From a virus, in the IMG/VR virus record IMGVR_UViG_3300045131_001736, positions 24,560 to 88,559 of that record: DNA of 64,000 nucleotides. The stretch is one strand, 5' to 3'. The translations under genes and the position numbers were made by a program. Below the pieces are notes generated by a model that worked only from the letters and a program-made list of their open reading frames with translations, had not been told where the DNA came from and did not search any database. Shown piece after piece: positions 1 to 64,000 of this stretch. Within the stretch, counting starts at the first letter, position 1; every line of letters starts with the position of its first letter.

Positions 1-909
1 AACTTGACAACCCACACCATTTGGTGCAACCTGTGTATATGCATCCAATACCATAGAGGCTAATGGAGAATCAGGATGGATTCTATTTCCATCTACGTTC
101 AATCCACCACCTCCAGCAGGAATATCCTCATACAGCTCAAGGAATGAGTTCTCCTGATTTGAAATCATAGAACAGTTCTGAACGTATGGTGATGTTGTAA
201 TAAATGCGTTTGGTGCGAATGCAATTGCGAATCCACTTTGAGAATCATCAACCGATGGATATACTCTCAAACCAGCAAATGTCATCTCAGCAAGATAACA
301 ACCACTATTTACCCAAAATAAATCTTCGTTTTCGTTTTTAGCAATAATTTTAGTTACCCTTAATCCAGCTCCCCAAACAGTTGTGTTTCTTGGAAGTTCA
401 ATTGGGTTTTCTTCTAAATAAGTACCCGCATCAACAGTGATTCTAAATCCACTAAAAAGAGAACCAGTTGGTAAACCATATCTACCATCATCACCCGGAG
501 TTGCTAATTGAGCAGCTTTCTTAATAGTTCTTAATGGAAATTGCGGTGAAGTACCACTATTATTATCATTACCATTTGTAGATGATACATAGATAGTTGA
601 ATCACTTTTTGCAAAATCCTCAACTAATATTCCACCAAATCTTTGTGTATCAACCGATATATCAGAAAAAGATGCAGTTGCATCCAATCTACTTGCCGCA
701 TTGGCAAATGATAATGCACCATCAATTTGTAATGACCCAGTAATTTCAACCGAACCAGTTATTCTTTGCTTATCCGAAGTACGAGTACCAATATCAATAC
801 TTTGTGATACTAATAAAGAGCCAGATATAAATACAGAGTTGCCTACGGATATACTATCCCTAAACTGATTTACTTCTTCTATTTGTTTCTGTGGTATTAA
901 TCTAGCCAT
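1..909 (-). CDS. Beta-helix tail/fibre protein, 3' end cut by window
   Basis: The reading frame opens at an ATG (907-909) and has no stop down to base 1, so at least 302 N-terminal residues are visible and the C-terminus is missing. Residues 1-90 carry the SGSLLVSQ and TGSVEITGSL type repeats seen in the other fibre genes here. They are followed by YVSSTNGNDNNSGTSPQFPL and RTIKKAAQLA, the classic opening of DUF1565/pectate-lyase-like right-handed beta-helix domains. The start overlaps the stop of the upstream gene by one base (TAATG), so it is probably translationally coupled. The likely role is a virion-surface fibre or adhesin with possible glycan-binding or glycan-degrading activity. No catalytic residues can be assigned from the visible part. 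Confidence 0.75.
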   Translation of the reverse strand, partial: MARLIPQKQIEEVNQFRDSISVGNSVFISGSLLVSQSIDIGTRTSDKQRITGSVEITGSLQIDGALSFANAASRLDATASFSDISVDTQRFGGILVEDFAKSDSTIYVSSTNGNDNNSGTSPQFPLRTIKKAAQLATPGDDGRYGLPTGSLFSGFRITVDAGTYLEENPIELPRNTTVWGAGLRVTKIIAKNENEDLFWVNSGCYLAEMTFAGLRVYPSVDDSQSGFAIAFAPNAFITTSPYVQNCSMISNQENSFLELYEDIPAGGGGLNVDGNRIHPDSPLASMVLDAYTQVAPNGVGCQV

Positions 910-1289
910 TATACTATTTGTGTAATTTTACCTTTAATTTCAAAATCAGTTCTAACTACGTCAGCCGGAACTCTTGTTATACTTTCAGTAAAGGTTATAG
1001 TTATAGAAGTATCATCAAATGTTACCGAATATCTATCGTTTGTTTGCTTCACTCCGTATAAATATACATCTAAATAATCCTTGGAATCTGCAACGATTAA
1101 ATCTTCATAAACAAATCTAAAATCATCCAAATTTAAAGTAAATAGTTCACCATTTAAAGAAATTGATGTTGGAGTTGCCTCATAGATAAACGTATCTTTG
1201 ATTACTTCCAACACAAAATTTTGAAAAGATTCTCTATCCCTCTTTGTAGTTATACTACCTATATCTATATTTGGTTTTAATCTAGCCAT
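909..1289 (-). CDS. Small virion protein with shared C-terminal beta module
   Basis: This 126-residue protein has no family I can name. The N-terminal third looks helical (QNFVLEVIKDTF). The C-terminal half (DVYLYGVKQTNDRYSV, then ITITF, then FEIKG) follows a pattern also present at the C-termini of the next two upstream proteins: V-Y/F-V, Gly, Tyr, a beta strand, then D/E-x-V/F-x-I-x-G. The same pattern is common in short beta-sandwich repeats of phage structural proteins. It is coupled by TAATG overlaps to the genes on both sides and lies directly downstream of the gp13-gp14-gp15 neck genes. I infer a neck or fibre-attachment role. It could instead be a minor decoration protein. Confidence 0.6.
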   Translation of the reverse strand: MARLKPNIDIGSITTKRDRESFQNFVLEVIKDTFIYEATPTSISLNGELFTLNLDDFRFVYEDLIVADSKDYLDVYLYGVKQTNDRYSVTFDDTSITITFTESITRVPADVVRTDFEIKGKITQIV

Positions 1290-1663
1290 TAATTAATATT
1301 TTCTAAATCACCTTCTATTTTTACTTCATCATTAGATTCAAATGCCCAAGGTTGTCCATAATTTGGGTCATTTGTATTTTCAATTGTTGTTGGGAAATTT
1401 GTTCTTATAAATTTTATGTGAAAATCATTTCCAACTTGTTCAAATTGATAATCTCTTGCGGCAATAAATCCACCCCATACAAATACATCAAATCTAGCAG
1501 CAGTTCTTCTTTTATCAGCAACTCTACTATCTAATGTTTTTAATCTACAATTTGTAGCTTTCCATATCCAATATAATGAATGTACCAAATCAACGGGTTC
1601 CAAAATGAATTCATTTGGTTCGTTAACTTCTTTCATTATATTTTTAAGAGTCTTTATGTTCAT
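1289..1663 (-). CDS. Small virion protein, paralogous module
   Basis: This is a 124-residue protein of unknown function. The helical N-terminus (IKTLKNIMKEV) is followed by an aromatic segment (LVHSLYWIWKA) and a beta-rich C-terminus (FDVFVWGGF, DFHIKF, DEVKIEGDL). That C-terminus aligns by eye with those of the flanking 126-residue and gp15-like proteins. The start codon overlaps the stop of the gp15-like gene by four bases (ATGA), and its own stop overlaps the next start by one base, so the three genes are tightly coupled. This points to a stoichiometric structural role near the neck/tail junction. No enzyme motif is visible. Confidence 0.6.
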   Translation of the reverse strand: MNIKTLKNIMKEVNEPNEFILEPVDLVHSLYWIWKATNCRLKTLDSRVADKRRTAARFDVFVWGGFIAARDYQFEQVGNDFHIKFIRTNFPTTIENTNDPNYGQPWAFESNDEVKIEGDLENIN

Positions 1664-2742
1664 AGTTGTTCAAATTTTCCTACAATATCCACTTCATCAT
1701 TTATATCAATATCAAATCCTAATGTATTATTAAATGTAAAAACGATTTCATTTGTAGTTCCGTTAAAAGAATAACTATAAGTTGATGCTGGTTTAAATTC
1801 TGAATTAACATAAACTCTAAACCAATTTAAAGTATCAAACGAACCAATTAGTTCATTTGGTAATATTGGTTTTCTAACATTTGTTAATTTAACAACACCT
1901 CTATTTACCCCACCAGTTATACCTACAAATTGTGCTGCTTGAGAACCCCTTATAGCAACAAAATCTATAACAAACTGATATTCATTATATATGTTAGGAT
2001 TGGTGAACATAGTACCACTTAAATCCGTTTCTACACCCCATACAACTTTCTTTGGTGTGAATGATTTTTTAACAACTGGTGCCTCATCACGAGTTTCAGG
2101 AAGTAAATATGCATTTACCACCATTGTGAATGTTGTTCTTATAATTCTTTCCGAACCCTCTCCAACTTCTTGTTGATTATCAAACGAATCAATACGAGTT
2201 CTAAATTTGAATCCATTTTCAGTTCCCCAATATCTATCAGTTGCGTATTGAAATTGTTCAACAATTTTATTCATATGCTCGGTGAATGATGACCACACCA
2301 TTACCTCATAAGTTACTGTTACATAGTCGGGTACCGAAACTTCATATTGTTCATATGCGGGTTTTGTACCACTTTGTAATGAAAATCGTTCGTATCTATT
2401 TGTTTTAGAGTATCTTACATAAGCAGGTAACGTATTAACATCTTTGAATTGAGCCATAGCGGCATCTCTTTCAATAGAGTTTCGTTTGAACATTACTAAT
2501 GGTATTTGAATCTTACCTCTAGCATCTCTCAAATACCCATCTACTCTAGCGTTTTTCCAACGTTCTGCATTACCATATATAAGTGGTACTTTAACCGCAT
2601 TACCATTTTCTTCCACATCAGGAATAATGGTATCTACCATATACTCAGCTATGGTAGTATCTATATCAATAAGTTTTACACCTTTAGTGAACTCTTTAGA
2701 TATCGAACGCTGTAAACCTCTATTTGTTTCTTTTTTATTCAT
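1660..2742 (-). CDS. gp15-like tail completion / sheath stabiliser
   Basis: The 360-residue protein resembles T4 gp15, the tail terminator that caps the contracted tail and joins it to the neck. The resemblance runs through its central ~200 residues: a VKVPLIYGNAERW segment like T4 DKFIRVPITYASKEHF, then IQIPLVMF, then VTVTYEVMVWSSFTEHMNKI followed by VEQFQYA, and finally IIRTTFTMVVNAYLLPE. T4 gp15 is about 270 residues. The extra ~100 residues here are a C-terminal extension ending in WFRVYVNSEF and EVDIVGKF, the beta module shared with the two genes downstream. The position directly after gp13- and gp14-like genes matches the T4 order 13-14-15. Confidence 0.85.
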   Translation of the reverse strand: MNKKETNRGLQRSISKEFTKGVKLIDIDTTIAEYMVDTIIPDVEENGNAVKVPLIYGNAERWKNARVDGYLRDARGKIQIPLVMFKRNSIERDAAMAQFKDVNTLPAYVRYSKTNRYERFSLQSGTKPAYEQYEVSVPDYVTVTYEVMVWSSFTEHMNKIVEQFQYATDRYWGTENGFKFRTRIDSFDNQQEVGEGSERIIRTTFTMVVNAYLLPETRDEAPVVKKSFTPKKVVWGVETDLSGTMFTNPNIYNEYQFVIDFVAIRGSQAAQFVGITGGVNRGVVKLTNVRKPILPNELIGSFDTLNWFRVYVNSEFKPASTYSYSFNGTTNEIVFTFNNTLGFDIDINDEVDIVGKFEQL

Positions 2743-3197
2743 TAGATATCTCTCATTTCAGTTTGTATAGAACTTCTACGTGTCATAAATGTAGAACATA
2801 TAATTGAGAATTTTTCTCCAGTCTGTCCACCAATTAATTGGTCCTCTCTTACATTATCAATTTCAAAGTATGCATTATTATGAGAAATAATATCTCCAAT
2901 TTCTGGATAGAATCCCTTTCCCTCTAATGTGAAACGATTAAAACGGAATTGTACAGTCTGTCCACTATCTGGTCCAAATCCTTCATACGAAATACCAGTA
3001 TCATCTCTCTCAATTACAGCAGTACATTGTGTTCCTTGAAAATACGATTTATTTAAAGATTCCCCATACAAATTTGTTTTCATATCAGAAATGACAAGTT
3101 TGTATAGAACTACAGTTGTTTCAATAACTGCATCTACCAATTCTCTTGATATTCCTTCAAAAAATCGGATATCTCTATCTAATGCAAATCTTGGCAT
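2742..3197 (-). CDS. gp14-like neck protein
   Basis: This is a 151-residue protein, shorter than T4 gp14 (256). It keeps the recognisable features in order: a YGESLNKSYFQGTQCTAVIE region corresponding to the gp14 cytoplasmic-neck segment, then FRFNRF, then PEIGDIISHNNAYFEIDNV, which matches T4 [20 protein letters not shown]. Gp14 forms part of the head-tail connector below the portal and gp13. Its gene sits between the gp13-like and gp15-like genes and overlaps the latter by one base (TAATG). The identification is partly from similarity and partly from gene order. Confidence 0.75.
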   Translation of the reverse strand: MPRFALDRDIRFFEGISRELVDAVIETTVVLYKLVISDMKTNLYGESLNKSYFQGTQCTAVIERDDTGISYEGFGPDSGQTVQFRFNRFTLEGKGFYPEIGDIISHNNAYFEIDNVREDQLIGGQTGEKFSIICSTFMTRRSSIQTEMRDI

Positions 3198-3198
3198 A

Positions 3199-4347
3199 TT
3201 ATCCTACATATATTAGTAATGGAATTTTTTTCAACATCTCTTGCTGATGTTCTGATTCCTGAGCCTTAACTTCGAATTGGTTTTTTCTACTCAACTCCTC
3301 TAAGTTTTCTCTCAATTGTTCCATTAAATTATCCTTTTCAGTTTGAGCTTCAGCTCTTAGAGCAGCACCATCTAATGAAATTTCAGAACCTGGAATTGGA
3401 ACTGAACTATATTTTTCTCTAATTGCTCCTAATAATTCCTTAGCAAGAGCAAGTGTATATTTTCTAATCCATTGTCTACCAACATCATTTATACTTTCAT
3501 ATTGAATAAAACTATATCCAATATTAGCATAATCAGAAACTACATTTGGCTTTACCTTTGTAGAATTGGTTACAAATTCATCGGATACAAAATATTCAAA
3601 ATATAATTTACCAGCAGTAGTTGGTATAGGGAATATTTGTAATTTGTTGTTAGTAATATTAAAGGAGTGTGCTGATTTTCTAATTTCATCATTAAATTCA
3701 ATTGCTTGAATTCTTAACATATCTTCGAAAATTGGCATTAAGATAAATTGAGCTGCTGGTGAGAATGAACCAAATCCAAACTCATCAATTAAGTTAAGAG
3801 TTCCCTGTCCACTTACTGAATACGGGTCAAAGAATCTATTGATTGCAGGTGTTGGTTCGTGAAATACTTTTGTTATTTGTATTCGCTTTCCAGACTCGCT
3901 TACATCAGCAAATAAAGTTTGTAAATCGTAATTTTGTTGTCCACCCACTAAATCAACACTACCTTTTTTGATATCAGTACTTCCACCAGCACCAGCTAAT
4001 GTACCATATGCCTCAACAATACCAATAAGAGTTGGTAAGAATGAACCTTCAACAAATTTACCAGTGTAATCGGTACCAGTTGGATTACCCTTAAGTACAT
4101 CCAAATTGTTTCTGATATTAAATTGATTTACCTGTGCACCGTATTCAGATACGGATTCTTCGAAACAAGCAAATAAACTTGCATCTACTAATTCCACATT
4201 TTGAATTGGGTATCCCAAACGAGTAGCAACCCAGTGGGCTACCTTTGGAGCATCTTCACTAAATTCATAATCGTTATCATAAGTTCCAAATGGAGTTTCT
4301 CCCGGAAAGAATGATGATGAACCTGGGTATATGTATTCTATTGCCAT
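3199..4347 (-). CDS. gp13-like neck / head completion protein
   Basis: This 382-residue protein is longer than T4 gp13 (309). The C-terminal third is clearly gp13-like: WIRKYTLALAKELLGAIRE, then IPGSEISLDGAALRAEA and EKDNLMEQLRENLEEL, ending in LLIYVG, against T4 WVKDYATALAKEFNGQI, then LPGGVTIDGQRLIEEA and FGILVG. N-terminal helices (HWVATRLGYPIQNVELVDAS) match the gp13 family opening. Gp13 sits under the portal and accepts the tail. A putative late-type promoter 9-mer lies 29 bases upstream, so gp13-gp14-gp15 and the following small genes probably form one late transcription unit. Confidence 0.85.
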   Translation of the reverse strand: MAIEYIYPGSSSFFPGETPFGTYDNDYEFSEDAPKVAHWVATRLGYPIQNVELVDASLFACFEESVSEYGAQVNQFNIRNNLDVLKGNPTGTDYTGKFVEGSFLPTLIGIVEAYGTLAGAGGSTDIKKGSVDLVGGQQNYDLQTLFADVSESGKRIQITKVFHEPTPAINRFFDPYSVSGQGTLNLIDEFGFGSFSPAAQFILMPIFEDMLRIQAIEFNDEIRKSAHSFNITNNKLQIFPIPTTAGKLYFEYFVSDEFVTNSTKVKPNVVSDYANIGYSFIQYESINDVGRQWIRKYTLALAKELLGAIREKYSSVPIPGSEISLDGAALRAEAQTEKDNLMEQLRENLEELSRKNQFEVKAQESEHQQEMLKKIPLLIYVG

Positions 4348-4376
4348 TTACTATTCCTTTCTAATTTTATCTTACC

Positions 4377-4385
4377 TATAAATAT
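4377..4385 (-). promoter_or_regulatory. Late-type promoter 9-mer (ATATTTATA)
   Basis: Coding-strand ATATTTATA lies 29 bases before the gp13-like start. It is one of sixteen intergenic copies of ATAYTTATA found in the same orientation. Confidence 0.5.
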
Positions 4386-4427
4386 AAGAAAAAAAAGAAT
4401 AGTGGTTTAGAATGGGATTATATAAAA

Positions 4428-6377
4428 TTATGCTATTTGAGTTACAGTCACAATTACCGATGGTGTTGCGGGTCTAGTTGGTGATACTTGCGTTCCTTTA
4501 TATTGCAATTGTCCGTTTGCGGTTGTTTTTGACCAATACAATTCTACATAACTTCCGGATGTAATTGGAGTTAAGAAGTTTAATGCTGCCACTTGGAATC
4601 CACCACCACTTACCTTTTCAATAGAGAAATCCGTATTTGAATTAGCTATATTAGAACCTGTCATAGCAAACCAAACAGAAAAATCACACGACTCGTTTGA
4701 GGTGGTATGTAATTGTGCTGAAAATTGAATGTTATATAATCCGTTATTTTCTACATAAATTCTAGTTGGAAATCCACTACCATTATTACCAACATATATA
4801 CCTTCAAATTCAGGAACCGGCACTTCCAACTTCATAGCGTATGCCGTATTAGCAGAACCAGTTTGAGTTTCTAATGAAGCCCATTGTCCGTAGTTGAATT
4901 GTTTGTTACCATCCTTATAGATAGAACCACTTACATATACTGAACCACTTATATATTGTGAACCATTAAATTGATTTGAACCAGTTGTTGGTAAATTACG
5001 AGCTCCATTTATACTACCTGTTAAATTAAAATTACCACTTTCTCCAAAAGTCCATTCTCTTAAAGGAGGTCCGGCTTTGATTTTCAATGTCTCATTTCCT
5101 ACACCAAGTATAATTTGTGAGTTTGGTGCTACATTTTCAGCCGAAGTTCCAATTCTAACCGAATAATTTTCATCATCCGCATATATTTCACCAAACCCAT
5201 TATTTAATTTTAAGATACCATCATCACCTAATACTATACTATGTTCACCCACTTTAAGTTCTACAGAAGCATCTGAACCAAGTTGGTAATCTGGACTTTC
5301 TATAGTCAAAGGATATGCTGGATTAAGGGATACAGATGAACCAAATGCAATAGTTCTAAAAGACTCTCCAGATGGGACATAATTACCAGTTACCGTCCTT
5401 ATTGTACCATCATAAAATCTAATTATCCATCCATTTTGTACTCCACTACTTTCTGCATTATCAGCTACAATTAATCCACTACCATTCAAACCAGTACCAC
5501 CATAATAGTCTTGTGCAATTGTTATTTGTGTACCAACTGTCTCAACACTACTACCTGAAATTATATTGCCTTCAAATGTTAAAGTAGAGTCCAACAATAT
5601 GGATGTACCGGAAGTTCCACTTGTACCACTTTCACCGGATGTGCCACTTTCACCAGAAGTTCCAGATGTACCATCTACTCCACTCGTACCACTTTCGCCA
5701 GATGTGCCACCATTTCCAGATAAACTTGTATAAGTTACTCCATTTAATATAATAGAACCAGTCATTAGTAAAGAACCAGTTAAATTAATATCACCATTAG
5801 TAATGTTTAATGAACCAGAAGTTAATCCGCTACCCAATGAATTATATCCAATATTAATATCACTAGGAAAATAACTTTTACCATCATAATCAAATACCCA
5901 ATTAGATTGGAATGAACCTGATTTTTGAACTAATATTGCTGCAGTAGGTCCATCTGAAACAGGATATGAATTTAATTGATTTGCAAAAAAGGATGCATCA
6001 TCAGATACATTCGTAGGATTAGTAATAGCTCCAATTAATAAAGTTCCATCAGATGTTAGAAATAGTGGAGCTCCATCAGAACCGGTTACTCTTAAACCAA
6101 AAGAAGGACCTCCAATAAAATTTACGTCTCCTATTGTAAGTGAAATATCACCACTACCACTTATTGTTTGAGTTCCAGTAAAAACGTTAGAACCAGTTGT
6201 TGCCAACGAATTACTATCTGCAAATACCGAAGTACCAGAAGTTCCATTTACACCCGATGTTCCAGATGTACCAGCTACACCAACTACATCAGGTAAGTGA
6301 GATAACGATACTTTACCATCACCATCTAACGGAGCGTATCCATTTACTTTTCCTCTATTTATTTTACTTTCAAACAT
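4428..6377 (-). CDS. Collagen-like tail fibre with C1q-like tip
   Basis: This 649-residue fibre protein has Gly every third residue in two blocks, GTSGTSGVNGTSGTS near residue 35 and a longer GTS/GES tract near 225-260. These are collagen-like triplets with Thr/Ser and no proline. Between them lie SGS-type fibre repeats (TGSIILNG, ISGSVYVSGS). The last ~150 residues (RIYVENNGLYNIQFSAQLHT, then FSVWFAMTGS, ending VIVTVTQIA) look like the jelly-roll, C1q-like head common on phage fibres. The start overlaps the end of the upstream 2-oxoglutarate oxygenase gene by eight bases. The many Thr/Ser residues at exposed triplet positions make it a plausible glycosylation acceptor, which is inference. 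Confidence 0.75.
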   Translation of the reverse strand: MFESKINRGKVNGYAPLDGDGKVSLSHLPDVVGVAGTSGTSGVNGTSGTSVFADSNSLATTGSNVFTGTQTISGSGDISLTIGDVNFIGGPSFGLRVTGSDGAPLFLTSDGTLLIGAITNPTNVSDDASFFANQLNSYPVSDGPTAAILVQKSGSFQSNWVFDYDGKSYFPSDINIGYNSLGSGLTSGSLNITNGDINLTGSLLMTGSIILNGVTYTSLSGNGGTSGESGTSGVDGTSGTSGESGTSGESGTSGTSGTSILLDSTLTFEGNIISGSSVETVGTQITIAQDYYGGTGLNGSGLIVADNAESSGVQNGWIIRFYDGTIRTVTGNYVPSGESFRTIAFGSSVSLNPAYPLTIESPDYQLGSDASVELKVGEHSIVLGDDGILKLNNGFGEIYADDENYSVRIGTSAENVAPNSQIILGVGNETLKIKAGPPLREWTFGESGNFNLTGSINGARNLPTTGSNQFNGSQYISGSVYVSGSIYKDGNKQFNYGQWASLETQTGSANTAYAMKLEVPVPEFEGIYVGNNGSGFPTRIYVENNGLYNIQFSAQLHTTSNESCDFSVWFAMTGSNIANSNTDFSIEKVSGGGFQVAALNFLTPITSGSYVELYWSKTTANGQLQYKGTQVSPTRPATPSVIVTVTQIA

Positions 6378-7023
6378 TTTCTATTGTTTTTTGGAAATAT
6401 CTTTCTATTCTTTTACTCAAACGAACTCTTACATCTGTTTCGGTTCTGCCTACCACATCGTATGGTAATAAAAAACCAAAACTTAGGAAAACTCTTCTTG
6501 ATTTGAATTCGTTTGTCCAATGTTTGTATAACGATGCTTCAAATCCGTATAAATCACCTTCATTTATAGTTATAACATCTTTATCTAAAAACAATTCGTA
6601 ATCCTCTGATAAAACACTTATGTTACATTTATAATTAACATATCCTTCAACTGCCGCATCATAGTGAGGATTTATCTTCCCACCACTATTCATATCTACC
6701 GCTTGTAAGAAGATATGATTTTTAGGAAAATGGAATTCTTTTGCAATCCTATCAATGATACTATGAATAAAATCAGGTAGTTTCTCTTTTGAAACATCTG
6801 ATACGGATTGGAACTTTGTAATATAATTTGTAAAAGGTGTATCCGAAATATCGAACATATAGGATTTACCTTTTAGTTCTTTTGATAATTCCGAAAGATG
6901 ATGATTAGCACCATTACCACTATGGTCAATCGAGTCTATCCAATTTATTATTTGTTTAGACTCGGTAGGTGTAATAAATCCCCTTTTTATTTTATAATTA
7001 CTAAAATCCAAAACTTTTTCCAA
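6370..7023 (-). CDS. 2-oxoglutarate/Fe(II) dioxygenase
   Basis: This 217-residue protein carries the double-stranded beta-helix iron site: H120-Y-D122 in NPHYDAAVEG, distal H168 in YKHWTNE, and an Arg (R176 or R177) in SRRVFLSFGF for 2-oxoglutarate binding. It most resembles the prolyl-hydroxylase/AlkB-like branch that hydroxylates proteins or nucleic acids. The substrate is unknown. The gene is sandwiched between fibre genes, overlapping a small gene upstream by 23 bases and the collagen-like fibre gene downstream by 8, which suggests co-expression with virion proteins. A role in modifying fibre side chains is inference. Nucleic-acid demethylation or hydroxylation is the alternative. Confidence 0.8.
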   Translation of the reverse strand: MEKVLDFSNYKIKRGFITPTESKQIINWIDSIDHSGNGANHHLSELSKELKGKSYMFDISDTPFTNYITKFQSVSDVSKEKLPDFIHSIIDRIAKEFHFPKNHIFLQAVDMNSGGKINPHYDAAVEGYVNYKCNISVLSEDYELFLDKDVITINEGDLYGFEASLYKHWTNEFKSRRVFLSFGFLLPYDVVGRTETDVRVRLSKRIERYFQKTIENV

Positions 7024-7261
7024 TTTTTTTCAAACCATACTTTGCTAAAAACTCTTTTGGGTTCATTGCCTCTATTATAGTTAATTCAGCAGAACTCATC
7101 ATCTGATTAGCTTTTTCTTCGGTAACTGCCATTACACACAATTTGTGAGTTGCAGGTAATTCTCCGCTTGGTGATAAATCTATTTTTAAGATATTATCAT
7201 TTTTCATTTTTTCTCTTGCTTGCTGAACTTTTGATTCTTCGCATAATATACATATTCTCAT
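7001..7261 (-). CDS. Small unknown protein before the dioxygenase
   Basis: This 86-residue protein is not recognised. It begins with a beta strand containing two Cys (RICILCEE), and has an internal HKLCVMAVTEEKANQMM segment and a C-terminal amphipathic helix (NPKEFLAKYGLKKIGK). It overlaps the dioxygenase start by 23 bases and follows the nonapeptide-repeat fibre gene by 15 bases. The overlap with the oxygenase suggests a partner, adaptor or fibre chaperone, but nothing in the sequence proves it. The Cys pattern is not a clear zinc site. Confidence 0.6.
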   Translation of the reverse strand: MRICILCEESKVQQAREKMKNDNILKIDLSPSGELPATHKLCVMAVTEEKANQMMSSAELTIIEAMNPKEFLAKYGLKKIGKSFGF

Positions 7262-7276
7262 ATTTCTTTCGTTTTA

Positions 7277-9937
7277 TTAGTCTATTGCTTCGGTGATGGC
7301 TTGAGTTATATAGAATTGATTACTATCATCTAACGCAGTTAATACAATCGTTCCATCAAATCTTCTTTGAATAGTTTTGTTATAATTTCCATAAACCATT
7401 GGGGCTGGGTGTAATTCAGTAACTGTTAATACTAAATCAGTAGTTCCACCAAATGAACCAGATGCTATTGTTATAGTATCATCCACTTCGTATAGATTTC
7501 CACTATTTGTAATTGCAATATTACTAACAATACTTGATGCAACAGTTACTTCAAATACCGAACCCGAACCAAACCCTGCAGTTGAACCAGTTAAATCTGA
7601 ATAAACTCCATCAGTTCCATCGGTTATCGAAGATGATATGGTATTGATTACCCCTAAATATGTGGTAAAATCATAATCATCCAATTCCGTTTCTATTCTA
7701 TTATATTGGAAGTCATTACCTATTCTATTGTATGTAAATCTATCTCCAATATTGTTATCGTAGAAGTATTCTCCGATTATATTGTCAGTAAAACTATTTC
7801 CAATTACATTACCTCTATACGAACTGCCACCAAATCCAAAACCATCACCAATCATATTATCAGTAAAATCATTTCCAATTTTATTACTTTTGAAATCATT
7901 AGCAATGGTGTTATCAATAAAATTATTTAATATAAAATTCTCCACGAACCCATTACCAATATTATTTTCAATAGTATAATCACCAAATATGTTACTGATA
8001 CAGCCTTCTCCTATATCGTTTCCGGTAAAAATATTACCAATAGTATTACTATTAAACCCATCTCCAATTTCATTTCCTACAAATGCATAACCAATTTTAT
8101 TTGAGATAAAACTACCTGAAATTAAATTTCCTTTCATCTCATTACCTATTTGATTGTACTCAAACGATTCTAGTTCACCATTATTTACTATTGTATTCGA
8201 TTCAAAATCACTTTCAATATTATTGTGTAAAAATTCATTATTAATAGTATTATCGTAAAAACCACTACCGATTACATTATCCTCAAAAGATTGGCTAACA
8301 ATATTATCATAAAAATCATTACCGATTTTGTTTCGGGAAAAATTCGTATCACCATAATCATCAGACTCTCCTATATCGTTATTTCGAAAACTAGAACCTA
8401 TTTGATTATCTTCGGTCCAACTGTAAAAGTTATTATTATAAACTTCATGTCCTATTATTGTATTACCTAAGAATGATGAAAAGAAGTTATTATTATAAAC
8501 CTCATCCGCTATTGTATTTTCTCTAAATTCATTGTAGGTCTTATTTCCGTAAAAACTTTCACCTATTCTATTATCACCAAATTCACCACCTAACACATTA
8601 TTATAAAACCCATTAAGAGTATTTTTACTAAATTCATCAAGTATGATGTTGTGGTCAAAACCTCCGTTGATTATGTTATAATAAAAATCATCATCTGATG
8701 TGTAGAAGTTATTATAGAACTCACCATTAATGATATTGTAATCAAAATCATCCTCATCCTCATCTCCAAAATGATTATTGTGGAACTCACCACTAACTGT
8801 GTTGTATCTAAAATCACAAACAATTATATTATTGTAAAAACTATCTTTGATTATGTTATTATCAAAATCGTTATTAATAATATTATTATAAAATCTATCC
8901 ATAACTATATTAGAGTTAGAACTAGCATCATTAAATGTGTTATTTCTAAAAACTTGTGAGAATGAATTATCTCTATAAGTGTTTTCACCTTTGAATACAT
9001 TGTTTGGTAATAGGAAAGTATTTTCATCCCATACCGTAAATGCAGCCGTATTTGTAGATGTGTTATTAAAACAGTCTCCTATATACTCAAAGGTTGGTAT
9101 TTCTATTGAAGCTGAATTAGATAGGATGTTATTTTGTTTCCAAGACACTCCTTCTAATAGATTTGCATCTAACAAACGAGTATCACTAGGAGAGTTATAT
9201 CTACTTCCAGTAACAACCATACGATAATCATCTTCAATTGATACGATTTCATAGTAAAATACAAGAGGGTCATTATTGATATTCAAAACACCAACAACAC
9301 TTCCAGTTGTGAAATTTTCAAAAAATGTTCCACTACCGGTGATAAAAGCAAAACTACCAGATTCTTCAACAGAAATAGTTCCATCATAAACATCTTCAGA
9401 ATAATATGCATCATATCTTTTGAAAAGAACTTCTCTGAAATCGTAATCCATTTCGTTTCCTTGATTATCTTTTCTATATATAATTCTACCAAATGCAGGA
9501 CTATCAGTTACTTCGGTTTGATTAAATGTAATATCGTATTTAATATTATCATTTGGATATTCGGGTTGATATGCATCTGATGCCAAAGAACCGGAGTCTA
9601 ATGCGAATACAATTATAGGTGAAATACTACCTGTTCTATAATTACCAACTTGAATTGAGTTACCATAAACATCATAATCCGGTTGGTCATAACAAGTCCT
9701 AAAATCGGTAATCTTATAGTAAGTACCAGGTGTTAATGAATCAGTCGCTAATGAAGCGGTTAATCCATTATAAGTGGTTTCTACTAATCCACCACCAGCT
9801 CCACCACCGGTTAGATTACCTTCACTATCTTTTGCTTTGATAGAGCCATTTGTTGTATCTATAAACAAATTATACCCACCTTCTAATGGAGTATCTAAAT
9901 CTGCGGCTACTTGCCCTTGTAATTGAATGTATTGCAT
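7277..9937 (-). CDS. Giant nonapeptide-repeat beta-solenoid fibre
   Basis: This 886-residue protein has an N-terminal attachment domain (IQLQGQVAADLDTPLEGGYN), a Gly linker, and a domain with TPGTYYKITDF and YPNDNIKYD that I take to be a fibre-family domain. The core is a long array of nine-residue repeats, roughly N-x-I-G-x-x-F-x-x, covering about residues 320-750 (for example NKIGNDFTD, NNIGDRFTY, NRIGNDFQY), with a few insertions such as a Gly/Ser loop and a DEDEDD turn. Ile at position 3 and Phe at position 7 would point inward in a solenoid. This is not a standard pentapeptide repeat. The C-terminus returns to beta-rich fibre-like sequence. It is probably a receptor-binding or side tail fibre. 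Confidence 0.75.
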   Translation of the reverse strand: MQYIQLQGQVAADLDTPLEGGYNLFIDTTNGSIKAKDSEGNLTGGGAGGGLVETTYNGLTASLATDSLTPGTYYKITDFRTCYDQPDYDVYGNSIQVGNYRTGSISPIIVFALDSGSLASDAYQPEYPNDNIKYDITFNQTEVTDSPAFGRIIYRKDNQGNEMDYDFREVLFKRYDAYYSEDVYDGTISVEESGSFAFITGSGTFFENFTTGSVVGVLNINNDPLVFYYEIVSIEDDYRMVVTGSRYNSPSDTRLLDANLLEGVSWKQNNILSNSASIEIPTFEYIGDCFNNTSTNTAAFTVWDENTFLLPNNVFKGENTYRDNSFSQVFRNNTFNDASSNSNIVMDRFYNNIINNDFDNNIIKDSFYNNIIVCDFRYNTVSGEFHNNHFGDEDEDDFDYNIINGEFYNNFYTSDDDFYYNIINGGFDHNIILDEFSKNTLNGFYNNVLGGEFGDNRIGESFYGNKTYNEFRENTIADEVYNNNFFSSFLGNTIIGHEVYNNNFYSWTEDNQIGSSFRNNDIGESDDYGDTNFSRNKIGNDFYDNIVSQSFEDNVIGSGFYDNTINNEFLHNNIESDFESNTIVNNGELESFEYNQIGNEMKGNLISGSFISNKIGYAFVGNEIGDGFNSNTIGNIFTGNDIGEGCISNIFGDYTIENNIGNGFVENFILNNFIDNTIANDFKSNKIGNDFTDNMIGDGFGFGGSSYRGNVIGNSFTDNIIGEYFYDNNIGDRFTYNRIGNDFQYNRIETELDDYDFTTYLGVINTISSSITDGTDGVYSDLTGSTAGFGSGSVFEVTVASSIVSNIAITNSGNLYEVDDTITIASGSFGGTTDLVLTVTELHPAPMVYGNYNKTIQRRFDGTIVLTALDDSNQFYITQAITEAID

Positions 9938-9941
9938 ATTT

Positions 9942-10706
9942 TTATATTATTGTTCCTGTTCCGTCTATTGATGAATTACCTATTAATATAACTTCTCCAC
10001 CCACACTTATCTTACCATTATTTTCAATAACACTATCTTTAAGTAATAGATTTCCACCTATAAATAGTGTTCCTTCTTTTTTGAATGATTTGTTTGCGGA
10101 GTATTCTACTTCTTCATCACCACCTTCAATTAATAAAAATCCGTTTTCTAAAATATAATCTCCCGAAAAAGTTAATTGTTCTGTTTTTCTTATTAAATAT
10201 GAATCGTATGTGTTATTCCAATTTGTATTTGCTGATAAATTTGTTAGTTGTCTACCATCTCCTAAATAAGCCGATGCTGTTAGTGCTGCCGTATATTTTA
10301 CAGTCTTTTGTCCACCAGCATTATTCTCAATTGAAAATGATGAAGTTTCTTGCGTTACCGCATCTACGAAAATAATTGAACCTTGTGATATATAAAGGTC
10401 TTTCCAAGCATTTGATGGTGAACCTAAACTAAATGAAGATGTGAATGTTCCTTGTCCAGTTGCCGGTACTAATGAACCACTAATTAGGATTGAGCCACTT
10501 ATAACTTGCTCACCTCTAAAGGTATTCGAACCTGTGATTGCAAATTTATTATTTAATGTGGCTTGTGATGCTGTATAATCATTAAAAGAAGATGTTGTTA
10601 CTAAGAAAGATAAATCACTATCTTGTGCAGAATCTCCTTTTGGTCCTTGAACACCAACCGATGATATAGTTACTTTTGTTAAATTTTGTGTTACTTTTAT
10701 TGCCAT
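9942..10706 (-). CDS. Tail-fibre protein with SGS repeats
   Basis: The 254-residue protein starts with MAIKVTQNLTKVTISSVGVQ and a short GPKGDS collagen-like triplet, followed by ITGSNTFRGEQVISGSILIS and FSLGSPSNAWKDLYIS. These segments recur in the fibre genes of this window, and SxxAWKDLYIS-type motifs are typical of trimeric fibre shafts. The C-terminal ~80 residues form a regular beta ladder (GTLFIGGNLLLKDS, ISVGGEVILIG). It sits two bases after the 127-residue gene and five before the nonapeptide fibre, so the three likely assemble together. It may be an adaptor or a short fibre. Confidence 0.65.
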   Translation of the reverse strand: MAIKVTQNLTKVTISSVGVQGPKGDSAQDSDLSFLVTTSSFNDYTASQATLNNKFAITGSNTFRGEQVISGSILISGSLVPATGQGTFTSSFSLGSPSNAWKDLYISQGSIIFVDAVTQETSSFSIENNAGGQKTVKYTAALTASAYLGDGRQLTNLSANTNWNNTYDSYLIRKTEQLTFSGDYILENGFLLIEGGDEEVEYSANKSFKKEGTLFIGGNLLLKDSVIENNGKISVGGEVILIGNSSIDGTGTII

Positions 10707-10707
10707 T

Positions 10708-11091
10708 TTATCTCGTTACGTTTTTAGATAATTTAACTTTACCTTCCAATAATCTCGTAACTTCACACCCTTTAACCACTTCTAAATCATAAACTGCTTC
10801 ACCAAAATCTAATAAAGATGATGAATATGCTGATATATAGATACCTATTGAACCACTTTGTATTGGTGTTATACCATTTGAACCACTTAGATTAATACCC
10901 GTTCCACAACTATCCGAAAGTGATGATGATAGTGATAACAATGTTGTTGTTGACTCTACGTGCGGACGTATTTGCATTCTCGCATGATAACCACTCAAAT
11001 CAATTGCCGAACCACTTTCATCGGTCCAATCAATTTGAAAATTAGTTGTTGCTCCTTGCTCTATTACAAATGAGTATCTTCCTGCTGCCAT
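10708..11091 (-). CDS. Small Ig-like fibre/baseplate attachment protein
   Basis: This 127-residue protein has the pattern of a conserved phage beta-sandwich: MAAGRYSFVIEQGATTNFQI, then LSGYHARMQIRP, then GSIGIYISA, then YDLEVVKG, ending LLEGKVKLSKNVTR. From memory the fold resembles BppU-type N-terminal domains used to plug fibres into baseplates. It heads the fibre cluster and has a late-type promoter 9-mer 20 bases upstream of its ATG, just beyond the terminator that closes the upstream DUF2589 cassette. It has no catalytic residues and is probably structural. Confidence 0.65.
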   Translation of the reverse strand: MAAGRYSFVIEQGATTNFQIDWTDESGSAIDLSGYHARMQIRPHVESTTTLLSLSSSLSDSCGTGINLSGSNGITPIQSGSIGIYISAYSSSLLDFGEAVYDLEVVKGCEVTRLLEGKVKLSKNVTR

Positions 11092-11111
11092 TATAATTGA
11101 TGTTTAATACT

Positions 11112-11120
11112 TATAAATAT
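11112..11120 (-). promoter_or_regulatory. Late-type promoter 9-mer (ATATTTATA)
   Basis: The motif lies 20 bases upstream of the 127-residue fibre-attachment gene, between it and the terminator at 11151-11180, as expected for restarting transcription of the fibre operon. Confidence 0.5.
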
Positions 11121-11150
11121 TGTAAAATTTAGTAATGGAAAAAAAAGCAT

Positions 11151-11180
11151 AAAAAAAGAGGAATAGTTCCCTATCCCTCT
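11151..11180 (-). terminator. Rho-independent terminator
   Basis: On the coding strand a 10-bp stem (AGAGGGATAG / CTATTCCTCT, one G-U pair) with a GGAA loop is followed by a run of T. It ends the DUF2589 cassette. Its upstream arm is identical to that of the terminator at 12634-12662. Confidence 0.85.
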
Positions 11181-11197
11181 GATTTTATAATAAAATT

Positions 11198-11674
11198 TTA
11201 TTTTTGATTCGGGTCTTCCAAATTTTTAATATATTCATCAATTAATCGACTAACCGCTTCCGGCTTTTCATCTGCCTTAAATTTTACTTTAATCTTAGCC
11301 ATACCAGCTTCACTTGGATTGTAACCGGAATCAACCTCAATACCTTTGATATTGTGTTCGTATCCCTTTTTCTTAAATAACCCCAATAGAGATTTTTTAA
11401 GATTGGAAACTTCCTTTTCTTCATCACCAAATATAAGTCTACAAGAGAACTCAATATCTAATTCTTCCAACCCAATAGATGAGTGGTCTGCTAAAATATA
11501 AAGAGGAACAATCATATCCCTACCACCTATATTAAAGGAAGTAGTTTTGGGTGTACCATCTTCATTGAAATAGTTTCGGAGAGCATTAATATGCTGTCTT
11601 TCACTTATACCTTGAGAAACCATGGCGGCCTCTAACAGACCGCCAACTAGTTCCTCTACATTTAATCTTGCCAT
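11198..11674 (-). CDS. DUF2589-like protein, short paralogue
   Basis: This 158-residue protein resembles the DUF2589 family in miniature: an N-terminal amphipathic helix (VEELVGGLLEAAMVSQGISE), a central MIVPLYILADHSSIGLEELD followed by IEFSCRLIF strand pattern, and a C-terminal KIKVKFKADEKPEAVSRLID segment. These parallel parts of the neighbouring 200-residue DUF2589 protein (PLVPLPSLAITSADIEF and the C-terminal V-K-V strand plus helix). The function of the family is unknown. The gene ends 18 bases before a strong terminator and follows its larger paralogue by 26 bases. Confidence 0.6.
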   Translation of the reverse strand: MARLNVEELVGGLLEAAMVSQGISERQHINALRNYFNEDGTPKTTSFNIGGRDMIVPLYILADHSSIGLEELDIEFSCRLIFGDEEKEVSNLKKSLLGLFKKKGYEHNIKGIEVDSGYNPSEAGMAKIKVKFKADEKPEAVSRLIDEYIKNLEDPNQK

Positions 11675-11700
11675 AATATATAACCTTTATTGTTTAATTA

Positions 11701-12303
11701 TTACTTAGCTGCAGTACCTTCTCCGAATGGAATTAACGATGGCTCTAACATTTGAGTTAGGTAATCAGATAATTTCAACATACCTTCAGTTGCTGGTAAT
11801 TGCTCAGCATGTACTTTTACATTGTATTTTGCTGAGTTATCAGTTGAACGAGTGTTTTCTTTGTTGGTTGAAACTTTACCTGCTACTTTAGCGTTAAAGC
11901 TCATTCCCCACCATTTTCCACCTGCAGACATTTCATAGCTGTTTTCACTAGCTGATGTATCCTTCGATGCTTCAGATGTTTTAACTTCCATAGCGAATTC
12001 GATGTCCGCTGATGTAATAGCCAATGATGGTAGTGGTACTAATGGTAACATTGGAACTTTACTATACAATTTTTGTATTTCTTGTTCACCTGTATCTGCG
12101 TTAGTAACAACACGATTCATTTCTACGTCTAATGAACGAGCAGATGTTTTACCTGTCTTTTCATCTTTTACGAAAGCAACTTCAGAAATGTACTTCCAAG
12201 TTACTTCATTTAATTTTGCTTGCCCTTTAGCCATTCCAATAATAGGAGAAACAATTAGTTCTTCTATTGGAAGACCTGCGAACTGGTCTGCGATTGATGC
12301 CAT
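11701..12303 (-). CDS. DUF2589 family protein
   Basis: The 200-residue protein has the hallmarks of DUF2589: an N-terminal helix leading to SPIIGMAKGQAKLNEVTWKY, a proline-rich VPMLPLVPLPSLAITSADIE followed by FAMEVK strand, a variable middle rich in Ser/Asn/Lys with KWWGMSFNAKVAG, and a C-terminal YNVKVHAEQLPATEGMLKLS segment with a terminal helix. The biochemical role is not known. It sits between the major capsid gene and the fibre genes, with a shorter relative downstream and a zinc-ribbon protein upstream. A late-type 9-mer lies 45 bases upstream. It could be a capsid accessory or a cargo protein. Confidence 0.75.
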   Translation of the reverse strand: MASIADQFAGLPIEELIVSPIIGMAKGQAKLNEVTWKYISEVAFVKDEKTGKTSARSLDVEMNRVVTNADTGEQEIQKLYSKVPMLPLVPLPSLAITSADIEFAMEVKTSEASKDTSASENSYEMSAGGKWWGMSFNAKVAGKVSTNKENTRSTDNSAKYNVKVHAEQLPATEGMLKLSDYLTQMLEPSLIPFGEGTAAK

Positions 12304-12348
12304 AAAATTTATTTTTTTTTATATTAGTTTAACGTAACCAAAGTTGTT

Positions 12349-12357
12349 TATAAGTAT
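12349..12357 (-). promoter_or_regulatory. Late-type promoter 9-mer (ATACTTATA)
   Basis: This C-variant of the motif lies 45 bases upstream of the DUF2589 gene, in the 80-base gap after the zinc-ribbon gene. Confidence 0.45.
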
Positions 12358-12383
12358 GTAGTATTTTTTGAAAGCAAATAGCT

Positions 12384-12587
12384 TTATGAAAATTTAACCA
12401 TACCCTTATATTTCTTTTTTATTTTATCTATTTCCGAAATTGCTTCCGTAAAACTTTTTTTAATTTCTTCATTTACAGTAAAATCCATTATAACTTCACA
12501 ATGTGGGCATGCCATCACTGGATGCTTTATAATAAATTGTAAAGTTAAACCAAGTGGTTGTTTACATGCGGGGCAGGGTAAAGCCAT
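12384..12587 (-). CDS. Small zinc-ribbon protein
   Basis: This 67-residue protein has two CxxC knuckles, C5/C8 (CPAC) and C27/C30 (CPHC), 18 residues apart, forming a treble-clef or zinc-ribbon of the kind used for protein or nucleic-acid contacts. The rest is a Lys-rich helix (EEIKKSFTEAISEIDKIKKK). It is the first gene of the three-gene DUF2589 cassette, has its own upstream 9-mer (15 bases away), and begins just past the capsid-side terminator's partner region. The association of a zinc-ribbon with DUF2589 proteins suggests they act together, but this is inference. Confidence 0.75.
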   Translation of the reverse strand: MALPCPACKQPLGLTLQFIIKHPVMACPHCEVIMDFTVNEEIKKSFTEAISEIDKIKKKYKGMVKFS

Positions 12588-12602
12588 AAAATTCTACTTT
12601 AT

Positions 12603-12611
12603 TATAAGTAT
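12603..12611 (-). promoter_or_regulatory. Late-type promoter 9-mer (ATACTTATA)
   Basis: The motif lies 15 bases upstream of the zinc-ribbon gene and just downstream of the terminator that ends the capsid gene, so it probably starts the DUF2589 cassette. Confidence 0.5.
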
Positions 12612-12633
12612 AAGAGTTTTAACAAAACCGCAT

Positions 12634-12662
12634 AAAAAAGAGGGATAGTTTCCTATCCCTCT
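12634..12662 (-). terminator. Rho-independent terminator after capsid gene
   Basis: On the coding strand a perfect 10-bp stem, AGAGGGATAG with CTATCCCTCT, has a GAAA loop and is followed by six T. It lies 24 bases past the capsid stop. It is the best terminator in the window and matches a highly expressed gene. Confidence 0.9.
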
Positions 12663-12685
12663 AATTCTATAAAATTAAGTTTCTA

Positions 12686-14326
12686 TTAAATAGAAGCTAA
12701 ATCTTTAACAAAAATACGACCGTAGTACTCAGGACGAACCATTTTCTTAGCGTATCTTGTCATTACACCTCTACGAGGAGTAAAGTTTGTTGGGTCATAC
12801 ACCAAAGGAGTCATAATTAATGGAACGTATGGTGCGTAAACAGCTCCAGTTTCCAAGAAGTTTGAACCTCTGAATCCTAACAAGATTTCGTTTGAAGTCA
12901 TGTAAGGGTTTTTGTAAACAGTGTATCTATTAGCGATAGCACCAACTTGCGTTACACCAGCTGCGAAAGATGCAGAATCCTTATCAGCGTTCACTGTAAA
13001 TGCAGGAATCGATTCTAAGATAGTACATACATCAGGAGAAGCAACAACGAAGTTAGCTCCACCTCTTAATGTCAATTGGTGAATTTTGTTAGATACTTTG
13101 TTTAATTTAGTACCTAAAGTTTGGAACCAAGTATTCTTTTGGTAAGCCATTCCAGTTGCTGCTCCAGACCATACGCCTGATGCTGCATTGTATTCTTCAC
13201 CAATAGTTGCTGACCAATACTCAGTAGTTAAAGCGTTTGATTTTAACATATCTAAGATTTCTAAGTCAATCTCTAAAGAGATATAATCAGATAACATAGA
13301 AGTTAATTCCGCTTCAGCGTCAATTGAGTGGTAAGCGTTCAAATCTTGCGCCAATTCAGGAGTCCATACTGCTTTCAACTTACGAGTCTTAGCAACGATA
13401 GCCTCTGATTTCAATTCTAAGTCAACCTCAGGAATATCGATATCAGTTCCGATTGTTCCTTCAGTATCTGCTCTTTTACCAGAGTTTTTACCATCTTCAA
13501 AATCACCTCTAGAGTAATCATTTGGTACAACTGAGTAAGTTAATACTACAGTTTGTGCAGCAGTTTTAGCAGTTTGTAAACCAGCAGATGCTGATACGAA
13601 CATTACTAAGTTAGCTCCAGATACTTTGTGGAATTGATTTAAGTTAGTAAGTGAACCACTTGCTACGTTAAATGAACGTACACCATCTAAATCAGCTGTT
13701 GTTGGAGCTGTGAAAGTTGCTTTATGCACTTGTCCAGCTGCTACAGAAGCAGAAAGTTCAGATGTAAATCCTACATCAGCCCAAGATGCTGAAGTATAAG
13801 TGATTGCAGAGTGAGCGAAAGATGCAGTTACATCATTTACTGTGTATCCGAATCTACCTTCACCATATAAACCATTTTCAGCTACTGCAGTAGTACCGAA
13901 ACCAGCACCAGCAGCAGAATCTTGTCCGTTACCACCAAAAAGTGATTTTCCAGAGAAAGTTGGGTTACCACCTTGAGCAGTACCATATTTGAAATCCAAA
14001 TAGAATACAAGTCCAGAAGGTAAGTTCATAGGTTGTACACTAACGAATTCTTTAGAAGCAATCTCACCGAAGATTCTTCTTACTAAAGGTAAAGCTACAC
14101 CGCTCCACTCTTCAGAGTTTGCACCAACACCAGTTTGTGTTGCTTCATCAAGCAATTGTTTTGCTTGGTTTTCCAAAAGTACAGCCATTGCACTTTGGTC
14201 TTTTGTCTTTAAGCCTTCAAGAAGTCCAGTTTTTTCCCATTTTGATTTAAGTTGACGAGTTTCGTTCAACATAACCGATTGTGGGTTCTTTCCTTCCATT
14301 AACTTAGATAAATCGAAATTTGCCAT
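12686..14326 (-). CDS. Major capsid protein, gp23-like
   Basis: The 546-residue protein is a T4 gp23-type HK97-fold capsid protein. The N-terminal delta region (AMAVLLENQAKQLLDEATQT) is followed by SGVALPLVRRIFGEIASKEF and VSVQPMNLPSGLVFYLDFKY, equivalent to the T4 arrangement of LARRLFP and VGVQPMSGPVGLVFALRY. The C-terminal domain has LKAVWTPELAQDLNAYHSID and IFVKDLASI. LLDE61-A62 falls at nearly the same place as the T4 cleavage after Glu65, so the first ~61 residues are probably removed by the gp21-like protease. A strong terminator follows, and the scaffold gene lies 38 bases upstream. Confidence 0.93.
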   Translation of the reverse strand: MANFDLSKLMEGKNPQSVMLNETRQLKSKWEKTGLLEGLKTKDQSAMAVLLENQAKQLLDEATQTGVGANSEEWSGVALPLVRRIFGEIASKEFVSVQPMNLPSGLVFYLDFKYGTAQGGNPTFSGKSLFGGNGQDSAAGAGFGTTAVAENGLYGEGRFGYTVNDVTASFAHSAITYTSASWADVGFTSELSASVAAGQVHKATFTAPTTADLDGVRSFNVASGSLTNLNQFHKVSGANLVMFVSASAGLQTAKTAAQTVVLTYSVVPNDYSRGDFEDGKNSGKRADTEGTIGTDIDIPEVDLELKSEAIVAKTRKLKAVWTPELAQDLNAYHSIDAEAELTSMLSDYISLEIDLEILDMLKSNALTTEYWSATIGEEYNAASGVWSGAATGMAYQKNTWFQTLGTKLNKVSNKIHQLTLRGGANFVVASPDVCTILESIPAFTVNADKDSASFAAGVTQVGAIANRYTVYKNPYMTSNEILLGFRGSNFLETGAVYAPYVPLIMTPLVYDPTNFTPRRGVMTRYAKKMVRPEYYGRIFVKDLASI

Positions 14327-14364
14327 TTTATTTTTCTTTTTTAATGTGTTTGTTAATAAATAAA

Positions 14365-15387
14365 TTATTTAATGTTTGCAAGTTCTTTGAATCTTGCAGC
14401 CATTAGATTTGTGTTCTCAGAAATGATTTCTTTCTTAGGTGCAGTTGAACGAGTTGGCTTAGATGCTACGCTTTCAGCGATTGCTCTTTTAGCTTTTCTT
14501 TCAGTACCTGTAAAGTTCATTGATTCTGATAACGTTGCGAAAACTAATTTTACTTCTCTAACAGAAGTTGTTCTGTCAAGATTTTCTACAACTTTACCTT
14601 TTTGCTCGTTAGTTAAATTATAACCTCTAAACAATTTGTTAGCGTAAAGTAATTTTGCGTTCAATAAGTTTACTTCGTTGATTGTAGATTGTAATTTTTT
14701 GATTACTGAATAAGCTTCTTCTAATTCTGCTTCTAATTCTGCAGAGTTATCAACAACTTCTTCTTCACCTTCAGTTACTTCCTCATCATCCCCGTAACCC
14801 ATTTCTCTAAGGATTTCCTCTAAGTCGATTTCATCTTCTTCTTCAGATACAGGAGCTTCTTCTTCAGAACCCATTTCCATTTCTTCCTCTTCAGCTACAG
14901 GAGCTTCTTCGGGAGCAATTTCCATTTCTTCTTCTTCAGTTACTTCCTCTTCTTCAGAGTCCATACCCATTTCAAGTTCTCTGATGATTTCTTCTAAATC
15001 TAACTCATCTTCACCCATCTCATCTTCTTCAGACATTGATGCGTCATCAGCGTTAGTCGGGTCATCATACCCTTCAGCTTCTTCCATTGCTTCTTCAGAG
15101 TCCATTTCTGTTTCCTCTTCTTCAACAACATCAGTAGCTTCTTCTTCATTGCTTACCATAGCAGTTTGTTCTTCGTCATCACCCATGTCTAAATCCATTG
15201 AGTCCATCTCTTCTTCCATAGTTTCTTCCTCTTCACCTTCCATTTCAGCTTGTAGCTTTCTTGATAGGATAGATTGTAAACGTGGAGTAAAAGCTTCCTC
15301 TAATGCGATTTTAGCGTTAGCGATAGCGGTTTCCCTTACAGCCTTGGCATCAGCAATTGCTTCTTTTAACAATTTTGAATTTGCCAT
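14365..15387 (-). CDS. Acidic prohead scaffold, gp22-like
   Basis: This 340-residue protein has a short basic helical N-terminus (KLLKEAIADAKAVRETAI), an extremely acidic low-complexity tract over about residues 50-215 (runs of Glu with Met, Ser and Asp), and a helical C-terminus (AELEEAYSVIKKLQSTINEV, then NLMAARFKELANIK). Composition and the place directly before the capsid gene fit a T4 gp22-type core scaffold, which is built and then degraded by the prohead protease. The acidic tract could also fill the role of T4 gp67/gp68. Expression is probably from the Bacteroidota-type promoter at 15526-15557, through a structured leader. Confidence 0.75.
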   Translation of the reverse strand: MANSKLLKEAIADAKAVRETAIANAKIALEEAFTPRLQSILSRKLQAEMEGEEEETMEEEMDSMDLDMGDDEEQTAMVSNEEEATDVVEEEETEMDSEEAMEEAEGYDDPTNADDASMSEEDEMGEDELDLEEIIRELEMGMDSEEEEVTEEEEMEIAPEEAPVAEEEEMEMGSEEEAPVSEEEDEIDLEEILREMGYGDDEEVTEGEEEVVDNSAELEAELEEAYSVIKKLQSTINEVNLLNAKLLYANKLFRGYNLTNEQKGKVVENLDRTTSVREVKLVFATLSESMNFTGTERKAKRAIAESVASKPTRSTAPKKEIISENTNLMAARFKELANIK

Positions 15388-15424
15388 TTCTTTTACCGTG
15401 TTTTTTAAAATTTTCTGAAGTTAT

Positions 15425-15520
15425 TTGAGGAACCTCAATGTAGTTGGTTTTGAATTGGTTGTTCGGTAACTACACATATAGGTGAGTATTCATTAACCAA
15501 TAAACCCATAAGAATGGGTT
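15425..15520 (-). promoter_or_regulatory. Structured leader of scaffold-capsid mRNA
   Basis: Downstream of the predicted start site (about 15519) the 5' leader carries three inverted repeats: AACCCAT/ATGGGTT with a 4-base loop (15503-15520), GTAGTT/AACTAC flanking 22 bases (15440-15473), and the 14-base perfect palindrome TTGAGGAACCTCAA (15425-15438). The rest of the 239-base gap 15388-15626 holds a promoter and a terminator and no gene. The function is inferred as mRNA stability or translational control. Confidence 0.4.
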
Positions 15521-15525
15521 ATTAA

Positions 15526-15557
15526 CAAAGATAAATATACATATTTTTTAGAAAACG
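15526..15557 (-). promoter_or_regulatory. Bacteroidota-type promoter of scaffold gene
   Basis: A coding-strand TATCTTTG (15526-15533) matches the TAnnTTTG -7 box exactly. The -33 region 24 bases upstream of it (CGTTTTC) is weak. It gives a leader of about 130 bases before the scaffold ATG. ACTAAAGAAAA just upstream resembles the iterons near the ribbon-helix-helix gene. Confidence 0.6.
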
Positions 15558-15599
15558 ATAAAAAATGTATAATTTTCTTTAGTTTTTTTTAAAATACAT

Positions 15600-15623
15600 A
15601 AAAAAAGATGGATAAACCACCTT
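15600..15623 (-). terminator. Rho-independent terminator
   Basis: A coding-strand stem AAGGTGG/CCATCTT (one G-U pair, 5-base loop) runs into six T just after the stop of the 95-residue gene. It separates the core-protein operon from the scaffold promoter. Confidence 0.7.
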
Positions 15624-15626
15624 TTA

Positions 15627-15914
15627 TTAATACGATTGCCCAGTATTTATATTAAATTCAGGTATACCATAATATGCAATACCTACACCAGATGATTGTG
15701 TAATCTCAGTTATACTACCGAATACATCTACTCCAGCTGGTATTGTATTTAAACCAAATGAACCAGATATTTGTGAAGCATTAAATTTAAGGTCAGTTAC
15801 TGTAGCTGTTACCGTCTTATAACGATATACATTACTAACTGTTAATTGCCTAGACCCACTTATAATTTGAGCCCCACCTAGCCCATACGCATGTTTGTTA
15901 GAATCGATATACAT
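15627..15914 (-). CDS. Small beta-rich protein, possible capsid accessory
   Basis: The 95-residue protein is not recognised. It is rich in beta-forming and small residues (AQIISGSRQLTVSNVYRYKT, then SQISGSFGLNTIPAGVDVFG) and has no charged helices, signal peptide or Cys. It lies last in the core-protein operon, just before a terminator and the scaffold-capsid unit. The composition resembles small head-decoration or spike proteins. That role is inferred from place and composition only. Confidence 0.5.
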   Translation of the reverse strand: MYIDSNKHAYGLGGAQIISGSRQLTVSNVYRYKTVTATVTDLKFNASQISGSFGLNTIPAGVDVFGSITEITQSSGVGIAYYGIPEFNINTGQSY

Positions 15915-15937
15915 AATAAAATTGTTTTTTAATATAG

Positions 15938-17074
15938 TTATTTTTTTAATTTTAAACTTCTTTGTGCGTTGGTTAAACCATCAATGATTGATTGCAATCC
16001 CCCCTTAACACCATCAGTATCTTTATCTTTAACTCTCTTATCTAAAATCTTTGTATTCATTTTTAAAAAGTTAATGATTGCATTTTCAACTGCGCTCCAT
16101 CTAATTTCTTCTTCATTTACCGATTCATTCTTTTGGTGAAGTTTGATTGTAAGTCTTTGATTTGGATTACCATCGTGTCCAACCAATGCACTAACAAAAT
16201 TCATTTTACCTTGCAAGTTTGCTGATTTAATACTTTTGAAAAGTTTTACACCATCCAAATTATGTTTATCAATAAAGGCTTGAACCGCATCACCTCTTGT
16301 AGCAGTTAATGCTGCAATTCCCATTGCTTCTTTACCAGCACCTTCAGTTACTACTGATTCTCTTTTATCAAGCTCAAAGTATATTCTACTTTTAACTTTT
16401 TGGAATGTATCAGCTGCTAACTTAGCGTTACCAGTAAATCCCATCTCCAATCCAATTTCTTTTGAACGAATACCTTTTTTAGCCAATGCCATTATTTGAG
16501 CTGCTACTGGTTTAGAAACTACTTGAGTTGGTGTATCAACGTGAATGATATGTTTGAATGCCTCAGTTACTACTGATTCTAAATATACATATTTACCATC
16601 AAATGATGCTGCTATTTTTTTTGAATTTAAAAAATCTGCTGCTTTTTTAGCATTGTTTGGTGAATCATAAACCATTGCACCATCATCTTCTACCATTTTA
16701 AATCCCTTATGAATACTACCCATATGTTTAGCAACTTCAGGAGATAACGATTCTTTAATAATATTCTCCATTAATCCAATTGCAATATCTTTAACTTCTC
16801 TTTCTGCACCAGCTGCATATTTCTTATTTACAATTGCAATAGTGTTTCCAGATACTTTAATTCTATACATCGGTATCATTGAAGTTGAGAAATCATACTT
16901 TACACCAATTTTCTTTAATTCAGAACCAACGTTCATAAATGATGATGCGTTTTTAACTGCTGCTTCAATTTTATCTAAATCAGCATCGTATCTTCCTTCG
17001 TTTACTGATTCTATTTCTGAAAGAACTGATTCTTTCATAGTTTCTCTTACTATTTTTCTTAATTGCTCTTTCAT
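15938..17074 (-). CDS. Multidomain prohead core protein with ESVxE linkers
   Basis: This 378-residue protein consists of small modules separated by similar peptides: ESVLSE (15-20), ESVNEG (22-27), ESVVTEA (166-172), ESVVTEG (239-245) and ESVNEE (317-322). The modules include a helical N-terminus, a segment about 110-165 (KGFKMVEDDGAMVYDSPNNA), a helix-turn-helix-like region about 185-230 (ALAKKGIRSKEIGLEMGF), a segment about 250-315 and a C-terminal helical domain. The linkers resemble T4 prohead protease sites (hydrophobic-x-Glu before Ala/Gly). With the protease gene two genes upstream, I infer a packaged protein cut into pieces. The module functions are unknown. Confidence 0.6.
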   Translation of the reverse strand: MKEQLRKIVRETMKESVLSEIESVNEGRYDADLDKIEAAVKNASSFMNVGSELKKIGVKYDFSTSMIPMYRIKVSGNTIAIVNKKYAAGAEREVKDIAIGLMENIIKESLSPEVAKHMGSIHKGFKMVEDDGAMVYDSPNNAKKAADFLNSKKIAASFDGKYVYLESVVTEAFKHIIHVDTPTQVVSKPVAAQIMALAKKGIRSKEIGLEMGFTGNAKLAADTFQKVKSRIYFELDKRESVVTEGAGKEAMGIAALTATRGDAVQAFIDKHNLDGVKLFKSIKSANLQGKMNFVSALVGHDGNPNQRLTIKLHQKNESVNEEEIRWSAVENAIINFLKMNTKILDKRVKDKDTDGVKGGLQSIIDGLTNAQRSLKLKK

Positions 17075-17076
17075 AA

Positions 17077-17625
17077 TTATTTTTTTCCTAAACGTTCTTT
17101 TACAATTTCACCATCTAAATCAGAAATTTCATAGTATCTATTTAATATGTTACCCATATCTTCATAAAGTGAATGTAATCTCTCATCTAACTGTCTTGCT
17201 TCAGTTGCAACCTTTTCAAATGCTTTATCCATTTTATCTAACTCACTCATATTTCTTTTGATGGTTACTTTATCAAACCAATCATCAGCTTCAGAAAGTG
17301 TTAGGGTTTTAGCAGCTTCTACGATTCCACCCAAAGTTTCAGCTACCTCAACGATATCTGAATTTCTTTTCATTTGCTCTTGGAATGTTTTATAAGTTGA
17401 AATAATTTCTAAGAAGTGTTTTTTAACTTCGTTTGATAATGGTCTATTATCTTCTAATGATTCAGCTATACTGAATTTACCATTAACTATTTTTACTTCA
17501 TTGATATTGGTTTTACGAATATCATTATATCCCTTAGATACGTTATTACCACCCTTTTGTTCTACTTTTAAAGTAAAGGTGTTATTTGTTACATAATCGT
17601 ATATGTCAAAGTTTTTCTTGCTCAT
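17077..17625 (-). CDS. Coiled-coil prohead core protein
   Basis: This 182-residue protein is mostly helical and charged. A beta-like N-terminus (YVTNNTFTLKVEQKGG) is followed by long heptad-bearing helices (VKKHFLEIISTYKTFQEQMK; AFEKVATEARQLDERLHSLY). TLTLSEADDW contains an LSE-Ala peptide of the type found at predicted protease sites. Its start overlaps the stop of the protease gene by one base (TAATG), so the two are coupled. The position between gp21-like protease and scaffold suggests a minor core or internal head component, like T4 gp67/gp68 or IP proteins. Confidence 0.55.
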   Translation of the reverse strand: MSKKNFDIYDYVTNNTFTLKVEQKGGNNVSKGYNDIRKTNINEVKIVNGKFSIAESLEDNRPLSNEVKKHFLEIISTYKTFQEQMKRNSDIVEVAETLGGIVEAAKTLTLSEADDWFDKVTIKRNMSELDKMDKAFEKVATEARQLDERLHSLYEDMGNILNRYYEISDLDGEIVKERLGKK

Positions 17626-18212
17626 TATATTAATCCTGTTATGATTTCTCTCATTAAATCTTGTGCTTTACAAAATTCACCACAAACATCAGTACCAATA
17701 GATTTAACTACCGATTCGTTCATAGGTGTCATAAATGCACCATGCGTAGATGGATTGGAAACAAAATCCCAACCGATTAATTCAAAGTCCTCTTGAACTT
17801 CTACTTTATTTCCTTCTAATTGTCTAGTAGAACCCATACCTCTTGATGAGATACCTAATAGGATTCCAGCTCTTAACAATTCTTTTAATATGTTTCCAGA
17901 TGGTGTTGGTAAGATTTCAACTGTACCACATAAATCATTACCTTCCCAATGAATTTCTCTCACATTATGAGATACGTTCTTCAAGTTGATTACAGACGAA
18001 TCAGGGTGGTCTAATTCACCTAATGCTCGTCTTTCTTTGATAAGTGTTTCATATCTCTTTGCTTCTCTTTGTAAGATTGGCATTGGATATACTCTACCAT
18101 TTTGGTTTTCCGCCCCAGCTCTTTGTAGGATTCCTTTAACGATAGTTCTACCAGAGGCATCTTCGTTAACTAATCCCTTAAACAAATTCGTTTCTATTAT
18201 TAAGCTTTTCAT
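17625..18212 (-). CDS. Prohead maturation protease, gp21-like
   Basis: The 195-residue protein is a T4 gp21-type serine protease (peptidase S80). It shows the NGRVYP segment near residue 38, the catalytic His region RALGELDHPD (H69), and the catalytic Ser region GILLGISSRGMGS (S122/S123), then ELIGWDFVSNPSTHGAF, which closes the fold. The enzyme cuts scaffold, capsid and internal proteins inside the prohead after hydrophobic-x-Glu. It is one of the few genes here with a good ribosome binding site (AGGAG ahead of the ATG). FKGLVNED near its own N-terminus is a possible self-processing site. Confidence 0.9.
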   Translation of the reverse strand: MKSLIIETNLFKGLVNEDASGRTIVKGILQRAGAENQNGRVYPMPILQREAKRYETLIKERRALGELDHPDSSVINLKNVSHNVREIHWEGNDLCGTVEILPTPSGNILKELLRAGILLGISSRGMGSTRQLEGNKVEVQEDFELIGWDFVSNPSTHGAFMTPMNESVVKSIGTDVCGEFCKAQDLMREIITGLI

Positions 18213-18237
18213 ATCTGCTCCTCTTATTATTTATGGA

Positions 18238-19341
18238 TTAATTTATTGATTTGAATTTAGGATAGCCCCTACCCTCAACAAATTTAAAACCATTTTGTTT
18301 TTTCATACTACCTAAAAACAAATCTTTGTAGTATATTTCAACATACGCATATCCAGTTACTTTACAAATATGTTCAGCTGCTTTAATTGCGCTTTCCAAT
18401 GTAGTAGCCAAAAAGTTTGTTTCTCTTTCGGTATTTCTTTGATTGGAATCCGTATAGAAATCAAACATAAATCTTTTTTTAACGTCTGCTGCTTCATTAA
18501 ATGTATCAGTTTCAGAATTTACATTCTCTTCCAATCCAAATGGCTTTAACCAATTAATCCAATTTTTTGTAATCCAATTAGTTCTATTTTGTGGAGATAC
18601 TGTCCAATACTTTTTATATATAGATTTAAATACCGGAATTAAACTACTATTTTTAAAACCTGCAATACCAGACCATCCTTGTCCACCTCTAACTGCTTGT
18701 AAAAAATCACTATCATCCTCATAATATTCCATTGAGTTGGATAATATATCTACCAATGCTAACATTGATTTATCATTACCAATTGCTTCGTTAACTGATT
18801 CTTTGATTACAACGATTCCGTTTTCATCACCTCTTTTAGCAGTTTTAATACCACCATCAATATCACCTAAACGATGTCTTACTTTTTTTGAACCCTTTGT
18901 ATTACCATTTTTATCAGATGGAACGAATGTTGCTGAAATACTATCCATATCTACAACTTTATAATACTTCCCACCATCTATTCCCTTTAATCGGGTGAAT
19001 CCTTGTCCTAATATTACAGAACCGATTTTTAAATCAGTTGGATATGATGCTTCATCTACTTTTTTACCAGCTCTTAAATCTGCTAAATCATCACTACCGA
19101 TATCACCATCTTTATCAACATCTAATTTCTTTTGACCACCAACTAATTCTTCATTCTTTTCACCTCTACCATCCCATGTGGCATCGATTTTATCAAAAAA
19201 TGCTTTCTTTTCCTCATCACTCATAGATGGGATAGATTTTCCAGCTTTTTCTAATGCGGCTTTGAAAAATGATTGATACTCCGATTCCTCATTAACGATT
19301 GTACGAAGTGTTTCTTTTAGTTTTGCTCTAGTAATATTCAT
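18238..19341 (-). CDS. Multidomain core protein with EF-hand-like loop
   Basis: This 367-residue protein contains a helical N-terminus with TIVNEES (14-20), an EF-hand/dockerin-like loop DVDKDGDIGSDD (74-85), a KOW-like beta segment about 100-180 (LKIGSVILGQGFTRLKGIDG, then YYKVVD), then ESVNEA (181-186), a helical Trp-rich segment about 187-278, FNEA (281-284), and a C-terminal alpha/beta domain (KRFMFDFYTDSN, AIKAAEHICKVTGYAYVEIY). VDEA (95-98), ESVNEA and FNEA fall at module borders, as in the 378-residue protein. I infer a prohead internal protein that is cut and packaged. None of the modules has an assigned function. Confidence 0.6.
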   Translation of the reverse strand: MNITRAKLKETLRTIVNEESEYQSFFKAALEKAGKSIPSMSDEEKKAFFDKIDATWDGRGEKNEELVGGQKKLDVDKDGDIGSDDLADLRAGKKVDEASYPTDLKIGSVILGQGFTRLKGIDGGKYYKVVDMDSISATFVPSDKNGNTKGSKKVRHRLGDIDGGIKTAKRGDENGIVVIKESVNEAIGNDKSMLALVDILSNSMEYYEDDSDFLQAVRGGQGWSGIAGFKNSSLIPVFKSIYKKYWTVSPQNRTNWITKNWINWLKPFGLEENVNSETDTFNEAADVKKRFMFDFYTDSNQRNTERETNFLATTLESAIKAAEHICKVTGYAYVEIYYKDLFLGSMKKQNGFKFVEGRGYPKFKSIN

Positions 19342-19356
19342 AGTATAGGTTTCCTA

Positions 19357-19806
19357 TTATAGTTTGCTAATTGATGTAGCAATATTGTTTAATCTCTCTC
19401 TTATTCTGAATAAGTTTGATTTAGTTCTTTTCCAATATTGGTCAGAGTTTAAATCACCTTCATTTTTAATCTTACCATACCAACCAAGGAATGTTTCGAT
19501 TTCAGAAAGTTGTCTATTAACATTAGAAATTCCTCTACCAATTTTTTGTTTTGGAGAGGATTCATCTTTTCTTAATTCATGCCAACGATTTTCATCAACT
19601 TTTTTATATCCAGTTGATTGATTTATTCTTTTTGTAATTGCATCATCTGGTTCAGCTTCTTCATCAGTACCATCCGTTGCTTTGAATGCATTGGGAGTAT
19701 TGTATCCAGCTACATCACCAGTTGTTGTTGCTTCACCTAACTCTAACTCCTCTTGCTGAATCTCTTCTAAAAGTTCATCAATTAGTTCTCTTAGTTTACT
19801 TGTCAT
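19357..19806 (-). CDS. Small prohead core protein
   Basis: The 149-residue protein opens with a strongly acidic amphipathic helix (RELIDELLEEIQQEELELGE) followed by ATTTGDVAGYNTPNAF, a segment I recall as recurring in phage head-region proteins. The C-terminal half is helical and basic. LGE-Ala at residues 23-26 has the form of a prohead-protease site, which would release the acidic leader as a capsid-targeting peptide. It overlaps the end of the upstream 292-residue gene by eleven bases. The role is inferred from place and composition. Confidence 0.55.
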   Translation of the reverse strand: MTSKLRELIDELLEEIQQEELELGEATTTGDVAGYNTPNAFKATDGTDEEAEPDDAITKRINQSTGYKKVDENRWHELRKDESSPKQKIGRGISNVNRQLSEIETFLGWYGKIKNEGDLNSDQYWKRTKSNLFRIRERLNNIATSISKL

Positions 19807-20674
19807 TTAATCTACCCTTTAGTTCTTTAATTAATTCGTATGATATCATTAATGATGATACGTGATTATCAGAAACAGTCTTACCAATTTTAGTTTTATT
19901 TAAAACAGATACAGTCTCAGCTAATTTAATTTTAGTAACTTTGTCATTGATAGACTTATGTAATACTTTTAATTCTTTTACTATTGATGGAATTTCCTTC
20001 TCAACGTATTCTTTAAATTTAGTAGTATTGGTAATATTATTAATAAACTGCTTTAATAATTCTTTTTGACTTTCATCTAAATTAGAATATTTTTTATTAA
20101 ACGTTTCTACTAATATTTTGTAGGTAAGTAATCTTAAATCTTTATCTTGTTTTTTATAAGATTCTACTAATTTCTGAGCATCATCTGATTTTTCTACAAT
20201 TACTGTTTGATTCGATGTTATATTTTCAATTAAAGTAATTTTAGAATTAAAAATATCTTTAACATCATAATCTACCATATTCTTAGCTTCAAATACTTTA
20301 TATATTGATGCTAATACTTTATAGTTAGTTATTGGAGATGATAAGAAATCATCCATATCGAATGATTCATTAATCTTCTTAATAAGATTATATTTTTCTC
20401 TTTGTAATTTACTTTGATTGATACGGGTATGCGCTTCATTGATTGTATCAATAAATTTTTCAGCTCTGGATTCTGACTTATATTTCTCCTTTAGTAAGAG
20501 TTCATATAATCTATGTTCTTTATTCAATTCAGTTTTTGGTGAAAAGAATTCTCTAACAATATGCTTTGCTTTTTCAGTCGCATCTCCATTAAGCACTTCT
20601 AATGTAATTTGCCTTACAAGAAGTTCAAATAGAATACCTGTGTTCTTAAATTTCGAATGTTTTACCTTCTTCAT
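19796..20674 (-). CDS. Helical head-region protein, unknown role
   Basis: The 292-residue protein is highly charged and almost entirely helical, beginning with VKHSKFKNTGILFELLVRQI and TLEVLNG and continuing through long Lys/Glu helices (KEYVEKEIPSIVKELKVLHK). I recognise the opening only as a conserved phage sequence type, with no known function. It lies immediately after the portal gene. In T4 this place is taken by core components gp67 and gp68, so a portal-proximal core or initiator role is plausible. A late-type 9-mer is 48 bases upstream. Confidence 0.55.
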   Translation of the reverse strand: MKKVKHSKFKNTGILFELLVRQITLEVLNGDATEKAKHIVREFFSPKTELNKEHRLYELLLKEKYKSESRAEKFIDTINEAHTRINQSKLQREKYNLIKKINESFDMDDFLSSPITNYKVLASIYKVFEAKNMVDYDVKDIFNSKITLIENITSNQTVIVEKSDDAQKLVESYKKQDKDLRLLTYKILVETFNKKYSNLDESQKELLKQFINNITNTTKFKEYVEKEIPSIVKELKVLHKSINDKVTKIKLAETVSVLNKTKIGKTVSDNHVSSLMISYELIKELKGRLNDK

Positions 20675-20722
20675 TTATTTTTGTCCTATAATAATATATT
20701 CATAAACGATGTAATCATTGTG

Positions 20723-20731
20723 TATAAATAT
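20723..20731 (-). promoter_or_regulatory. Late-type promoter 9-mer (ATATTTATA)
   Basis: The motif lies 48 bases upstream of the 292-residue core gene, in the 67-base gap after the portal gene. Confidence 0.5.
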
Positions 20732-20741
20732 AAGTTTTAAT

Positions 20742-22511
20742 TTATTTACTAATTTTTTCCTCGTCTAACAAATTTGAATCATCTAAAAAGTCAACTTTTT
20801 CTTTTATAATTTGTTTTTTTGATGATATTCCGTTAATGTATTCTTTTGCAATATTTGCATTAACTCTAACCGCTGAACTTTCTCTTTTCAGAGCTTTTTG
20901 GTTTTCTTTAGCTCCTAATGGGTCTCTACCATAAGGATGTTTATCTTTACCATAAGTATTACCCTCTCTTGGTCTACCACCTTCATCCTTTAATTCCGTT
21001 TTAAGTTTTTCCAAACTTTCTTCGATATCAGTTGGTTGTTGTGGCATTGCCGGGTCATTTCCTTCGTTTTCAATAGCGTTATATCTGAATCTATCTTTGA
21101 GGTCATTTATCATTCCAGCTTTTTGTTGGTCTACCTCATCTTTACTCATATTGAATATATTTTCATATGCCCAATCTTTAGAAATCATATTTAATGCATT
21201 GATATCAGAAACTAATCTTACTTTCTCACTCCAAAGGTTTACTTTCTCTTGCTCATAGATTGTAGATGGATTTACCAATGATAATTCAAAATCAACCATA
21301 TCAGCATCTTCGATACCTTGAGATGCTAAATGTACAATTGCCAATTTAGTAAGTTCGGATACCAATGTTCTTTGGATTCTCTCAATCGTTCTTGCAAATC
21401 TTACATCTTCTGCAGCAAGTGTTGCTTTACCATTTACATTCTCATCATACCCCAAATATGCTTTTGGAATTTTAAGAGCTGCAAACAATTTGTTTTTTAA
21501 GTAATCAATATCTTCAATAGCTGTGTATTGTAATCCACCTAATGAATCAATTTGAGTACCACTATCACCACCCCTAACAGGTAAGAAGAAATCTTCAGTT
21601 AAGTTTTGGATATTATATTTTAAGTTATAATCACCACTATTCTTATCAACAAATGGAACTTTCTTCATTTTGTTGATAATCTTTTGCATGTAGTTATCCA
21701 CTTCGTTTGGTGGAATATTACCAATATCAATTTTGAAAACTCTCTTATCCGGTGCTCTCATAATTCTATGAATTAACATAGCATCTTCCATAAGAGAAAC
21801 TTGTTTCCAAATTCTTCTACCATTTTCAATCATTGCCTTACCATAAGGTAAGAAGTTGGTATCTGATAATAATCTAAAGTGTACTACTTCATAGTTCTCA
21901 TATTCACCTTTTCCAATAGGGTCATGATTAACTTTGAACTTAACATAGTTTGGATTATTTGGGTCAGTATTTTCCAATCTTTCAGTTTCATAAACTGGAA
22001 GTGGTTGTACATTAATAATACCATTACCTGGTTGTATTTCCACCGAAAGGAAAAAATCACCATACTTAACCATATTACGAGTCCATGCCCATAGGTTAAA
22101 TTCAATATTTAAAATATCATAGAAAAGATTTTCTAATAATGCTTTTACTTTTTCGTTTTGAGTTTTGATTTGAATTACATCTCCAAATTCATTCTTTAAT
22201 GTAGATTCATCTGAGTATATATCTAATGCCGATGATATAATCGGGTCATTATCCATAGCATCATAATCTCTAAATAATTCTCTACGAACTTGATGGTATG
22301 CCATTGACTGTGCAGCCATTTGGTCACCAGCAAATCCTCTTTGTAATTTAGTGTACCTATCTCTAAGGTTCAATAAATTAGTACTTCCTTGCTGTCTGTC
22401 ATCAACATCAACTACTTTTCTCTTCCCATCCTTGTCAATTTTGACTACGGCTTGAGTAGAAAAGAGTTTTGTTAATCTTTGAAAAAACGTACTTTGTTGT
22501 TGTTCTGCCAT
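20742..22511 (-). CDS. Portal protein, gp20-like
   Basis: This is the dodecameric head-tail portal through which DNA is packaged and ejected. From Met at 22511 (MAEQQQSTFF) it is 589 residues. A longer frame starts at 22598 but would overlap the preceding gene by 56 bases and has a non-conserved basic extension. Family features include YDAMDNDPIISSALDIYSDE, RNMVKYGDFFLSVEI, IHRIMRAPDKRVFKIDIGNI, YLKNKLFAALKIPKAYLGYD and ATLAAEDVRFARTIERIQ, all typical of the T4 gp20 stem, wing and clip. The C-terminal tail contains VDFLDDSNLLDEE and may be disordered. The portal follows the terminase and a small gene, as in T4-like late operons. Confidence 0.92.
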   Translation of the reverse strand: MAEQQQSTFFQRLTKLFSTQAVVKIDKDGKRKVVDVDDRQQGSTNLLNLRDRYTKLQRGFAGDQMAAQSMAYHQVRRELFRDYDAMDNDPIISSALDIYSDESTLKNEFGDVIQIKTQNEKVKALLENLFYDILNIEFNLWAWTRNMVKYGDFFLSVEIQPGNGIINVQPLPVYETERLENTDPNNPNYVKFKVNHDPIGKGEYENYEVVHFRLLSDTNFLPYGKAMIENGRRIWKQVSLMEDAMLIHRIMRAPDKRVFKIDIGNIPPNEVDNYMQKIINKMKKVPFVDKNSGDYNLKYNIQNLTEDFFLPVRGGDSGTQIDSLGGLQYTAIEDIDYLKNKLFAALKIPKAYLGYDENVNGKATLAAEDVRFARTIERIQRTLVSELTKLAIVHLASQGIEDADMVDFELSLVNPSTIYEQEKVNLWSEKVRLVSDINALNMISKDWAYENIFNMSKDEVDQQKAGMINDLKDRFRYNAIENEGNDPAMPQQPTDIEESLEKLKTELKDEGGRPREGNTYGKDKHPYGRDPLGAKENQKALKRESSAVRVNANIAKEYINGISSKKQIIKEKVDFLDDSNLLDEEKISK

Positions 22512-22542
22512 TTTTGTTTTTGTTTTTATAACCTTTATTAAT

Positions 22543-22950
22543 TTACCAAGCTTTACAACTCCAATACCTTGCTCCTGTTTTTGGACCAGGTGTATCACAA
22601 TTGTGTCTTGCTCTAAATGATGCTCTTCGTTCTGGGTCTGATTTTTTAATTCTCATAGTTTCTTCACCTGCTGATTTTGCTGATGTTCCGCCATGCCCAA
22701 AATTTACTTTTACAACATTCCCTTTTGGATTGTTAACATATACTTTAAACTTCTTAACATCACCTCTCATCGGTTTATTGAGTTTTACCTCTCTTCCCTG
22801 ATATTCGGCTTCGTTAACTTCCCCCTTTATGGTTTTTAAGAATTCTATGAATTCTTTTAAATCATCGTAGTTTTCAACATAATATTCAGTAACATCTTCT
22901 TCGAAAATGCCTCTGATTTCATTGTAAAGTTCTAAAGTATAATTTTCCAT
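22543..22950 (-). CDS. Small Cys/His-bearing head-region protein
   Basis: The 135-residue protein has a helical acidic N-terminus and a conserved-looking basic C-terminal domain: KKFKVYVNNPKGNVVKVNFG, then DPERRASFRARHNCDTPGPK, ending ARYWSCKAW. I recall this C-terminal type from many marine and freshwater myophages, without a known role. GEVNEAEYQGR at the domain border is another V-x-E-Ala peptide, so the N-terminal helix may be a capsid-targeting leader cut by the prohead protease. The RHNC...C pattern could bind metal or nucleic acid. It lies between terminase and portal. Confidence 0.65.
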   Translation of the reverse strand: MENYTLELYNEIRGIFEEDVTEYYVENYDDLKEFIEFLKTIKGEVNEAEYQGREVKLNKPMRGDVKKFKVYVNNPKGNVVKVNFGHGGTSAKSAGEETMRIKKSDPERRASFRARHNCDTPGPKTGARYWSCKAW

Positions 22951-22978
22951 ATATTTGACTAAATATTATCTAATACTA

Positions 22979-22987
22979 TATAAATAT
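22979..22987 (-). promoter_or_regulatory. Late-type promoter 9-mer (ATATTTATA)
   Basis: The motif lies 28 bases upstream of the 135-residue gene, in the short gap after the terminase stop, and probably drives the portal operon. Confidence 0.5.
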
Positions 22988-23011
22988 CATTTTATATAAC
23001 TTTACATAATT

Positions 23012-24598
23012 TTATAACCATTTACTTAAATCTTCAATACTACCATCCCCAACGTTCATTTGCCAAGGATTACTATCCATATCGTTACCACCATAAACAC
23101 CACTATAAGTATATGATGATATACTGTTAATAGCTTGTTTTGTTAAATCAATACCCTCTTGTCTTAATCTAAGTGATGTATCTCTAACCCAAAGTGATAT
23201 GGCTAATGCCATCGTAAGGTCATCATTATAACCACGCATTGCCTCAGCTCTACCATTGTTCCAAATGAATGTAAATAACTCATCTATGGTTCTTACTGAA
23301 CGGATTATGATTGATTTTTCTCTTACATACTCCTCCAACTTTGAAATAATCAAAGGTCGGGTTCTTGATGTGGTTGAGAATCCAGCTACCATACTTCTAT
23401 CCTCCGAACGATATTTGTTTGATAATTGATTATCCACATCCACATATTTTAAATCTCGAGATGTATAATACAAATTAGTATATCCCCTATCCAATACTTG
23501 TTGAATAGCTGCCCAACCAATATTTGCGTTTTCAATTACCAATAGTGCGTTGTTATATTCGGTTGCTAATGATACTAAGAAATTTCCAAAATCCTTTGTA
23601 TCCAACTTACCTCTATATTCTGCTACTTGCGCAGATGCTTCAACATCAATAACGTGTGCGGTAGAGTAATCCGAAGAATCTCCCCTCGAAACGTCAGCTG
23701 ATACTATGTAAGTTTTATTATAGTTAGGATATTCCCATCTCCAAAGGTTTCCATCAAATCCACCTTTTTCTACTGGGTCTTGCACAAATGTTTCTTTATA
23801 AAATTGTAGGAGTTGTGGTTCGATTACACTATCTCCAGAAGATACGAAATCACAATCACACTCTTGAGCTGCTCCCTTTGTTCCTAATAGAACCTCTTGT
23901 TCATCTCGCCAAGCTTGCTCTCTTTCAGGATGTACACTCCAATGGATTCTAATATTATTAAATGAGTTTGTTCCATCTTCAGAACCTACCCAAGTTTTGT
24001 GGAAAAAGTTTCCAACACCATTTGGTGTAGAAAGGATAATTGCGTTACCCCCAGTTGATAATGTAGATTGTGCAGATACCCATATATCTTCAATCTTATC
24101 GATAAATGCCGCCTCATCAAATACTAATAAAGATAGTGCTTCAGAACGACCAGCATCACTAGCAGCAGATGTTGCTTTGATTTGAGAGCCGTTTGCATAT
24201 CTAAGTGATAATTTGTTATCCTCCACCGTTGTTAGTTTTAACCAACTTGGTAGATATTGATTCATAACCCTTACCTTAGTTACTAAGTTTTTAGCAACCT
24301 CTTGCTTTGTTGCAATAACCAATACGTTAAAATCATCATTAAATAGCATTTTCCAAAGTGAGAAACCAGCAGTCAATGTTGAGATACCAGTTTGTCTTGA
24401 TTTTAGAATAATATTATAACGATGGTCTTTAAACTGAGTTAGTGTATCTTCTTGAAACGGAAAAAGGTGAAAGGGTATTTTACCTTTCACCGGATGTTGA
24501 ATCATACAATATTTTCGCATGAAGTATATCGGGTCTTTTGCACACTTTTGATATTCTTCAGCAATAATTTGTTTTAATGATTTCTTTACTTCAGCCAT
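23012..24598 (-). CDS. Terminase large subunit, gp17-like
   Basis: This 528-residue protein is the ATP-driven DNA-packaging motor and headful nuclease. The ATPase domain has Walker A SRQTGIST (67-74), Walker B LLVFDEA (D161, E162) and coupling motif STP (190-192). The RNase H-like nuclease domain has SADVSRGDSSDYS (first acid D302), VIENANIG (E356) and GYNDDLTMALAI (D459/D460). The order and spacing match T4 gp17, although it is shorter than the 610-residue T4 enzyme and lacks the N-terminal extension. The gene is followed at 22979 by a late-type promoter and preceded by a putative lysis pair. Confidence 0.95.
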   Translation of the reverse strand: MAEVKKSLKQIIAEEYQKCAKDPIYFMRKYCMIQHPVKGKIPFHLFPFQEDTLTQFKDHRYNIILKSRQTGISTLTAGFSLWKMLFNDDFNVLVIATKQEVAKNLVTKVRVMNQYLPSWLKLTTVEDNKLSLRYANGSQIKATSAASDAGRSEALSLLVFDEAAFIDKIEDIWVSAQSTLSTGGNAIILSTPNGVGNFFHKTWVGSEDGTNSFNNIRIHWSVHPEREQAWRDEQEVLLGTKGAAQECDCDFVSSGDSVIEPQLLQFYKETFVQDPVEKGGFDGNLWRWEYPNYNKTYIVSADVSRGDSSDYSTAHVIDVEASAQVAEYRGKLDTKDFGNFLVSLATEYNNALLVIENANIGWAAIQQVLDRGYTNLYYTSRDLKYVDVDNQLSNKYRSEDRSMVAGFSTTSRTRPLIISKLEEYVREKSIIIRSVRTIDELFTFIWNNGRAEAMRGYNDDLTMALAISLWVRDTSLRLRQEGIDLTKQAINSISSYTYSGVYGGNDMDSNPWQMNVGDGSIEDLSKWL

Positions 24599-24601
24599 AA
24601 A

Positions 24602-25021
24602 TTACTTTATTAAAAGGACTGTAGTTGCAATTATTCCAACAATTGAAGTTACCTTATAAAATCCAGTTTTAAACTTCTGTCCTTTTAGTTCTTTTATTAA
24701 ACTTTCCGATTTTTGTCTCTCTAATGAAAACTGCTCATCCTTTTTAGTAATGATTAATTCTAAGTTTCCAATCTTTTCGTTTTTAAGAGTATCCTTTTGT
24801 TTAAATAAACTTATTTGTTCATCTTTAAGTAATACTGTTTTATTTAATTCAACAATCTCCAATTTAGCTCCATCAAAACGAATTAGGTCTTGATAAACTA
24901 ATCTAGCAATTTTTGTTGGTAAAACTACAACACTTGTATCTTTCTTAGTTAGCGTATCTTTCTGTGAATAAGCGCTCGAGCTCAATGTTACCAATAGTAG
25001 CAACGTTATTAACTTTCTCAT
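24602..25021 (-). CDS. Secreted coiled-coil membrane protein, spanin-like
   Basis: The 139-residue protein starts with a signal peptide (MRKLITLLLLVTLSSSAYSQ, cleavage likely after SAYS or SAYSQ), followed by a long charged coiled coil (LNKTVLLKDEQISLFKQKDT) and a C-terminal hydrophobic segment (TSIVGIIATTVLLIK) that looks transmembrane. It begins inside the 3' end of an upstream gene encoding an N-terminally anchored coiled-coil protein, overlapping it by 77 bases in another frame, as Rz1 does with Rz. There is no lipobox Cys, so it is not a classical o-spanin. Holin or envelope-anchored scaffold functions remain possible. Confidence 0.55.
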   Translation of the reverse strand: MRKLITLLLLVTLSSSAYSQKDTLTKKDTSVVVLPTKIARLVYQDLIRFDGAKLEIVELNKTVLLKDEQISLFKQKDTLKNEKIGNLELIITKKDEQFSLERQKSESLIKELKGQKFKTGFYKVTSIVGIIATTVLLIK

Positions 25022-25283
25022 CTGTATTATTTTTAATTATAGTTATGTTTTTTGTTACTTGTTGAATATCTTTATCTACATTAGAGATATGTGTATCAAC
25101 TAAATCAATTTGAGTATCTATCAAATCATTTTTTGTATAAACCGAATCAATATCCTTTTGGATTGAATCAATTTTTTGATTATAGCCAGCTATATCAGTT
25201 TTAATTTGGCTGGTTGTAAATATACTCCACCCTATTAACACTGCGATAATAACCAATAAAATTACCAATTTGTTGTCTTTCAT
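24945..25283 (-). CDS. Membrane-anchored coiled coil, Rz/i-spanin-like
   Basis: From the Met at 25283 (MKDNKLVILL) the protein has 112 residues; a longer frame from 25316 would overlap the preceding gene by 23 bases. It consists of an N-terminal membrane segment (KLVILLVIIAVLIGWSIFTT) and a periplasmic-type coiled coil with repeated I-D-x-x-x-K/D heptads (KIDSIQKDIDSVYTKNDLID, then HISNVDKDIQQVTKNIT). This is the layout of an i-spanin. The overlapping downstream gene supports a two-component lysis pair, although no endolysin or holin is recognised next to it. Confidence 0.55.
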   Translation of the reverse strand: MKDNKLVILLVIIAVLIGWSIFTTSQIKTDIAGYNQKIDSIQKDIDSVYTKNDLIDTQIDLVDTHISNVDKDIQQVTKNITIIKNNTDEKVNNVATIGNIELERLFTERYAN

Positions 25284-25293
25284 ATTATTAAAT

Positions 25294-25971
25294 TTAAAGT
25301 TTTGAAACCAATTCATAATTCTTATCTTTTAATAATTCATATGCTGCGTTTCGTTTTTCTATAACTTCGATAAGTTCCAACTTACCACTATCAATATCTT
25401 TTTGTATTTCAGTTTTTAACTGCTCTACATCTTTATCATTTTGCCATCTTTCAACTGAGCCATCTTCGTTTACATACTCATGTATATTGGATACCTCTTT
25501 ATATGCGTTGTTTAATTTTTCCAAAACATCCGTACCATAAGCTGCCATATTTGAATAAATTCTATATTCACTATATGCTTCCCATAAACCATCTTGTTTT
25601 ATTTGAAATTCTCGTCTAGCTAAACAGCCAGCACAATATCCAGTCTTTGAAATTAACTTCTTATCTGCATTTGAGTAGTTACCACTAACATCACAATCAT
25701 TTGATTTACAACTTGAAATTTGTTGTAAATAATTTCTAACTTCAGACATGGTATCACTACTCTTAGATTGTCTTACTCTACCATATTCTTTTTGTTCCCA
25801 AAGATAACCATCTTTATCTTCCCAAATATCTCCAATGGTTCTGGAAACTTCCTCTTTTATATTAGAGAATCCAACTTGCGTATTTTTTTCGTATTCACCA
25901 GTCTGAACCATATCAGCCAACTTTCTACGAGTTGGATGCATGAAACTTTTCTTAAATTCTGTATTAGCCAT
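25294..25971 (-). CDS. Zinc-site protein before lysis/terminase genes
   Basis: The 225-residue protein opens with FKKSFMHPTRRKLADMVQTG followed by EYEKNTQVGF, and has four cysteines C88, C93, C113 and C116 (SCKSNDC and YCAGC) forming a probable zinc knuckle. A long helical C-terminus follows (VEQLKTEIQKDIDSGKLELI). In T4 the small terminase gp16 lies directly before gp17, so a DNA-recognition role in packaging is possible, but gp16 has no zinc site and I see no gp16 sequence match. A late-type 9-mer lies 24 bases upstream. Confidence 0.5.
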   Translation of the reverse strand: MANTEFKKSFMHPTRRKLADMVQTGEYEKNTQVGFSNIKEEVSRTIGDIWEDKDGYLWEQKEYGRVRQSKSSDTMSEVRNYLQQISSCKSNDCDVSGNYSNADKKLISKTGYCAGCLARREFQIKQDGLWEAYSEYRIYSNMAAYGTDVLEKLNNAYKEVSNIHEYVNEDGSVERWQNDKDVEQLKTEIQKDIDSGKLELIEVIEKRNAAYELLKDKNYELVSKL

Positions 25972-25995
25972 AAATTGTTCTTATATATTCATATA

Positions 25996-26004
25996 TATAA
26001 GTAT
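25996..26004 (-). promoter_or_regulatory. Late-type promoter 9-mer (ATACTTATA)
   Basis: The motif lies 24 bases upstream of the zinc-site gene and just past the stop of the 1490-residue gene. It is a likely start for the packaging/lysis transcript. Confidence 0.5.
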
Positions 26005-26015
26005 TGAATTTTTTA

Positions 26016-29000
26016 CTATTCGTAAAATAATCCAAGAATTTGATTTAATGGTGCAAATGTACCTGTTAGTTTCATTGTATTTCCATTGTACACAAATACG
26101 ATACCTTCGTTTGGAACTATTTTATCTTTTCCACCAATAGCGTTTAATCTTTGTAATTCCATTTTAAGTTTTGCTATCTTCTTTTCATCACCACCAGTCT
26201 TAACATCTGATATAGTTTTATCTAATCTATCCTTCATAGCTCTAACCGCAGAATCAGGGTTTGCTGTAAGTACTGAACTCATAAATGAAAGTACTTCAGA
26301 GCCAACACCCAAAAATATATCCTCAAAAGGTCTAATATTATCCTTTGCTATCTTAGCGTGGTCATTCTTATCAATACCAGTTGCCCAACTTAATACTTTA
26401 GCATCGGTAATGTTTTTATTGTCTAAACGGAATGATTTATCATAGAATGCCCATCTCTTAACCAATCCCATTAGAGTTCTATTATCAATCGGAGATGGTG
26501 ATTTCTTAGTTACAAAATCAGTCCACCATGCTTGATGATAATCAGCAATACCATCCGTATCGGATAGTTTAAACTTAGATTGTAGTTTTGTAATCTGTCC
26601 ACTATATTTTCCTTTTAATGAAGTTAAGTTTTTTGATTGTGGTAACTTAACAACTGGAGGTCCTTGTATTGTATAAGCCGATTGTACGTTTTGATTTACT
26701 TGCTTAATCATACCAGCCAAAACTTTAGCTGCTTCTTGATTTTCACCAATTGCTATACCAGCTTCATTATATTCCATTGTTCCATGAAATACTAATAGTG
26801 CTTGTCCATAAGGAATTACATTTACCGAAGTTGGATATATTACCTCCAAATTCATAAAACATGCACCATTCTTAAAAACTTTTTCTCTTTGTTTTTCTGA
26901 AAGTGATTTTATTGCTTTTGATAAATCACTCATAGCAAAGTTGTATGCTTTTTCTAACTCACCTCTTCCGGCAAACTTAGTAGCTACTCCATTTATATCC
27001 AATGCCTTCTCACCTCTATTAGCTAGATGTCCTTTGTTTCTAGCAGCAACTAATCTTCCATTCACCCAACTGATTGCTAATGCTTGTCCATCAGTTTTTT
27101 CTCTTGTCAATTCCAACTTACCTTCTAATGCACGATTCACAATATCTTTAAGTTGTCCAAATGTTAAGTTAATTTCAGTATCAAATGGATGATTCATATG
27201 TCCATACGCACCACCTTCAGTTAATAACCCCTCAGTTATGTTTGGGTTATTATCAGTTCCACATTTGTGACACATATAGGTATCACTTCCACCTTCAGAA
27301 ATTTTCCAACTCCAACCACAATTATCACAAATTACTTTACCATTTTCTACTCTTTCACTAATCCCACCACCCAATGCGTATGGTTCGTTATATTGTAATT
27401 TCTCAGCGTTAAATTTCTTTCTTAATCTTTTAAGAACTTCTTTATGTTTATCAATCCATGCTTGGTCTGGGTAACCCATTCCAATTCCTTCAAATGCTGA
27501 TTTGGTTTTTACTTTATACCAACCACCACCCGGTGTTCTGAATATTCTTGCAGGTATTTCTAATATTCCATTTGATGGTAATTTAGAATGATACTTTGAA
27601 TCAATATGAACAACCTTTACAATGAATACTTTTTTCTTATTATCAGCTCCAATCAATTCAACTTCTAATGGAACTGCTACTCCACCTATTTTAAGTTTAC
27701 CACCAAAGATATTACCTTTAGTGTATGCTTCTTCTACTGATTTTTTAACCATTTCATATCCTTTATCTTCGGTATCCTTTGTATTTGTTTGATGACCAGG
27801 TTCTGTTTTTTTACTATCATCAAAATCAATTGTATCCAATTCTGCACCATATCCCATATCAGGTGTATATGTTCCCGATTTGTGATGTTGTAAAAAATTA
27901 TGGTCTATTGTACCATCCGATTTATGATTTTTTGAATTAATATTTTCATTTTTACTTATTTCAATTGCTCTTAATTGCTTAAGTGCTTTCTCTTTAGTAT
28001 CATGTGTTCCTAATCTATCACCACCATCCTTTGGATATACCACCCACTTACCATCAATATGTTTGATTGTTTCAACAGTCAATTTCATTGATTCTTTGCT
28101 TCTAAAATCTCTAGTTCCACCTTTATTATCTTTAAATCCGAATGATTTATAGAATTGGATTAATCTTCCCTTAGAACCCCCAAAATCAGATGATGGAGTT
28201 AAGAATACATCTTTTTTGGTTTTCTTTGCATAAGTAATAATATCATTCATTACTTTTGTACCAATACCCTCACTTCTTTTTTCTTTTGGAACAACTATTC
28301 TGTGAATTTCTAAGTATTCTGGATATTCATATACATCCAATTCCACACCATGTTTTTTCCCCAAATGAGAGTCTAACGTTTCAGCAATTACTGATTCAAA
28401 TTTATATTCAGGTGTTGTTGTTTTGAATTCACCTTTTCTCATTATAGTTTTTGCAATAGCTTTATTAGCTTGAAGCATAAATGGTATATTGATATTAGTT
28501 CTATTATCCTTTGCTACAACTTGGTTGTATTGAGTTAAGAATTCAACAAATTTCTTTTTATTTCTACCTAATCTTTTAAAGAACCCAGTTAGTTCTGCTG
28601 CTGATATTTCCTTACCATTTCTCGTATCATTTAATCTATCGAAAAAATGTTTATCAGTAAGAACGATATCAATTGGATTTAATTGTCTATCAGCGTATTT
28701 ATCAATTTGTTGTAAATCAGCCATTGGGATTTCGTTAATTACCGATTCGTTTTTACCAGTATCTGCTTTTTTAGCAGCAACACCAATTTCTTCTGCAAAT
28801 TTATTTGACATTGGTATCACATCCTTTATATCGGCATCAATAACAATAACTTTCATATTAGCAGGTTTCCCATCTCTAATTGCGTTTGTTGTTACAGCTG
28901 CCCAACGATGATGACCATCCACTACATATCCATCTCTACTTACATAGATTGGAGCAGTAATCTTTGGATGATTCGGGTCATTCTCTAATGCCTTTGCCAT

Positions 29001-30488
29001 ACCAGCTACCTTTGCACCAACTAATTCAGATTGAGTTGCTTTTAGAGAATCCGATGGTAATTCAGTTTGGATAGTTTTAATACCCTTTCTTTTCAATAGT
29101 TCTCTAAACATTGGTTCCGTATCAACTTCACCATTTATATCTTTTTCCATACTTGCCGCAGGTGAACCTTCGGTTGGTTTGCCTTTAAATTGTGGCATTT
29201 CCTCACGAGGAATTCCAGCATTACCAGCACAATATAAGTTTGTTCCAGCTACAGTTATTTTACATAAATTGTAATTAGGAGCTGCTTCACCATTTTCTTT
29301 TGCCTGATTTGTTAGTTGAACCAACTTATCAATCTGCATTGAAATTTCTCTTTGTTGCTTATTTGAAATTTTAGGAATATCCGATTCTGAACTAAATGTA
29401 TCTGAATCTGCTTTTGGTAATACCTTAGTTACATTATCTAATGCAACATTTGGTATTTCAGTTTTGGGTTTTTCTTTTTGCTTAACATCAGGTGCATGTT
29501 TAAACATATCCGAACCGGCTACTTTAGTTCCTTTAGATGGTTCCGATTTTGTATCACTAGCTCCATCTATTTTAACATACTTACCACCATCATTCTTTGA
29601 AAAAGATGGAGAAGATTCATCATCCTCTTTACCTTTTTGTTTATACACACCATGTCCAATATGAGTGTATTTGGAATCATCATTTTCATCTTCAAAGATT
29701 ACTTGATATCCTTCCTTTATCATTCTAAAAGTTGCTACCTTTTTACCATTGATAGTTGGCATTCCATGTTCATCTTTTCCAATAGTTTTTACAATAACTT
29801 TTTTATTTTTAAATCTACCCATTAAAATGGTATCTCCGATTTCAACATCTAATGTAATACCTTCATCTAAATTAATTGATTCTGGTAATTTGGAAAGTTT
29901 ATCAACAACCATATCAAAAATTGATTGATTGAATTTACCATAAGCTTTCTTTACAAAGAAATCTTTTTTATCCTCAGTACTACCTTTTTTTAAACCAATC
30001 CTAACATCAGTACCACTAATTGCATTTGGTTGTGCTGGTGATATAAAAACATACCCCCTATCAGCATATCCTTCCAATTCAATACTATCTTTGTATTTTT
30101 CAAAATACTTCCCACCCAAACGACTTGAATCTTTCTCACCAACCACAGTTATAAATGCAGTAGTTTCTTTATTGAATTTGCTTAGGATTTCAGTTGGAGC
30201 ATAGGGATTTTTGACCTGAGCTATTTTGTTTGATGGGATACCAAACATAGTGGTCATTACCTTTACTTTCTCCTTAAAATTGAATGGGGATTTTTGATTG
30301 TCTGTTTTATCAGAGGTTCCGATATAAACATTATTTTTTCCAAACTTTTTTACTAATGTTTGGTAAGTAGCGAAGTGCCCTTTATGAAAAGGTTGAAAGC
30401 GACCAGAGTAAACAACAACTAAGTCCTTTACACTGCTCGCTTCTCCTAATAATATACTCTCTACTAAAAACTTTGATAAATCACTCAT
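26016..30488 (-). CDS. Five-enzyme/binding-domain polyprotein, 1490 residues
   Basis: Domains in order: a leader ending LLGE16-A; a nucleotidyltransferase (22-200) with SGRFQPFHKGHF (HxGH, H35-H38) and ISGTDVR (157-163); a KOW-like beta segment (212-260); a Ser/Lys linker; a ParB/sulfiredoxin-like domain with DGHHRWAA (524-531); a phage domain (613-685, HFFDRLNDTRNGK); a GNAT acetyltransferase (710-806, RSEGIGTKVM and FYKSFGF); a small module with LGTHDTKEKALKQL; a beta domain; a zinc ribbon (C1054, C1057, C1073, C1076); and a ligase-like nucleotidyltransferase (1095-1490) with EKTDG (K1131), FMNLE (E1215), EGIVFV (E1461) and MKLTG (K1473). Candidate protease peptides (LDEG 208, ESVINE 581, ESVIAE 698, SVEEA 917, LLTEG 1088) separate the domains. 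I infer a packaged, processed polyprotein. Confidence 0.75.
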   Translation of the reverse strand: MSDLSKFLVESILLGEASSVKDLVVVYSGRFQPFHKGHFATYQTLVKKFGKNNVYIGTSDKTDNQKSPFNFKEKVKVMTTMFGIPSNKIAQVKNPYAPTEILSKFNKETTAFITVVGEKDSSRLGGKYFEKYKDSIELEGYADRGYVFISPAQPNAISGTDVRIGLKKGSTEDKKDFFVKKAYGKFNQSIFDMVVDKLSKLPESINLDEGITLDVEIGDTILMGRFKNKKVIVKTIGKDEHGMPTINGKKVATFRMIKEGYQVIFEDENDDSKYTHIGHGVYKQKGKEDDESSPSFSKNDGGKYVKIDGASDTKSEPSKGTKVAGSDMFKHAPDVKQKEKPKTEIPNVALDNVTKVLPKADSDTFSSESDIPKISNKQQREISMQIDKLVQLTNQAKENGEAAPNYNLCKITVAGTNLYCAGNAGIPREEMPQFKGKPTEGSPAASMEKDINGEVDTEPMFRELLKRKGIKTIQTELPSDSLKATQSELVGAKVAGMAKALENDPNHPKITAPIYVSRDGYVVDGHHRWAAVTTNAIRDGKPANMKVIVIDADIKDVIPMSNKFAEEIGVAAKKADTGKNESVINEIPMADLQQIDKYADRQLNPIDIVLTDKHFFDRLNDTRNGKEISAAELTGFFKRLGRNKKKFVEFLTQYNQVVAKDNRTNINIPFMLQANKAIAKTIMRKGEFKTTTPEYKFESVIAETLDSHLGKKHGVELDVYEYPEYLEIHRIVVPKEKRSEGIGTKVMNDIITYAKKTKKDVFLTPSSDFGGSKGRLIQFYKSFGFKDNKGGTRDFRSKESMKLTVETIKHIDGKWVVYPKDGGDRLGTHDTKEKALKQLRAIEISKNENINSKNHKSDGTIDHNFLQHHKSGTYTPDMGYGAELDTIDFDDSKKTEPGHQTNTKDTEDKGYEMVKKSVEEAYTKGNIFGGKLKIGGVAVPLEVELIGADNKKKVFIVKVVHIDSKYHSKLPSNGILEIPARIFRTPGGGWYKVKTKSAFEGIGMGYPDQAWIDKHKEVLKRLRKKFNAEKLQYNEPYALGGGISERVENGKVICDNCGWSWKISEGGSDTYMCHKCGTDNNPNITEGLLTEGGAYGHMNHPFDTEINLTFGQLKDIVNRALEGKLELTREKTDGQALAISWVNGRLVAARNKGHLANRGEKALDINGVATKFAGRGELEKAYNFAMSDLSKAIKSLSEKQREKVFKNGACFMNLEVIYPTSVNVIPYGQALLVFHGTMEYNEAGIAIGENQEAAKVLAGMIKQVNQNVQSAYTIQGPPVVKLPQSKNLTSLKGKYSGQITKLQSKFKLSDTDGIADYHQAWWTDFVTKKSPSPIDNRTLMGLVKRWAFYDKSFRLDNKNITDAKVLSWATGIDKNDHAKIAKDNIRPFEDIFLGVGSEVLSFMSSVLTANPDSAVRAMKDRLDKTISDVKTGGDEKKIAKLKMELQRLNAIGGKDKIVPNEGIVFVYNGNTMKLTGTFAPLNQILGLFYE

Positions 30489-30515
30489 TATATGATAATT
30501 ATTTCTCTTATACCA

Positions 30516-30524
30516 TATAAATAT
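30516..30524 (-). promoter_or_regulatory. Late-type promoter 9-mer (ATATTTATA)
   Basis: The motif lies 27 bases upstream of the 1490-residue gene. Its presence suggests late expression, which would fit a virion protein better than an early enzyme. Confidence 0.5.
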
Positions 30525-30546
30525 AATAATTTATTGTTTTAGTTTT

Positions 30547-30873
30547 TTATTTAGCCGCTTGCTCTTTAAAAGCTGGATTATAAGTAATAGTACCTTCTCT
30601 TAAATCGATTTGACCTCTTGGGTATTCCTTTTCAAGACCAGCTACTAATTCTCTCATCGCATCATTTTGAGATTTAAAATCAGCTTCAGCTCTTTCTAAA
30701 CCATCATGTAGTTTATCCATTTCTTCTTCTAATTCTTTTCTTCTCAAATAGATTTGCCCGAAAGCGTTTACTAATTCTTGAATTTTACCATTGCCTTCTC
30801 TTAGTGGAGTAAGGATATCTTCGGTTAATTCTACTGTAACTAACTCGATTTTTTGAATTGTTTCGTTTGCCAT
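30547..30873 (-). CDS. Small coiled-coil protein, paralogue 1
   Basis: The 108-residue protein is a continuous charged helix (IYLRRKELEEEMDKLHDGLE, RAEADFKSQ) followed by EKEYPRGQIDLREGTITYNP. The C-terminal pattern YPxGQIDLxxGTxxY is repeated in the 90-residue protein at 35420-35692 on the other side of the sugar-transfer cassette, so the two are paralogues. The function is unknown. A late-type 9-mer is 35 bases upstream. Confidence 0.6.
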   Translation of the reverse strand: MANETIQKIELVTVELTEDILTPLREGNGKIQELVNAFGQIYLRRKELEEEMDKLHDGLERAEADFKSQNDAMRELVAGLEKEYPRGQIDLREGTITYNPAFKEQAAK

Positions 30874-30908
30874 TGTTTTTTTAATTAAAAATTGTTTTTG
30901 AATTCATA

Positions 30909-30917
30909 TATAAATAT
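30909..30917 (-). promoter_or_regulatory. Late-type promoter 9-mer (ATATTTATA)
   Basis: The motif lies 35 bases upstream of the 108-residue coiled-coil gene, directly after the stop of the heptose kinase gene. It separates that cassette from the genes that follow. Confidence 0.5.
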
Positions 30918-30919
30918 AT

Positions 30920-31672
30920 CTAACTGAAATTTTCAGAAATTACACTTACCCCACGTTTTTGTATAACCTGAGATGAACATCGATTTCCAAATATAATTGA
31001 TTCATTAATATTATTTGTTTCCAAATACTTTGTAGTGAATCCTGCTACAAAAGTATCACCTGCTCCTGAGATATCCATTATCTCAACTTTATCAGTTGGA
31101 TACATATTGTTTAAATACATACATCCATCTTTATCTAATGTGATTATTAGTTTTTCTAAAATCCATTCATTATTTTCAATAAATGATTTATTATTTTGAT
31201 ATTCGGTTCTGTTTAATTTAATGAACTTTAAATCAGTGCACCATTCTCCTAATTTTTTTTTAGTATCACAAATTGTATTAGGGTGATTAAATGCTATTTT
31301 AGCAATATCAGTATCACTTAGAAATCCTTTGTTATAATCCGATATGACTATCATATCAAAATCATAAAAATTTATTTCAGAAAGTGTATTACCAATAGGC
31401 GGAACTACATCATCAATATCAACTCGTAAAAGTAAATGATTAAAACTTTCCTCAACATATCTCTTTTTTACAATCAATTGAGTATTACAAATCAATTCAG
31501 TTTTACAACCCAATGCTTCTAAATTTTCTTTAACATTATAAGCCATACCACCATTGGTGATTGTATGTGATTCTATAAAAACAGGTGCAGGTCCTTCAGG
31601 TGATAATCGTGTAGCTTTTCCATAAACGAATTCATCTAAACATCCCTCACCTATAATTAATACTTTACTCAT
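30920..31672 (-). CDS. PfkB-type heptose-phosphate kinase (HldE kinase-like)
   Basis: This 250-residue ribokinase-family sugar kinase has the HldE/RfaE kinase-domain substrate motif RLSPEGPAPVF (22-32; Pro, Glu and Val conserved), the Gly-Gly motif NGGMAYNVKENLEALG (40-55) and the PfkB catalytic signature DISGAGDTFVAGF with base D206. The HldE kinase phosphorylates heptose-7-phosphate at C1 for ADP-heptose synthesis. At 250 residues it is trimmed relative to the usual ~310-residue domain. It overlaps a separate nucleotidyltransferase gene by eight bases, so the two halves of HldE are encoded as adjacent genes, followed upstream by a heptosyltransferase. The sugar specificity is inferred from motifs and neighbours. 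Confidence 0.8.
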   Translation of the reverse strand: MSKVLIIGEGCLDEFVYGKATRLSPEGPAPVFIESHTITNGGMAYNVKENLEALGCKTELICNTQLIVKKRYVEESFNHLLLRVDIDDVVPPIGNTLSEINFYDFDMIVISDYNKGFLSDTDIAKIAFNHPNTICDTKKKLGEWCTDLKFIKLNRTEYQNNKSFIENNEWILEKLIITLDKDGCMYLNNMYPTDKVEIMDISGAGDTFVAGFTTKYLETNNINESIIFGNRCSSQVIQKRGVSVISENFS

Positions 31673-32054
31673 TTGTTAATATTTTAGTTGTACTGAAATC
31701 ATCCATTCGATTAAAATACACAATTGATTTTGCGTATTGTTCTCCCACTATTGGTTTATTTTTATAATCAGACCCAATTACAAATATATCAGGGTTATAT
31801 GTTTTAATTACATTTTCTAATAATTCAGCTGAATCAAATATAACTACTTTACTAACTCCTTTAATTCTTTCCAAATTATACTTTCGTTCTTCTTCAGTAT
31901 GGAACGGTCTATCTTCTCCTTTTAATTCCTTTACTCTCCTATCGGAATCAATTCCAATAATAACAATATCACCAAAGGCAGATGCGAACTCAATCATCTT
32001 AAAATGCGCATGATGTAAAACATCAAAACATCCATTTAACCAAACCTTTTTCAT
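31665..32054 (-). CDS. Heptose-1-phosphate nucleotidyltransferase (HldE-like)
   Basis: This 129-residue protein of the cytidylyltransferase family matches the HldE C-terminal domain and GCT-type enzymes: VWLNGCFDVLHHAHF (4-18), RPFHTEEERKYNLERIKGV, DIFVIGSDY and STTKIL near the C-terminus. The HxGH nucleotide-binding motif reads H14-H-A-H17, so Gly is replaced by Ala, an unusual but small change. With the kinase it would convert heptose-1,7- or heptose-phosphate to ADP-heptose, the donor for the adjacent transferase. CDP-activation is the alternative. It overlaps both neighbours (four and eight bases), so the genes are coupled. Confidence 0.8.
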   Translation of the reverse strand: MKKVWLNGCFDVLHHAHFKMIEFASAFGDIVIIGIDSDRRVKELKGEDRPFHTEEERKYNLERIKGVSKVVIFDSAELLENVIKTYNPDIFVIGSDYKNKPIVGEQYAKSIVYFNRMDDFSTTKILTNE

Positions 32055-33202
32055 AGAAACTTTTCTAATTCATTAATAACCATCTGAGATGTAATTGCTT
32101 TAGTACATTCAAATTGCCTATCCGTACCTTTATGGTCTGGACACCAATTCCAATCACCAGCATCTAATTTTAATCGGTTAAAGCATCCACCACATTTATC
32201 TTTAGGTGAAGTTATTCTAACACAATCTTGCATTTCTGCCCAATCATATGAGAATCCACTAATCAATACCGTCTTTGTACCCAATGCCCAACTTAACCAA
32301 CTTAACCCACTACCAATACCAATGAATGCTTTTGATTTTCTCATTTCATCCATTACTTTTTCCAAAGAACCGGCTGGGTGTTTGACTACTCCAGTTGGGT
32401 GTTTATTACCCATATAATCATTATTCTCTTGTGATAATAGTTTAACTGTATAACCTTTATCATTTAACCAATTCACTACTTCTTGCCAACCATTTGGGTT
32501 ATTCCAATACTTAGATTGAGCAGTTCCATGTATTGCTATTGTTATTAACTTATCATCTTTAACAATATCTGATGATGGTAACTTTGGTTTTATTTCTTTA
32601 TATGGTAATCCCAATATATCAGAACCCATTTTTTGCATTGTTTGGGATTTAAAATCGTTTGGATTTTTTCTGTTATTTACACTACCATCTTCATTATAGA
32701 ATAAACCAACAGTATACATTGCGTATAAATTTTCAACACTTTGACCTGGTTTTACAAATTCTATATTTGGATATTGTGACTCTAACATTTCGTTATGAAA
32801 TGTAGATACAATTAATTCACAATTATGTACTTTCTGAAATTCGTCAAAGTATGGAAACCATGCTAATGTATCACCCAATGCTTTTGATGATAGTGCTAGA
32901 TAAACTCTCTTATTAGTTGCGGTATAATCATGTTCAAAAAATAAAGTATTACCTTCCCATATTTCAATTCTCCAATCTATAAAATACTCAATATTACATT
33001 TAGCCCAAGTATTGTTTGATAATTCGGTTGTGAATAAAACATTACCATTACGTTTGTTTATAAACTTAACATTGTATTTACCCGTTTGGTTTCCCAATAC
33101 TTCAGCCCAAGGACCATTTACGAAATGATAATTTACTTTATTTCGTACTTCAACAATGTTATTTAAATTTTTAGTTAATTTATCGTAAATCATTAATTCC
33201 AT
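32051..33202 (-). CDS. TibC/BAHT-type protein O-heptosyltransferase
   Basis: The 383-residue protein matches the bacterial autotransporter heptosyltransferase family (TibC, Aah, GT9-related) along its length. N-terminal part: GPWAEVLGNQTGKYNVKFIN, then WRIEIWEGNTLFFEHDYT. Then SSKALGDTLAWFPYFDEFQK (D111 at the proposed catalytic-base position), AIHGTAQSKYWNNPNGWQEV and FIGIGSGLSWLSWALGTKTV. The C-terminal iron finger is C337-x2-C340-x13-C354-x11-C366 (CGGCFNR, WNWC, FECT). Family members transfer heptose from ADP-heptose to Ser in beta-helical strand-loop-strand repeats. It is encoded with a kinase and nucleotidyltransferase that would make the donor. The acceptor is unknown; the phage's own fibres are candidates. 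Confidence 0.88.
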   Translation of the reverse strand: MELMIYDKLTKNLNNIVEVRNKVNYHFVNGPWAEVLGNQTGKYNVKFINKRNGNVLFTTELSNNTWAKCNIEYFIDWRIEIWEGNTLFFEHDYTATNKRVYLALSSKALGDTLAWFPYFDEFQKVHNCELIVSTFHNEMLESQYPNIEFVKPGQSVENLYAMYTVGLFYNEDGSVNNRKNPNDFKSQTMQKMGSDILGLPYKEIKPKLPSSDIVKDDKLITIAIHGTAQSKYWNNPNGWQEVVNWLNDKGYTVKLLSQENNDYMGNKHPTGVVKHPAGSLEKVMDEMRKSKAFIGIGSGLSWLSWALGTKTVLISGFSYDWAEMQDCVRITSPKDKCGGCFNRLKLDAGDWNWCPDHKGTDRQFECTKAITSQMVINELEKFL

Positions 33203-35355
33203 TTTTTTACTTCTCTATCAATAAGAGAAAATCCATCTGCTTGTTTAACATACATTTTATTTGTAGTATATCGTAATTTAGATTCTTTATTAAACACATC
33301 AGTTAACCATAAATCATATCCCTCCCATAGGGTATCATTAAATCTATCAATCCACCAACTCTTTGTTCTATTTGGTATTAGATACGCATGTGCTAAATCT
33401 TGGTTTGATGCAGTTTTACTGAATAAATCATCAATGTATTCTTTACTTCTGGAATTATTGTTTGATAATCCAATAAAGTAAACATCATCTCTTTCAGAAA
33501 TAAAACATGCTTTATGAACTGCTTCAACAAATTCTTTTAATCCAGTGAATATAAACGCATCAGCTTCAAATACTAATGTATAATCAAATTCATCATCCAT
33601 AGCTTCTAATGCTCCCCTATGTGCGTTAAAGCACCCATAATGCCTACCCGTTAATGGACCTAATCCATTCCCAAAGTTTCCCGGCTTATCCGATATCTGA
33701 TTTGGTCTTTTACAAAAATCAGATGGTGGTGTTCCATCAAATGGAGTATTTACAATTGGTTGATACACCATTCCATAACTTTCCAATTGTTTTAGTGATT
33801 CTGAACTAATTTGTTCTCTCAAATCATTTGGCTTAGTCATCAAATGTTTAATTTGAATCTTTGGTTTTTTTCTAACAAATGAACGATATACGTGCTTTGC
33901 TTGATTATAAAAAAATTCATCAGCTGCTCTAGTAACCCCCGGAAAGAAACTTCCACCATAATCATCTCCACTAATAACACCACCCGGTTTTACTTTATGA
34001 TACCAAAAGTTTAAATCGGATTTTAAAGAATCATAAGTATGACCCGCATCCAACATAATAAAATCAATTGAGTTATGTTGAAATTGATTTGATGCGTTTT
34101 CAGATGTATCCTTTATTACGTTAAATAATTTTGAGTTATTACTTAACATAGTATTTTCCATAAATTCTGAAAATATATCCCCACCAAATCCACCAACTAT
34201 TGTATCATGTATTTCTTCACCATCGGTACCTTTCCAAGTATCAACAGTTGTAAATTTAATATCTTTATTAGAATCTTTAATTAAGGTAGCCATATGATTG
34301 GTTGATTTACCCAACCATGCACCCAACTCAACAAATACATCACCATCGGTTCCATTTTCAACCATTTCATTATACAAATGTTCATATGAAAACCAACCAG
34401 GAATTTCATTAAATTCAGGTTGTAGTTTTTCTAATATAATTTGTTTGGTTTGATTTAGGTTATCATCGATATAAGTAACCAATTCATTATTATCATATGA
34501 ATCCAAATATGTGTGTAGTTTTCTGAATATAGATGGTAATCCATATCCCAATGCCTCTTTAATAGATAATGGATTTAATTCCAATTTAGAACTAAAGTAA
34601 AACATATCCGATGCTTTGTAGAATTTATCTACATCACTACGTTCACCCCATACAATACAATTATCAGGTTTGTGTTTCATTATTGGTCCCCAATATGATT
34701 CAAAGTTCATAGCTTGGTTTCCGATAAAATGAAATTTAATTTTATATTTTTCTAATAATCTAGCTACGTTGAATATTTCACCCTGATTCTTACCTTCAGT
34801 AAATAATCCAACCATAAGAACATGCTTCCAATCAGATTCAAATCCCAATTCGTTTTTGAATTCGTTTTTATCATACTCAATAGTTTCTATTGGATAATCC
34901 CATACACGTGTATCTACTCCCACCAATTCAAATCTTCGTCTACTCCATTCAGATACTAAAACATATCTATCTGGATGATATTTGATTTCATTTGGATTTG
35001 TATGAGAACCATGTGTAGATGCTACAATATAGTAATTTCTACTATTGTCAAAAATAGTATCTAATATATTGTGAGCTAAAAAATGTTCGGGGATTTCCGT
35101 AAAATGAATTATGTTTGGTTGAGTTGATTTAATAATATCCACAAGTTCGGATTTATTATCACCCAATGTGTACAACTTACATAAATCAGCTATTTGATTC
35201 TTTTGTACTACAAAGGCATCACCAGAGTGATTGTTTACCTCAACTACCTCAATATCAAATTTATCTTTAAAGATTTGAATTTGCTTTAAAAGGTATTGTG
35301 GCATCCCACCAGTTGAGAGATGGGATGCTATATATAACAATTTTTGTTTTGACAT
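33193..35355 (-). CDS. GT4 - methyltransferase - GT25 trifunctional protein
   Basis: The 720-residue fusion has three parts. Residues 1-310 are a GT4-type glycosyltransferase (IASHLSTGGMPQYLLKQIQI, MVGLFTEGKNQGE, SSKLELNPLSIKEALGYGLP). Residues 335-490 are a class I SAM methyltransferase (FVELGAWLGKSTNHMA, FIMLDAGHTYDSLKSDLNFW, KPGGVISGDDY). Residues 520-720 resemble GT25 (GRHYGCFNAHRGALEAM and YTLVFEADAF, with Glu-Ala-Asp in the metal-binding place, then AHAYLIPNRTKSWW). It would add and methylate a second sugar, extending the heptose. The start is 26 bases from the -7 box of a Bacteroidota-type promoter, and the stop overlaps the next gene by ten bases. Confidence 0.78.
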   Translation of the reverse strand: MSKQKLLYIASHLSTGGMPQYLLKQIQIFKDKFDIEVVEVNNHSGDAFVVQKNQIADLCKLYTLGDNKSELVDIIKSTQPNIIHFTEIPEHFLAHNILDTIFDNSRNYYIVASTHGSHTNPNEIKYHPDRYVLVSEWSRRRFELVGVDTRVWDYPIETIEYDKNEFKNELGFESDWKHVLMVGLFTEGKNQGEIFNVARLLEKYKIKFHFIGNQAMNFESYWGPIMKHKPDNCIVWGERSDVDKFYKASDMFYFSSKLELNPLSIKEALGYGLPSIFRKLHTYLDSYDNNELVTYIDDNLNQTKQIILEKLQPEFNEIPGWFSYEHLYNEMVENGTDGDVFVELGAWLGKSTNHMATLIKDSNKDIKFTTVDTWKGTDGEEIHDTIVGGFGGDIFSEFMENTMLSNNSKLFNVIKDTSENASNQFQHNSIDFIMLDAGHTYDSLKSDLNFWYHKVKPGGVISGDDYGGSFFPGVTRAADEFFYNQAKHVYRSFVRKKPKIQIKHLMTKPNDLREQISSESLKQLESYGMVYQPIVNTPFDGTPPSDFCKRPNQISDKPGNFGNGLGPLTGRHYGCFNAHRGALEAMDDEFDYTLVFEADAFIFTGLKEFVEAVHKACFISERDDVYFIGLSNNNSRSKEYIDDLFSKTASNQDLAHAYLIPNRTKSWWIDRFNDTLWEGYDLWLTDVFNKESKLRYTTNKMYVKQADGFSLIDREVKKWN

Positions 35356-35380
35356 AACTTATTTATATGTTCATATCTTA

Positions 35381-35412
35381 CAAAGATACAAAATTAATTT
35401 GGTATTTCCAAA
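35381..35412 (-). promoter_or_regulatory. Bacteroidota-type promoter of sugar cassette
   Basis: On the coding strand TTTGG is followed, in a 32-base unit, by TATCTTTG at 35381-35388. The -33 half lies in the inverted repeat TTTGG-N5-CCAAA (35398-35412), a possible operator. The start site would be near 35374, about 20 bases ahead of the trifunctional gene. Confidence 0.75.
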
Positions 35413-35419
35413 TTATTTA

Positions 35420-35692
35420 TTAATAAACTACCGTCCCAGCTTCTAAATCAATTTGTCCATTTGGATATTTAATATCCAATTCAGCAAGTTCGGTATTCAT
35501 ATCAGCAATAGATTTATCGATTCTATTACCAAATTCTTTTTCTTGAGATTCAATATCTGCAATTTGAGATTGTAATTGTCTTTTACGAACAGCCGATTGT
35601 CCCAATGCAATAATCATATTGTTTTGTTCTTCTTGAATTGATTTTAATTTATCAATTACCGATTGTTCTAATTGTTCAGTTTTTTGTTCCAT
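35420..35692 (-). CDS. Small coiled-coil protein, paralogue 2
   Basis: This 90-residue protein is helical (KLKSIQEEQNNMIIALGQSA, then QSQIADIESQEKEFG) and ends ELDIKYPNGQIDLEAGTVVY, the same motif as the 108-residue protein at 30547-30873. The two paralogues bracket the sugar-transfer cassette. A late-type 9-mer lies 24 bases upstream. The function is unknown. The abundance of such small coiled coils in phage late regions suggests a structural or chaperone role. Confidence 0.6.
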   Translation of the reverse strand: MEQKTEQLEQSVIDKLKSIQEEQNNMIIALGQSAVRKRQLQSQIADIESQEKEFGNRIDKSIADMNTELAELDIKYPNGQIDLEAGTVVY

Positions 35693-35716
35693 AATTATTG
35701 TGTTTGTATATTCATA

Positions 35717-35725
35717 TATAAGTAT
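35717..35725 (-). promoter_or_regulatory. Late-type promoter 9-mer (ATACTTATA)
   Basis: The motif lies 24 bases upstream of the 90-residue coiled-coil gene, in a 55-base gap after the tail-assembly chaperone gene. Confidence 0.5.
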
Positions 35726-35747
35726 ATACTTTTTTATTTAAACGAAA

Positions 35748-36134
35748 TTATTCAGGTTGTATTGGGTAAATATATGGAGTTGTATTTGTAATATCTCGTA
35801 ATGCTTGTCTATAAGTTGCCCACTCCAATTTCTTTTCAGCTGATAGTGGTGAATCATTAAATTGAGTCCAATCGGATTCAGATAATAGATTATTTCGTTT
35901 CAGTCTAACCGTAAATAAATCCCGTTCAGCTTGTTCATCATTAGTAAGTGGGTTTTTAGTATGTACACTATTTACATATTTACATCGAGTACTAATTGCC
36001 TCTTGCCACTCATCATAGGTGAGTTCAATTCGATTTTCCGTAGGAATATACTTAATATCCCAAACATCAGTTGGGTAAAATCCAGTGTAATTCCCATCAG
36101 AATCGTATGTTGCAAAAATTTGTCTTTCAGTCAT
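35748..36134 (-). CDS. Tail fibre assembly chaperone
   Basis: The 128-residue protein ends with the signature of phage tail-assembly chaperones: RLKRNNLLSESDWTQFNDSP, then LSAEKKLEWATYRQALRDIT, which fits the Phage_tail_APC family almost perfectly. The N-terminal half (IFATYDSDGNYTGFYPTDVW) is the variable part that contacts a specific fibre. It lies 26 bases after the 2789-residue tail protein gene, so that protein is its likely client. The chaperone is not expected in the finished virion. Confidence 0.85.
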   Translation of the reverse strand: MTERQIFATYDSDGNYTGFYPTDVWDIKYIPTENRIELTYDEWQEAISTRCKYVNSVHTKNPLTNDEQAERDLFTVRLKRNNLLSESDWTQFNDSPLSAEKKLEWATYRQALRDITNTTPYIYPIQPE

Positions 36135-36160
36135 AATTTAATTTTAATTAATATAATATA

Positions 36161-39100
36161 TTATCCCGTTGGAAGATTACCAATAGCTATCCAATACCCA
36201 TCAACACTATCTAATACTAAACTAACACCAGATGTGGTAAGGTTATATATATGATTATATCCATTTGAACCATTTGAACTTCTATAAGATGCACAAGTTA
36301 CAACCGGTGGTGAACCAAATGTTACAGGGAATGTTACGTTAGCAGAACTATTTATTCTTCCCCATTGTATAATACTACCATCTGATAATTTTTGGTAATT
36401 ATTTGTAGACATTGAACTAGCAACCGTATTTGTTTGGTGTTGGTTTCCTAATCCAATAAGGTTATCGGTATAAGTATATGCAAACCTATTTGATGAGTTA
36501 CCAATATTGTACAATGAATCAGATTCAGGTATAATATCACCCTTTGAATTAATAGCTGTTGAGGTATCAACCCCAAGACCAACTGTTTTTTCAAAATATG
36601 ATATACCACCGGCTGCTTTAAGTACTTCTTGATTAGCTGAACCTGCTGGTTTTCTTGGTATTCTAACATAGGTATCAGGTGTTGATACTACTTGAATACC
36701 ACCGGCTTTAATCTCAACGAAATTGGATGGAACAGATACATTTAATATAGTATCGTATGTTGGTGTATTTGCTAAAGTTGGCCCAACAGTATGTGATTGG
36801 TATGTAAATGAATATGAATTAATACTGGAACCAATATTTGCTCTTTGACCCGAATACCCATAAAATCTAATTGAATATCTAAATCTAATATTACCAGTAG
36901 ATGTTAGATTCATTGAGCGCGTTACACCAGTTTGGGCAGAAACATTATTTTGATAACCACTTATAGTGTTGGTTGAAATATATGTCCAAGTACCATCATT
37001 ATGTGATATAATATCATCTGAAACATAGTTATGAACTCCAGGTACAGAAAATGTATATACCCATTCATCGGTTTTAATAATTTCAACACTATCAACTAAT
37101 ACCAATTTAATACCATTACCATCTTTGATGTTAATCATACTTTTACCAGCAACTAATTCAACAGTCTTTATTTGTTTATTATCGTTTAACCAAAATCCAT
37201 GCGAATCAGATACTCTAATAGTTTTACCACCGGCTGATACTTTGTAAACTTTATCAACTTTTCTCTTTTTAATTTTAGCTATTTCAAATTCACTAAATTT
37301 GTTTACTTCAGTATTATCTAATTTATCATTCCAACTCCATGCTATTATTTTTTCACCTTCAACAACATCTTTAGCAAGAATAGTTTCACCAGATGATAAT
37401 ATAATTTTAGTATCACCAGTTACGGATACAAAACTTTCAAGTTTTACGTTGTGGGTTAATATACCATTAACATAATAAGTATGCTTACCAGATACTCTAA
37501 TGTTATAAACATCATCGGTTTTCTCATTTATAGTTATTGATGTTATCTCAACTTCTTCATTTTCTGAATTTAGGAATATATCTCCAACATTTATTTTATC
37601 AGTTGTTTTAATACACCAAACACCATTTTGTTTAATAATATGTTTGTGTGAGTGTGTACATTCAATTAATCCATTATTTATATTGTAAATTTCATTATCA
37701 GCATATGATTTGATATCCAACACCTCTTCAATTGTTTTTTCGGAATCGGATATATGGGTTGCAGTCCAATCATTTTCTTCGGAATATTTTGGTGTTAATG
37801 AATCAATATCTAATGATTTAATAAAATCACCAATTTGAATATCTTTAATTTGTTTGAATGAACCATCACCCATTTCAATTAGTGATGTTCCAACTAAACA
37901 CGTTCCACCTCCCCCTTCTTCTATATATTCTCCGGTATAATAATTACCAGCATTATATGAACTAACAGCTGCGGCTGTTCCAAGTAAAGTTCTACCCACA
38001 ACAACACCAGTAGAAATATTAACTGCTTCTAAATTTAATTCTGCGTATGCAACAGATGGTGATGAATACCCACCATGGAATTGCCCATTGAATGTAGGTA
38101 AATACGATGGGTATGATGTGGTATGACTAACTCCTGCTGGAATTGATACAGATACGGCTGGTATATTTAGTGCAACTTCAAGTGCTCCTGCTGCTGTAAC
38201 ATTATATGAACCCGTTGATGGTAATGATACCATATAACTCGAATAAACAAAATTGGCATTAGATGTATTTGTTGTTACCGATTGTGGTGTTGGATATACA
38301 ACCCCCGAACCCGTAAACTGAAAGTATTTAACATCACCTGTGGTTGTTGTTAATTCATTTGAAGGTGATATAATTACCTTTTTTTCACTACCAGTATAAA
38401 ATTGTAATTCAGGTAAAGATGGGTCAAATATTATTTCACTATTATCATCACGTAAATTACCACTATCAGCATCAATAATCCAATCTCCGATTCTACCATC
38501 AGTTGCGTTAATACTACCAGATAAACCTGCATTATTAGCGTTTACATTTCCATTAGCATCAACAGTAAAATTATATCTAATTGGATTTGAACCAGAAATT
38601 ATTCCTATGTTAATAGCTCCTCCATTTATTTCAGAACCATTAATTGTTGAACCTTGAACGTTTCCTGAGAAATTAACACCATCACCCGTATAGTTCAAAT
38701 ATGCACCATCTTTACTTCGTAATGAGAATAACGGGTCATCTGACCCAGATGGAAATCCTAAAAATACACCAACCTCATCAAAACTTTGACTTAATTGCCC
38801 CATTGAAAGGTATGGTTTATCGGATTGATTTAATGTTGAACCTGATGTTGATAATCGCAATCCCTCACCAGAAATTATTCTAAATTCACGACTACCCGCT
38901 GATAATGAACCTTGTGTATATGTGTAATCACCATTGGTATTGGGATAATAATAAGAGGCACTTGCGGCGGAATTAAATTTAATTGTTTGACCATATGGAT
39001 TTGATGCTGATAGAAATAATCGAGTTTCATCTTCAGAAATTCCATAAATTTTCATTGCAGGGAAATTCAAAACATTACCAATACCCAATACAGCTACATC

Positions 39101-42100
39101 AAATGCTTTTATAATATGAGATTTTAAATCACTTGGTACTTCTGGATATGCACTTTCAGGTTGGTCATAAAGTAATTCTTGTATAAAATCATAATATGAT
39201 AATGGAAAATCACCAGTTTGCCTTACTTCTAAATAATTTGCACCAGATGGCCATGCAATATATGAGTCTAAAGAAGAAGATACGACTTGCAGTGATGATG
39301 TTGTGTGGAATGCAATTTGATAAGATGAACTATCTGCATATAATCCATTTGATAAAAATAATTTTGAATTACCAATTTCACTATTACTTGCACTATTACT
39401 TGCGCTTAATATTCTATGATTCGTAGTAAGTGTACCAAATACCGTTAAAAGTGCAGAACCACTACCATCAAATGGATTAGGTCCTTTAAGTGCTCTATTT
39501 GCTCCAAAACCTACTAGATTATTCAACCCAGCATATACATCATTATGTAGAGATGCTGTTACTTCCGTATTATATTGATATCCAACGGGGAATGTAGTTG
39601 GGAAGTAGATACCAGATGGGTCAATTATCCATCCACCAAATTTACCAGCAGATGCTGATACAATACCAGATACATTTAATTCATTTCCATCCCAACGTAA
39701 GTGTCTTGTACCATCACCATTTTCAATTGATAATAATCCAGTTGTTCCAGCAGTTCCAGTAGGTCCACCATCTTCAGTTACACCAATATAAACTCCCTTT
39801 TGTCCATAACCTTGAATTGATTGTCCGATTGATATATATGGTTCACTATCTCCACCATAAATTGTAATTTGTGGATTAACATCATATGAAGTTGCTGGTG
39901 AACCTACATTAATTGTATTTTTAATAAATGATTCTTCGAAGATACCAATCTTAGCTGCTACAAAGAAATCTTCTTCTCCTAACTCTTCCCAATAATCAGT
40001 TTGAGTATTAGGTTGTTTGGCGCCAATTAAAGTATATCCAGAGGGTACAGTATCAATTGATTGAGTATATAATCCAGAAACAGTATTTGATAAATAAGTA
40101 TGAGGACCCGATGGTAATTTAGTTGCGTAATACATCTCAGGTGTACCATCTCCATTCTTATCAAATAAAACTGCATCTCTCCTTTTCTGATTTAAATCAA
40201 AAAGATAATTAGTTGAACCACTCCACTCTCCTCTAAATACAACACCAGGACCAGTTGCTCCTTCAAATACTGTTGTTAATGATTGTGATAAGAAATAAGT
40301 TGCTCTACCATTTTCTATATCAACTTTATAAACAATTGTAGCTGCTTTATTATCTTGTGGATTTGCCCAAGTTTGAATTGGTGCCACCGTAGCAGGACTT
40401 CCTGTTGGTCGATTTGTTTGAGTTATAAATCCGGGTTTACTATATAATGATGCTGAGAATTCTCCCAATGTACCAATAACATTACCAATTAAATCTAATG
40501 TTTCCTCAGAGTAAGTACTAACATGCGTTAATTCAGTAGTTCCTTTAAATGCTCTAATTTGTGTACCAGTACCAGTTAACGTTGTACTTCCATCAGTTTC
40601 AACTAATACAGCAGTTGCTGGATTTGTTAATGAAACTTGATAGTTATCAGCTCCCGCTTTTATACCAGTAATAGTTACTTCAGATGTAGCAATTACCCCA
40701 GAGGTAGTATTACCATCTCTAATTTGAACTTGCCATGTTGCATTTTCGCCAGGAGATGTAGCATCACCGGAACCAATTTCAAATACATTATCAGTACTAA
40801 TTGTACTATAAGCAAATCCATCTTTAAAATATTGGTAATAAGTTTGAGATGCGGTAACATTAAATGCAGTTGCCGTTAAAAATATTGAATCTAAGGGAGA
40901 AGTTACTACACCATCTCCATCAAAATTAACTACTAATGATGATGCAGCCAAACTAACCGAACGAGCATTTACTCCTTCTTTTTGTTTTGTAAAAGATTGT
41001 GTACGAGTTACATATTGTGAACCAGTTACAATACCATTTGTAATTGAAAATGGTCTTATTAAAATTGAATAATCAATACTAGCTGAATCATCCGTCATAT
41101 TACTCATTGATACAAATAACATTGTATCATTTAACCCATTATCAGTTGTTTCCGTTTTTGATGCAGTTAATAAACCAACAGTAATATTATTTACCGAAAT
41201 AGATGCGGTAAATGTTCCTGGTAATTCTTGTGAATTAAACTCTAAATATTCATCACCTTGCTTAACTTTTAAAGTTGTGTTTGTTGTTGTGTAATCATAT
41301 ACACCACCATTTTCATCAGCAGATAACGCGAGTATTGTTGGGGCTAATTCAATATTGATTGCAGCTGCCCCATCAACACTTTTTTGGAATTGTTGAAAGA
41401 AACTTTGTGTATAATAAGATGCGGTATAGAATGGATGAATTTCTAATTTATATTCAACACTAGCGGTTAAATCAGTCATATTGCTAAATCCACTTATACT
41501 CATAGATGCATCTCCCATTATTTCATCAAAGGTAGAATATTGAATTCCTTTTGTAATAATAGATGCAGTTGTAAATGTACCCGGTTTTTTACTACTTGTA
41601 AATATAAGTGGTAAGAATCCCTGCGTTATAGTAATATCCGTAGCTGCTGTTTCATAACTAAATACTCTACCTCTTTGGTCAGCATTTAAAGTTATTGGAT
41701 TTGGATTAATTTTTACTACAATTGCATCATCACCCGGGTCTCCATCGGGTACAGATACGAATGTTTTATCAATACTAATAGATGCTGATGTATAATCTTC
41801 TAAATAAGTAAATTTAGTACTTAATTGTTTTGTTTGAACTGCTTCATAAAATGGAATACCATTTTGACCGGGAATACCACTATTAATTATATTATTATCA
41901 AAATCCGTTACCTCAACACTAATTCTTCTATCAAATGTACCGGTAACATAAAACATATAGTAATATGGTTCAATTGTTTCCGGGTCAACAGACATCGATG
42001 GGAATATATTCAATGTACCACTTATAGGTGCTTCGTTTGTTCCTCTCAAATAGAATGAACCAGTTACTCTACCAATATTTGGAGTAAACTCTCTTTCGGT

Positions 42101-44530
42101 TCTTGATTTAATACCAAATTGTTCGGTATCGATTGGTATAAATCCAGATGCTAAACCATCTTGTAAATCGGTTAGGATAATTGAAGTTAAAATATCATTT
42201 TGAGTTGGACCATCCATAAGGAAAACCGTCAACTCCCCATCAATAGAATCTCTATTAAATGTTGCGTTATAATTCAACTCACCACTACCAGTTGTACCAG
42301 CTTTTAATCCTCTAATAAATCCACTACTACTTGCTTCAGATAATAGATAATATGATGATGTTGGTTGTCCTAATGGTGTTAATGATGATGATAATACTCT
42401 TAACTTTGCATCGGAGAATCCAATTTGTGGTAATCCATTTTTTAATATAATTTCATTTGTACCATCAATACGAATAGCTTGTAGTTCTAAATCGTTATCA
42501 GAACTATTCTTTATAAATGTTCCTCTATAAGGTCTAATTTCAAAGTTTACACCACCCTTACCATCAGCAACTCTTGTAATTACAACTTCATCAGTTACTC
42601 CTTCTACTTCTCCAGTAAATCTGATATATTGTACAGTGATATCATTTCTAGAACCAGTAAAATTAGAAACGTTTAATGTTGGAGTAAGTGTGTTTATATT
42701 ATTTAATAAACCCGGATATCTTCCACCAATATATTCAGATGGTAATATATAATCACCAAACTCATCATAGGCACCAGACGTATATGTGATTGAACCAGTT
42801 ATTACACTTGTTTCAACATTAAATATAATTGTAGTTGGTGGTAATGGATTAGCAGGTGCAGATGCGGAATCAAACGCAAAATATAATTGATTTGGTGTAA
42901 TTGTAAGACTCTTATTATAAAGATTCAAATTACCACCATCAAATGTTTTTGTTTTTTCTACTGCTACTGGAATGTAATTATTGTTAATATCGTAGAATTC
43001 AAAACGATAATCAAATGTTTCTTTTTGTAATGTTTTTGGTACAGTTTGTACAAATGTTATTTCATCAGGTGAAAATGAAGTTTCTTGCGATGCTTTAAAA
43101 CTAATATCACTTATATACCAATCACTTCCCTTAACTTCAAAATATAATCTAGCATTATCAAAATCATTAGCTATAATATTTTCACTTAAGTTTACTTTTT
43201 GTAATACTGAAGTTGATGAATCAATTGTAGTAATTGTTTGAGATGTAGGTGTTCCATTTAATGAACCACTTAAAAATACTTTAATAAAATCACCAGTTGT
43301 ATTTTGTGATTTTCTTGCATTTAAATTTAATGTATATTCAACACCTTGTTGGATACTTAAACTTTGAGTTGTATAAAAATACGTTCCCGCATTTGAATTT
43401 ATTTTGGCCGAATTAAATAAGAAATCTCTATTAAATTCAACCGAAACTGCATTTGATGAGGTTAACCAATAATTATCTAACCTAATATCAGTTAAATTAC
43501 CATAGTATTCTTCAGTAGCAGTTACAGTTTCAATATCTCTTAATAATTCATTAGATTCTAATTGTAAATCTTGAACAAATTCATAATCAGTAAGATTTGA
43601 TTGAGAACGTCTAAATACTTTAACTCTTGCCGCATCACCAACGAATGTTTTCATATCGGTGATATTGATTTTTGCAAATGAACCAGTAAGTGCAGTTGCT
43701 AAATCAGAAACCCCCTCCAAATAATTGAATGTTACTGAGTAGTTTTGATTTGTAAATGATTTTACAATACCATTTTGAGAATATGGTGTAGTTACTATAA
43801 TTTCAGTATCGCTTACAATATCATCAATTATACTACTATAATTTAAGCTATCTACCGTAATAGTTTGACCAACAACAGACCCTGTCCAATTATCACCACT
43901 AGCTACATTTAATCTGTATGATGTTGGTAATGTGAATCCCGTTAATTTTGCGTTTTCATTTGGTACTAAAGGAACACCATTAACAGTACCTGTCTTAGTT
44001 ATTGCTAATGAATTATTATTAAAAATTGGTTTATTTATTTCAGTAATCTCAACTTGAGGTCTACGATAAAATCTAACTCTATCTTCATTGGCAAGGTTTT
44101 TATTAACTTGAAAAGTTCTTTCCCATTTAACATTATATGCACCCTTCCATTCAGCAGGAATATCTCTTGTTACACCATTGTCAACATATTGATTAAGTTC
44201 ACCTAATACAGTAACTTTACCTAATCCAATTGGAGTATCTTCATAAATGTAAACTGCTATTAGTTTGGAAATTCCTTCATAATATTCAGGTATACCATTT
44301 CCAGGTTCGTAATAGATAGGGTCACCATTAACATCTAATATTTCAATTTTGATTTCAGTAGATGGTTGCAAGTATTGCGAACCTTCAATTAGGAATCCAT
44401 TTTTACCACCTGTAAACGTATCATTAAATTCAGTAATTCTGAAATAATCCGAATTTGGGTTATTATCTATTACAAATGTACCAAATGATGATAAATTTTG
44501 TTCTGGTGAATATTTTTTAATTCTAGCCAT
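36161..44530 (-). CDS. Giant tail/host-specificity protein with two Hint domains
   Basis: The 2789-residue protein has N-terminal beta modules, a run of Ig-like repeats about 900-1300 (LNADQRGRVFSYET, LSADENGGVYDYTT), a central tail-tip-like region (SPATSYDVNPQITIYGGDSE), fibre sequence, and a gp53-like C-terminus (LSDGSIIQWGRINSS). Two intein-type Hint domains lie in tandem: residues 2211-2361, opening TCLVGTSLIEMGDGS and closing HTYYVNGILTHN before Val; and 2369-2511, opening SVTGDTKIILSSGET and closing VHNYVSDDIISHN before Asp. Neither has Cys/Ser/Thr at +1, and no endonuclease is present, so they resemble bacterial intein-like domains that cut rather than splice. A late-type 9-mer lies 29 bases upstream. 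Confidence 0.8.
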   Translation of the reverse strand: MARIKKYSPEQNLSSFGTFVIDNNPNSDYFRITEFNDTFTGGKNGFLIEGSQYLQPSTEIKIEILDVNGDPIYYEPGNGIPEYYEGISKLIAVYIYEDTPIGLGKVTVLGELNQYVDNGVTRDIPAEWKGAYNVKWERTFQVNKNLANEDRVRFYRRPQVEITEINKPIFNNNSLAITKTGTVNGVPLVPNENAKLTGFTLPTSYRLNVASGDNWTGSVVGQTITVDSLNYSSIIDDIVSDTEIIVTTPYSQNGIVKSFTNQNYSVTFNYLEGVSDLATALTGSFAKINITDMKTFVGDAARVKVFRRSQSNLTDYEFVQDLQLESNELLRDIETVTATEEYYGNLTDIRLDNYWLTSSNAVSVEFNRDFLFNSAKINSNAGTYFYTTQSLSIQQGVEYTLNLNARKSQNTTGDFIKVFLSGSLNGTPTSQTITTIDSSTSVLQKVNLSENIIANDFDNARLYFEVKGSDWYISDISFKASQETSFSPDEITFVQTVPKTLQKETFDYRFEFYDINNNYIPVAVEKTKTFDGGNLNLYNKSLTITPNQLYFAFDSASAPANPLPPTTIIFNVETSVITGSITYTSGAYDEFGDYILPSEYIGGRYPGLLNNINTLTPTLNVSNFTGSRNDITVQYIRFTGEVEGVTDEVVITRVADGKGGVNFEIRPYRGTFIKNSSDNDLELQAIRIDGTNEIILKNGLPQIGFSDAKLRVLSSSLTPLGQPTSSYYLLSEASSSGFIRGLKAGTTGSGELNYNATFNRDSIDGELTVFLMDGPTQNDILTSIILTDLQDGLASGFIPIDTEQFGIKSRTEREFTPNIGRVTGSFYLRGTNEAPISGTLNIFPSMSVDPETIEPYYYMFYVTGTFDRRISVEVTDFDNNIINSGIPGQNGIPFYEAVQTKQLSTKFTYLEDYTSASISIDKTFVSVPDGDPGDDAIVVKINPNPITLNADQRGRVFSYETAATDITITQGFLPLIFTSSKKPGTFTTASIITKGIQYSTFDEIMGDASMSISGFSNMTDLTASVEYKLEIHPFYTASYYTQSFFQQFQKSVDGAAAINIELAPTILALSADENGGVYDYTTTNTTLKVKQGDEYLEFNSQELPGTFTASISVNNITVGLLTASKTETTDNGLNDTMLFVSMSNMTDDSASIDYSILIRPFSITNGIVTGSQYVTRTQSFTKQKEGVNARSVSLAASSLVVNFDGDGVVTSPLDSIFLTATAFNVTASQTYYQYFKDGFAYSTISTDNVFEIGSGDATSPGENATWQVQIRDGNTTSGVIATSEVTITGIKAGADNYQVSLTNPATAVLVETDGSTTLTGTGTQIRAFKGTTELTHVSTYSEETLDLIGNVIGTLGEFSASLYSKPGFITQTNRPTGSPATVAPIQTWANPQDNKAATIVYKVDIENGRATYFLSQSLTTVFEGATGPGVVFRGEWSGSTNYLFDLNQKRRDAVLFDKNGDGTPEMYYATKLPSGPHTYLSNTVSGLYTQSIDTVPSGYTLIGAKQPNTQTDYWEELGEEDFFVAAKIGIFEESFIKNTINVGSPATSYDVNPQITIYGGDSEPYISIGQSIQGYGQKGVYIGVTEDGGPTGTAGTTGLLSIENGDGTRHLRWDGNELNVSGIVSASAGKFGGWIIDPSGIYFPTTFPVGYQYNTEVTASLHNDVYAGLNNLVGFGANRALKGPNPFDGSGSALLTVFGTLTTNHRILSASNSASNSEIGNSKLFLSNGLYADSSSYQIAFHTTSSLQVVSSSLDSYIAWPSGANYLEVRQTGDFPLSYYDFIQELLYDQPESAYPEVPSDLKSHIIKAFDVAVLGIGNVLNFPAMKIYGISEDETRLFLSASNPYGQTIKFNSAASASYYYPNTNGDYTYTQGSLSAGSREFRIISGEGLRLSTSGSTLNQSDKPYLSMGQLSQSFDEVGVFLGFPSGSDDPLFSLRSKDGAYLNYTGDGVNFSGNVQGSTINGSEINGGAINIGIISGSNPIRYNFTVDANGNVNANNAGLSGSINATDGRIGDWIIDADSGNLRDDNSEIIFDPSLPELQFYTGSEKKVIISPSNELTTTTGDVKYFQFTGSGVVYPTPQSVTTNTSNANFVYSSYMVSLPSTGSYNVTAAGALEVALNIPAVSVSIPAGVSHTTSYPSYLPTFNGQFHGGYSSPSVAYAELNLEAVNISTGVVVGRTLLGTAAAVSSYNAGNYYTGEYIEEGGGGTCLVGTSLIEMGDGSFKQIKDIQIGDFIKSLDIDSLTPKYSEENDWTATHISDSEKTIEEVLDIKSYADNEIYNINNGLIECTHSHKHIIKQNGVWCIKTTDKINVGDIFLNSENEEVEITSITINEKTDDVYNIRVSGKHTYYVNGILTHNVKLESFVSVTGDTKIILSSGETILAKDVVEGEKIIAWSWNDKLDNTEVNKFSEFEIAKIKKRKVDKVYKVSAGGKTIRVSDSHGFWLNDNKQIKTVELVAGKSMINIKDGNGIKLVLVDSVEIIKTDEWVYTFSVPGVHNYVSDDIISHNDGTWTYISTNTISGYQNNVSAQTGVTRSMNLTSTGNIRFRYSIRFYGYSGQRANIGSSINSYSFTYQSHTVGPTLANTPTYDTILNVSVPSNFVEIKAGGIQVVSTPDTYVRIPRKPAGSANQEVLKAAGGISYFEKTVGLGVDTSTAINSKGDIIPESDSLYNIGNSSNRFAYTYTDNLIGLGNQHQTNTVASSMSTNNYQKLSDGSIIQWGRINSSANVTFPVTFGSPPVVTCASYRSSNGSNGYNHIYNLTTSGVSLVLDSVDGYWIAIGNLPTG

Positions 44531-44559
44531 TTAACTAAGATTTCTTTGTTGTTTCTCTT

Positions 44560-44568
44560 TATAAGTAT
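44560..44568 (-). promoter_or_regulatory. Late-type promoter 9-mer (ATACTTATA)
   Basis: The motif lies 29 bases upstream of the 2789-residue tail protein gene and 27 bases from the iteron block that separates it from the divergent regulator gene. Confidence 0.5.
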
Positions 44569-44594
44569 TTGTATTTTTTAAATATACATACTTA

Positions 44595-44624
44595 TTCTAA
44601 AGAAAACTAAAGAGTTCTAAAGAA
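44595..44624. promoter_or_regulatory. Three 10-bp iterons, putative operator
   Basis: TTCTAAAGAA (44595-44604), AACTAAAGAG (44605-44614) and TTCTAAAGAA (44615-44624) are adjacent copies at exact 10-bp period, one per helical turn. They lie 23 bases upstream of a ribbon-helix-helix gene and between it and the divergent tail gene. Such repeats are typical binding sites for that protein class. Binding is inference. Confidence 0.65.
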
Positions 44625-44647
44625 TGGTTAGTTTAATACGATAAATT

Positions 44648-44821
44648 ATGAATAAGAAATATGCTATGTTACAAATTGATGCTGAGGTTCATCAATTGTT
44701 AAAAGATTTTTGTAAAGATAAGGGTTATAAAATGAATGGGTTGGTTGAGAGTCTAATTAAAGATAAAGTATCCCCATTTAAAACTCAACAACCAACCAAT
44801 ATTTTAAGAACTAGAACTTAA
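44648..44821 (+). CDS. Ribbon-helix-helix transcription regulator
   Basis: This is a 57-residue protein and the only plus-strand gene supported in the window. It has the Arc/CopG/MetJ layout: a short beta strand (KYAMLQIDA, residues 4-12), helix A (AEVHQLLKDFCKDKG) and, after a turn with the family GYKMN, helix B (GLVESLIKDKV, 31-41), then a disordered tail. Dimers insert the strand into the major groove of repeated operator sites. Three 10-bp iterons lie upstream. The gene is divergent from the 2789-residue tail gene and convergent with sbcDC, overlapping its 3' end by eleven bases. I infer a switch between block promoters or autoregulation. Confidence 0.75.
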   Translation: MNKKYAMLQIDAEVHQLLKDFCKDKGYKMNGLVESLIKDKVSPFKTQQPTNILRTRT

Positions 44822-47800
44822 CGCTAGAGAACCCATTCACTTTTTTAATTTCCATTAAGGAATCTACTACATCTCGCATTGAATCAATATGTGATATAAT
44901 CATCACAAAGTCAAATTGAGTTTTAAGATAAGCGAACAACATATACAATGATGTTAAGTTCTCATTATCTAATGTTCCAAATCCTTCATCCACTACTAAG
45001 AAGTTTGGACGAGGCAGGTTACATACGTTGATTAGAGCGATTCTAATTGCCAATCCTGATATAAACTTCTCCATACCACTACACATCTCTAAACTCCATT
45101 TCTGGTCATCATAGACAATATTAGCGTTGATGTTTTTACCATCCATATCCAATTGAACTCCGAACTCTACAATTTGACCTAAGATATTATTAACCTCACC
45201 TTCAATCATAGGAAGTGCCTTTGATATCAATTCATATGATATACCATCCTTACTTAATGCATTTAAATAGTATTCATATAATCCAAATTGTTCTTCTAAC
45301 TCCTCAACCTCTTTTATTCTCGCCTCAATAGTTTCCTTTTGATTTGTAAGGGATGATACATCACCATTTAAGTTAAGAAGTAATTTATTCTTTTGCTCTA
45401 CTAATGTTTTAGAAGATGCTAAATCAGTTCTTACAATTTGAATTTCAGTTCTGATTTCTTTGTTCTTTTGGATTTGTTTTTCATTCTCCAAATAATCAGC
45501 TATAAGTTGTGTAACTTCCTTAACTTCATTCTCTAGCTTAACTTCTTGAGTTTCAATTGTTGATAACTTGTTAATAAGTGTTGATAACTCTCGTTCTACC
45601 TTAGTTTCATCTGATTTGGTATCACTTAACAACTTCCAACTTACTTCATAATTCAATAATGAATTTACAGATGATTCTAATTCTAACTTAGTTTCATTAT
45701 ACTGAGATTGCCTTTCCTTAAATTCTTTAATAGATTCAACGGCTTCCTTTTTAGCTTCTAAAATAGTTGCTGAGTTTTCCATACAAACATTACAATCTTC
45801 ATTGTACTTATGGGAATCTAAATGTTCCTTTTTATCATATAAAGATTCTAACTTAATATCAATCTTTTCAATTTCGTTTGTAAGGGTTTGTAATTGCTCC
45901 CTTTGAGTTTTTAATCTACCAATACCACTTTCTATATCTGCTTCATCAAATCCCTCCAATGCCCCTAATAACCTATCTCTATCGGATTGTAATATAACGA
46001 TATCAGCTTTAGTTTTAGATTGTTGTTTCAACAAGTCGATTAAATTATTTCCTAATGTCGATTTTTTATTTTCTAATTCAGTTAATGAATATGTATCCGA
46101 TTTTAAAGGAACTATTTTTTCGTTGAGAGAAATTAATTTTTGATTGTAGGTATCCACACTTCCAGTTGCTTCATTAAGTTGAGCTTCTATCAAACTATAC
46201 TCTTTGTTCTTACTAATAAGGTTAGTTTCTATATCAGCTAATCGTTGAGTGAAATCATCCTGCTTAAACTTTCTGATTAGAGAAGCGTTATCCCTATTTT
46301 CATCCGATGCTATGGTGTATAACTTATCAAATACATCAACTCCCATAAACTGAGCAAGAATCTCTTTACGTTCGGTTTGTGATTTATCAATAAATAGTGC
46401 GTTATTACCCTGAAGTGATAATGTAGTTAATACAAAATCCTCATAACTTCCCATATATTGTTGGATGATGGAATTGGTTTCCCTCCTTTGCTCTCCATTC
46501 AAAGAGGTAACCAACCCATCTTCAACTTTCCAAAAGTCAACATCAACTTTGATGTTTTTTCCTTTATTAATTATTTTTGCTTTCCTTTCAATAAAGTAAT
46601 TAATCCCATCGATTTGGAAATTAAGTTTACAGTCAAATTCCGTTTTTCTATTATTAAGAATGTTCTTTGCTAAATACGTTCTACTTGTCTTGTCAAAAAT
46701 ACAAAATGAAATAGCATCAAATAGAGATGATTTACCACTAGCATTTGGTGCAAATACACCAACCATTCCCTTAGCGTTATCAAAACGAATTAAGTTGTTT
46801 GGTCCATATGAAAACATATTTGAAAACTCAAATGTCTTTGGTATCCATTGTATATTAGGAATACTTTCCTCATCAACTAATCGAGTATTTAATTCTCTAT
46901 TAATTTGTTGAATCTTATCAATCGTATCAGCATCAGCGAAGTATTGTCTTTTTAGATAATCTCTAATCAATTCATTTTGGAATTCAACATCCCTAACATT
47001 ACCAATAGAAAGTTTATCATCATAATTACCAGTCTTTTGTTTGGATAATGTATCCATTCTAGTTACTGTAAATTCTTCAACTTTGTATTTCTTTTTGATA
47101 TCAGTTAATACTCTTTTAATTTTAGATGGGTCAGTATTGGAAATACGAACTCTCAAACGAGGTTTTGCCGGCATATCCGTAACCGCTGGTACAACCCCAT
47201 TAATTACATCTAATGTATAAAACCCATAATCATTTTCAATATCAAATTCCTCAAATGTTCTTGATTCAACATCCCATAAAAGGTAACCATGCTTATCCAA
47301 TGATTCTCCGTGGTTTTGTTGGATAAGTGAACCAGCATATGCAATGGTAGGAATACCCAACGTTTGTCTTTTATGGATATCACCTAACATAACCATATCA
47401 AATCCTTCAAACATATCAGTTGTAAATGAATTTGATGATACAGTATAACCAATATCAGTTTCTGCATTATTTACAGGCCCGTGAAATAAACAAATTTTAT
47501 TCTCACCTTCTACCACTTCAGCCTTTGGCCAATTCTCTTTTTTGTCAAGTATCGAATACACAACAAAAGTAATATTGTTAAAGGGATAGATGCCAGTATC
47601 TCTAAGATAGTGAATTCTTTCATTATTTAAGTTTTCTACGATTGGTGTAAGTACATCCAATCTATAATTATTATTTAAGTTACAGTCGTGATTTCCGGTA
47701 ATTAAAAATGTTTCTTTTAAATTAGCACATTCGGTTAGAAACCAACTAATCTCTCTAACCAATTCCGGACTCATTTCAGTTTTAGCATGGGCAATATCAC

Positions 47801-47942
47801 CAGCCAAATAGATAATAGAATTTTCAATATTATCTTTTCTAACATTTTCTAAAAACTTATTGAATACATCTCTGTACTCATTATGTCTTTTTAAGTTACG
47901 GATATGTAAATCCGCTAAGTGATAGATTTTTTCTACTTTCAT
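44811..47942 (-). CDS. Fused SbcD-SbcC nuclease/ATPase (gp47-gp46 fusion)
   Basis: The 1043-residue protein joins a Mre11/SbcD-type metallophosphoesterase to a Rad50/SbcC-type SMC ATPase. Nuclease motifs: ADLHIR (D11, H13), GDIAH (D49), GNHD (84-86), FHGP (H154) and GDIHKRQ (188-190). ATPase: Walker A FAPNASGKSS (397-406), a long coiled coil, zinc hook CNVC (C717, C720), signature MCSGMEKFISGLAIRIAL, Walker B FLVVDEGFGTLD (D985, E986) and H-loop H1018. In T4 and most bacteria these are separate genes, and T4 gp46/gp47 resect DNA ends for recombination-dependent replication. The start overlaps the primase gene by four bases. Confidence 0.92.
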   Translation of the reverse strand: MKVEKIYHLADLHIRNLKRHNEYRDVFNKFLENVRKDNIENSIIYLAGDIAHAKTEMSPELVREISWFLTECANLKETFLITGNHDCNLNNNYRLDVLTPIVENLNNERIHYLRDTGIYPFNNITFVVYSILDKKENWPKAEVVEGENKICLFHGPVNNAETDIGYTVSSNSFTTDMFEGFDMVMLGDIHKRQTLGIPTIAYAGSLIQQNHGESLDKHGYLLWDVESRTFEEFDIENDYGFYTLDVINGVVPAVTDMPAKPRLRVRISNTDPSKIKRVLTDIKKKYKVEEFTVTRMDTLSKQKTGNYDDKLSIGNVRDVEFQNELIRDYLKRQYFADADTIDKIQQINRELNTRLVDEESIPNIQWIPKTFEFSNMFSYGPNNLIRFDNAKGMVGVFAPNASGKSSLFDAISFCIFDKTSRTYLAKNILNNRKTEFDCKLNFQIDGINYFIERKAKIINKGKNIKVDVDFWKVEDGLVTSLNGEQRRETNSIIQQYMGSYEDFVLTTLSLQGNNALFIDKSQTERKEILAQFMGVDVFDKLYTIASDENRDNASLIRKFKQDDFTQRLADIETNLISKNKEYSLIEAQLNEATGSVDTYNQKLISLNEKIVPLKSDTYSLTELENKKSTLGNNLIDLLKQQSKTKADIVILQSDRDRLLGALEGFDEADIESGIGRLKTQREQLQTLTNEIEKIDIKLESLYDKKEHLDSHKYNEDCNVCMENSATILEAKKEAVESIKEFKERQSQYNETKLELESSVNSLLNYEVSWKLLSDTKSDETKVERELSTLINKLSTIETQEVKLENEVKEVTQLIADYLENEKQIQKNKEIRTEIQIVRTDLASSKTLVEQKNKLLLNLNGDVSSLTNQKETIEARIKEVEELEEQFGLYEYYLNALSKDGISYELISKALPMIEGEVNNILGQIVEFGVQLDMDGKNINANIVYDDQKWSLEMCSGMEKFISGLAIRIALINVCNLPRPNFLVVDEGFGTLDNENLTSLYMLFAYLKTQFDFVMIISHIDSMRDVVDSLMEIKKVNGFSSVKF

Positions 47943-48877
47943 AAATTATTAAGTTTGGATAGGATTAAGGAATCCCATTCCGTTATATTTGCGTTTTTAA
48001 CTAAATCATTAACCTCATCAAATCCCATATCACCAGCATCTTTACCAATTGGAATAATGTTTTTAACACTTATCCCATTTTTAGTAAAGTATTCAGAATG
48101 TTTAACTGAATCACTAACAGCATCCGAATCTAATATGATTGTGATTTCCTTAACGCCTCTTTCAAATATTTTCTTCTTTAATGTTTTTGGTAAAAACTTA
48201 CCTAAGATTGGAATTACATTTCTCTTAACTGAGAATGAATCAAATACACCTTCCACCAATGTAATAGGTTCGTTCCAATTGATTTGATTATCAAATACAA
48301 TTACATCTCTACTAACAGGTGGATTTTTATATTTCATTGTAGCATCTTCATAAAACGAACGAGCTACAAAATAATTTAATTCATCATTCTCATTATAAGA
48401 TGGTACAATTACTCTACCACCATATAATCCATCTTCACAATACCCCATACCATATTTAAGAATCTCATCTTTAGAAATTCCTCTACGATGTAGATATCCC
48501 AACGCTTGGTTGTATGCGATGTTGATTGATTTTGGTTTGATGTGTAATGGTTTGAATTCTTTTGGAAGTTGTAGTTTAATTACTTCCTCATTCTCATCCG
48601 AACTAGTTGGTGTGTAATCACCATAAATGGATATTATTTTACCCAACTCATTTCTATCCACATTTAATTTGCGGAGTAATGATTGGATACTACGTCCTTT
48701 TGAATCACAAACCCAACAATGCCAATATTGGGTATCCAAATTGACTTGTAGTTTCTTTTTGTGGTGATGACAAAATGGACAATGATGGGTTTGTTCGTTG
48801 CCCTTCAAAGAAGTACCAACGCCTAAAACACCATCTAATACATTTATAACAATTAATTTATTTCTAGCGGAGAGCAT
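47939..48877 (-). CDS. DnaG-type DNA primase
   Basis: The 312-residue primase has an N-terminal zinc-ribbon, C33/C36 (HCPFCHHH) and C54/C57 (HCWVCDSKG), as in CHC2 domains, a linking RRGISKDEILKYGMGY segment, and a TOPRIM domain with TLVEGVFDSFS (E209) and IILDSDA (D250, D252). There is no helicase domain, so it would act with a separate helicase, as T4 gp61 does with gp41. It makes RNA primers for lagging-strand synthesis. A Bacteroidota-type promoter lies just upstream, and the gene runs into sbcDC with a four-base overlap. Confidence 0.9.
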   Translation of the reverse strand: MLSARNKLIVINVLDGVLGVGTSLKGNEQTHHCPFCHHHKKKLQVNLDTQYWHCWVCDSKGRSIQSLLRKLNVDRNELGKIISIYGDYTPTSSDENEEVIKLQLPKEFKPLHIKPKSINIAYNQALGYLHRRGISKDEILKYGMGYCEDGLYGGRVIVPSYNENDELNYFVARSFYEDATMKYKNPPVSRDVIVFDNQINWNEPITLVEGVFDSFSVKRNVIPILGKFLPKTLKKKIFERGVKEITIILDSDAVSDSVKHSEYFTKNGISVKNIIPIGKDAGDMGFDEVNDLVKNANITEWDSLILSKLNNL

Positions 48878-48898
48878 ATATTTAAATTATGGTTTATA

Positions 48899-48930
48899 CA
48901 AATATACGAATAATATTTGATATATCCAAA
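48899..48930 (-). promoter_or_regulatory. Bacteroidota-type promoter of primase-sbcDC
   Basis: The coding-strand 32-base unit starts TTTGG and ends TATATTTG (48899-48906). It aligns base for base in length and key positions with the units at 35381 and 49163. It lies in the 53-base gap before the primase, with a predicted start near 48892 and leader of about 15 bases. Confidence 0.75.
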
Positions 48931-49131
48931 TTAAATACCAGAATTCTTTACTTCTCTTAAAAATTCAGCTAATAGTTCTAATTGCTTGATTACATTTGTA
49001 TCACCATTACGTGCTTGCATTCCCCTAACAATATCTTGGATTGAAGTTGCTGCTACAATTAGAGCATCATCCTTTGAATTTAAGAATGCTTCCGAAATAT
49101 TGAATTTTTGTGCTACTTGTGTTAAGTTCAT
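48931..49131 (-). CDS. Small helical protein, unknown
   Basis: The 66-residue protein is not recognised. It opens with a helix-turn-helix-like stretch (LTQVAQKFNISEAFLNSKDD) followed by two helices (LIVAATSIQDIVRGMQ; QLELLAEFLREVKNSGI). It has no Cys and no membrane segment. It is preceded by a duplicated promoter array and followed by the primase promoter. The position suggests a regulatory or replication-accessory role in the middle gene block, but this is inference. Confidence 0.55.
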   Translation of the reverse strand: MNLTQVAQKFNISEAFLNSKDDALIVAATSIQDIVRGMQARNGDTNVIKQLELLAEFLREVKNSGI

Positions 49132-49162
49132 AATATGTTCTATTTAATTTATAGTTTATACT

Positions 49163-49194
49163 CAAATATACGAAAAATTTCCCAGTATACCAAA
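49163..49194 (-). promoter_or_regulatory. Bacteroidota-type promoter, proximal copy
   Basis: Coding-strand TTTGG begins a 32-base unit ending TATATTTG (49163-49170). The start site would be near 49156, about 25 bases before the 66-residue gene. It is the proximal copy of a tandem duplicated promoter. Confidence 0.75.
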
Positions 49195-49234
49195 TATTTT
49201 TGATAAAATTTTCCACTATAAATTGATTTAAGTA

Positions 49235-49266
49235 CAAATATAGTGAAAATTTTCCATTATACCAAG
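49235..49266 (-). promoter_or_regulatory. Bacteroidota-type promoter, distal copy
   Basis: Coding-strand CTTGG begins the 32-base unit and TATATTTG (49235-49242) ends it. Its -33 half overlaps the last codons of the GIY-YIG gene. Confidence 0.7.
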
Positions 49267-49718
49267 TCTTTTCGGTAAAATTTTCCACTAATATTGCCAT
49301 TTAGGCAATTGTCATCTGAAAGGACATCGTATTTGAACATCCAATATACCTCATAATAAGATAGTGATTTTTTAGAATTGCAGAATTGGATGATTTCTCG
49401 TTTGAACTCATCTTGCTTTCCTTCTTTAACTTGTTCGTTTATCCACTCATTAGATGAGTAGTATTTTTCCCAATCGGATGTTTTACGAACCTTCTTTTTA
49501 AGAGGAGCTCTACCACCCATTCCGGCTGCCTTACGCTCCCCCTTAATTTTTGCAAGTTCTCTTACTCCGATTTTTACATTACGAACACTTTCAAGTGATT
49601 TCTTTCCAATGTAGTATTTGCCGCTTGGGGTGTGTGTTATCATATAGATAAACCCAACAGCTTCTTCAGAGATTACATCTTCGGTAATCTCTTTATTTTC
49701 ACATAACCAATTTGACAT
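49257..49718 (-). CDS. GIY-YIG-type nuclease-like protein
   Basis: The 153-residue protein has GFIYMITHTPSGKYYIGKKS near the N-terminus, a GIY-YIG core (Gly22-Phe-Ile-Tyr, then Tyr-Tyr-Ile-Gly-Lys at 35-39), followed by a Lys/Arg-rich segment, TSDWEKYYSSNEWI and NSKKSLSYYEVYWM. This is like the small SegE-type GIY-YIG domains of T4-like phages. The family cuts DNA for repair or homing. The C-terminus is short, so target binding, if any, is compact. Its 3' end overlaps the -33 region of a promoter. Confidence 0.75.
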   Translation of the reverse strand: MSNWLCENKEITEDVISEEAVGFIYMITHTPSGKYYIGKKSLESVRNVKIGVRELAKIKGERKAAGMGGRAPLKKKVRKTSDWEKYYSSNEWINEQVKEGKQDEFKREIIQFCNSKKSLSYYEVYWMFKYDVLSDDNCLNGNISGKFYRKDLV

Positions 49719-49721
49719 AAA

Positions 49722-49934
49722 CTATTTTTTAAATTTATCAGAATAAGGTTTACCTGGAGCAAATCCAGAGGCACCTTGTCCTAATTTTCTTCCGCCAGCA
49801 GCTTCAATTGCTTTTTCATCTTTTGATAAATCTCTTCCGCCATCAGCTTCAAGTGGAGTTTTGTCACCACCTTTAATATTTGCTTTAGATGCAGCGGGTG
49901 GAGTTTTTGCTAATAATTCTTCTAATGTTGCCAT
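49722..49934 (-). CDS. Small disordered protein
   Basis: The 70-residue protein has a helical start (TLEELLAKTPPAASKAN) and then low-complexity Gly, Lys and Asp (GRDLSKDEKAIEAAGG; GASGFAPGKPYSDKFKK). It shows no fold or motif I recognise. It is three bases upstream of the GIY-YIG gene and has a late-type 9-mer 13 bases upstream of its start, so it is expressed. It may be a minor virion or DNA-binding peptide. Confidence 0.5.
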   Translation of the reverse strand: MATLEELLAKTPPAASKANIKGGDKTPLEADGGRDLSKDEKAIEAAGGRKLGQGASGFAPGKPYSDKFKK

Positions 49935-49947
49935 AATTTTTGTTTAT

Positions 49948-49956
49948 TATAAATAT
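49948..49956 (-). promoter_or_regulatory. Late-type promoter 9-mer (ATATTTATA)
   Basis: The motif lies 13 bases upstream of the 70-residue gene, in the 25-base gap after the 312-residue structural gene. Confidence 0.5.
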
Positions 49957-49959
49957 TAT

Positions 49960-50898
49960 TTAAGTATCGAAACGTACAATAAAATTAATAGGATAATCCG
50001 GTAATGATTTTATTGGTTTTGGTAATTTAGCTACTGCTACCATATTAAGTCCATCATCATATAATCCAATTGTTGTAATATATGGTGCTAAGTATGAACC
50101 AGTAGGGTCAACTGAACCACTATTGATATAATCATCAAAACTTCCAATAGATACCCCATCTAATTGAGAAACGTATGGATGTTGTGAATCACGAATTAAT
50201 TTAAACCCAGGTTTATAATATGATGCAGTGGTAAACTGATTTGATGATAGTTTTTTATCTCTTCTATTTGTTACAATATCAATTTTTTCTGCACCTTGCT
50301 CATAAACAGCAGTTGGGTTTTGTGATACGTTAAATTCATTCTCATTAACTGATAGGAATATTTCATTCTCATAAATTGTCATTGTAGAACGATATGATAT
50401 TTCAAAATTACTAAGAGTTGTTTCATCAACAACATCTTTAGTAACTACAACTAATCCCCTATCGTAAAATACATTTCCTTTTATATTACCAGAATTATCT
50501 ACCAAATTAGAATTACCATCATCAGTTACACTAACCGCTCCATATTGTAATTCCATTGTTCCTATTTTTATACCCTCACCATAATACTCCTGTGGTATTG
50601 ATATTACACCAATAGCATTACCCATAATTCTTTCATTAGTGGATGCATATGATTCACGATTACCAACTTCAGTTAATACCGATGCGGTTGCTGGATTTAA
50701 ATAGAATTGTGCATATATTGAATCATACAAAGTTCGTTTGGATATACCATTGGAATTTGTATCGTCTGTTTCAGAATCATACAAATCACTTTGTAGTGTT
50801 CCATACAATGGGGTAATATCAGTCTCATCCAAAGTCCACTCTTTGTAAACTTTGAAAGGTCTAACGATTACATCCGATTTTGGAATTTCTTTTATCAT
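49960..50898 (-). CDS. Virion structural protein, paralogue of next gene
   Basis: From the Met at 50898 (MIKEIPKSDV) the protein is 312 residues. A longer frame from 50934 would start inside the terminator stem region and is less likely. The sequence is beta-rich, with IFLSVNENEFNVSQNPT followed by YITTIGLYDDGLNMVAVAKL and PKPIKS near the end, mirroring NREFNYSNNPTYT and FITTVGLLNDSNELIAVAKT in the upstream 401-residue protein. The shared end suggests paralogues in the baseplate or tail. It is separated from the upstream gene by a terminator and has its own late-type 9-mer 16 bases upstream. Confidence 0.65.
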   Translation of the reverse strand: MIKEIPKSDVIVRPFKVYKEWTLDETDITPLYGTLQSDLYDSETDDTNSNGISKRTLYDSIYAQFYLNPATASVLTEVGNRESYASTNERIMGNAIGVISIPQEYYGEGIKIGTMELQYGAVSVTDDGNSNLVDNSGNIKGNVFYDRGLVVVTKDVVDETTLSNFEISYRSTMTIYENEIFLSVNENEFNVSQNPTAVYEQGAEKIDIVTNRRDKKLSSNQFTTASYYKPGFKLIRDSQHPYVSQLDGVSIGSFDDYINSGSVDPTGSYLAPYITTIGLYDDGLNMVAVAKLPKPIKSLPDYPINFIVRFDT

Positions 50899-50914
50899 TC
50901 GAAATATACTTTCA

Positions 50915-50923
50915 TATAAATAT
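50915..50923 (-). promoter_or_regulatory. Late-type promoter 9-mer (ATATTTATA)
   Basis: The motif lies 16 bases upstream of the 312-residue gene and directly after a strong terminator, so it is a likely restart of transcription. Confidence 0.55.
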
Positions 50924-50932
50924 CTAATAAAC

Positions 50933-50958
50933 AAAAAACCCCCTTATTCAGGGGGTTT
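50933..50958 (-). terminator. Rho-independent terminator
   Basis: A coding-strand stem AAACCCCC/GGGGGTTT with a 7-base loop is followed by T run. It lies 31 bases past the stop of the 401-residue gene. GC-rich in an AT-rich setting, it is unambiguous. Confidence 0.9.
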
Positions 50959-50988
50959 CTATAATTTAGGGTTTATTAATTTCTAATT

Positions 50989-52194
50989 TTAGAATGATAA
51001 TTTAACTTTTATAAGTACCTCTTTATCAAATGATTTGTTTATAGGTTGAGATGTTTTAGCTACTGCGATTAATTCGTTTGAATCGTTTAATAATCCTACT
51101 GTTGTTATGAATGTTTGTGGGTCAGTTTCGAAAGTTGTTTCTACAAATGTTCCATCAGTATTTGTGTACGTTGGGTTATTTGAATAGTTGAACTCTCTAT
51201 TTGTTGCTCTAACAAAGAAATGTTGTGTAGAAACGTTTTCAGTTCTACGAGCTTCAAAATCTGCACCATTAGCAATTGCTTGTACTAATCTTTTGTGATT
51301 TTGTTGTTCTGCTGCTACTGATATAGAACCACTAACATTAACAGACGTTGTTCCCCAAGGTTTAACAGTACCAATTGTTGTACCAATTGCGGTTGGGTTT
51401 AATATAATAATACCTCTATCAGGATAGAACAATCCAAATCCTTCGTTTGTAGAAGATGTTGTTGTATTGATTGTAGCTTCGTTTTCAGTACCTAAGTTAA
51501 GTGAACCACTTACTACTTTAAATACTCTACCAGCTTTACCTAATGTATCACCAAATTTCTTACCACTATCATCAATGAAAGTGAAAACTCCATTTGAACC
51601 AGAAACGGTCATTGACCAGTTTCCTGCATCCATCTTTTCTCTATATCTTGCTCTATTTAATGTGATAGCGTAGATTGAATTTGAATCATTAGCTATACCA
51701 CTTCCATTTTCAAATGAGAATTGTGTATCAGTTGGGTCTAATAGAATAGAACGATATTGTGCGTAAGTTGCTTTAGAAGCAAGTAATGCATTATCATCAT
51801 TCTGAAGTGATACTGAACCACTACCATTCACATGTCCATAAGCTACACCGAATTGAACTTCAGCAGCAGTATCCGTTCTTGGGTCAGTACTATACACATC
51901 ATAATAGTAATTACCACTTTGGGCTACTTGCGTTGATGAAGTATAAGCTGCGGTTAGGGAACCAGCATCTCCACTCCATATTCCAGTTGTTACGATTTCT
52001 ACTTTTGCATTTACTTTATCGAATTCACCGAATCTTTTGTAAACTCCAGTAGATACTCCAGCACCTGCTTGTAGTTGTTGTCCAGCCGGTAGGGCTGAAT
52101 TTAAAAGAGCTACGATATCATTACTATCGATTTGCCCTCCAGCTGCTAGTGCTGCGATTTGGGATGCGATTTGTGGGTTGTTTATAATTGCCAT
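50989..52194 (-). CDS. Baseplate/tail structural protein
   Basis: The 401-residue protein has a Gln/Ala-rich helical N-terminus (ASQIAALAAGGQIDSNDIVA) followed by beta domains (ATTGIW-type strands, KRFGEFDKVNAKVEIV) and a C-terminus (NREFNYSNNPTYT, FITTVGLLNDSNELIAVAKT) resembling the downstream 312-residue protein. I recognise the last segment only as a common phage baseplate-region pattern. A terminator lies after it, and the upstream 207-residue gene ends 14 bases before it. The role is structural; which baseplate part is unknown. Confidence 0.65.
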   Translation of the reverse strand: MAIINNPQIASQIAALAAGGQIDSNDIVALLNSALPAGQQLQAGAGVSTGVYKRFGEFDKVNAKVEIVTTGIWSGDAGSLTAAYTSSTQVAQSGNYYYDVYSTDPRTDTAAEVQFGVAYGHVNGSGSVSLQNDDNALLASKATYAQYRSILLDPTDTQFSFENGSGIANDSNSIYAITLNRARYREKMDAGNWSMTVSGSNGVFTFIDDSGKKFGDTLGKAGRVFKVVSGSLNLGTENEATINTTTSSTNEGFGLFYPDRGIIILNPTAIGTTIGTVKPWGTTSVNVSGSISVAAEQQNHKRLVQAIANGADFEARRTENVSTQHFFVRATNREFNYSNNPTYTNTDGTFVETTFETDPQTFITTVGLLNDSNELIAVAKTSQPINKSFDKEVLIKVKLSF

Positions 52195-52208
52195 ATCTTA
52201 TTTTCCTT

Positions 52209-52832
52209 TTATGCTCTATATGTTACAGTTACAGGAATAGTTTGTGAACCTCCAGTTTCGTTACCATAAACAGTTATTGTTGTTGAAATATTTGTAGTTA
52301 ACGATGGATTTGGTGTAAATGCAAATGATAAACCATTTACTACTTGTGCAGTAGTTGTGATTTCCTCACCTAAAAATACCGGTACAGTTCCTGCCCCAGC
52401 TGCCCCTTGCGATACTGATAATGTTCCAGCTCTTTGGTCAGCTAATACAACAGTGTATCCAGCGTTTGTATTTCCAGCAGGAGAAGTTGTTGGAGAAAGA
52501 GAAACGATTCCCTCATTCTGAAAAACTCCTATTGATGGAATACCCAATGATACAATTGGAATTTGTGTTGTACCCTTTGGTAGTGTAACTAATTTATAAC
52601 GTAATACCTGCGTTTCATCAGGCGATGCTTCCAAAATTGGAATTGCTTTTATTGCCGAATCATAATATGCACTTCCTTTTGGATGAGCTGGTTCGTACAA
52701 TGTATAATCAATCTCATCATCACCTAATGCAAATTTGGTTATGTTAAGAGATTGACCCGATGCCAATTTTTGTCTACCTTTTTTGGTAAGAATAGCATCT
52801 ACTGTAATTGATGTGTTATTTAAATATCCCAT
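52209..52832 (-). CDS. Virion structural protein with conserved N-terminus
   Basis: The 207-residue protein opens with MGYLNNTSITVDAILTKKGR, then KLASGQSLNITKFALGDDEI, EPAHPKGSAYYDSAIKAIPI and PDETQVLRYKLVTLPKGT. I recall this opening as a conserved phage structural family in T4-like baseplate/tail gene blocks. The C-terminal half is an Ig-like beta domain (SQTIPVTVTYRA). It sits between the giant baseplate protein gene and two paralogous structural genes, with a late-type 9-mer 27 bases upstream. Confidence 0.65.
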   Translation of the reverse strand: MGYLNNTSITVDAILTKKGRQKLASGQSLNITKFALGDDEIDYTLYEPAHPKGSAYYDSAIKAIPILEASPDETQVLRYKLVTLPKGTTQIPIVSLGIPSIGVFQNEGIVSLSPTTSPAGNTNAGYTVVLADQRAGTLSVSQGAAGAGTVPVFLGEEITTTAQVVNGLSFAFTPNPSLTTNISTTITVYGNETGGSQTIPVTVTYRA

Positions 52833-52859
52833 AATTTTTTATTATCCCTTTTGATATAC

Positions 52860-52868
52860 TATAAATAT
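52860..52868 (-). promoter_or_regulatory. Late-type promoter 9-mer (ATATTTATA)
   Basis: The motif lies 27 bases upstream of the 207-residue gene, in the 64-base gap after the 1418-residue gene. Confidence 0.5.
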
Positions 52869-52896
52869 AACTTTTTTTAAATTTAATTAATTTTGA

Positions 52897-55800
52897 TTAG
52901 TCAACCTCCAATATTGGTTCACCTGAACCTCTACCAGTATTAGCCACTCTAAGAATGTTAGGATTAGTAGTAAATATTTCAACCGGGTCTAATCCATCAG
53001 GCGTTGTAGTTGATGTTTGTTGTGAACCTTCGAAAAATGAATATTTTAATCCTTGTGTTAAATTATTTTTATAACGATAATGTGATGGGAAGTAACCATT
53101 TAATGGAGTTACCTCTATTACATTATTACCAATCGATGGTGGAGTTGCCCCAACCGGTACAATTGATACATTATACCTATAATTAGTTACTTCTTGAATT
53201 TCGTACTTAATTTGTTCATTATTTGTTGTTGCCGGCCAACCTTCAGTTTGAACACTTACTTTTTCTATATAAGATTCCTTAACTTTATATATTTGCTTTC
53301 TTGATGAAGTCATATTACCAAATATATCTAATGTTGTCAACGAACCAGTTCCATTTAATGCATATAATCCAAATCCTGCCAAATCCAATGATTTATCATC
53401 CATTCCAATTTGTGTAGATGAGAATGAATCAACAGTAGATTCTAATTTGGAACCATTTGGAATTTCAATTTCTACTTCATAAGTTGGATATGAACCTTCT
53501 AATACCGTAACATCTTCTAATTCAATTAATGAATCATATGTAGGATAATCAACTAATAATCTTGTAATTTCATCTGAATTAATGGTTGCTTCATAGTTAT
53601 CCATTTGAAATGAAAACTCAACATTATCAGTTGTATTAATAGATGTATCATGTACATTATAAGTAGATTCAACTTCTATATTATCACGTGTATCAATTGA
53701 TGATTCATAATCACCCCTTTCAGCTGCTGGTTGTTTCCATTTAGTTTTACTTCTTTCTAAATAATGTGGTTCAATTAATAAACCTTTAGAAACACTAGCT
53801 CTAGCCGGAACTAAATCTTGTAATACATCAAATAATGATTTGTCGATTTGTCTAACTAACTGAATGTATTCATAAATATCTCTATCTAATCTTTCAAAAT
53901 AGTATTCTCTTAAAATTCTAAGTTCGTTGTAATCATCCTTATATTCATCAGCAGGTGCACCAATATAATTGTCAATGTTGAATGAACCAAATGATTTTAA
54001 GATATCCATATTCAATTCCTTAACAGGCGAAAAGAATAATCCTAATCTATTTGAATCAACTGGTGCTCTATCAAATGCTTTTTTGGTTGCTCTAACTTTG
54101 TGAGATAAATCACCAACTAAAGTTTGTTGTTCAAATCTAATTTTATCAGATTGATTAAATCCTAATGACGGTACGTTTGCCGTTACAGTCCTATCATATG
54201 GAGTATATTGGTATGGATAAATGCTTGATGATGGGAATGATACAGTTGTACCATATGTTACACCATAAGCTTGAGAAACCGCAACATTCAATAAGTTGTT
54301 ATCGGCTGTTCTATCTTTTGGGTATTCAAAATCAAATCTAACCCATAAATCTTCAGTAGATGCTGTATATGAATTTCCATTGGTTGCATCAGGTAGAAGT
54401 GTATGTGTTTCAATTACACCATCTTCCAATGGTTGTTTCCATAAACGGAACTCATCCATTGAACCACTTAATGCATATCCAATTTTAATCAAACTACCAG
54501 TATTCCAAGAAGTATTACCAGTTAATACTAATGGTGCCGATGTTACTTGCGTTCTAATTCTATCACCCAATGCATCCTTTGCAATAATTTGAAAAGATGA
54601 ATTAGCTCCAACTAATGTTCTATTAATTACAATCTCAGTATATTCATCATTGAATATATTAAATTCAGATGTGGATGCGGATGCTACTAATCCAGTCGAT
54701 GCTGATACATAAAAATCTAATGTACCAAATGTACCCTTTGTATTAGTAACTCCCAGTTTCCAATTTTGAATAGAACCACTTTCAGCTTTTACAATACCAT
54801 AATTACCCGGCTGAGTTAGATTAACTCTTAACTCAACTGAATTTGGATATGTACCACTTACTTCTTTCCAATCCGTTTGAACATATTCATTTGTATTGGT
54901 AAAGTTAATAGCTGCCGTTCTATCATCAAATGTAAATTTGGTGCTACCACCCAATGTTGGGTCTTGTGGTCCACCAAACTCCATAATAGTTAATAGAGAT
55001 TGTGGTACTCCATAACAAGCCATTACAGCTTTTAAAGAACGAGCCGTACCTTTATGTTTTAATAAATAAGGTAAGTTGTTTAATATTCTTCTCCAAACTT
55101 CTTCGTTTGCAGATTTTAAACTTGTACCATATTTTTCAGTTCCATCTTTGTTTTGTCCAAATGCATACTCCCATAGGAATTGAGAATCGTATGCACGTTT
55201 CCCCTCCCATCCCATTGATTCCAACATTTGGAATACCAATTCATCTGAGAATCCATTTGAAGTGGCTTGGTTAAGATTTTTTAATTGTTTTAATGAATTT
55301 ATGTATGCCCAAATGATATCAAAGTGCTGTCCAATCATATCTAAGAATAACATATATTCTTCATTGTCATAATCCTCTTTGATAAATCTAGGAAGATTAT
55401 TATTTAGATAGTTTGGATTATACTTATCATAATCATCAGCCACACTTATAATAGTATCATACCAATCAATTGCCGTATTACTTGTAGTTGCTACAATTGT
55501 ATTAGAAACTTTTGGATATGCTAAAGAATTTGTTGATGTATATAAGAATGTTTCAAATCCATCAAATGAACCAATTAAATTATTAATATTATCTAATTGT
55601 TTATTTGCTTCAATTTGAGATAGAATATTGTAAGAAGGAGTTTCGTACTCTAAAAATAAATCATTTTCGGTTAATAAATAATAATCATTCTCCGTTGTTA
55701 AATAAGTTAATACAACATTTTGAGAAGAAACTGAGTTATAGGTTGTTTGGTATGTTTCTAATAATTGAATCTTATACCAAAAGTTTTTAACTCTTTCAGC

Positions 55801-57153
55801 AGATGAACCAAAATGTACATAGTTATCAAAGGTATATGTTGAACCAGATACATATTCAATATTTAATTGAGATGTATCAATATCATTATTTGTTATATAC
55901 TTTTGTATTAATGATGTTGATGTAGTTGAACCACTTGCAATCAAATCAGCAAAGATTTGCATTCCAGTTCCATTATCAGTTTCTAATGTAAAATTAGGTC
56001 CTTTTAATGGTTGACATAAACTATCTAATTTACCAACCAATGTAACCATTTCAATCATTGGTTCCGTTTGTGCCTTTGTTATCCAAACTTTTTGGTTTGG
56101 TTGCACAGACGTTGGTAATGGTTCGTATAATTTAAGGATTAATGAATCCTCAGTTGGAGATAATACTGCTTTATCAATATTACTCTCATCTAATCCAGTC
56201 CAAGTTGTAATTACTTTGTTATCACCATTACCTAAATGTAATAAGTGAGTTAAGAATTTAGATTCATCAAATATTTTTCTATCGAACTGAGCAACAAATC
56301 CTTCAACAATTCTATTGATTGCTAAATCTCTTGGTATCTCTAAGTCACCCTTATCAAATAGGATAGGAATAAATTCAATAGGCCCCGTTACAACTTCTTT
56401 ACCTGCAGTATTATATGGTATTAATTTAAGAGGAATTGTTACTTTATCAGTAGTAGATTGGTTTATATTAACCATATCTCCATTTCTTCTAAAATCAGAT
56501 TGAGCTATGCCATCTTCCAAATTAACTGAAATTTCTTTTTTAGTTAATTTAGTACTAATTGGAGTAGCCGTTTCAAAAACACTAGCTGGGTATTTCTCAA
56601 CTAATTGTTTTACATTAAATGTTTGCGTACCCTTTGGTGAAACTTGAATATAATCAGTTGAATTACCAACATATATTCTAACATATGTAGTATCAACAGA
56701 ATTCCAACTAATATCAAAGTTTACATCATACCCAATAAAATCAGCACCTCTAACTACTTTAGGATAACTAATTTCTCTAATATCAGGCACATTTACAAAT
56801 ACATCATCAACTACATTAATGAAAATATCTAAACCAAATTCAGATACATTTATTGATTCTTGAGTAGGTTGATTTGTAACAATACTTTGAGCTACAGTTA
56901 TTGGAGCTGGTTTGATTTGTTCCCTTATAGGATTATTTGTAAGTAATCCAATTTCATTTTTAGGTGTTGTTGGAAATGTAATTGGTGTTATTGGAATTGT
57001 TATAGGTGGTTGTGATACAATTGTCGCACCTCCACCGCCGCCTCCTCCTCCATAATTTGGAAAATTAAAGCCACCGCCTCCACCACCATCATTGATGAAT
57101 GAAAATCCACCCTCTGTGTTGGAACCTAAATCCGTTTGTAGTGCTCTTATCAT
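52897..57153 (-). CDS. Large baseplate protein with LamG and tail-I regions
   Basis: The 1418-residue protein begins MIRALQTDLGSNTEGG followed by two poly-Gly stretches and a Pro-rich linker, then beta domains. Around residues 580-715 it has LPRFIKEDYDNEEYMLFLDM and LPYLLKHKGTARSLKAVMAC, a helical tail-protein-I (P2 gpI, T4 gp7-like) type segment. At about 740-955 a LamG/concanavalin-like domain follows (FTFDDRTAAINFTNTNEYVQ, GSMDEFRLWKQPLED). The rest is beta-rich with QEVTNYRYNVSIVPVG near the end. It is probably the main baseplate wedge protein. The LamG part may bind glycans. Confidence 0.7.
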   Translation of the reverse strand: MIRALQTDLGSNTEGGFSFINDGGGGGGFNFPNYGGGGGGGGATIVSQPPITIPITPITFPTTPKNEIGLLTNNPIREQIKPAPITVAQSIVTNQPTQESINVSEFGLDIFINVVDDVFVNVPDIREISYPKVVRGADFIGYDVNFDISWNSVDTTYVRIYVGNSTDYIQVSPKGTQTFNVKQLVEKYPASVFETATPISTKLTKKEISVNLEDGIAQSDFRRNGDMVNINQSTTDKVTIPLKLIPYNTAGKEVVTGPIEFIPILFDKGDLEIPRDLAINRIVEGFVAQFDRKIFDESKFLTHLLHLGNGDNKVITTWTGLDESNIDKAVLSPTEDSLILKLYEPLPTSVQPNQKVWITKAQTEPMIEMVTLVGKLDSLCQPLKGPNFTLETDNGTGMQIFADLIASGSTTSTSLIQKYITNNDIDTSQLNIEYVSGSTYTFDNYVHFGSSAERVKNFWYKIQLLETYQTTYNSVSSQNVVLTYLTTENDYYLLTENDLFLEYETPSYNILSQIEANKQLDNINNLIGSFDGFETFLYTSTNSLAYPKVSNTIVATTSNTAIDWYDTIISVADDYDKYNPNYLNNNLPRFIKEDYDNEEYMLFLDMIGQHFDIIWAYINSLKQLKNLNQATSNGFSDELVFQMLESMGWEGKRAYDSQFLWEYAFGQNKDGTEKYGTSLKSANEEVWRRILNNLPYLLKHKGTARSLKAVMACYGVPQSLLTIMEFGGPQDPTLGGSTKFTFDDRTAAINFTNTNEYVQTDWKEVSGTYPNSVELRVNLTQPGNYGIVKAESGSIQNWKLGVTNTKGTFGTLDFYVSASTGLVASASTSEFNIFNDEYTEIVINRTLVGANSSFQIIAKDALGDRIRTQVTSAPLVLTGNTSWNTGSLIKIGYALSGSMDEFRLWKQPLEDGVIETHTLLPDATNGNSYTASTEDLWVRFDFEYPKDRTADNNLLNVAVSQAYGVTYGTTVSFPSSSIYPYQYTPYDRTVTANVPSLGFNQSDKIRFEQQTLVGDLSHKVRATKKAFDRAPVDSNRLGLFFSPVKELNMDILKSFGSFNIDNYIGAPADEYKDDYNELRILREYYFERLDRDIYEYIQLVRQIDKSLFDVLQDLVPARASVSKGLLIEPHYLERSKTKWKQPAAERGDYESSIDTRDNIEVESTYNVHDTSINTTDNVEFSFQMDNYEATINSDEITRLLVDYPTYDSLIELEDVTVLEGSYPTYEVEIEIPNGSKLESTVDSFSSTQIGMDDKSLDLAGFGLYALNGTGSLTTLDIFGNMTSSRKQIYKVKESYIEKVSVQTEGWPATTNNEQIKYEIQEVTNYRYNVSIVPVGATPPSIGNNVIEVTPLNGYFPSHYRYKNNLTQGLKYSFFEGSQQTSTTTPDGLDPVEIFTTNPNILRVANTGRGSGEPILEVD

Positions 57154-57157
57154 ATCT

Positions 57158-57166
57158 TATAAATAT
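57158..57166 (-). promoter_or_regulatory. Late-type 9-mer (ATATTTATA), very close to ATG
   Basis: The motif lies only 4 bases upstream of the ATG of the 1418-residue gene, too close for a standard promoter unless the transcript is leaderless or translation starts later. A translational role is an alternative. Confidence 0.4.
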
Positions 57167-57200
57167 CCAATTTATAATTCTTATTTGTCTTATTTACCAC

Positions 57201-58613
57201 TTATCTAAAGTTTTGTTCCCTATTTCTACTAGGTCCTCCACCTCCACCATAAGGTGAACCACCTCCACCTGATGATGGTTTTGGTGTTACTGTAACTGGT
57301 TTTGGTGTTCCTATTGATGGAGTTCCTCCACCAGCATAAGGATTAGATACTACCTTTGGTGGTGTTGATACTACTACCTCAGTAAGAACTTCACGAGATG
57401 GTCCTCCACCTCCACTATATGGATTTGTTGTTATTTTTATAGGTGCTTCAACCGGTCTTACTTCATTTTCATAATCACTTAATGAAAATGGAAAAATCTT
57501 AGCACCATATTTACCAATATTTTTAAATACAGAATGTGGTATTGTTATTCCAGCTACATCACCATCCTGTAAATCATCAAACTCCAATATATCTTGTCCA
57601 ATAATAACAGTAACAGCTTTAACATCTGCGTTTTTTAAAAATCCAATAGGTACACCTAACTTAGAATTTATGTTATATATTATTGATTGCTTTTTTAATA
57701 ATGTTATTTGTGGGTTTAATGCAGGTCTAGGTGCTTTAACCAACTCAGTTGTAATTGTTATTGATGCGTTATTATTTAATGTTATATTATAACTTAAACT
57801 TTCATTTGGCGCTGCTGATATTGGTGGTCTTGTATTTGATTGTATTTGTGTTATTCTGTATAGTGAAGTATTTGCGGATTCTACTTTAAATGTAGTTCCA
57901 CTAATATCAGAATATGGAGTTGAACCATTATCAGGAAAAAACTCAACACTTCCATTTTTTACAACCCTAACCGAATTACCAGCACCACTTACGTTTACAG
58001 TAAAATTATATAAAGCGGTATCATTTTCAACTGATTGTTGGGTTAAATTAAAATTTAAATTTGAAACAACAGATGAAACAGCGGCTGTTGTATTTGTTGA
58101 TTGTTCCACATCATTTATATAATGCTTTACTTTCATTTGAGTTGATGTAATTCCCAATGTACCCAATGATGATAAATCAGGTAAATTAAATATATTAAGG
58201 AATGGTCTATTAATAATAGTTGCACCATTTGGATTTTCTAATGAAATTACATATTTATCACTACTGGTGTATCCTTGTTTTTCTATTGTTATTACCTTAT
58301 CACCATTTTTTAATTCTTCTTTACTAAAAGTTAAATTTTCTGATGTTGTTTTTGATGAATTTATACCATTAATATAAATACTTGCACCAGCTATGTTTGA
58401 TGTTATTTGAAATGTTCTATTAGATGGTGTTGCTATAATTGTTGGCGTAGGTACAGCTATTGGTGTTGGTGTAATAAAAGTACTACCACCACCGCCGCCA
58501 CCGCCGCCACCACCAAAAGATAAGTTTGAACCGAAATTACCAAATTGGTTTTCGCCAAACCCATTACCAAAGGAGTTTAAATTAAAATCATCATATTGTA
58601 ATGCTTGTATCAT
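57201..58613 (-). CDS. PEGA-domain baseplate protein with Gly-rich ends
   Basis: The 470-residue protein opens MIQALQYDDFNLNSFGNGFG and has a run of ten Gly near residue 35, a Pro-rich linker, then a PEGA-like domain (FQITSNIAGASIYINGINSS, then VITIEKQGYTS). Beta domains follow, then a Gly/Pro-rich tail ending GGGGGPSRNREQNFR. The MI-ALQ start and poly-Gly match those of the 1418-residue protein, and the Gly/Pro-rich tail resembles that of the 400-residue neighbour. PEGA domains bind surfaces and polysaccharides. It is probably a baseplate or fibre-attachment component. The 9-mer lies 4 bases before its ATG. Confidence 0.65.
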   Translation of the reverse strand: MIQALQYDDFNLNSFGNGFGENQFGNFGSNLSFGGGGGGGGGGSTFITPTPIAVPTPTIIATPSNRTFQITSNIAGASIYINGINSSKTTSENLTFSKEELKNGDKVITIEKQGYTSSDKYVISLENPNGATIINRPFLNIFNLPDLSSLGTLGITSTQMKVKHYINDVEQSTNTTAAVSSVVSNLNFNLTQQSVENDTALYNFTVNVSGAGNSVRVVKNGSVEFFPDNGSTPYSDISGTTFKVESANTSLYRITQIQSNTRPPISAAPNESLSYNITLNNNASITITTELVKAPRPALNPQITLLKKQSIIYNINSKLGVPIGFLKNADVKAVTVIIGQDILEFDDLQDGDVAGITIPHSVFKNIGKYGAKIFPFSLSDYENEVRPVEAPIKITTNPYSGGGGPSREVLTEVVVSTPPKVVSNPYAGGGTPSIGTPKPVTVTPKPSSGGGGSPYGGGGGPSRNREQNFR

Positions 58614-58617
58614 ATCT

Positions 58618-58626
58618 TATAAATAT
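58618..58626 (-). promoter_or_regulatory. Late-type 9-mer (ATATTTATA), very close to ATG
   Basis: As at 57158, the motif is 4 bases from the ATG. The context GATATTTATAAGATATGAT is nearly the same at both sites, so the two starts may be recently duplicated. Confidence 0.4.
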
Positions 58627-58631
58627 CAAAT

Positions 58632-59834
58632 TTAAGAATCTCTACTAATTCCACCACCACCTCCATATCCACCACCGCTAGTTTCGGTTGGTGTTGGTGT
58701 TATTTGGCTTGGGGTTGGTATTGTTACTGGGTCAGGAGACACTACCGTTGATTTAACTGGGTTAGGTGTTGAAAATACAGGTATAGGAATTCCAACAGGT
58801 ATAGCATCTTGAATACTAACATCTCGTGTTGGATTACTAACTTCAGTTTTTTGTTTGGTTACCATTACCACAGCAGGTTTAGCTCCAATCATAACATCCG
58901 ATTCTCTTCTTTGTAATACAACACCAACATCATCTTTACTTTCATCAAAGCCAGCATCGATTTCAGTTTTTGTTTGTATCGTTCTCATTGGTAAATAAAC
59001 TTGTACAATTTCTATTAAGATTATTTGTGCTATTTTAAACACATCTTCTCTGGATAATTGTAGTGGTAAACTTATCGATTTTTTATTTCCATAATTTGCC
59101 GATTTAATTGATGACTCTCTACCAGCAAATTCATATTTAACTGCTTCAACAAATTTAGTATGTATTTTAGTAGCTAATGTATCCAATCCAGCTATACCAA
59201 ATTCAGCAACTAATTTATTATACCATTGTTGACTATAAGTTCTTTTAATAAAATCATCAACTATTGATGGATTTATTGATTCCAAAAAAGTTGGAACATA
59301 TGGAATAACATCATCTTTAAAATCTCCACCATTAATTAATATATTAAATCTCTGAAGTAAATCAGTTTTTTTAGATACATCATTTATTAATGGTAATAGT
59401 TTAACTTCAGTTCTGGATGGTGATATTTGCTTAATCCACATTTTTTCATTTGGTGATTCAAACCCAACTCGTTTATTTAATAAAGTTATTTGAGTTTTAA
59501 ATATACCATTATCATAACCACTTTCTTTTAACAATCTTTCTATATCAATAAAGTATTCTTTTGGGAATTGCAATGCTTGAAATAATGTGTTATCTGCAAT
59601 TAAAAAGTAATCACTAATATTTTGTGAGTTTAATGGGACATACCTAACTAATTCACCAAATTCACCCTGTGGTAATTGTGTATCGTTAACATCATAGATG
59701 ATAAATTCAATCATATCCGAATCAGAAAAACCAAAGAATGATTGAAGAGTTCCCTGTTCAAAAATTGCTCGGTCTTTAGCACTAATTCTAAATGCTTGAT
59801 TATCAATTATTTGTTTAAATGTTTGTATTGCCAT
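58632..59834 (-). CDS. Baseplate-region protein with Gly/Pro-rich tail
   Basis: The 400-residue protein starts MAIQTFKQIIDNQAFRISAK and has a folded part to about residue 300 (SDSDMIEFIIYDVND, SPNEKMWIKQISPSRTEVKL, then a helical REDVFKIAQIILIEIVQVYL), followed by a linker rich in Pro, Val and Thr and a tail ending SGGGYGGGGGISRDS. I recognise no family. It lies between the coiled-coil gene and the PEGA gene within the baseplate operon. The flexible tail may link it to the neighbouring Gly-rich proteins. Confidence 0.6.
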   Translation of the reverse strand: MAIQTFKQIIDNQAFRISAKDRAIFEQGTLQSFFGFSDSDMIEFIIYDVNDTQLPQGEFGELVRYVPLNSQNISDYFLIADNTLFQALQFPKEYFIDIERLLKESGYDNGIFKTQITLLNKRVGFESPNEKMWIKQISPSRTEVKLLPLINDVSKKTDLLQRFNILINGGDFKDDVIPYVPTFLESINPSIVDDFIKRTYSQQWYNKLVAEFGIAGLDTLATKIHTKFVEAVKYEFAGRESSIKSANYGNKKSISLPLQLSREDVFKIAQIILIEIVQVYLPMRTIQTKTEIDAGFDESKDDVGVVLQRRESDVMIGAKPAVVMVTKQKTEVSNPTRDVSIQDAIPVGIPIPVFSTPNPVKSTVVSPDPVTIPTPSQITPTPTETSGGGYGGGGGISRDS

Positions 59835-59848
59835 TTTTATATTTTATA

Positions 59849-60913
59849 TTATGTAGCCCTTCTACGTCTTGCTTGCCAATAATGTGTGTTTAATGTAAGT
59901 GTACCTTTTGAATTAGCATCTTTTAAAACTACTTTACCATCAAATGTACCTTCATTATCATATTTACCACCTCTTCTAGAAACTACTATGGCTACTTTAC
60001 CAGGTGTACTACCACCATCAGTTGATTTTGGTATTGTTATTTTACCACCAACAACATTACTAAAATCAAATGCATTATTTCCTTGTTCTGATACTGTTAA
60101 TACCGCATCAATATCACCCACATTATACAAATCAAATCCATTTCCAATAAGAAATCCCCTAGCATCTTTTTTTCTATCATCATACCAAATCTGGAAACCT
60201 TCATTAAACTTATCTGCAATTTGTACTTGTATAACTTTATATCCGATTTTTTCCGATATTGCGTATTGGTTTGGTAATCCATTTATAAAATCTAATAAAC
60301 TAGCTTTCTTAGCAGCATCAGTTGCTAACTCTTGTTGCTCTTTAAGTTTTCTTTCAAGTTTAAATGCTTCCTGCAATGCCTCAACCCTAGCTTCTAAGGA
60401 TACCCTTTGTATTGCTTCATTTAATGAATTAACAATTGCGTTTTGTAAATCAATTGTAGTTGTTGCTATTTGTGAGTTAGCAACTGTAGATTGATTTTCA
60501 GCAATACTAGCTTTAAGCTTTTCACCATCAACTTCAACTCTCAAACTTTGTGTTACAATTTCAAGACCACTAACCTTAGAACGTAAATCTGATACTGTCC
60601 TAGTTAAATCCTTTACCTGAAGTGTTAAATCAAATACACTTTGAGTTGCTTCATTATATATAGGTCTAGCTACACCATCAAATGGTTGAACACGTCTTTG
60701 TGGTATTAATTCAAATATAGTTGTATCAACTGCTTTAGTTAACTCATCTATATTATAGTTAGGTTTAACCAATTTACCAGAAATAATACCATCTGCCAAA
60801 TCTGATTCTTGAAACAAACGGACACCAGCTGCGTTCTTCTCATTTAATGCTTGAGAACCACTAACTATTATTCTACCAACTTGTTGTTCGTTTTTTAAAC
60901 CGGAATCTTTCAT
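59849..60913 (-). CDS. Coiled-coil baseplate protein
   Basis: The 354-residue protein has a central coiled coil of about residues 75-195 (SVFDLTLQVKDLTRTVSDLR, then EALQEAFKLERKLKEQQELA), a preceding short globular part (ISGKLVKPNYNIDEL), and a C-terminal beta domain (IGYKVIQVQIADKFNEGFQI, KVAIVVSRRGGKYDNEGTFD) ending in RRRRAT. The organisation, a trimeric coiled coil with a beta head, fits a baseplate spike or connector. It lies two bases after the DNRLRE-like gene. No enzymatic motif is visible. Confidence 0.6.
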   Translation of the reverse strand: MKDSGLKNEQQVGRIIVSGSQALNEKNAAGVRLFQESDLADGIISGKLVKPNYNIDELTKAVDTTIFELIPQRRVQPFDGVARPIYNEATQSVFDLTLQVKDLTRTVSDLRSKVSGLEIVTQSLRVEVDGEKLKASIAENQSTVANSQIATTTIDLQNAIVNSLNEAIQRVSLEARVEALQEAFKLERKLKEQQELATDAAKKASLLDFINGLPNQYAISEKIGYKVIQVQIADKFNEGFQIWYDDRKKDARGFLIGNGFDLYNVGDIDAVLTVSEQGNNAFDFSNVVGGKITIPKSTDGGSTPGKVAIVVSRRGGKYDNEGTFDGKVVLKDANSKGTLTLNTHYWQARRRRAT

Positions 60914-60915
60914 AA

Positions 60916-61980
60916 TTATGCTATAACACTAAATGTATAATCTTCATCAAAAAATTGAGGTGTTCCATCAACCACAACTTTAATTTCTATTTTATATACT
61001 CTGTCAACTTCCCAATTAGATAAATTTAATTTAAAGAAGTTTCCATCCGTATCACAACTTACTTTAGTAAATTCACCAAATGGTACAATTACATCACCAC
61101 TGTGGTAATCTGATATTTGGTAATACGTTTGTTCATTTAAGAACTTTGATGTTGAGTATTGAGCGGTTGAACTAAATGTTTTAATTGGATATAATTCTCT
61201 ACCAACTACTCTTATTTTAGGAGTTGTATTTACTTTATATTCCTTTTTAAAATTTCTTAATCCAACTTTTATTTCTTCTGCTACCAATTCAGTCATTGAA
61301 CCAGTTACAAAAGTTGTATCATCCCAACCAATTCTAATTTTTGGTTGATGTATTGTTTTTGTTTCTTTACTAAAGAATTTTAAAATACCATAATCAGATG
61401 TATTATATTCATTTGCAAATGGTAGTTTTAAAATAAGACCATCATTTGGAATTGAACCACTAATCCAATCTTGCATAATATCGTTGATATCCATATTGAC
61501 ATCAGTTGTACGATATTCAAAATCTTGCGTAGCAAATACATTTGAATAAAATGTACCACCTAAACCAGCATAAGAACCAGTAGATACTTCAGAAAATTCT
61601 GCGGTTTGTAACCAACGTAATACTGAATCTCCCTCTCTATTGTTCCAAGTTACCCCAGCGGTTGTGATATCATCAAATCGAGTACCCTTGCCCATTTCCC
61701 AACTTTGTGAGATTGGATATGCCTCCAATGTAAATTCCAATGGTAGTTCCTCAGAATCAGTTTCTCTCAAAACTAACTCAGCAGAACTCATTGTTACATC
61801 ACCACTAGCTATACTAGCTGAGAGTGGCTCTATATCGAATTTAAGGAGTGCTCTTGATATATCTTTTATGTTACCATAAAATACCTTACTCACTTCCAAT
61901 ACTTCATCTAAACCAGTGTTTTGGTCTGGTTGTTGTAAGTACACCGATGCATCTTTTGATGCTGTTAAAAAGTATATCAT
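60916..61980 (-). CDS. DNRLRE-like baseplate protein
   Basis: The 354-residue protein has the features of DNRLRE-type beta-sandwich proteins: ASKDASVYLQQPDQNTGLDE, then SRALLKFDIEPLSA, AELVLRETDSEELPLEFTLE and ISQSWEMGKGTRFDD, then TTAGVTWNNREG and IMQDWISGSIPNDGLILKLP. The C-terminal ~120 residues form a second beta domain (TPKIRVVGRELYPIK, VYKIEIKVVVDG). It overlaps the gp6-like gene by one base and continues the baseplate operon. It is probably a wedge or spike component. DNRLRE domains usually mediate surface adhesion. Confidence 0.65.
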   Translation of the reverse strand: MIYFLTASKDASVYLQQPDQNTGLDEVLEVSKVFYGNIKDISRALLKFDIEPLSASIASGDVTMSSAELVLRETDSEELPLEFTLEAYPISQSWEMGKGTRFDDITTAGVTWNNREGDSVLRWLQTAEFSEVSTGSYAGLGGTFYSNVFATQDFEYRTTDVNMDINDIMQDWISGSIPNDGLILKLPFANEYNTSDYGILKFFSKETKTIHQPKIRIGWDDTTFVTGSMTELVAEEIKVGLRNFKKEYKVNTTPKIRVVGRELYPIKTFSSTAQYSTSKFLNEQTYYQISDYHSGDVIVPFGEFTKVSCDTDGNFFKLNLSNWEVDRVYKIEIKVVVDGTPQFFDEDYTFSVIA

Positions 61981-64000
61981 TATTTAGCTCTTCCTTTTAT
62001 ATCCACGTCCGGAAACTTAACTTCAAAAACCGATGGGTCCAATGATGGATAAATTACTTTATCTTTAGTTGCCGCCATTATATTATATGAATTAGCAGAA
62101 TATTGTCCACCACATTTATTTACAATTTCCATTTTTGGTACTGAACTTACCCCATCCACATTAGCTACTATTAATTCCAATTCACTTAAGTTGATAGTAT
62201 TATTAAATGTCCAATTATCAATATTAAAATAATCTTTTAATTCTTGAATACAATTAGATAGTACTTCACTATTGTTGTAATTTCTAAGTGTAATAATTTC
62301 AAAATTAATTCCAATGTTTATAATATATCCATTTGATATATTTACACCATCGGTAAGAATTTTATATTCTGTTAAATATGTTTTTAAGTTTTCCTTAACT
62401 GCTCTATTCAGTTCCGAAAGTTTACCATCTGCATCATATCCTAATAAATAAAGATTGATTGCGAATGGGTTATTTTTTTCATTATCATTTGAAGTTTTAC
62501 CAACTAAGAAATCTCTAATTTCAGTTTGTACACTTCTCCTATCAGGTTCTTCATTATCCGGCTTATTAACAAAACTCATTACCAAATCAGTAAACTCATT
62601 TAGAGCCGATGGTGATGATAATATTGCTGATGGGGAGTTGTTATCCAATGTACCATCTGCCGTAGCGTATGCCTTTGCAATACCCCCAAATTTGGATGGC
62701 ATTGCCAATACTCTAATTTGATAATCTTTAGCAGTTACTGCTCTATTTTGTGAACCAAAGTTTGCTAATGCATTTTGTCTAATCTCTTCAATTGCTTCAC
62801 CATCTCTACCACCAGTTGCAGGTACTTCATTATCAACGGCAATTGATGCTTTTGTTGTATTATAAATTGCACGTTCCGTATCAGTAAATAATTGTGTATC
62901 TTCTTCAAATTGAATACCAGTAATTCTAGTAAGTGTACCTTTACCAACATTTGATGAAACACCACCACCAACTAAATACTTAAGAGTTATAGTTGTATTT
63001 GATGGTGAAGTACCATAAGTTTTAGTATGTAAGAAATTGGTTGGGTCAAATGATGCTTCCAATCTATTGATTGAATTTGGTAAACCTAATCCAACATTTT
63101 TTAAATTTGGAATTAAAGTTTCATCATTTGCAGTTGGGTCACCAGCACCAAATTGAACAGTAGTTGTACTATCTGAATTTACTTTCTTTACAAAACGTTT
63201 TGGTGTTTTTATTGTTTTAAGAATGTAAGGTACTGTTGTTTTAAATTGATATAAGTCCGGGTCATTATTTTCAGTATTTGGGTAATCCACAAATACCATT
63301 TCTTGTCCTAAATATGGAACCTCATAATATTTGTTTCCGTTTAAATCTCTTACATCATAAATATCAATTACATTAGTATCAGCAATATCAATTTTTTGAA
63401 ATGCTTCATATGAACCAAAATCAAAATCTTGCGTTTTTATTTCAGCTGAAATTGCGTTTACATATTTCTTAACTAAATAAAATGATGGTTCACCAGAAAT
63501 GGCATCCCTTTCATATAAAGTTAGTTCTCTATCAGTTGAATCGGTAAAATCTATAACATTTTGAGTAATGAATTTAATACCACTTGCTGATTCAACCTGC
63601 ATACCCTCTTTAATCCTAAGTAAAAACTTAGTATCAATTGTATTATTAACACCAGTACCAATAGCTGGTACTAATTGGTAAACCGATAATGTTGTAATTG
63701 CAGGTGATGTTACTTTTGGAGTGTATCCTAAATATTGTGATAATGCAATAACATTTTCAATATCTTCCGCATGAACCATTAATGATTCCTTTAACGTATC
63801 ATCAATGTAATATGAAAGTGAATCACCTATATACGATGCCATTTCAATGAACATCATACCAGGAGATGATTCATTAAAATCAGAATATGTTTTAGGGAAA
63901 TAAGTTTTACTAAACTCTATTAAATTATTTCTAAAGTCCGTAAAATCTTTATTAAGATATTTTATATCCTTACCCTTATTCTTAAAATTTTTATTTGTTT
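61980..64000 (-). CDS. Baseplate wedge protein, gp6-like, start beyond window
   Basis: The frame is open to the end of the window, so the start is outside. An ATG at 63857 is internal. Upstream of it the frame reads KYLNKDFTDFRNNLIEFSKT, YFPKTYSDFNESSPGMMFIE and MASYIGDSLSYYIDDTL, which is the standard opening of gp6/J-like wedge proteins. Later parts include EGMQVESASGIKFITQN, GRDGEAIEEIRQNALANFGS and QNRAVTAKDYQIRVLAMPSK, also typical. Gp6 forms the inner baseplate ring and transmits the contraction signal. At least 673 residues are visible. The gene starts the baseplate operon seen here. Confidence 0.88.
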   Translation of the reverse strand, partial: TNKNFKNKGKDIKYLNKDFTDFRNNLIEFSKTYFPKTYSDFNESSPGMMFIEMASYIGDSLSYYIDDTLKESLMVHAEDIENVIALSQYLGYTPKVTSPAITTLSVYQLVPAIGTGVNNTIDTKFLLRIKEGMQVESASGIKFITQNVIDFTDSTDRELTLYERDAISGEPSFYLVKKYVNAISAEIKTQDFDFGSYEAFQKIDIADTNVIDIYDVRDLNGNKYYEVPYLGQEMVFVDYPNTENNDPDLYQFKTTVPYILKTIKTPKRFVKKVNSDSTTTVQFGAGDPTANDETLIPNLKNVGLGLPNSINRLEASFDPTNFLHTKTYGTSPSNTTITLKYLVGGGVSSNVGKGTLTRITGIQFEEDTQLFTDTERAIYNTTKASIAVDNEVPATGGRDGEAIEEIRQNALANFGSQNRAVTAKDYQIRVLAMPSKFGGIAKAYATADGTLDNNSPSAILSSPSALNEFTDLVMSFVNKPDNEEPDRRSVQTEIRDFLVGKTSNDNEKNNPFAINLYLLGYDADGKLSELNRAVKENLKTYLTEYKILTDGVNISNGYIINIGINFEIITLRNYNNSEVLSNCIQELKDYFNIDNWTFNNTINLSELELIVANVDGVSSVPKMEIVNKCGGQYSANSYNIMAATKDKVIYPSLDPSVFEVKFPDVDIKGRAK

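Follow-up and report, generated by a model that had tools for sequence, protein, structure and literature searches.

A TibC-fold glycosyltransferase module of large aquatic phages and its association with collagen-like Gly-Thr/Ser-Thr/Ser tracts

TibC and AAH, members of the BAHT family of protein O-heptosyltransferases (TIGR04414), are described as modifying beta-helical autotransporters (PMC4358343). Another O-glycosyltransferase, SgtA of Clostridioides difficile, is encoded by a gene adjoining bclA3 and, according to PMC7157674, adds GlcNAc to Thr in collagen-like triplets while tolerating Ser. Phage-encoded glycosylation of the phage's own virion is reported for mycobacteriophages, on the C-termini of capsid and tail tube proteins (work cited in PMC12619734). 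No title or abstract among the matches listed in our literature search, from which subscription papers were mostly absent, dealt with a phage TibC/BAHT enzyme or with BAHT enzymes acting on collagen-like tracts. Here, a gene set around a TibC relative that is carried by large aquatic phages was analyzed in a window of 64,000 nucleotides (positions 24,560 to 88,559 of virus record IMGVR_UViG_3300045131_001736).

The module consists of four ORFs, all confirmed on the minus strand: P0004 (33193-35355, 720 aa), P0003 (32051-33202, 383 aa), P0002 (31665-32054, 129 aa) and P0001 (30920-31672, 250 aa). They overlap, as the sequence-only reading had proposed, by 10, 4 and 8 bases. The module sits in the tail-fibre region and its immediate neighbors, also on the minus strand, are a tail fibre assembly chaperone (35748-36134, Phage_tail_APC 58.5 bits) and, upstream of the module, a 2789-aa tail fibre (36161-44530, Gp53-like_C).

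The core of the module, P0003, is a TibC/BAHT-fold enzyme. It scored 285.6 bits against hepto_Aah_TibC (TIGR04414, NCBIfam; cut-off 200) and matched 4rap among the PDB sequences (E 3.4e-55). The predicted model (pLDDT 83.7, with low local confidence at residues 347-351) was superposed on TibC over residues 20-383, including the N-terminal barrel, with a Z score of 38.0 over 354 residues and an rmsd of 2.5. The four iron-finger cysteines C337, C340, C354 and C366 align with TibC C339, C342, C358 and C370 and were kept in every one of the 51 distinct phage sequences compared. The catalytic D111 and the phosphate- and sugar-binding T227, K231 and W302, corresponding to TibC Asp110, Thr226, Lys230 and Trp305, were invariant in the same set. 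The BAHT-type enzyme claimed earlier, with its iron-finger Cys and catalytic Asp, was upheld by family profile, fold and most active-site residues.

P0003 differs from TibC and AAH in the stereoselectivity residue Pro300, which is replaced by Gly, and in Arg286, which is replaced by Val283 (V, L or A across the 51 phage sequences). The TibC thumb-tip residues F265/V266 are Y263/M264 in P0003 and invariant in the phage set. Arg286 contacts adenine and is required in TibC; in the BAHT family it is described as highly conserved (PMC4358343). All 69 TibC-type bacterial sequences retain it, but it is lost from all 51 phage sequences and from five bacteria. Because of this loss, P0003 was assigned to a separate clade of the TIGR04414 family and not to the autotransporter heptosyltransferases.

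P0004 had been read as a GT4-methyltransferase-GT25 fusion. The first two domains passed their Pfam thresholds (GT4 41.6, Methyltransf_24 67.6), whereas the C-terminus can be called GT25-like only, with a score of 13.7 against a cut-off of 24. The predicted model (pLDDT 72.8) gave Foldseek matches, over an unspecified part of P0004, to the GT4 enzyme BshA, to the sugar/small-molecule O-methyltransferases SpnH and MeT1, and to COLGALT1; at sequence level no PDB match was obtained at E 0.01. Relatives of P0003 were found in 166 viral-contig stretches by single-protein search and in at least 590 by alignment search. Of 68 loci in which the enzyme is free-standing, 65 have P0004 upstream of it and three start at or near the enzyme gene; these counts together place the module beyond chance. 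In some phages, the enzyme itself is fused to glycosyltransferase and methyltransferase domains. Microcystis phage Mel-JY01 (PP395634) carries such a fused form as well as tracts.

The phage enzymes formed one clade (SH-aLRT 96, quick tree) with chromosomal homologues from methanotrophs and a Polaromonas relative. In eight of ten clade bacteria the enzyme has as its neighbor a (Gly-Thr-Ser)n collagen-like protein that looks secreted, compared with one of 86 other bacterial loci. These neighbors are roughly 100 to 320 residues long, the one in L084 having 102. The tract was located within 1.5 kb of the enzyme in all five clade bacteria found first and in three of the five found later; L716 had no tract within 18 kb, and L721 none nearby, its locus ending at the contig end. 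The sole positive among the other loci is L089, which has a tract but falls on the opposite side of the tree and retains the Arg; L101, whose tract is 6.4 kb away, was excluded. L085 was not picked up by a strict criterion (8 or more triplets, Ser/Thr 50% or more), and a relaxed one (6 triplets, 40%) was therefore used on all 78 bacterial loci. Weak matches (E above 1e-10) and a second strong match in G279 were left aside. In G010, the tract pattern matched contig C22 only, which points to a second tract protein away from the enzyme on C142; the tract adjoining the enzyme is so irregular that the pattern does not capture it. Of the 17 pattern matches in G007, 10 lay away from the enzyme locus.

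The same association was present in viruses: the enzyme occurred in 21 of 43 viral contigs picked for their tracts and in none of 42 arbitrary contigs, a set that was not lineage-matched (Fisher 3.7e-8). The remaining 22 tract contigs had no enzyme, and no tract was detected in the enzyme-bearing G053 (133 kb) and G040 (107 kb). A terminase-based set, composed mostly of short contigs, was excluded as a control. Many aquatic phage contigs contain long Gly-X-Y tracts that are poor in proline and rich in Ser/Thr, and we know of no explanation for the folding and role of these tracts. The record from which the window was taken contains 227 tract matches, which fall in one protein of 3994 aa and another, incomplete, of 732 aa, and the very large (GTS/GSS)n fibres of this phage are encoded outside the window. 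Inside it, the candidate acceptor is a 649-aa collagen-like fibre (4428-6377, minus strand; Collagen 26.2 bits, just under the cut-off of 27.2) with Gly-X-Y tracts of 12 triplets (5601-5708) and 6 triplets (6228-6281). The tract genes of the window lie tens of kb from the module, and no tract was found in the adjacent 2789-aa fibre.

This genomic context suggests that the acceptor is a Ser/Thr collagen-like tract, as one part of the sequence-only reading had it, and that the phage branch decorates GTS collagen-like fibres and not adhesins of the kind known for TibC. P0003 is most likely a collagen-tract variant of the TibC-type protein O-glycosyltransferase that acts on the phage's own fibres. 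We infer that transfer occurs, with the following residues, sugar and order of steps. P0003 would place the first sugar, probably a heptose, on Thr/Ser hydroxyls of Gly-Thr/Ser-Thr/Ser tracts; P0004, with its GT4, methyltransferase and GT25-like parts, would lengthen, methylate and cap it; and in this branch the kinase and nucleotidyltransferase would boost the donor from host intermediates. Taken as a whole, this module-wide scheme of virion fibre glycosylation is, in our estimate, as easily right as wrong. The chances are likewise evenly divided for the broader proposal that the clade, with its hundreds of phage contigs, methanotrophs and Polaromonas relative, consists of dedicated tract O-glycosyltransferases with a donor pocket lacking the adenine-reading Arg, and that the phage fibres are densely glycosylated and mucin-like. 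A dedicated glycosyltransferase would speak for glycan-stabilized or glycan-shielded fibres, and also for the idea that some phage 'LPS' sugar genes serve the virion rather than the host. The bacterial pairs of enzyme and tract protein make the question testable in E. coli without a phage.

The arrangement resembles that of SgtA and BclA3, in which a glycosyltransferase gene also adjoins that of a collagen-like acceptor and Thr of Gly-X-Y triplets is O-glycosylated. SgtA is a GT-A enzyme using UDP-GlcNAc, however, and going by its description (PMC7157674) is not homologous to P0003. The mycobacteriophages resemble the proposed scheme in modifying their own virion proteins, there at capsid and tail tube C-termini.

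The two remaining genes had been read as a PfkB heptose kinase and a split HldE-type nucleotidyltransferase that together provide donor synthesis. Their HldE-like character stood, but donor synthesis was overstated. P0001 resembles the HldE N-domain (PfkB 66.1 bits; best matched in the PDB by 4e84, a heptose-7-phosphate kinase, at E 6.9e-11), although its best NCBIfam model, the HldE kinase domain TIGR02198, scored 116.9 against a cut-off of 345. P0001 is shortened. P0002 resembles the HldE C-domain (cytidylyltransferase-like, 75.2 bits), with 100.7 against a cut-off of 181.5 for its best NCBIfam model, the HldE adenylyltransferase domain TIGR02199; its best PDB sequence matches were cytidylyltransferases. 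Homologues of GmhA (PF13580) and GmhB (TIGR00213) were found in none of six records, three of them near-copies and some possibly incomplete, while controls were positive in 9 and 5 of 14 genomes. A complete ADP-heptose pathway was not found in these six records and was set aside. Of 81 loci (L001-L081, some shortened or near-copies), 37 have the nucleotidyltransferase next to the enzyme; it was seen in 5 and absent from 17 of 22 hand-picked enzyme-bearing records, where fragments are possible, so that the donor pair was also rejected as a fixed component of the unit.

These absences, together with the lost Arg286, favor as donor a nucleotide sugar other than ADP-heptose, still with the collagen-like tract as acceptor. 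We consider this possible but somewhat unlikely: the phosphate and sugar contacts are kept, HldE-like genes adjoin the enzyme in many loci, and the ADP-heptose enzyme WaaC carries Val at the corresponding position of a weak alignment. The kinase/nucleotidyltransferase pair is also present as homologous separate genes in cyanophages S-SM2, P-TIM68 and P-SSM2 (among the matches listed, 34-47% identical for the nucleotidyltransferase and 31-48% for the kinase). In S-SM2, unlike in the window, the pair lies inside a sugar cluster with genes annotated as phosphoheptose isomerase. No Synechococcus or Prochlorococcus record was among four records with the TibC-type enzyme.

That a different virion protein is glycosylated, be it the 2789-aa fibre, the solenoid protein or a beta-helical fibre, appears unlikely. 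The 2789-aa fibre and chaperone directly adjoin the module, and the known substrates of TibC and AAH are beta-helical, but the clade-wide association is with GTS tracts. No strand-loop-strand repeat model was among the NCBIfam matches of the six fibre/tail proteins scanned in the window, the large fibres lying beyond it, and an autotransporter-type acceptor was rejected. The nonapeptide solenoid, the other acceptor named earlier, does exist (7277-9937, with 27-base repeats), but it had no family match and no link to the enzyme and was dropped.

Alteration of host LPS or capsule during infection, for receptor masking or superinfection exclusion, is the function customarily assigned to glycosyltransferases and rfaE of aquatic phages (as described in PMC7029224), was assigned likewise to a 'heptosyltransferase I' of a huge phage (PMC10747093), and agrees with the distant similarity of P0003 to LPS heptosyltransferases. 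It is nevertheless rather improbable here, given that the best family is a protein O-heptosyltransferase with an N-terminal barrel and iron-finger region missing in GT9 enzymes, that the gene order is fixed within the fibre region, and that bacterial relatives adjoin GTS-tract proteins. Glycosylation of phage DNA, a known role of some phage glycosyltransferases (PMC12619734) to which a P0004 match to a PHROG labelled DNA methyltransferase might point, is very improbable, as the genes are situated in the fibre region, known enzymes of the P0003 family have proteins as substrates, and the Foldseek matches of P0004 include small-molecule O-methyltransferases.

The window lies in an 88.6-kb virus record with a GC content of 29-36%. 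On the minus strand, genes for a 2789-aa tail fibre (36161-44530), a tail fibre chaperone and a small protein are followed by the four overlapping genes of the module: a 720-aa protein (P0004, 33193-35355), a 383-aa enzyme (P0003, 32051-33202), a nucleotidyltransferase (P0002, 31665-32054) and a PfkB kinase (P0001, 30920-31672). Profile searches bore out at family level the four identities proposed in the sequence-only reading, and the firmest of these predictions is P0003. It scored 285.6 bits against TIGR04414 (cut-off 200) and matched TibC (4rap) with an E-value of 3.4e-55. A structure model built with 14 homologues (mean pLDDT 83.7, below 50 at residues 1-9 and 347-351) superposed on TibC with a Z-score of 38.0 over 354 residues, the next family being the GT9 heptosyltransferases (Z 19.6, aligned from residue 91 or later). 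The enzyme had been rightly assigned to the TibC/BAHT type. P0003-type enzymes are real, widespread and of known fold, yet form a separate clade that likely has a new acceptor class.

The active site was compared with the functional TibC residues named in excerpts of PMC4358343. TibC D110, T226, K230 and W305 correspond to D111, T227, K231 and W302 of P0003, and C339/C342/C358/C370 to C337/C340/C354/C366; all eight were invariant in 51 distinct phage sequences (from 82 alignment rows). R286, by contrast, is V283 in P0003, and the stereoselectivity residue P300 is replaced by G297. According to the same excerpts, R286 contacts adenine N1, and its Ala mutant is among those that abolish or largely diminish activity. 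This position was Arg in 69/69 TibC-type bacterial sequences and Val, Leu or Ala in the 51 phage sequences. As the ADP-heptose enzyme WaaC also aligned a Val there, albeit weakly, the change is compatible with an ADP-heptose donor.

The nearest bacterial relatives (47-49% identical), from two Methylobacter, two Methylococcaceae and one Polaromonas MAG, sit amid cellular genes and have Ile or Val at the R286 position. Each adjoins a protein with Gly-Thr-Ser/Ala triplets and, by eye, a signal-like N-terminus. When tracts were defined as at least 6 Gly-X-Y triplets with Ser/Thr making up 40% or more of the X and Y positions, one was found within 1.5 kb of the enzyme in 6 of 78 bacterial loci (the nearest five and L089) and at 6.4 kb in L101; the remaining 71 had none, and 11 of the 78 loci extended only a short way on one side. 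In a quick tree of 100 sequences (76 bacterial and 24 representing the phages, the partial L156 and L160 omitted), one group (SH-aLRT 96) united the phage enzymes with those of the five bacteria and with the long-branched L101, which has Thr at the R286 position. The 69 TibC-type sequences grouped together, and L089, which keeps the Arg, was a long branch on the opposite side. Besides re-finds, further searches of 201 and 398 genomes added five members to the clade and 14 loci of the Arg type, with an adjacent tract in 3/5 versus 0/14 (Fisher 0.010; flanks of about 1.5 kb only). Of the two others, L716 had no tract within 18 kb, and L721, where none was seen, is cut by a contig end. Pooled, a tract lay beside the enzyme in 8/10 clade members versus 1/86 others (72 of the first 78 loci, L101 left out, and the 14 new ones); with L089, L156 and L160 left out, the Fisher value for 8/10 versus 0/83 was 4.4e-10, which overstates independence because the sequences are related. 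In a pattern search of 22 genomes, all matches in G008 and G011 fell at one site adjoining the enzyme and those in G009 and G012 about 3 kb or less from it, G007 and G010 also matched elsewhere, and 5/15 TibC-type genomes matched, but not near their enzyme. Two-gene pairs of a TibC-type enzyme and a GTS-tract protein with a signal-like N-terminus (L082, L084, L085, L087, L088, L768 and L769) occur in methanotrophs and a Polaromonas MAG.

For the phages, 50 enzyme-bearing records were searched (49 of 80 listed viral records and the MAG of locus L086). Runs of four G[ST][ST]-type triplets were present in 22/50, and in 10 of the 12 virus records of at least 100 kb, several of them near-copies; the other two, G053 and G040, showed no tract when the whole record was read with a relaxed criterion. 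G039, whose enzyme is as identical to that of the window as G040's, has tracts. In the reverse direction, 21 of 43 tract-picked viral contigs (43 of 80 listed, chosen by length) encoded the enzyme, versus 0/42 contigs picked by two arbitrary 16-mers (Fisher 3.7e-8; all at least 40 kb, unmatched for lineage and host, tract content unchecked). The window's own record gave 227 tract-pattern matches, all of those listed lying left of the window, where a 3994-aa protein holds 349 G[ST][ST] triplets and an incomplete 732-aa protein 117; within the window, short tracts were confined to 4428-6377. On the acceptor the sequence-only reading was half right, the Thr/Ser collagen-like tract, one of its two candidates, being the part carried forward here.

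We propose that P0003 would add a first sugar, likely heptose, to Thr/Ser of Gly-X-Y triplets, which P0004 would extend and cap. P0004 shows similarity to GT4 enzymes and sugar O-methyltransferases, and a weak one to GT25 enzymes including COLGALT1. In SgtA/BclA3, as described in excerpts of PMC7157674, a neighbouring glycosyltransferase is proven to act on collagen-like triplets. Such phage genes are commonly read as LPS modifiers (excerpts of PMC7029224 and PMC10747093), but this reading fits less well with both the enzyme family and the gene neighbourhood. The claim of donor synthesis was overstated. The kinase and the nucleotidyltransferase have homologues in a cyanophage pair, and each scores under its equivalog cut-off; no homologue of GmhA (PF13580) or GmhB (TIGR00213) was found in six records (three near-copies), and the controls gave matches. 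The nucleotidyltransferase was present in 5/22 hand-picked enzyme-bearing records. The phage can therefore supply at most the kinase and nucleotidyl-transfer steps, and neither was seen in most relatives examined.

In IMG/VR at least 590 stretches encode relatives of the enzyme, which was found in 4 of 50,697 annotated phage records; these and the following counts include many near-copies. It was free-standing in 68 of 81 loci, with P0004 upstream in 65 of the 68 and the remaining three starting at the enzyme gene or close to it; in 37/81 the nucleotidyltransferase lay downstream. More distant phages encode the enzyme as a fusion with GT4, methyltransferase or other domains. One of the four annotated records, Microcystis phage Mel-JY01 (PP395634.1, 4750-8430), encodes a 1226-aa protein with GT4 and TibC-type domains labelled 'methyltransferase FkbM', probably a misannotation, as no FkbM match was found at E 0.001. 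The 254-kb contig of L086 (CAIWBA010000291.1) carries phage-tail-like genes, an enzyme 51% identical and GTS tracts; its binning in a Bacteroidetes MAG is a weak hint of the host phylum.

Near its C-terminus (about residues 2209-2514), the 2789-aa fibre has two tandem intein/Hint-like blocks (Intein_splicing at 32.6 and PT-HINT at 22.8 bits fall short of their cut-offs; intein_Cterm at 18.3 bits exceeds its cut-off of 15.6), and it may be spliced or self-cleaving. A 1490-aa fusion at 26016-30488 (-) begins with a nucleotidyltransferase-like domain (33.8 bits) and also has a GNAT-like part that scored below threshold; L024 encodes an 800-aa shorter relative. Adjoining the collagen-like fibre gene, a 217-aa protein (6370-7023, -) without a match in Pfam and PHROG searches has a spaced His-x-Asp...His...Arg and looks, by eye, like a putative, unproven 2-oxoglutarate oxygenase, as in collagen hydroxylases. 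Two small proteins, one on each side of the module (30547-30873 and 35420-35692, -), share by eye the C-terminal motif YPxGQIDLxxGT, so the module may lie between duplicated genes.
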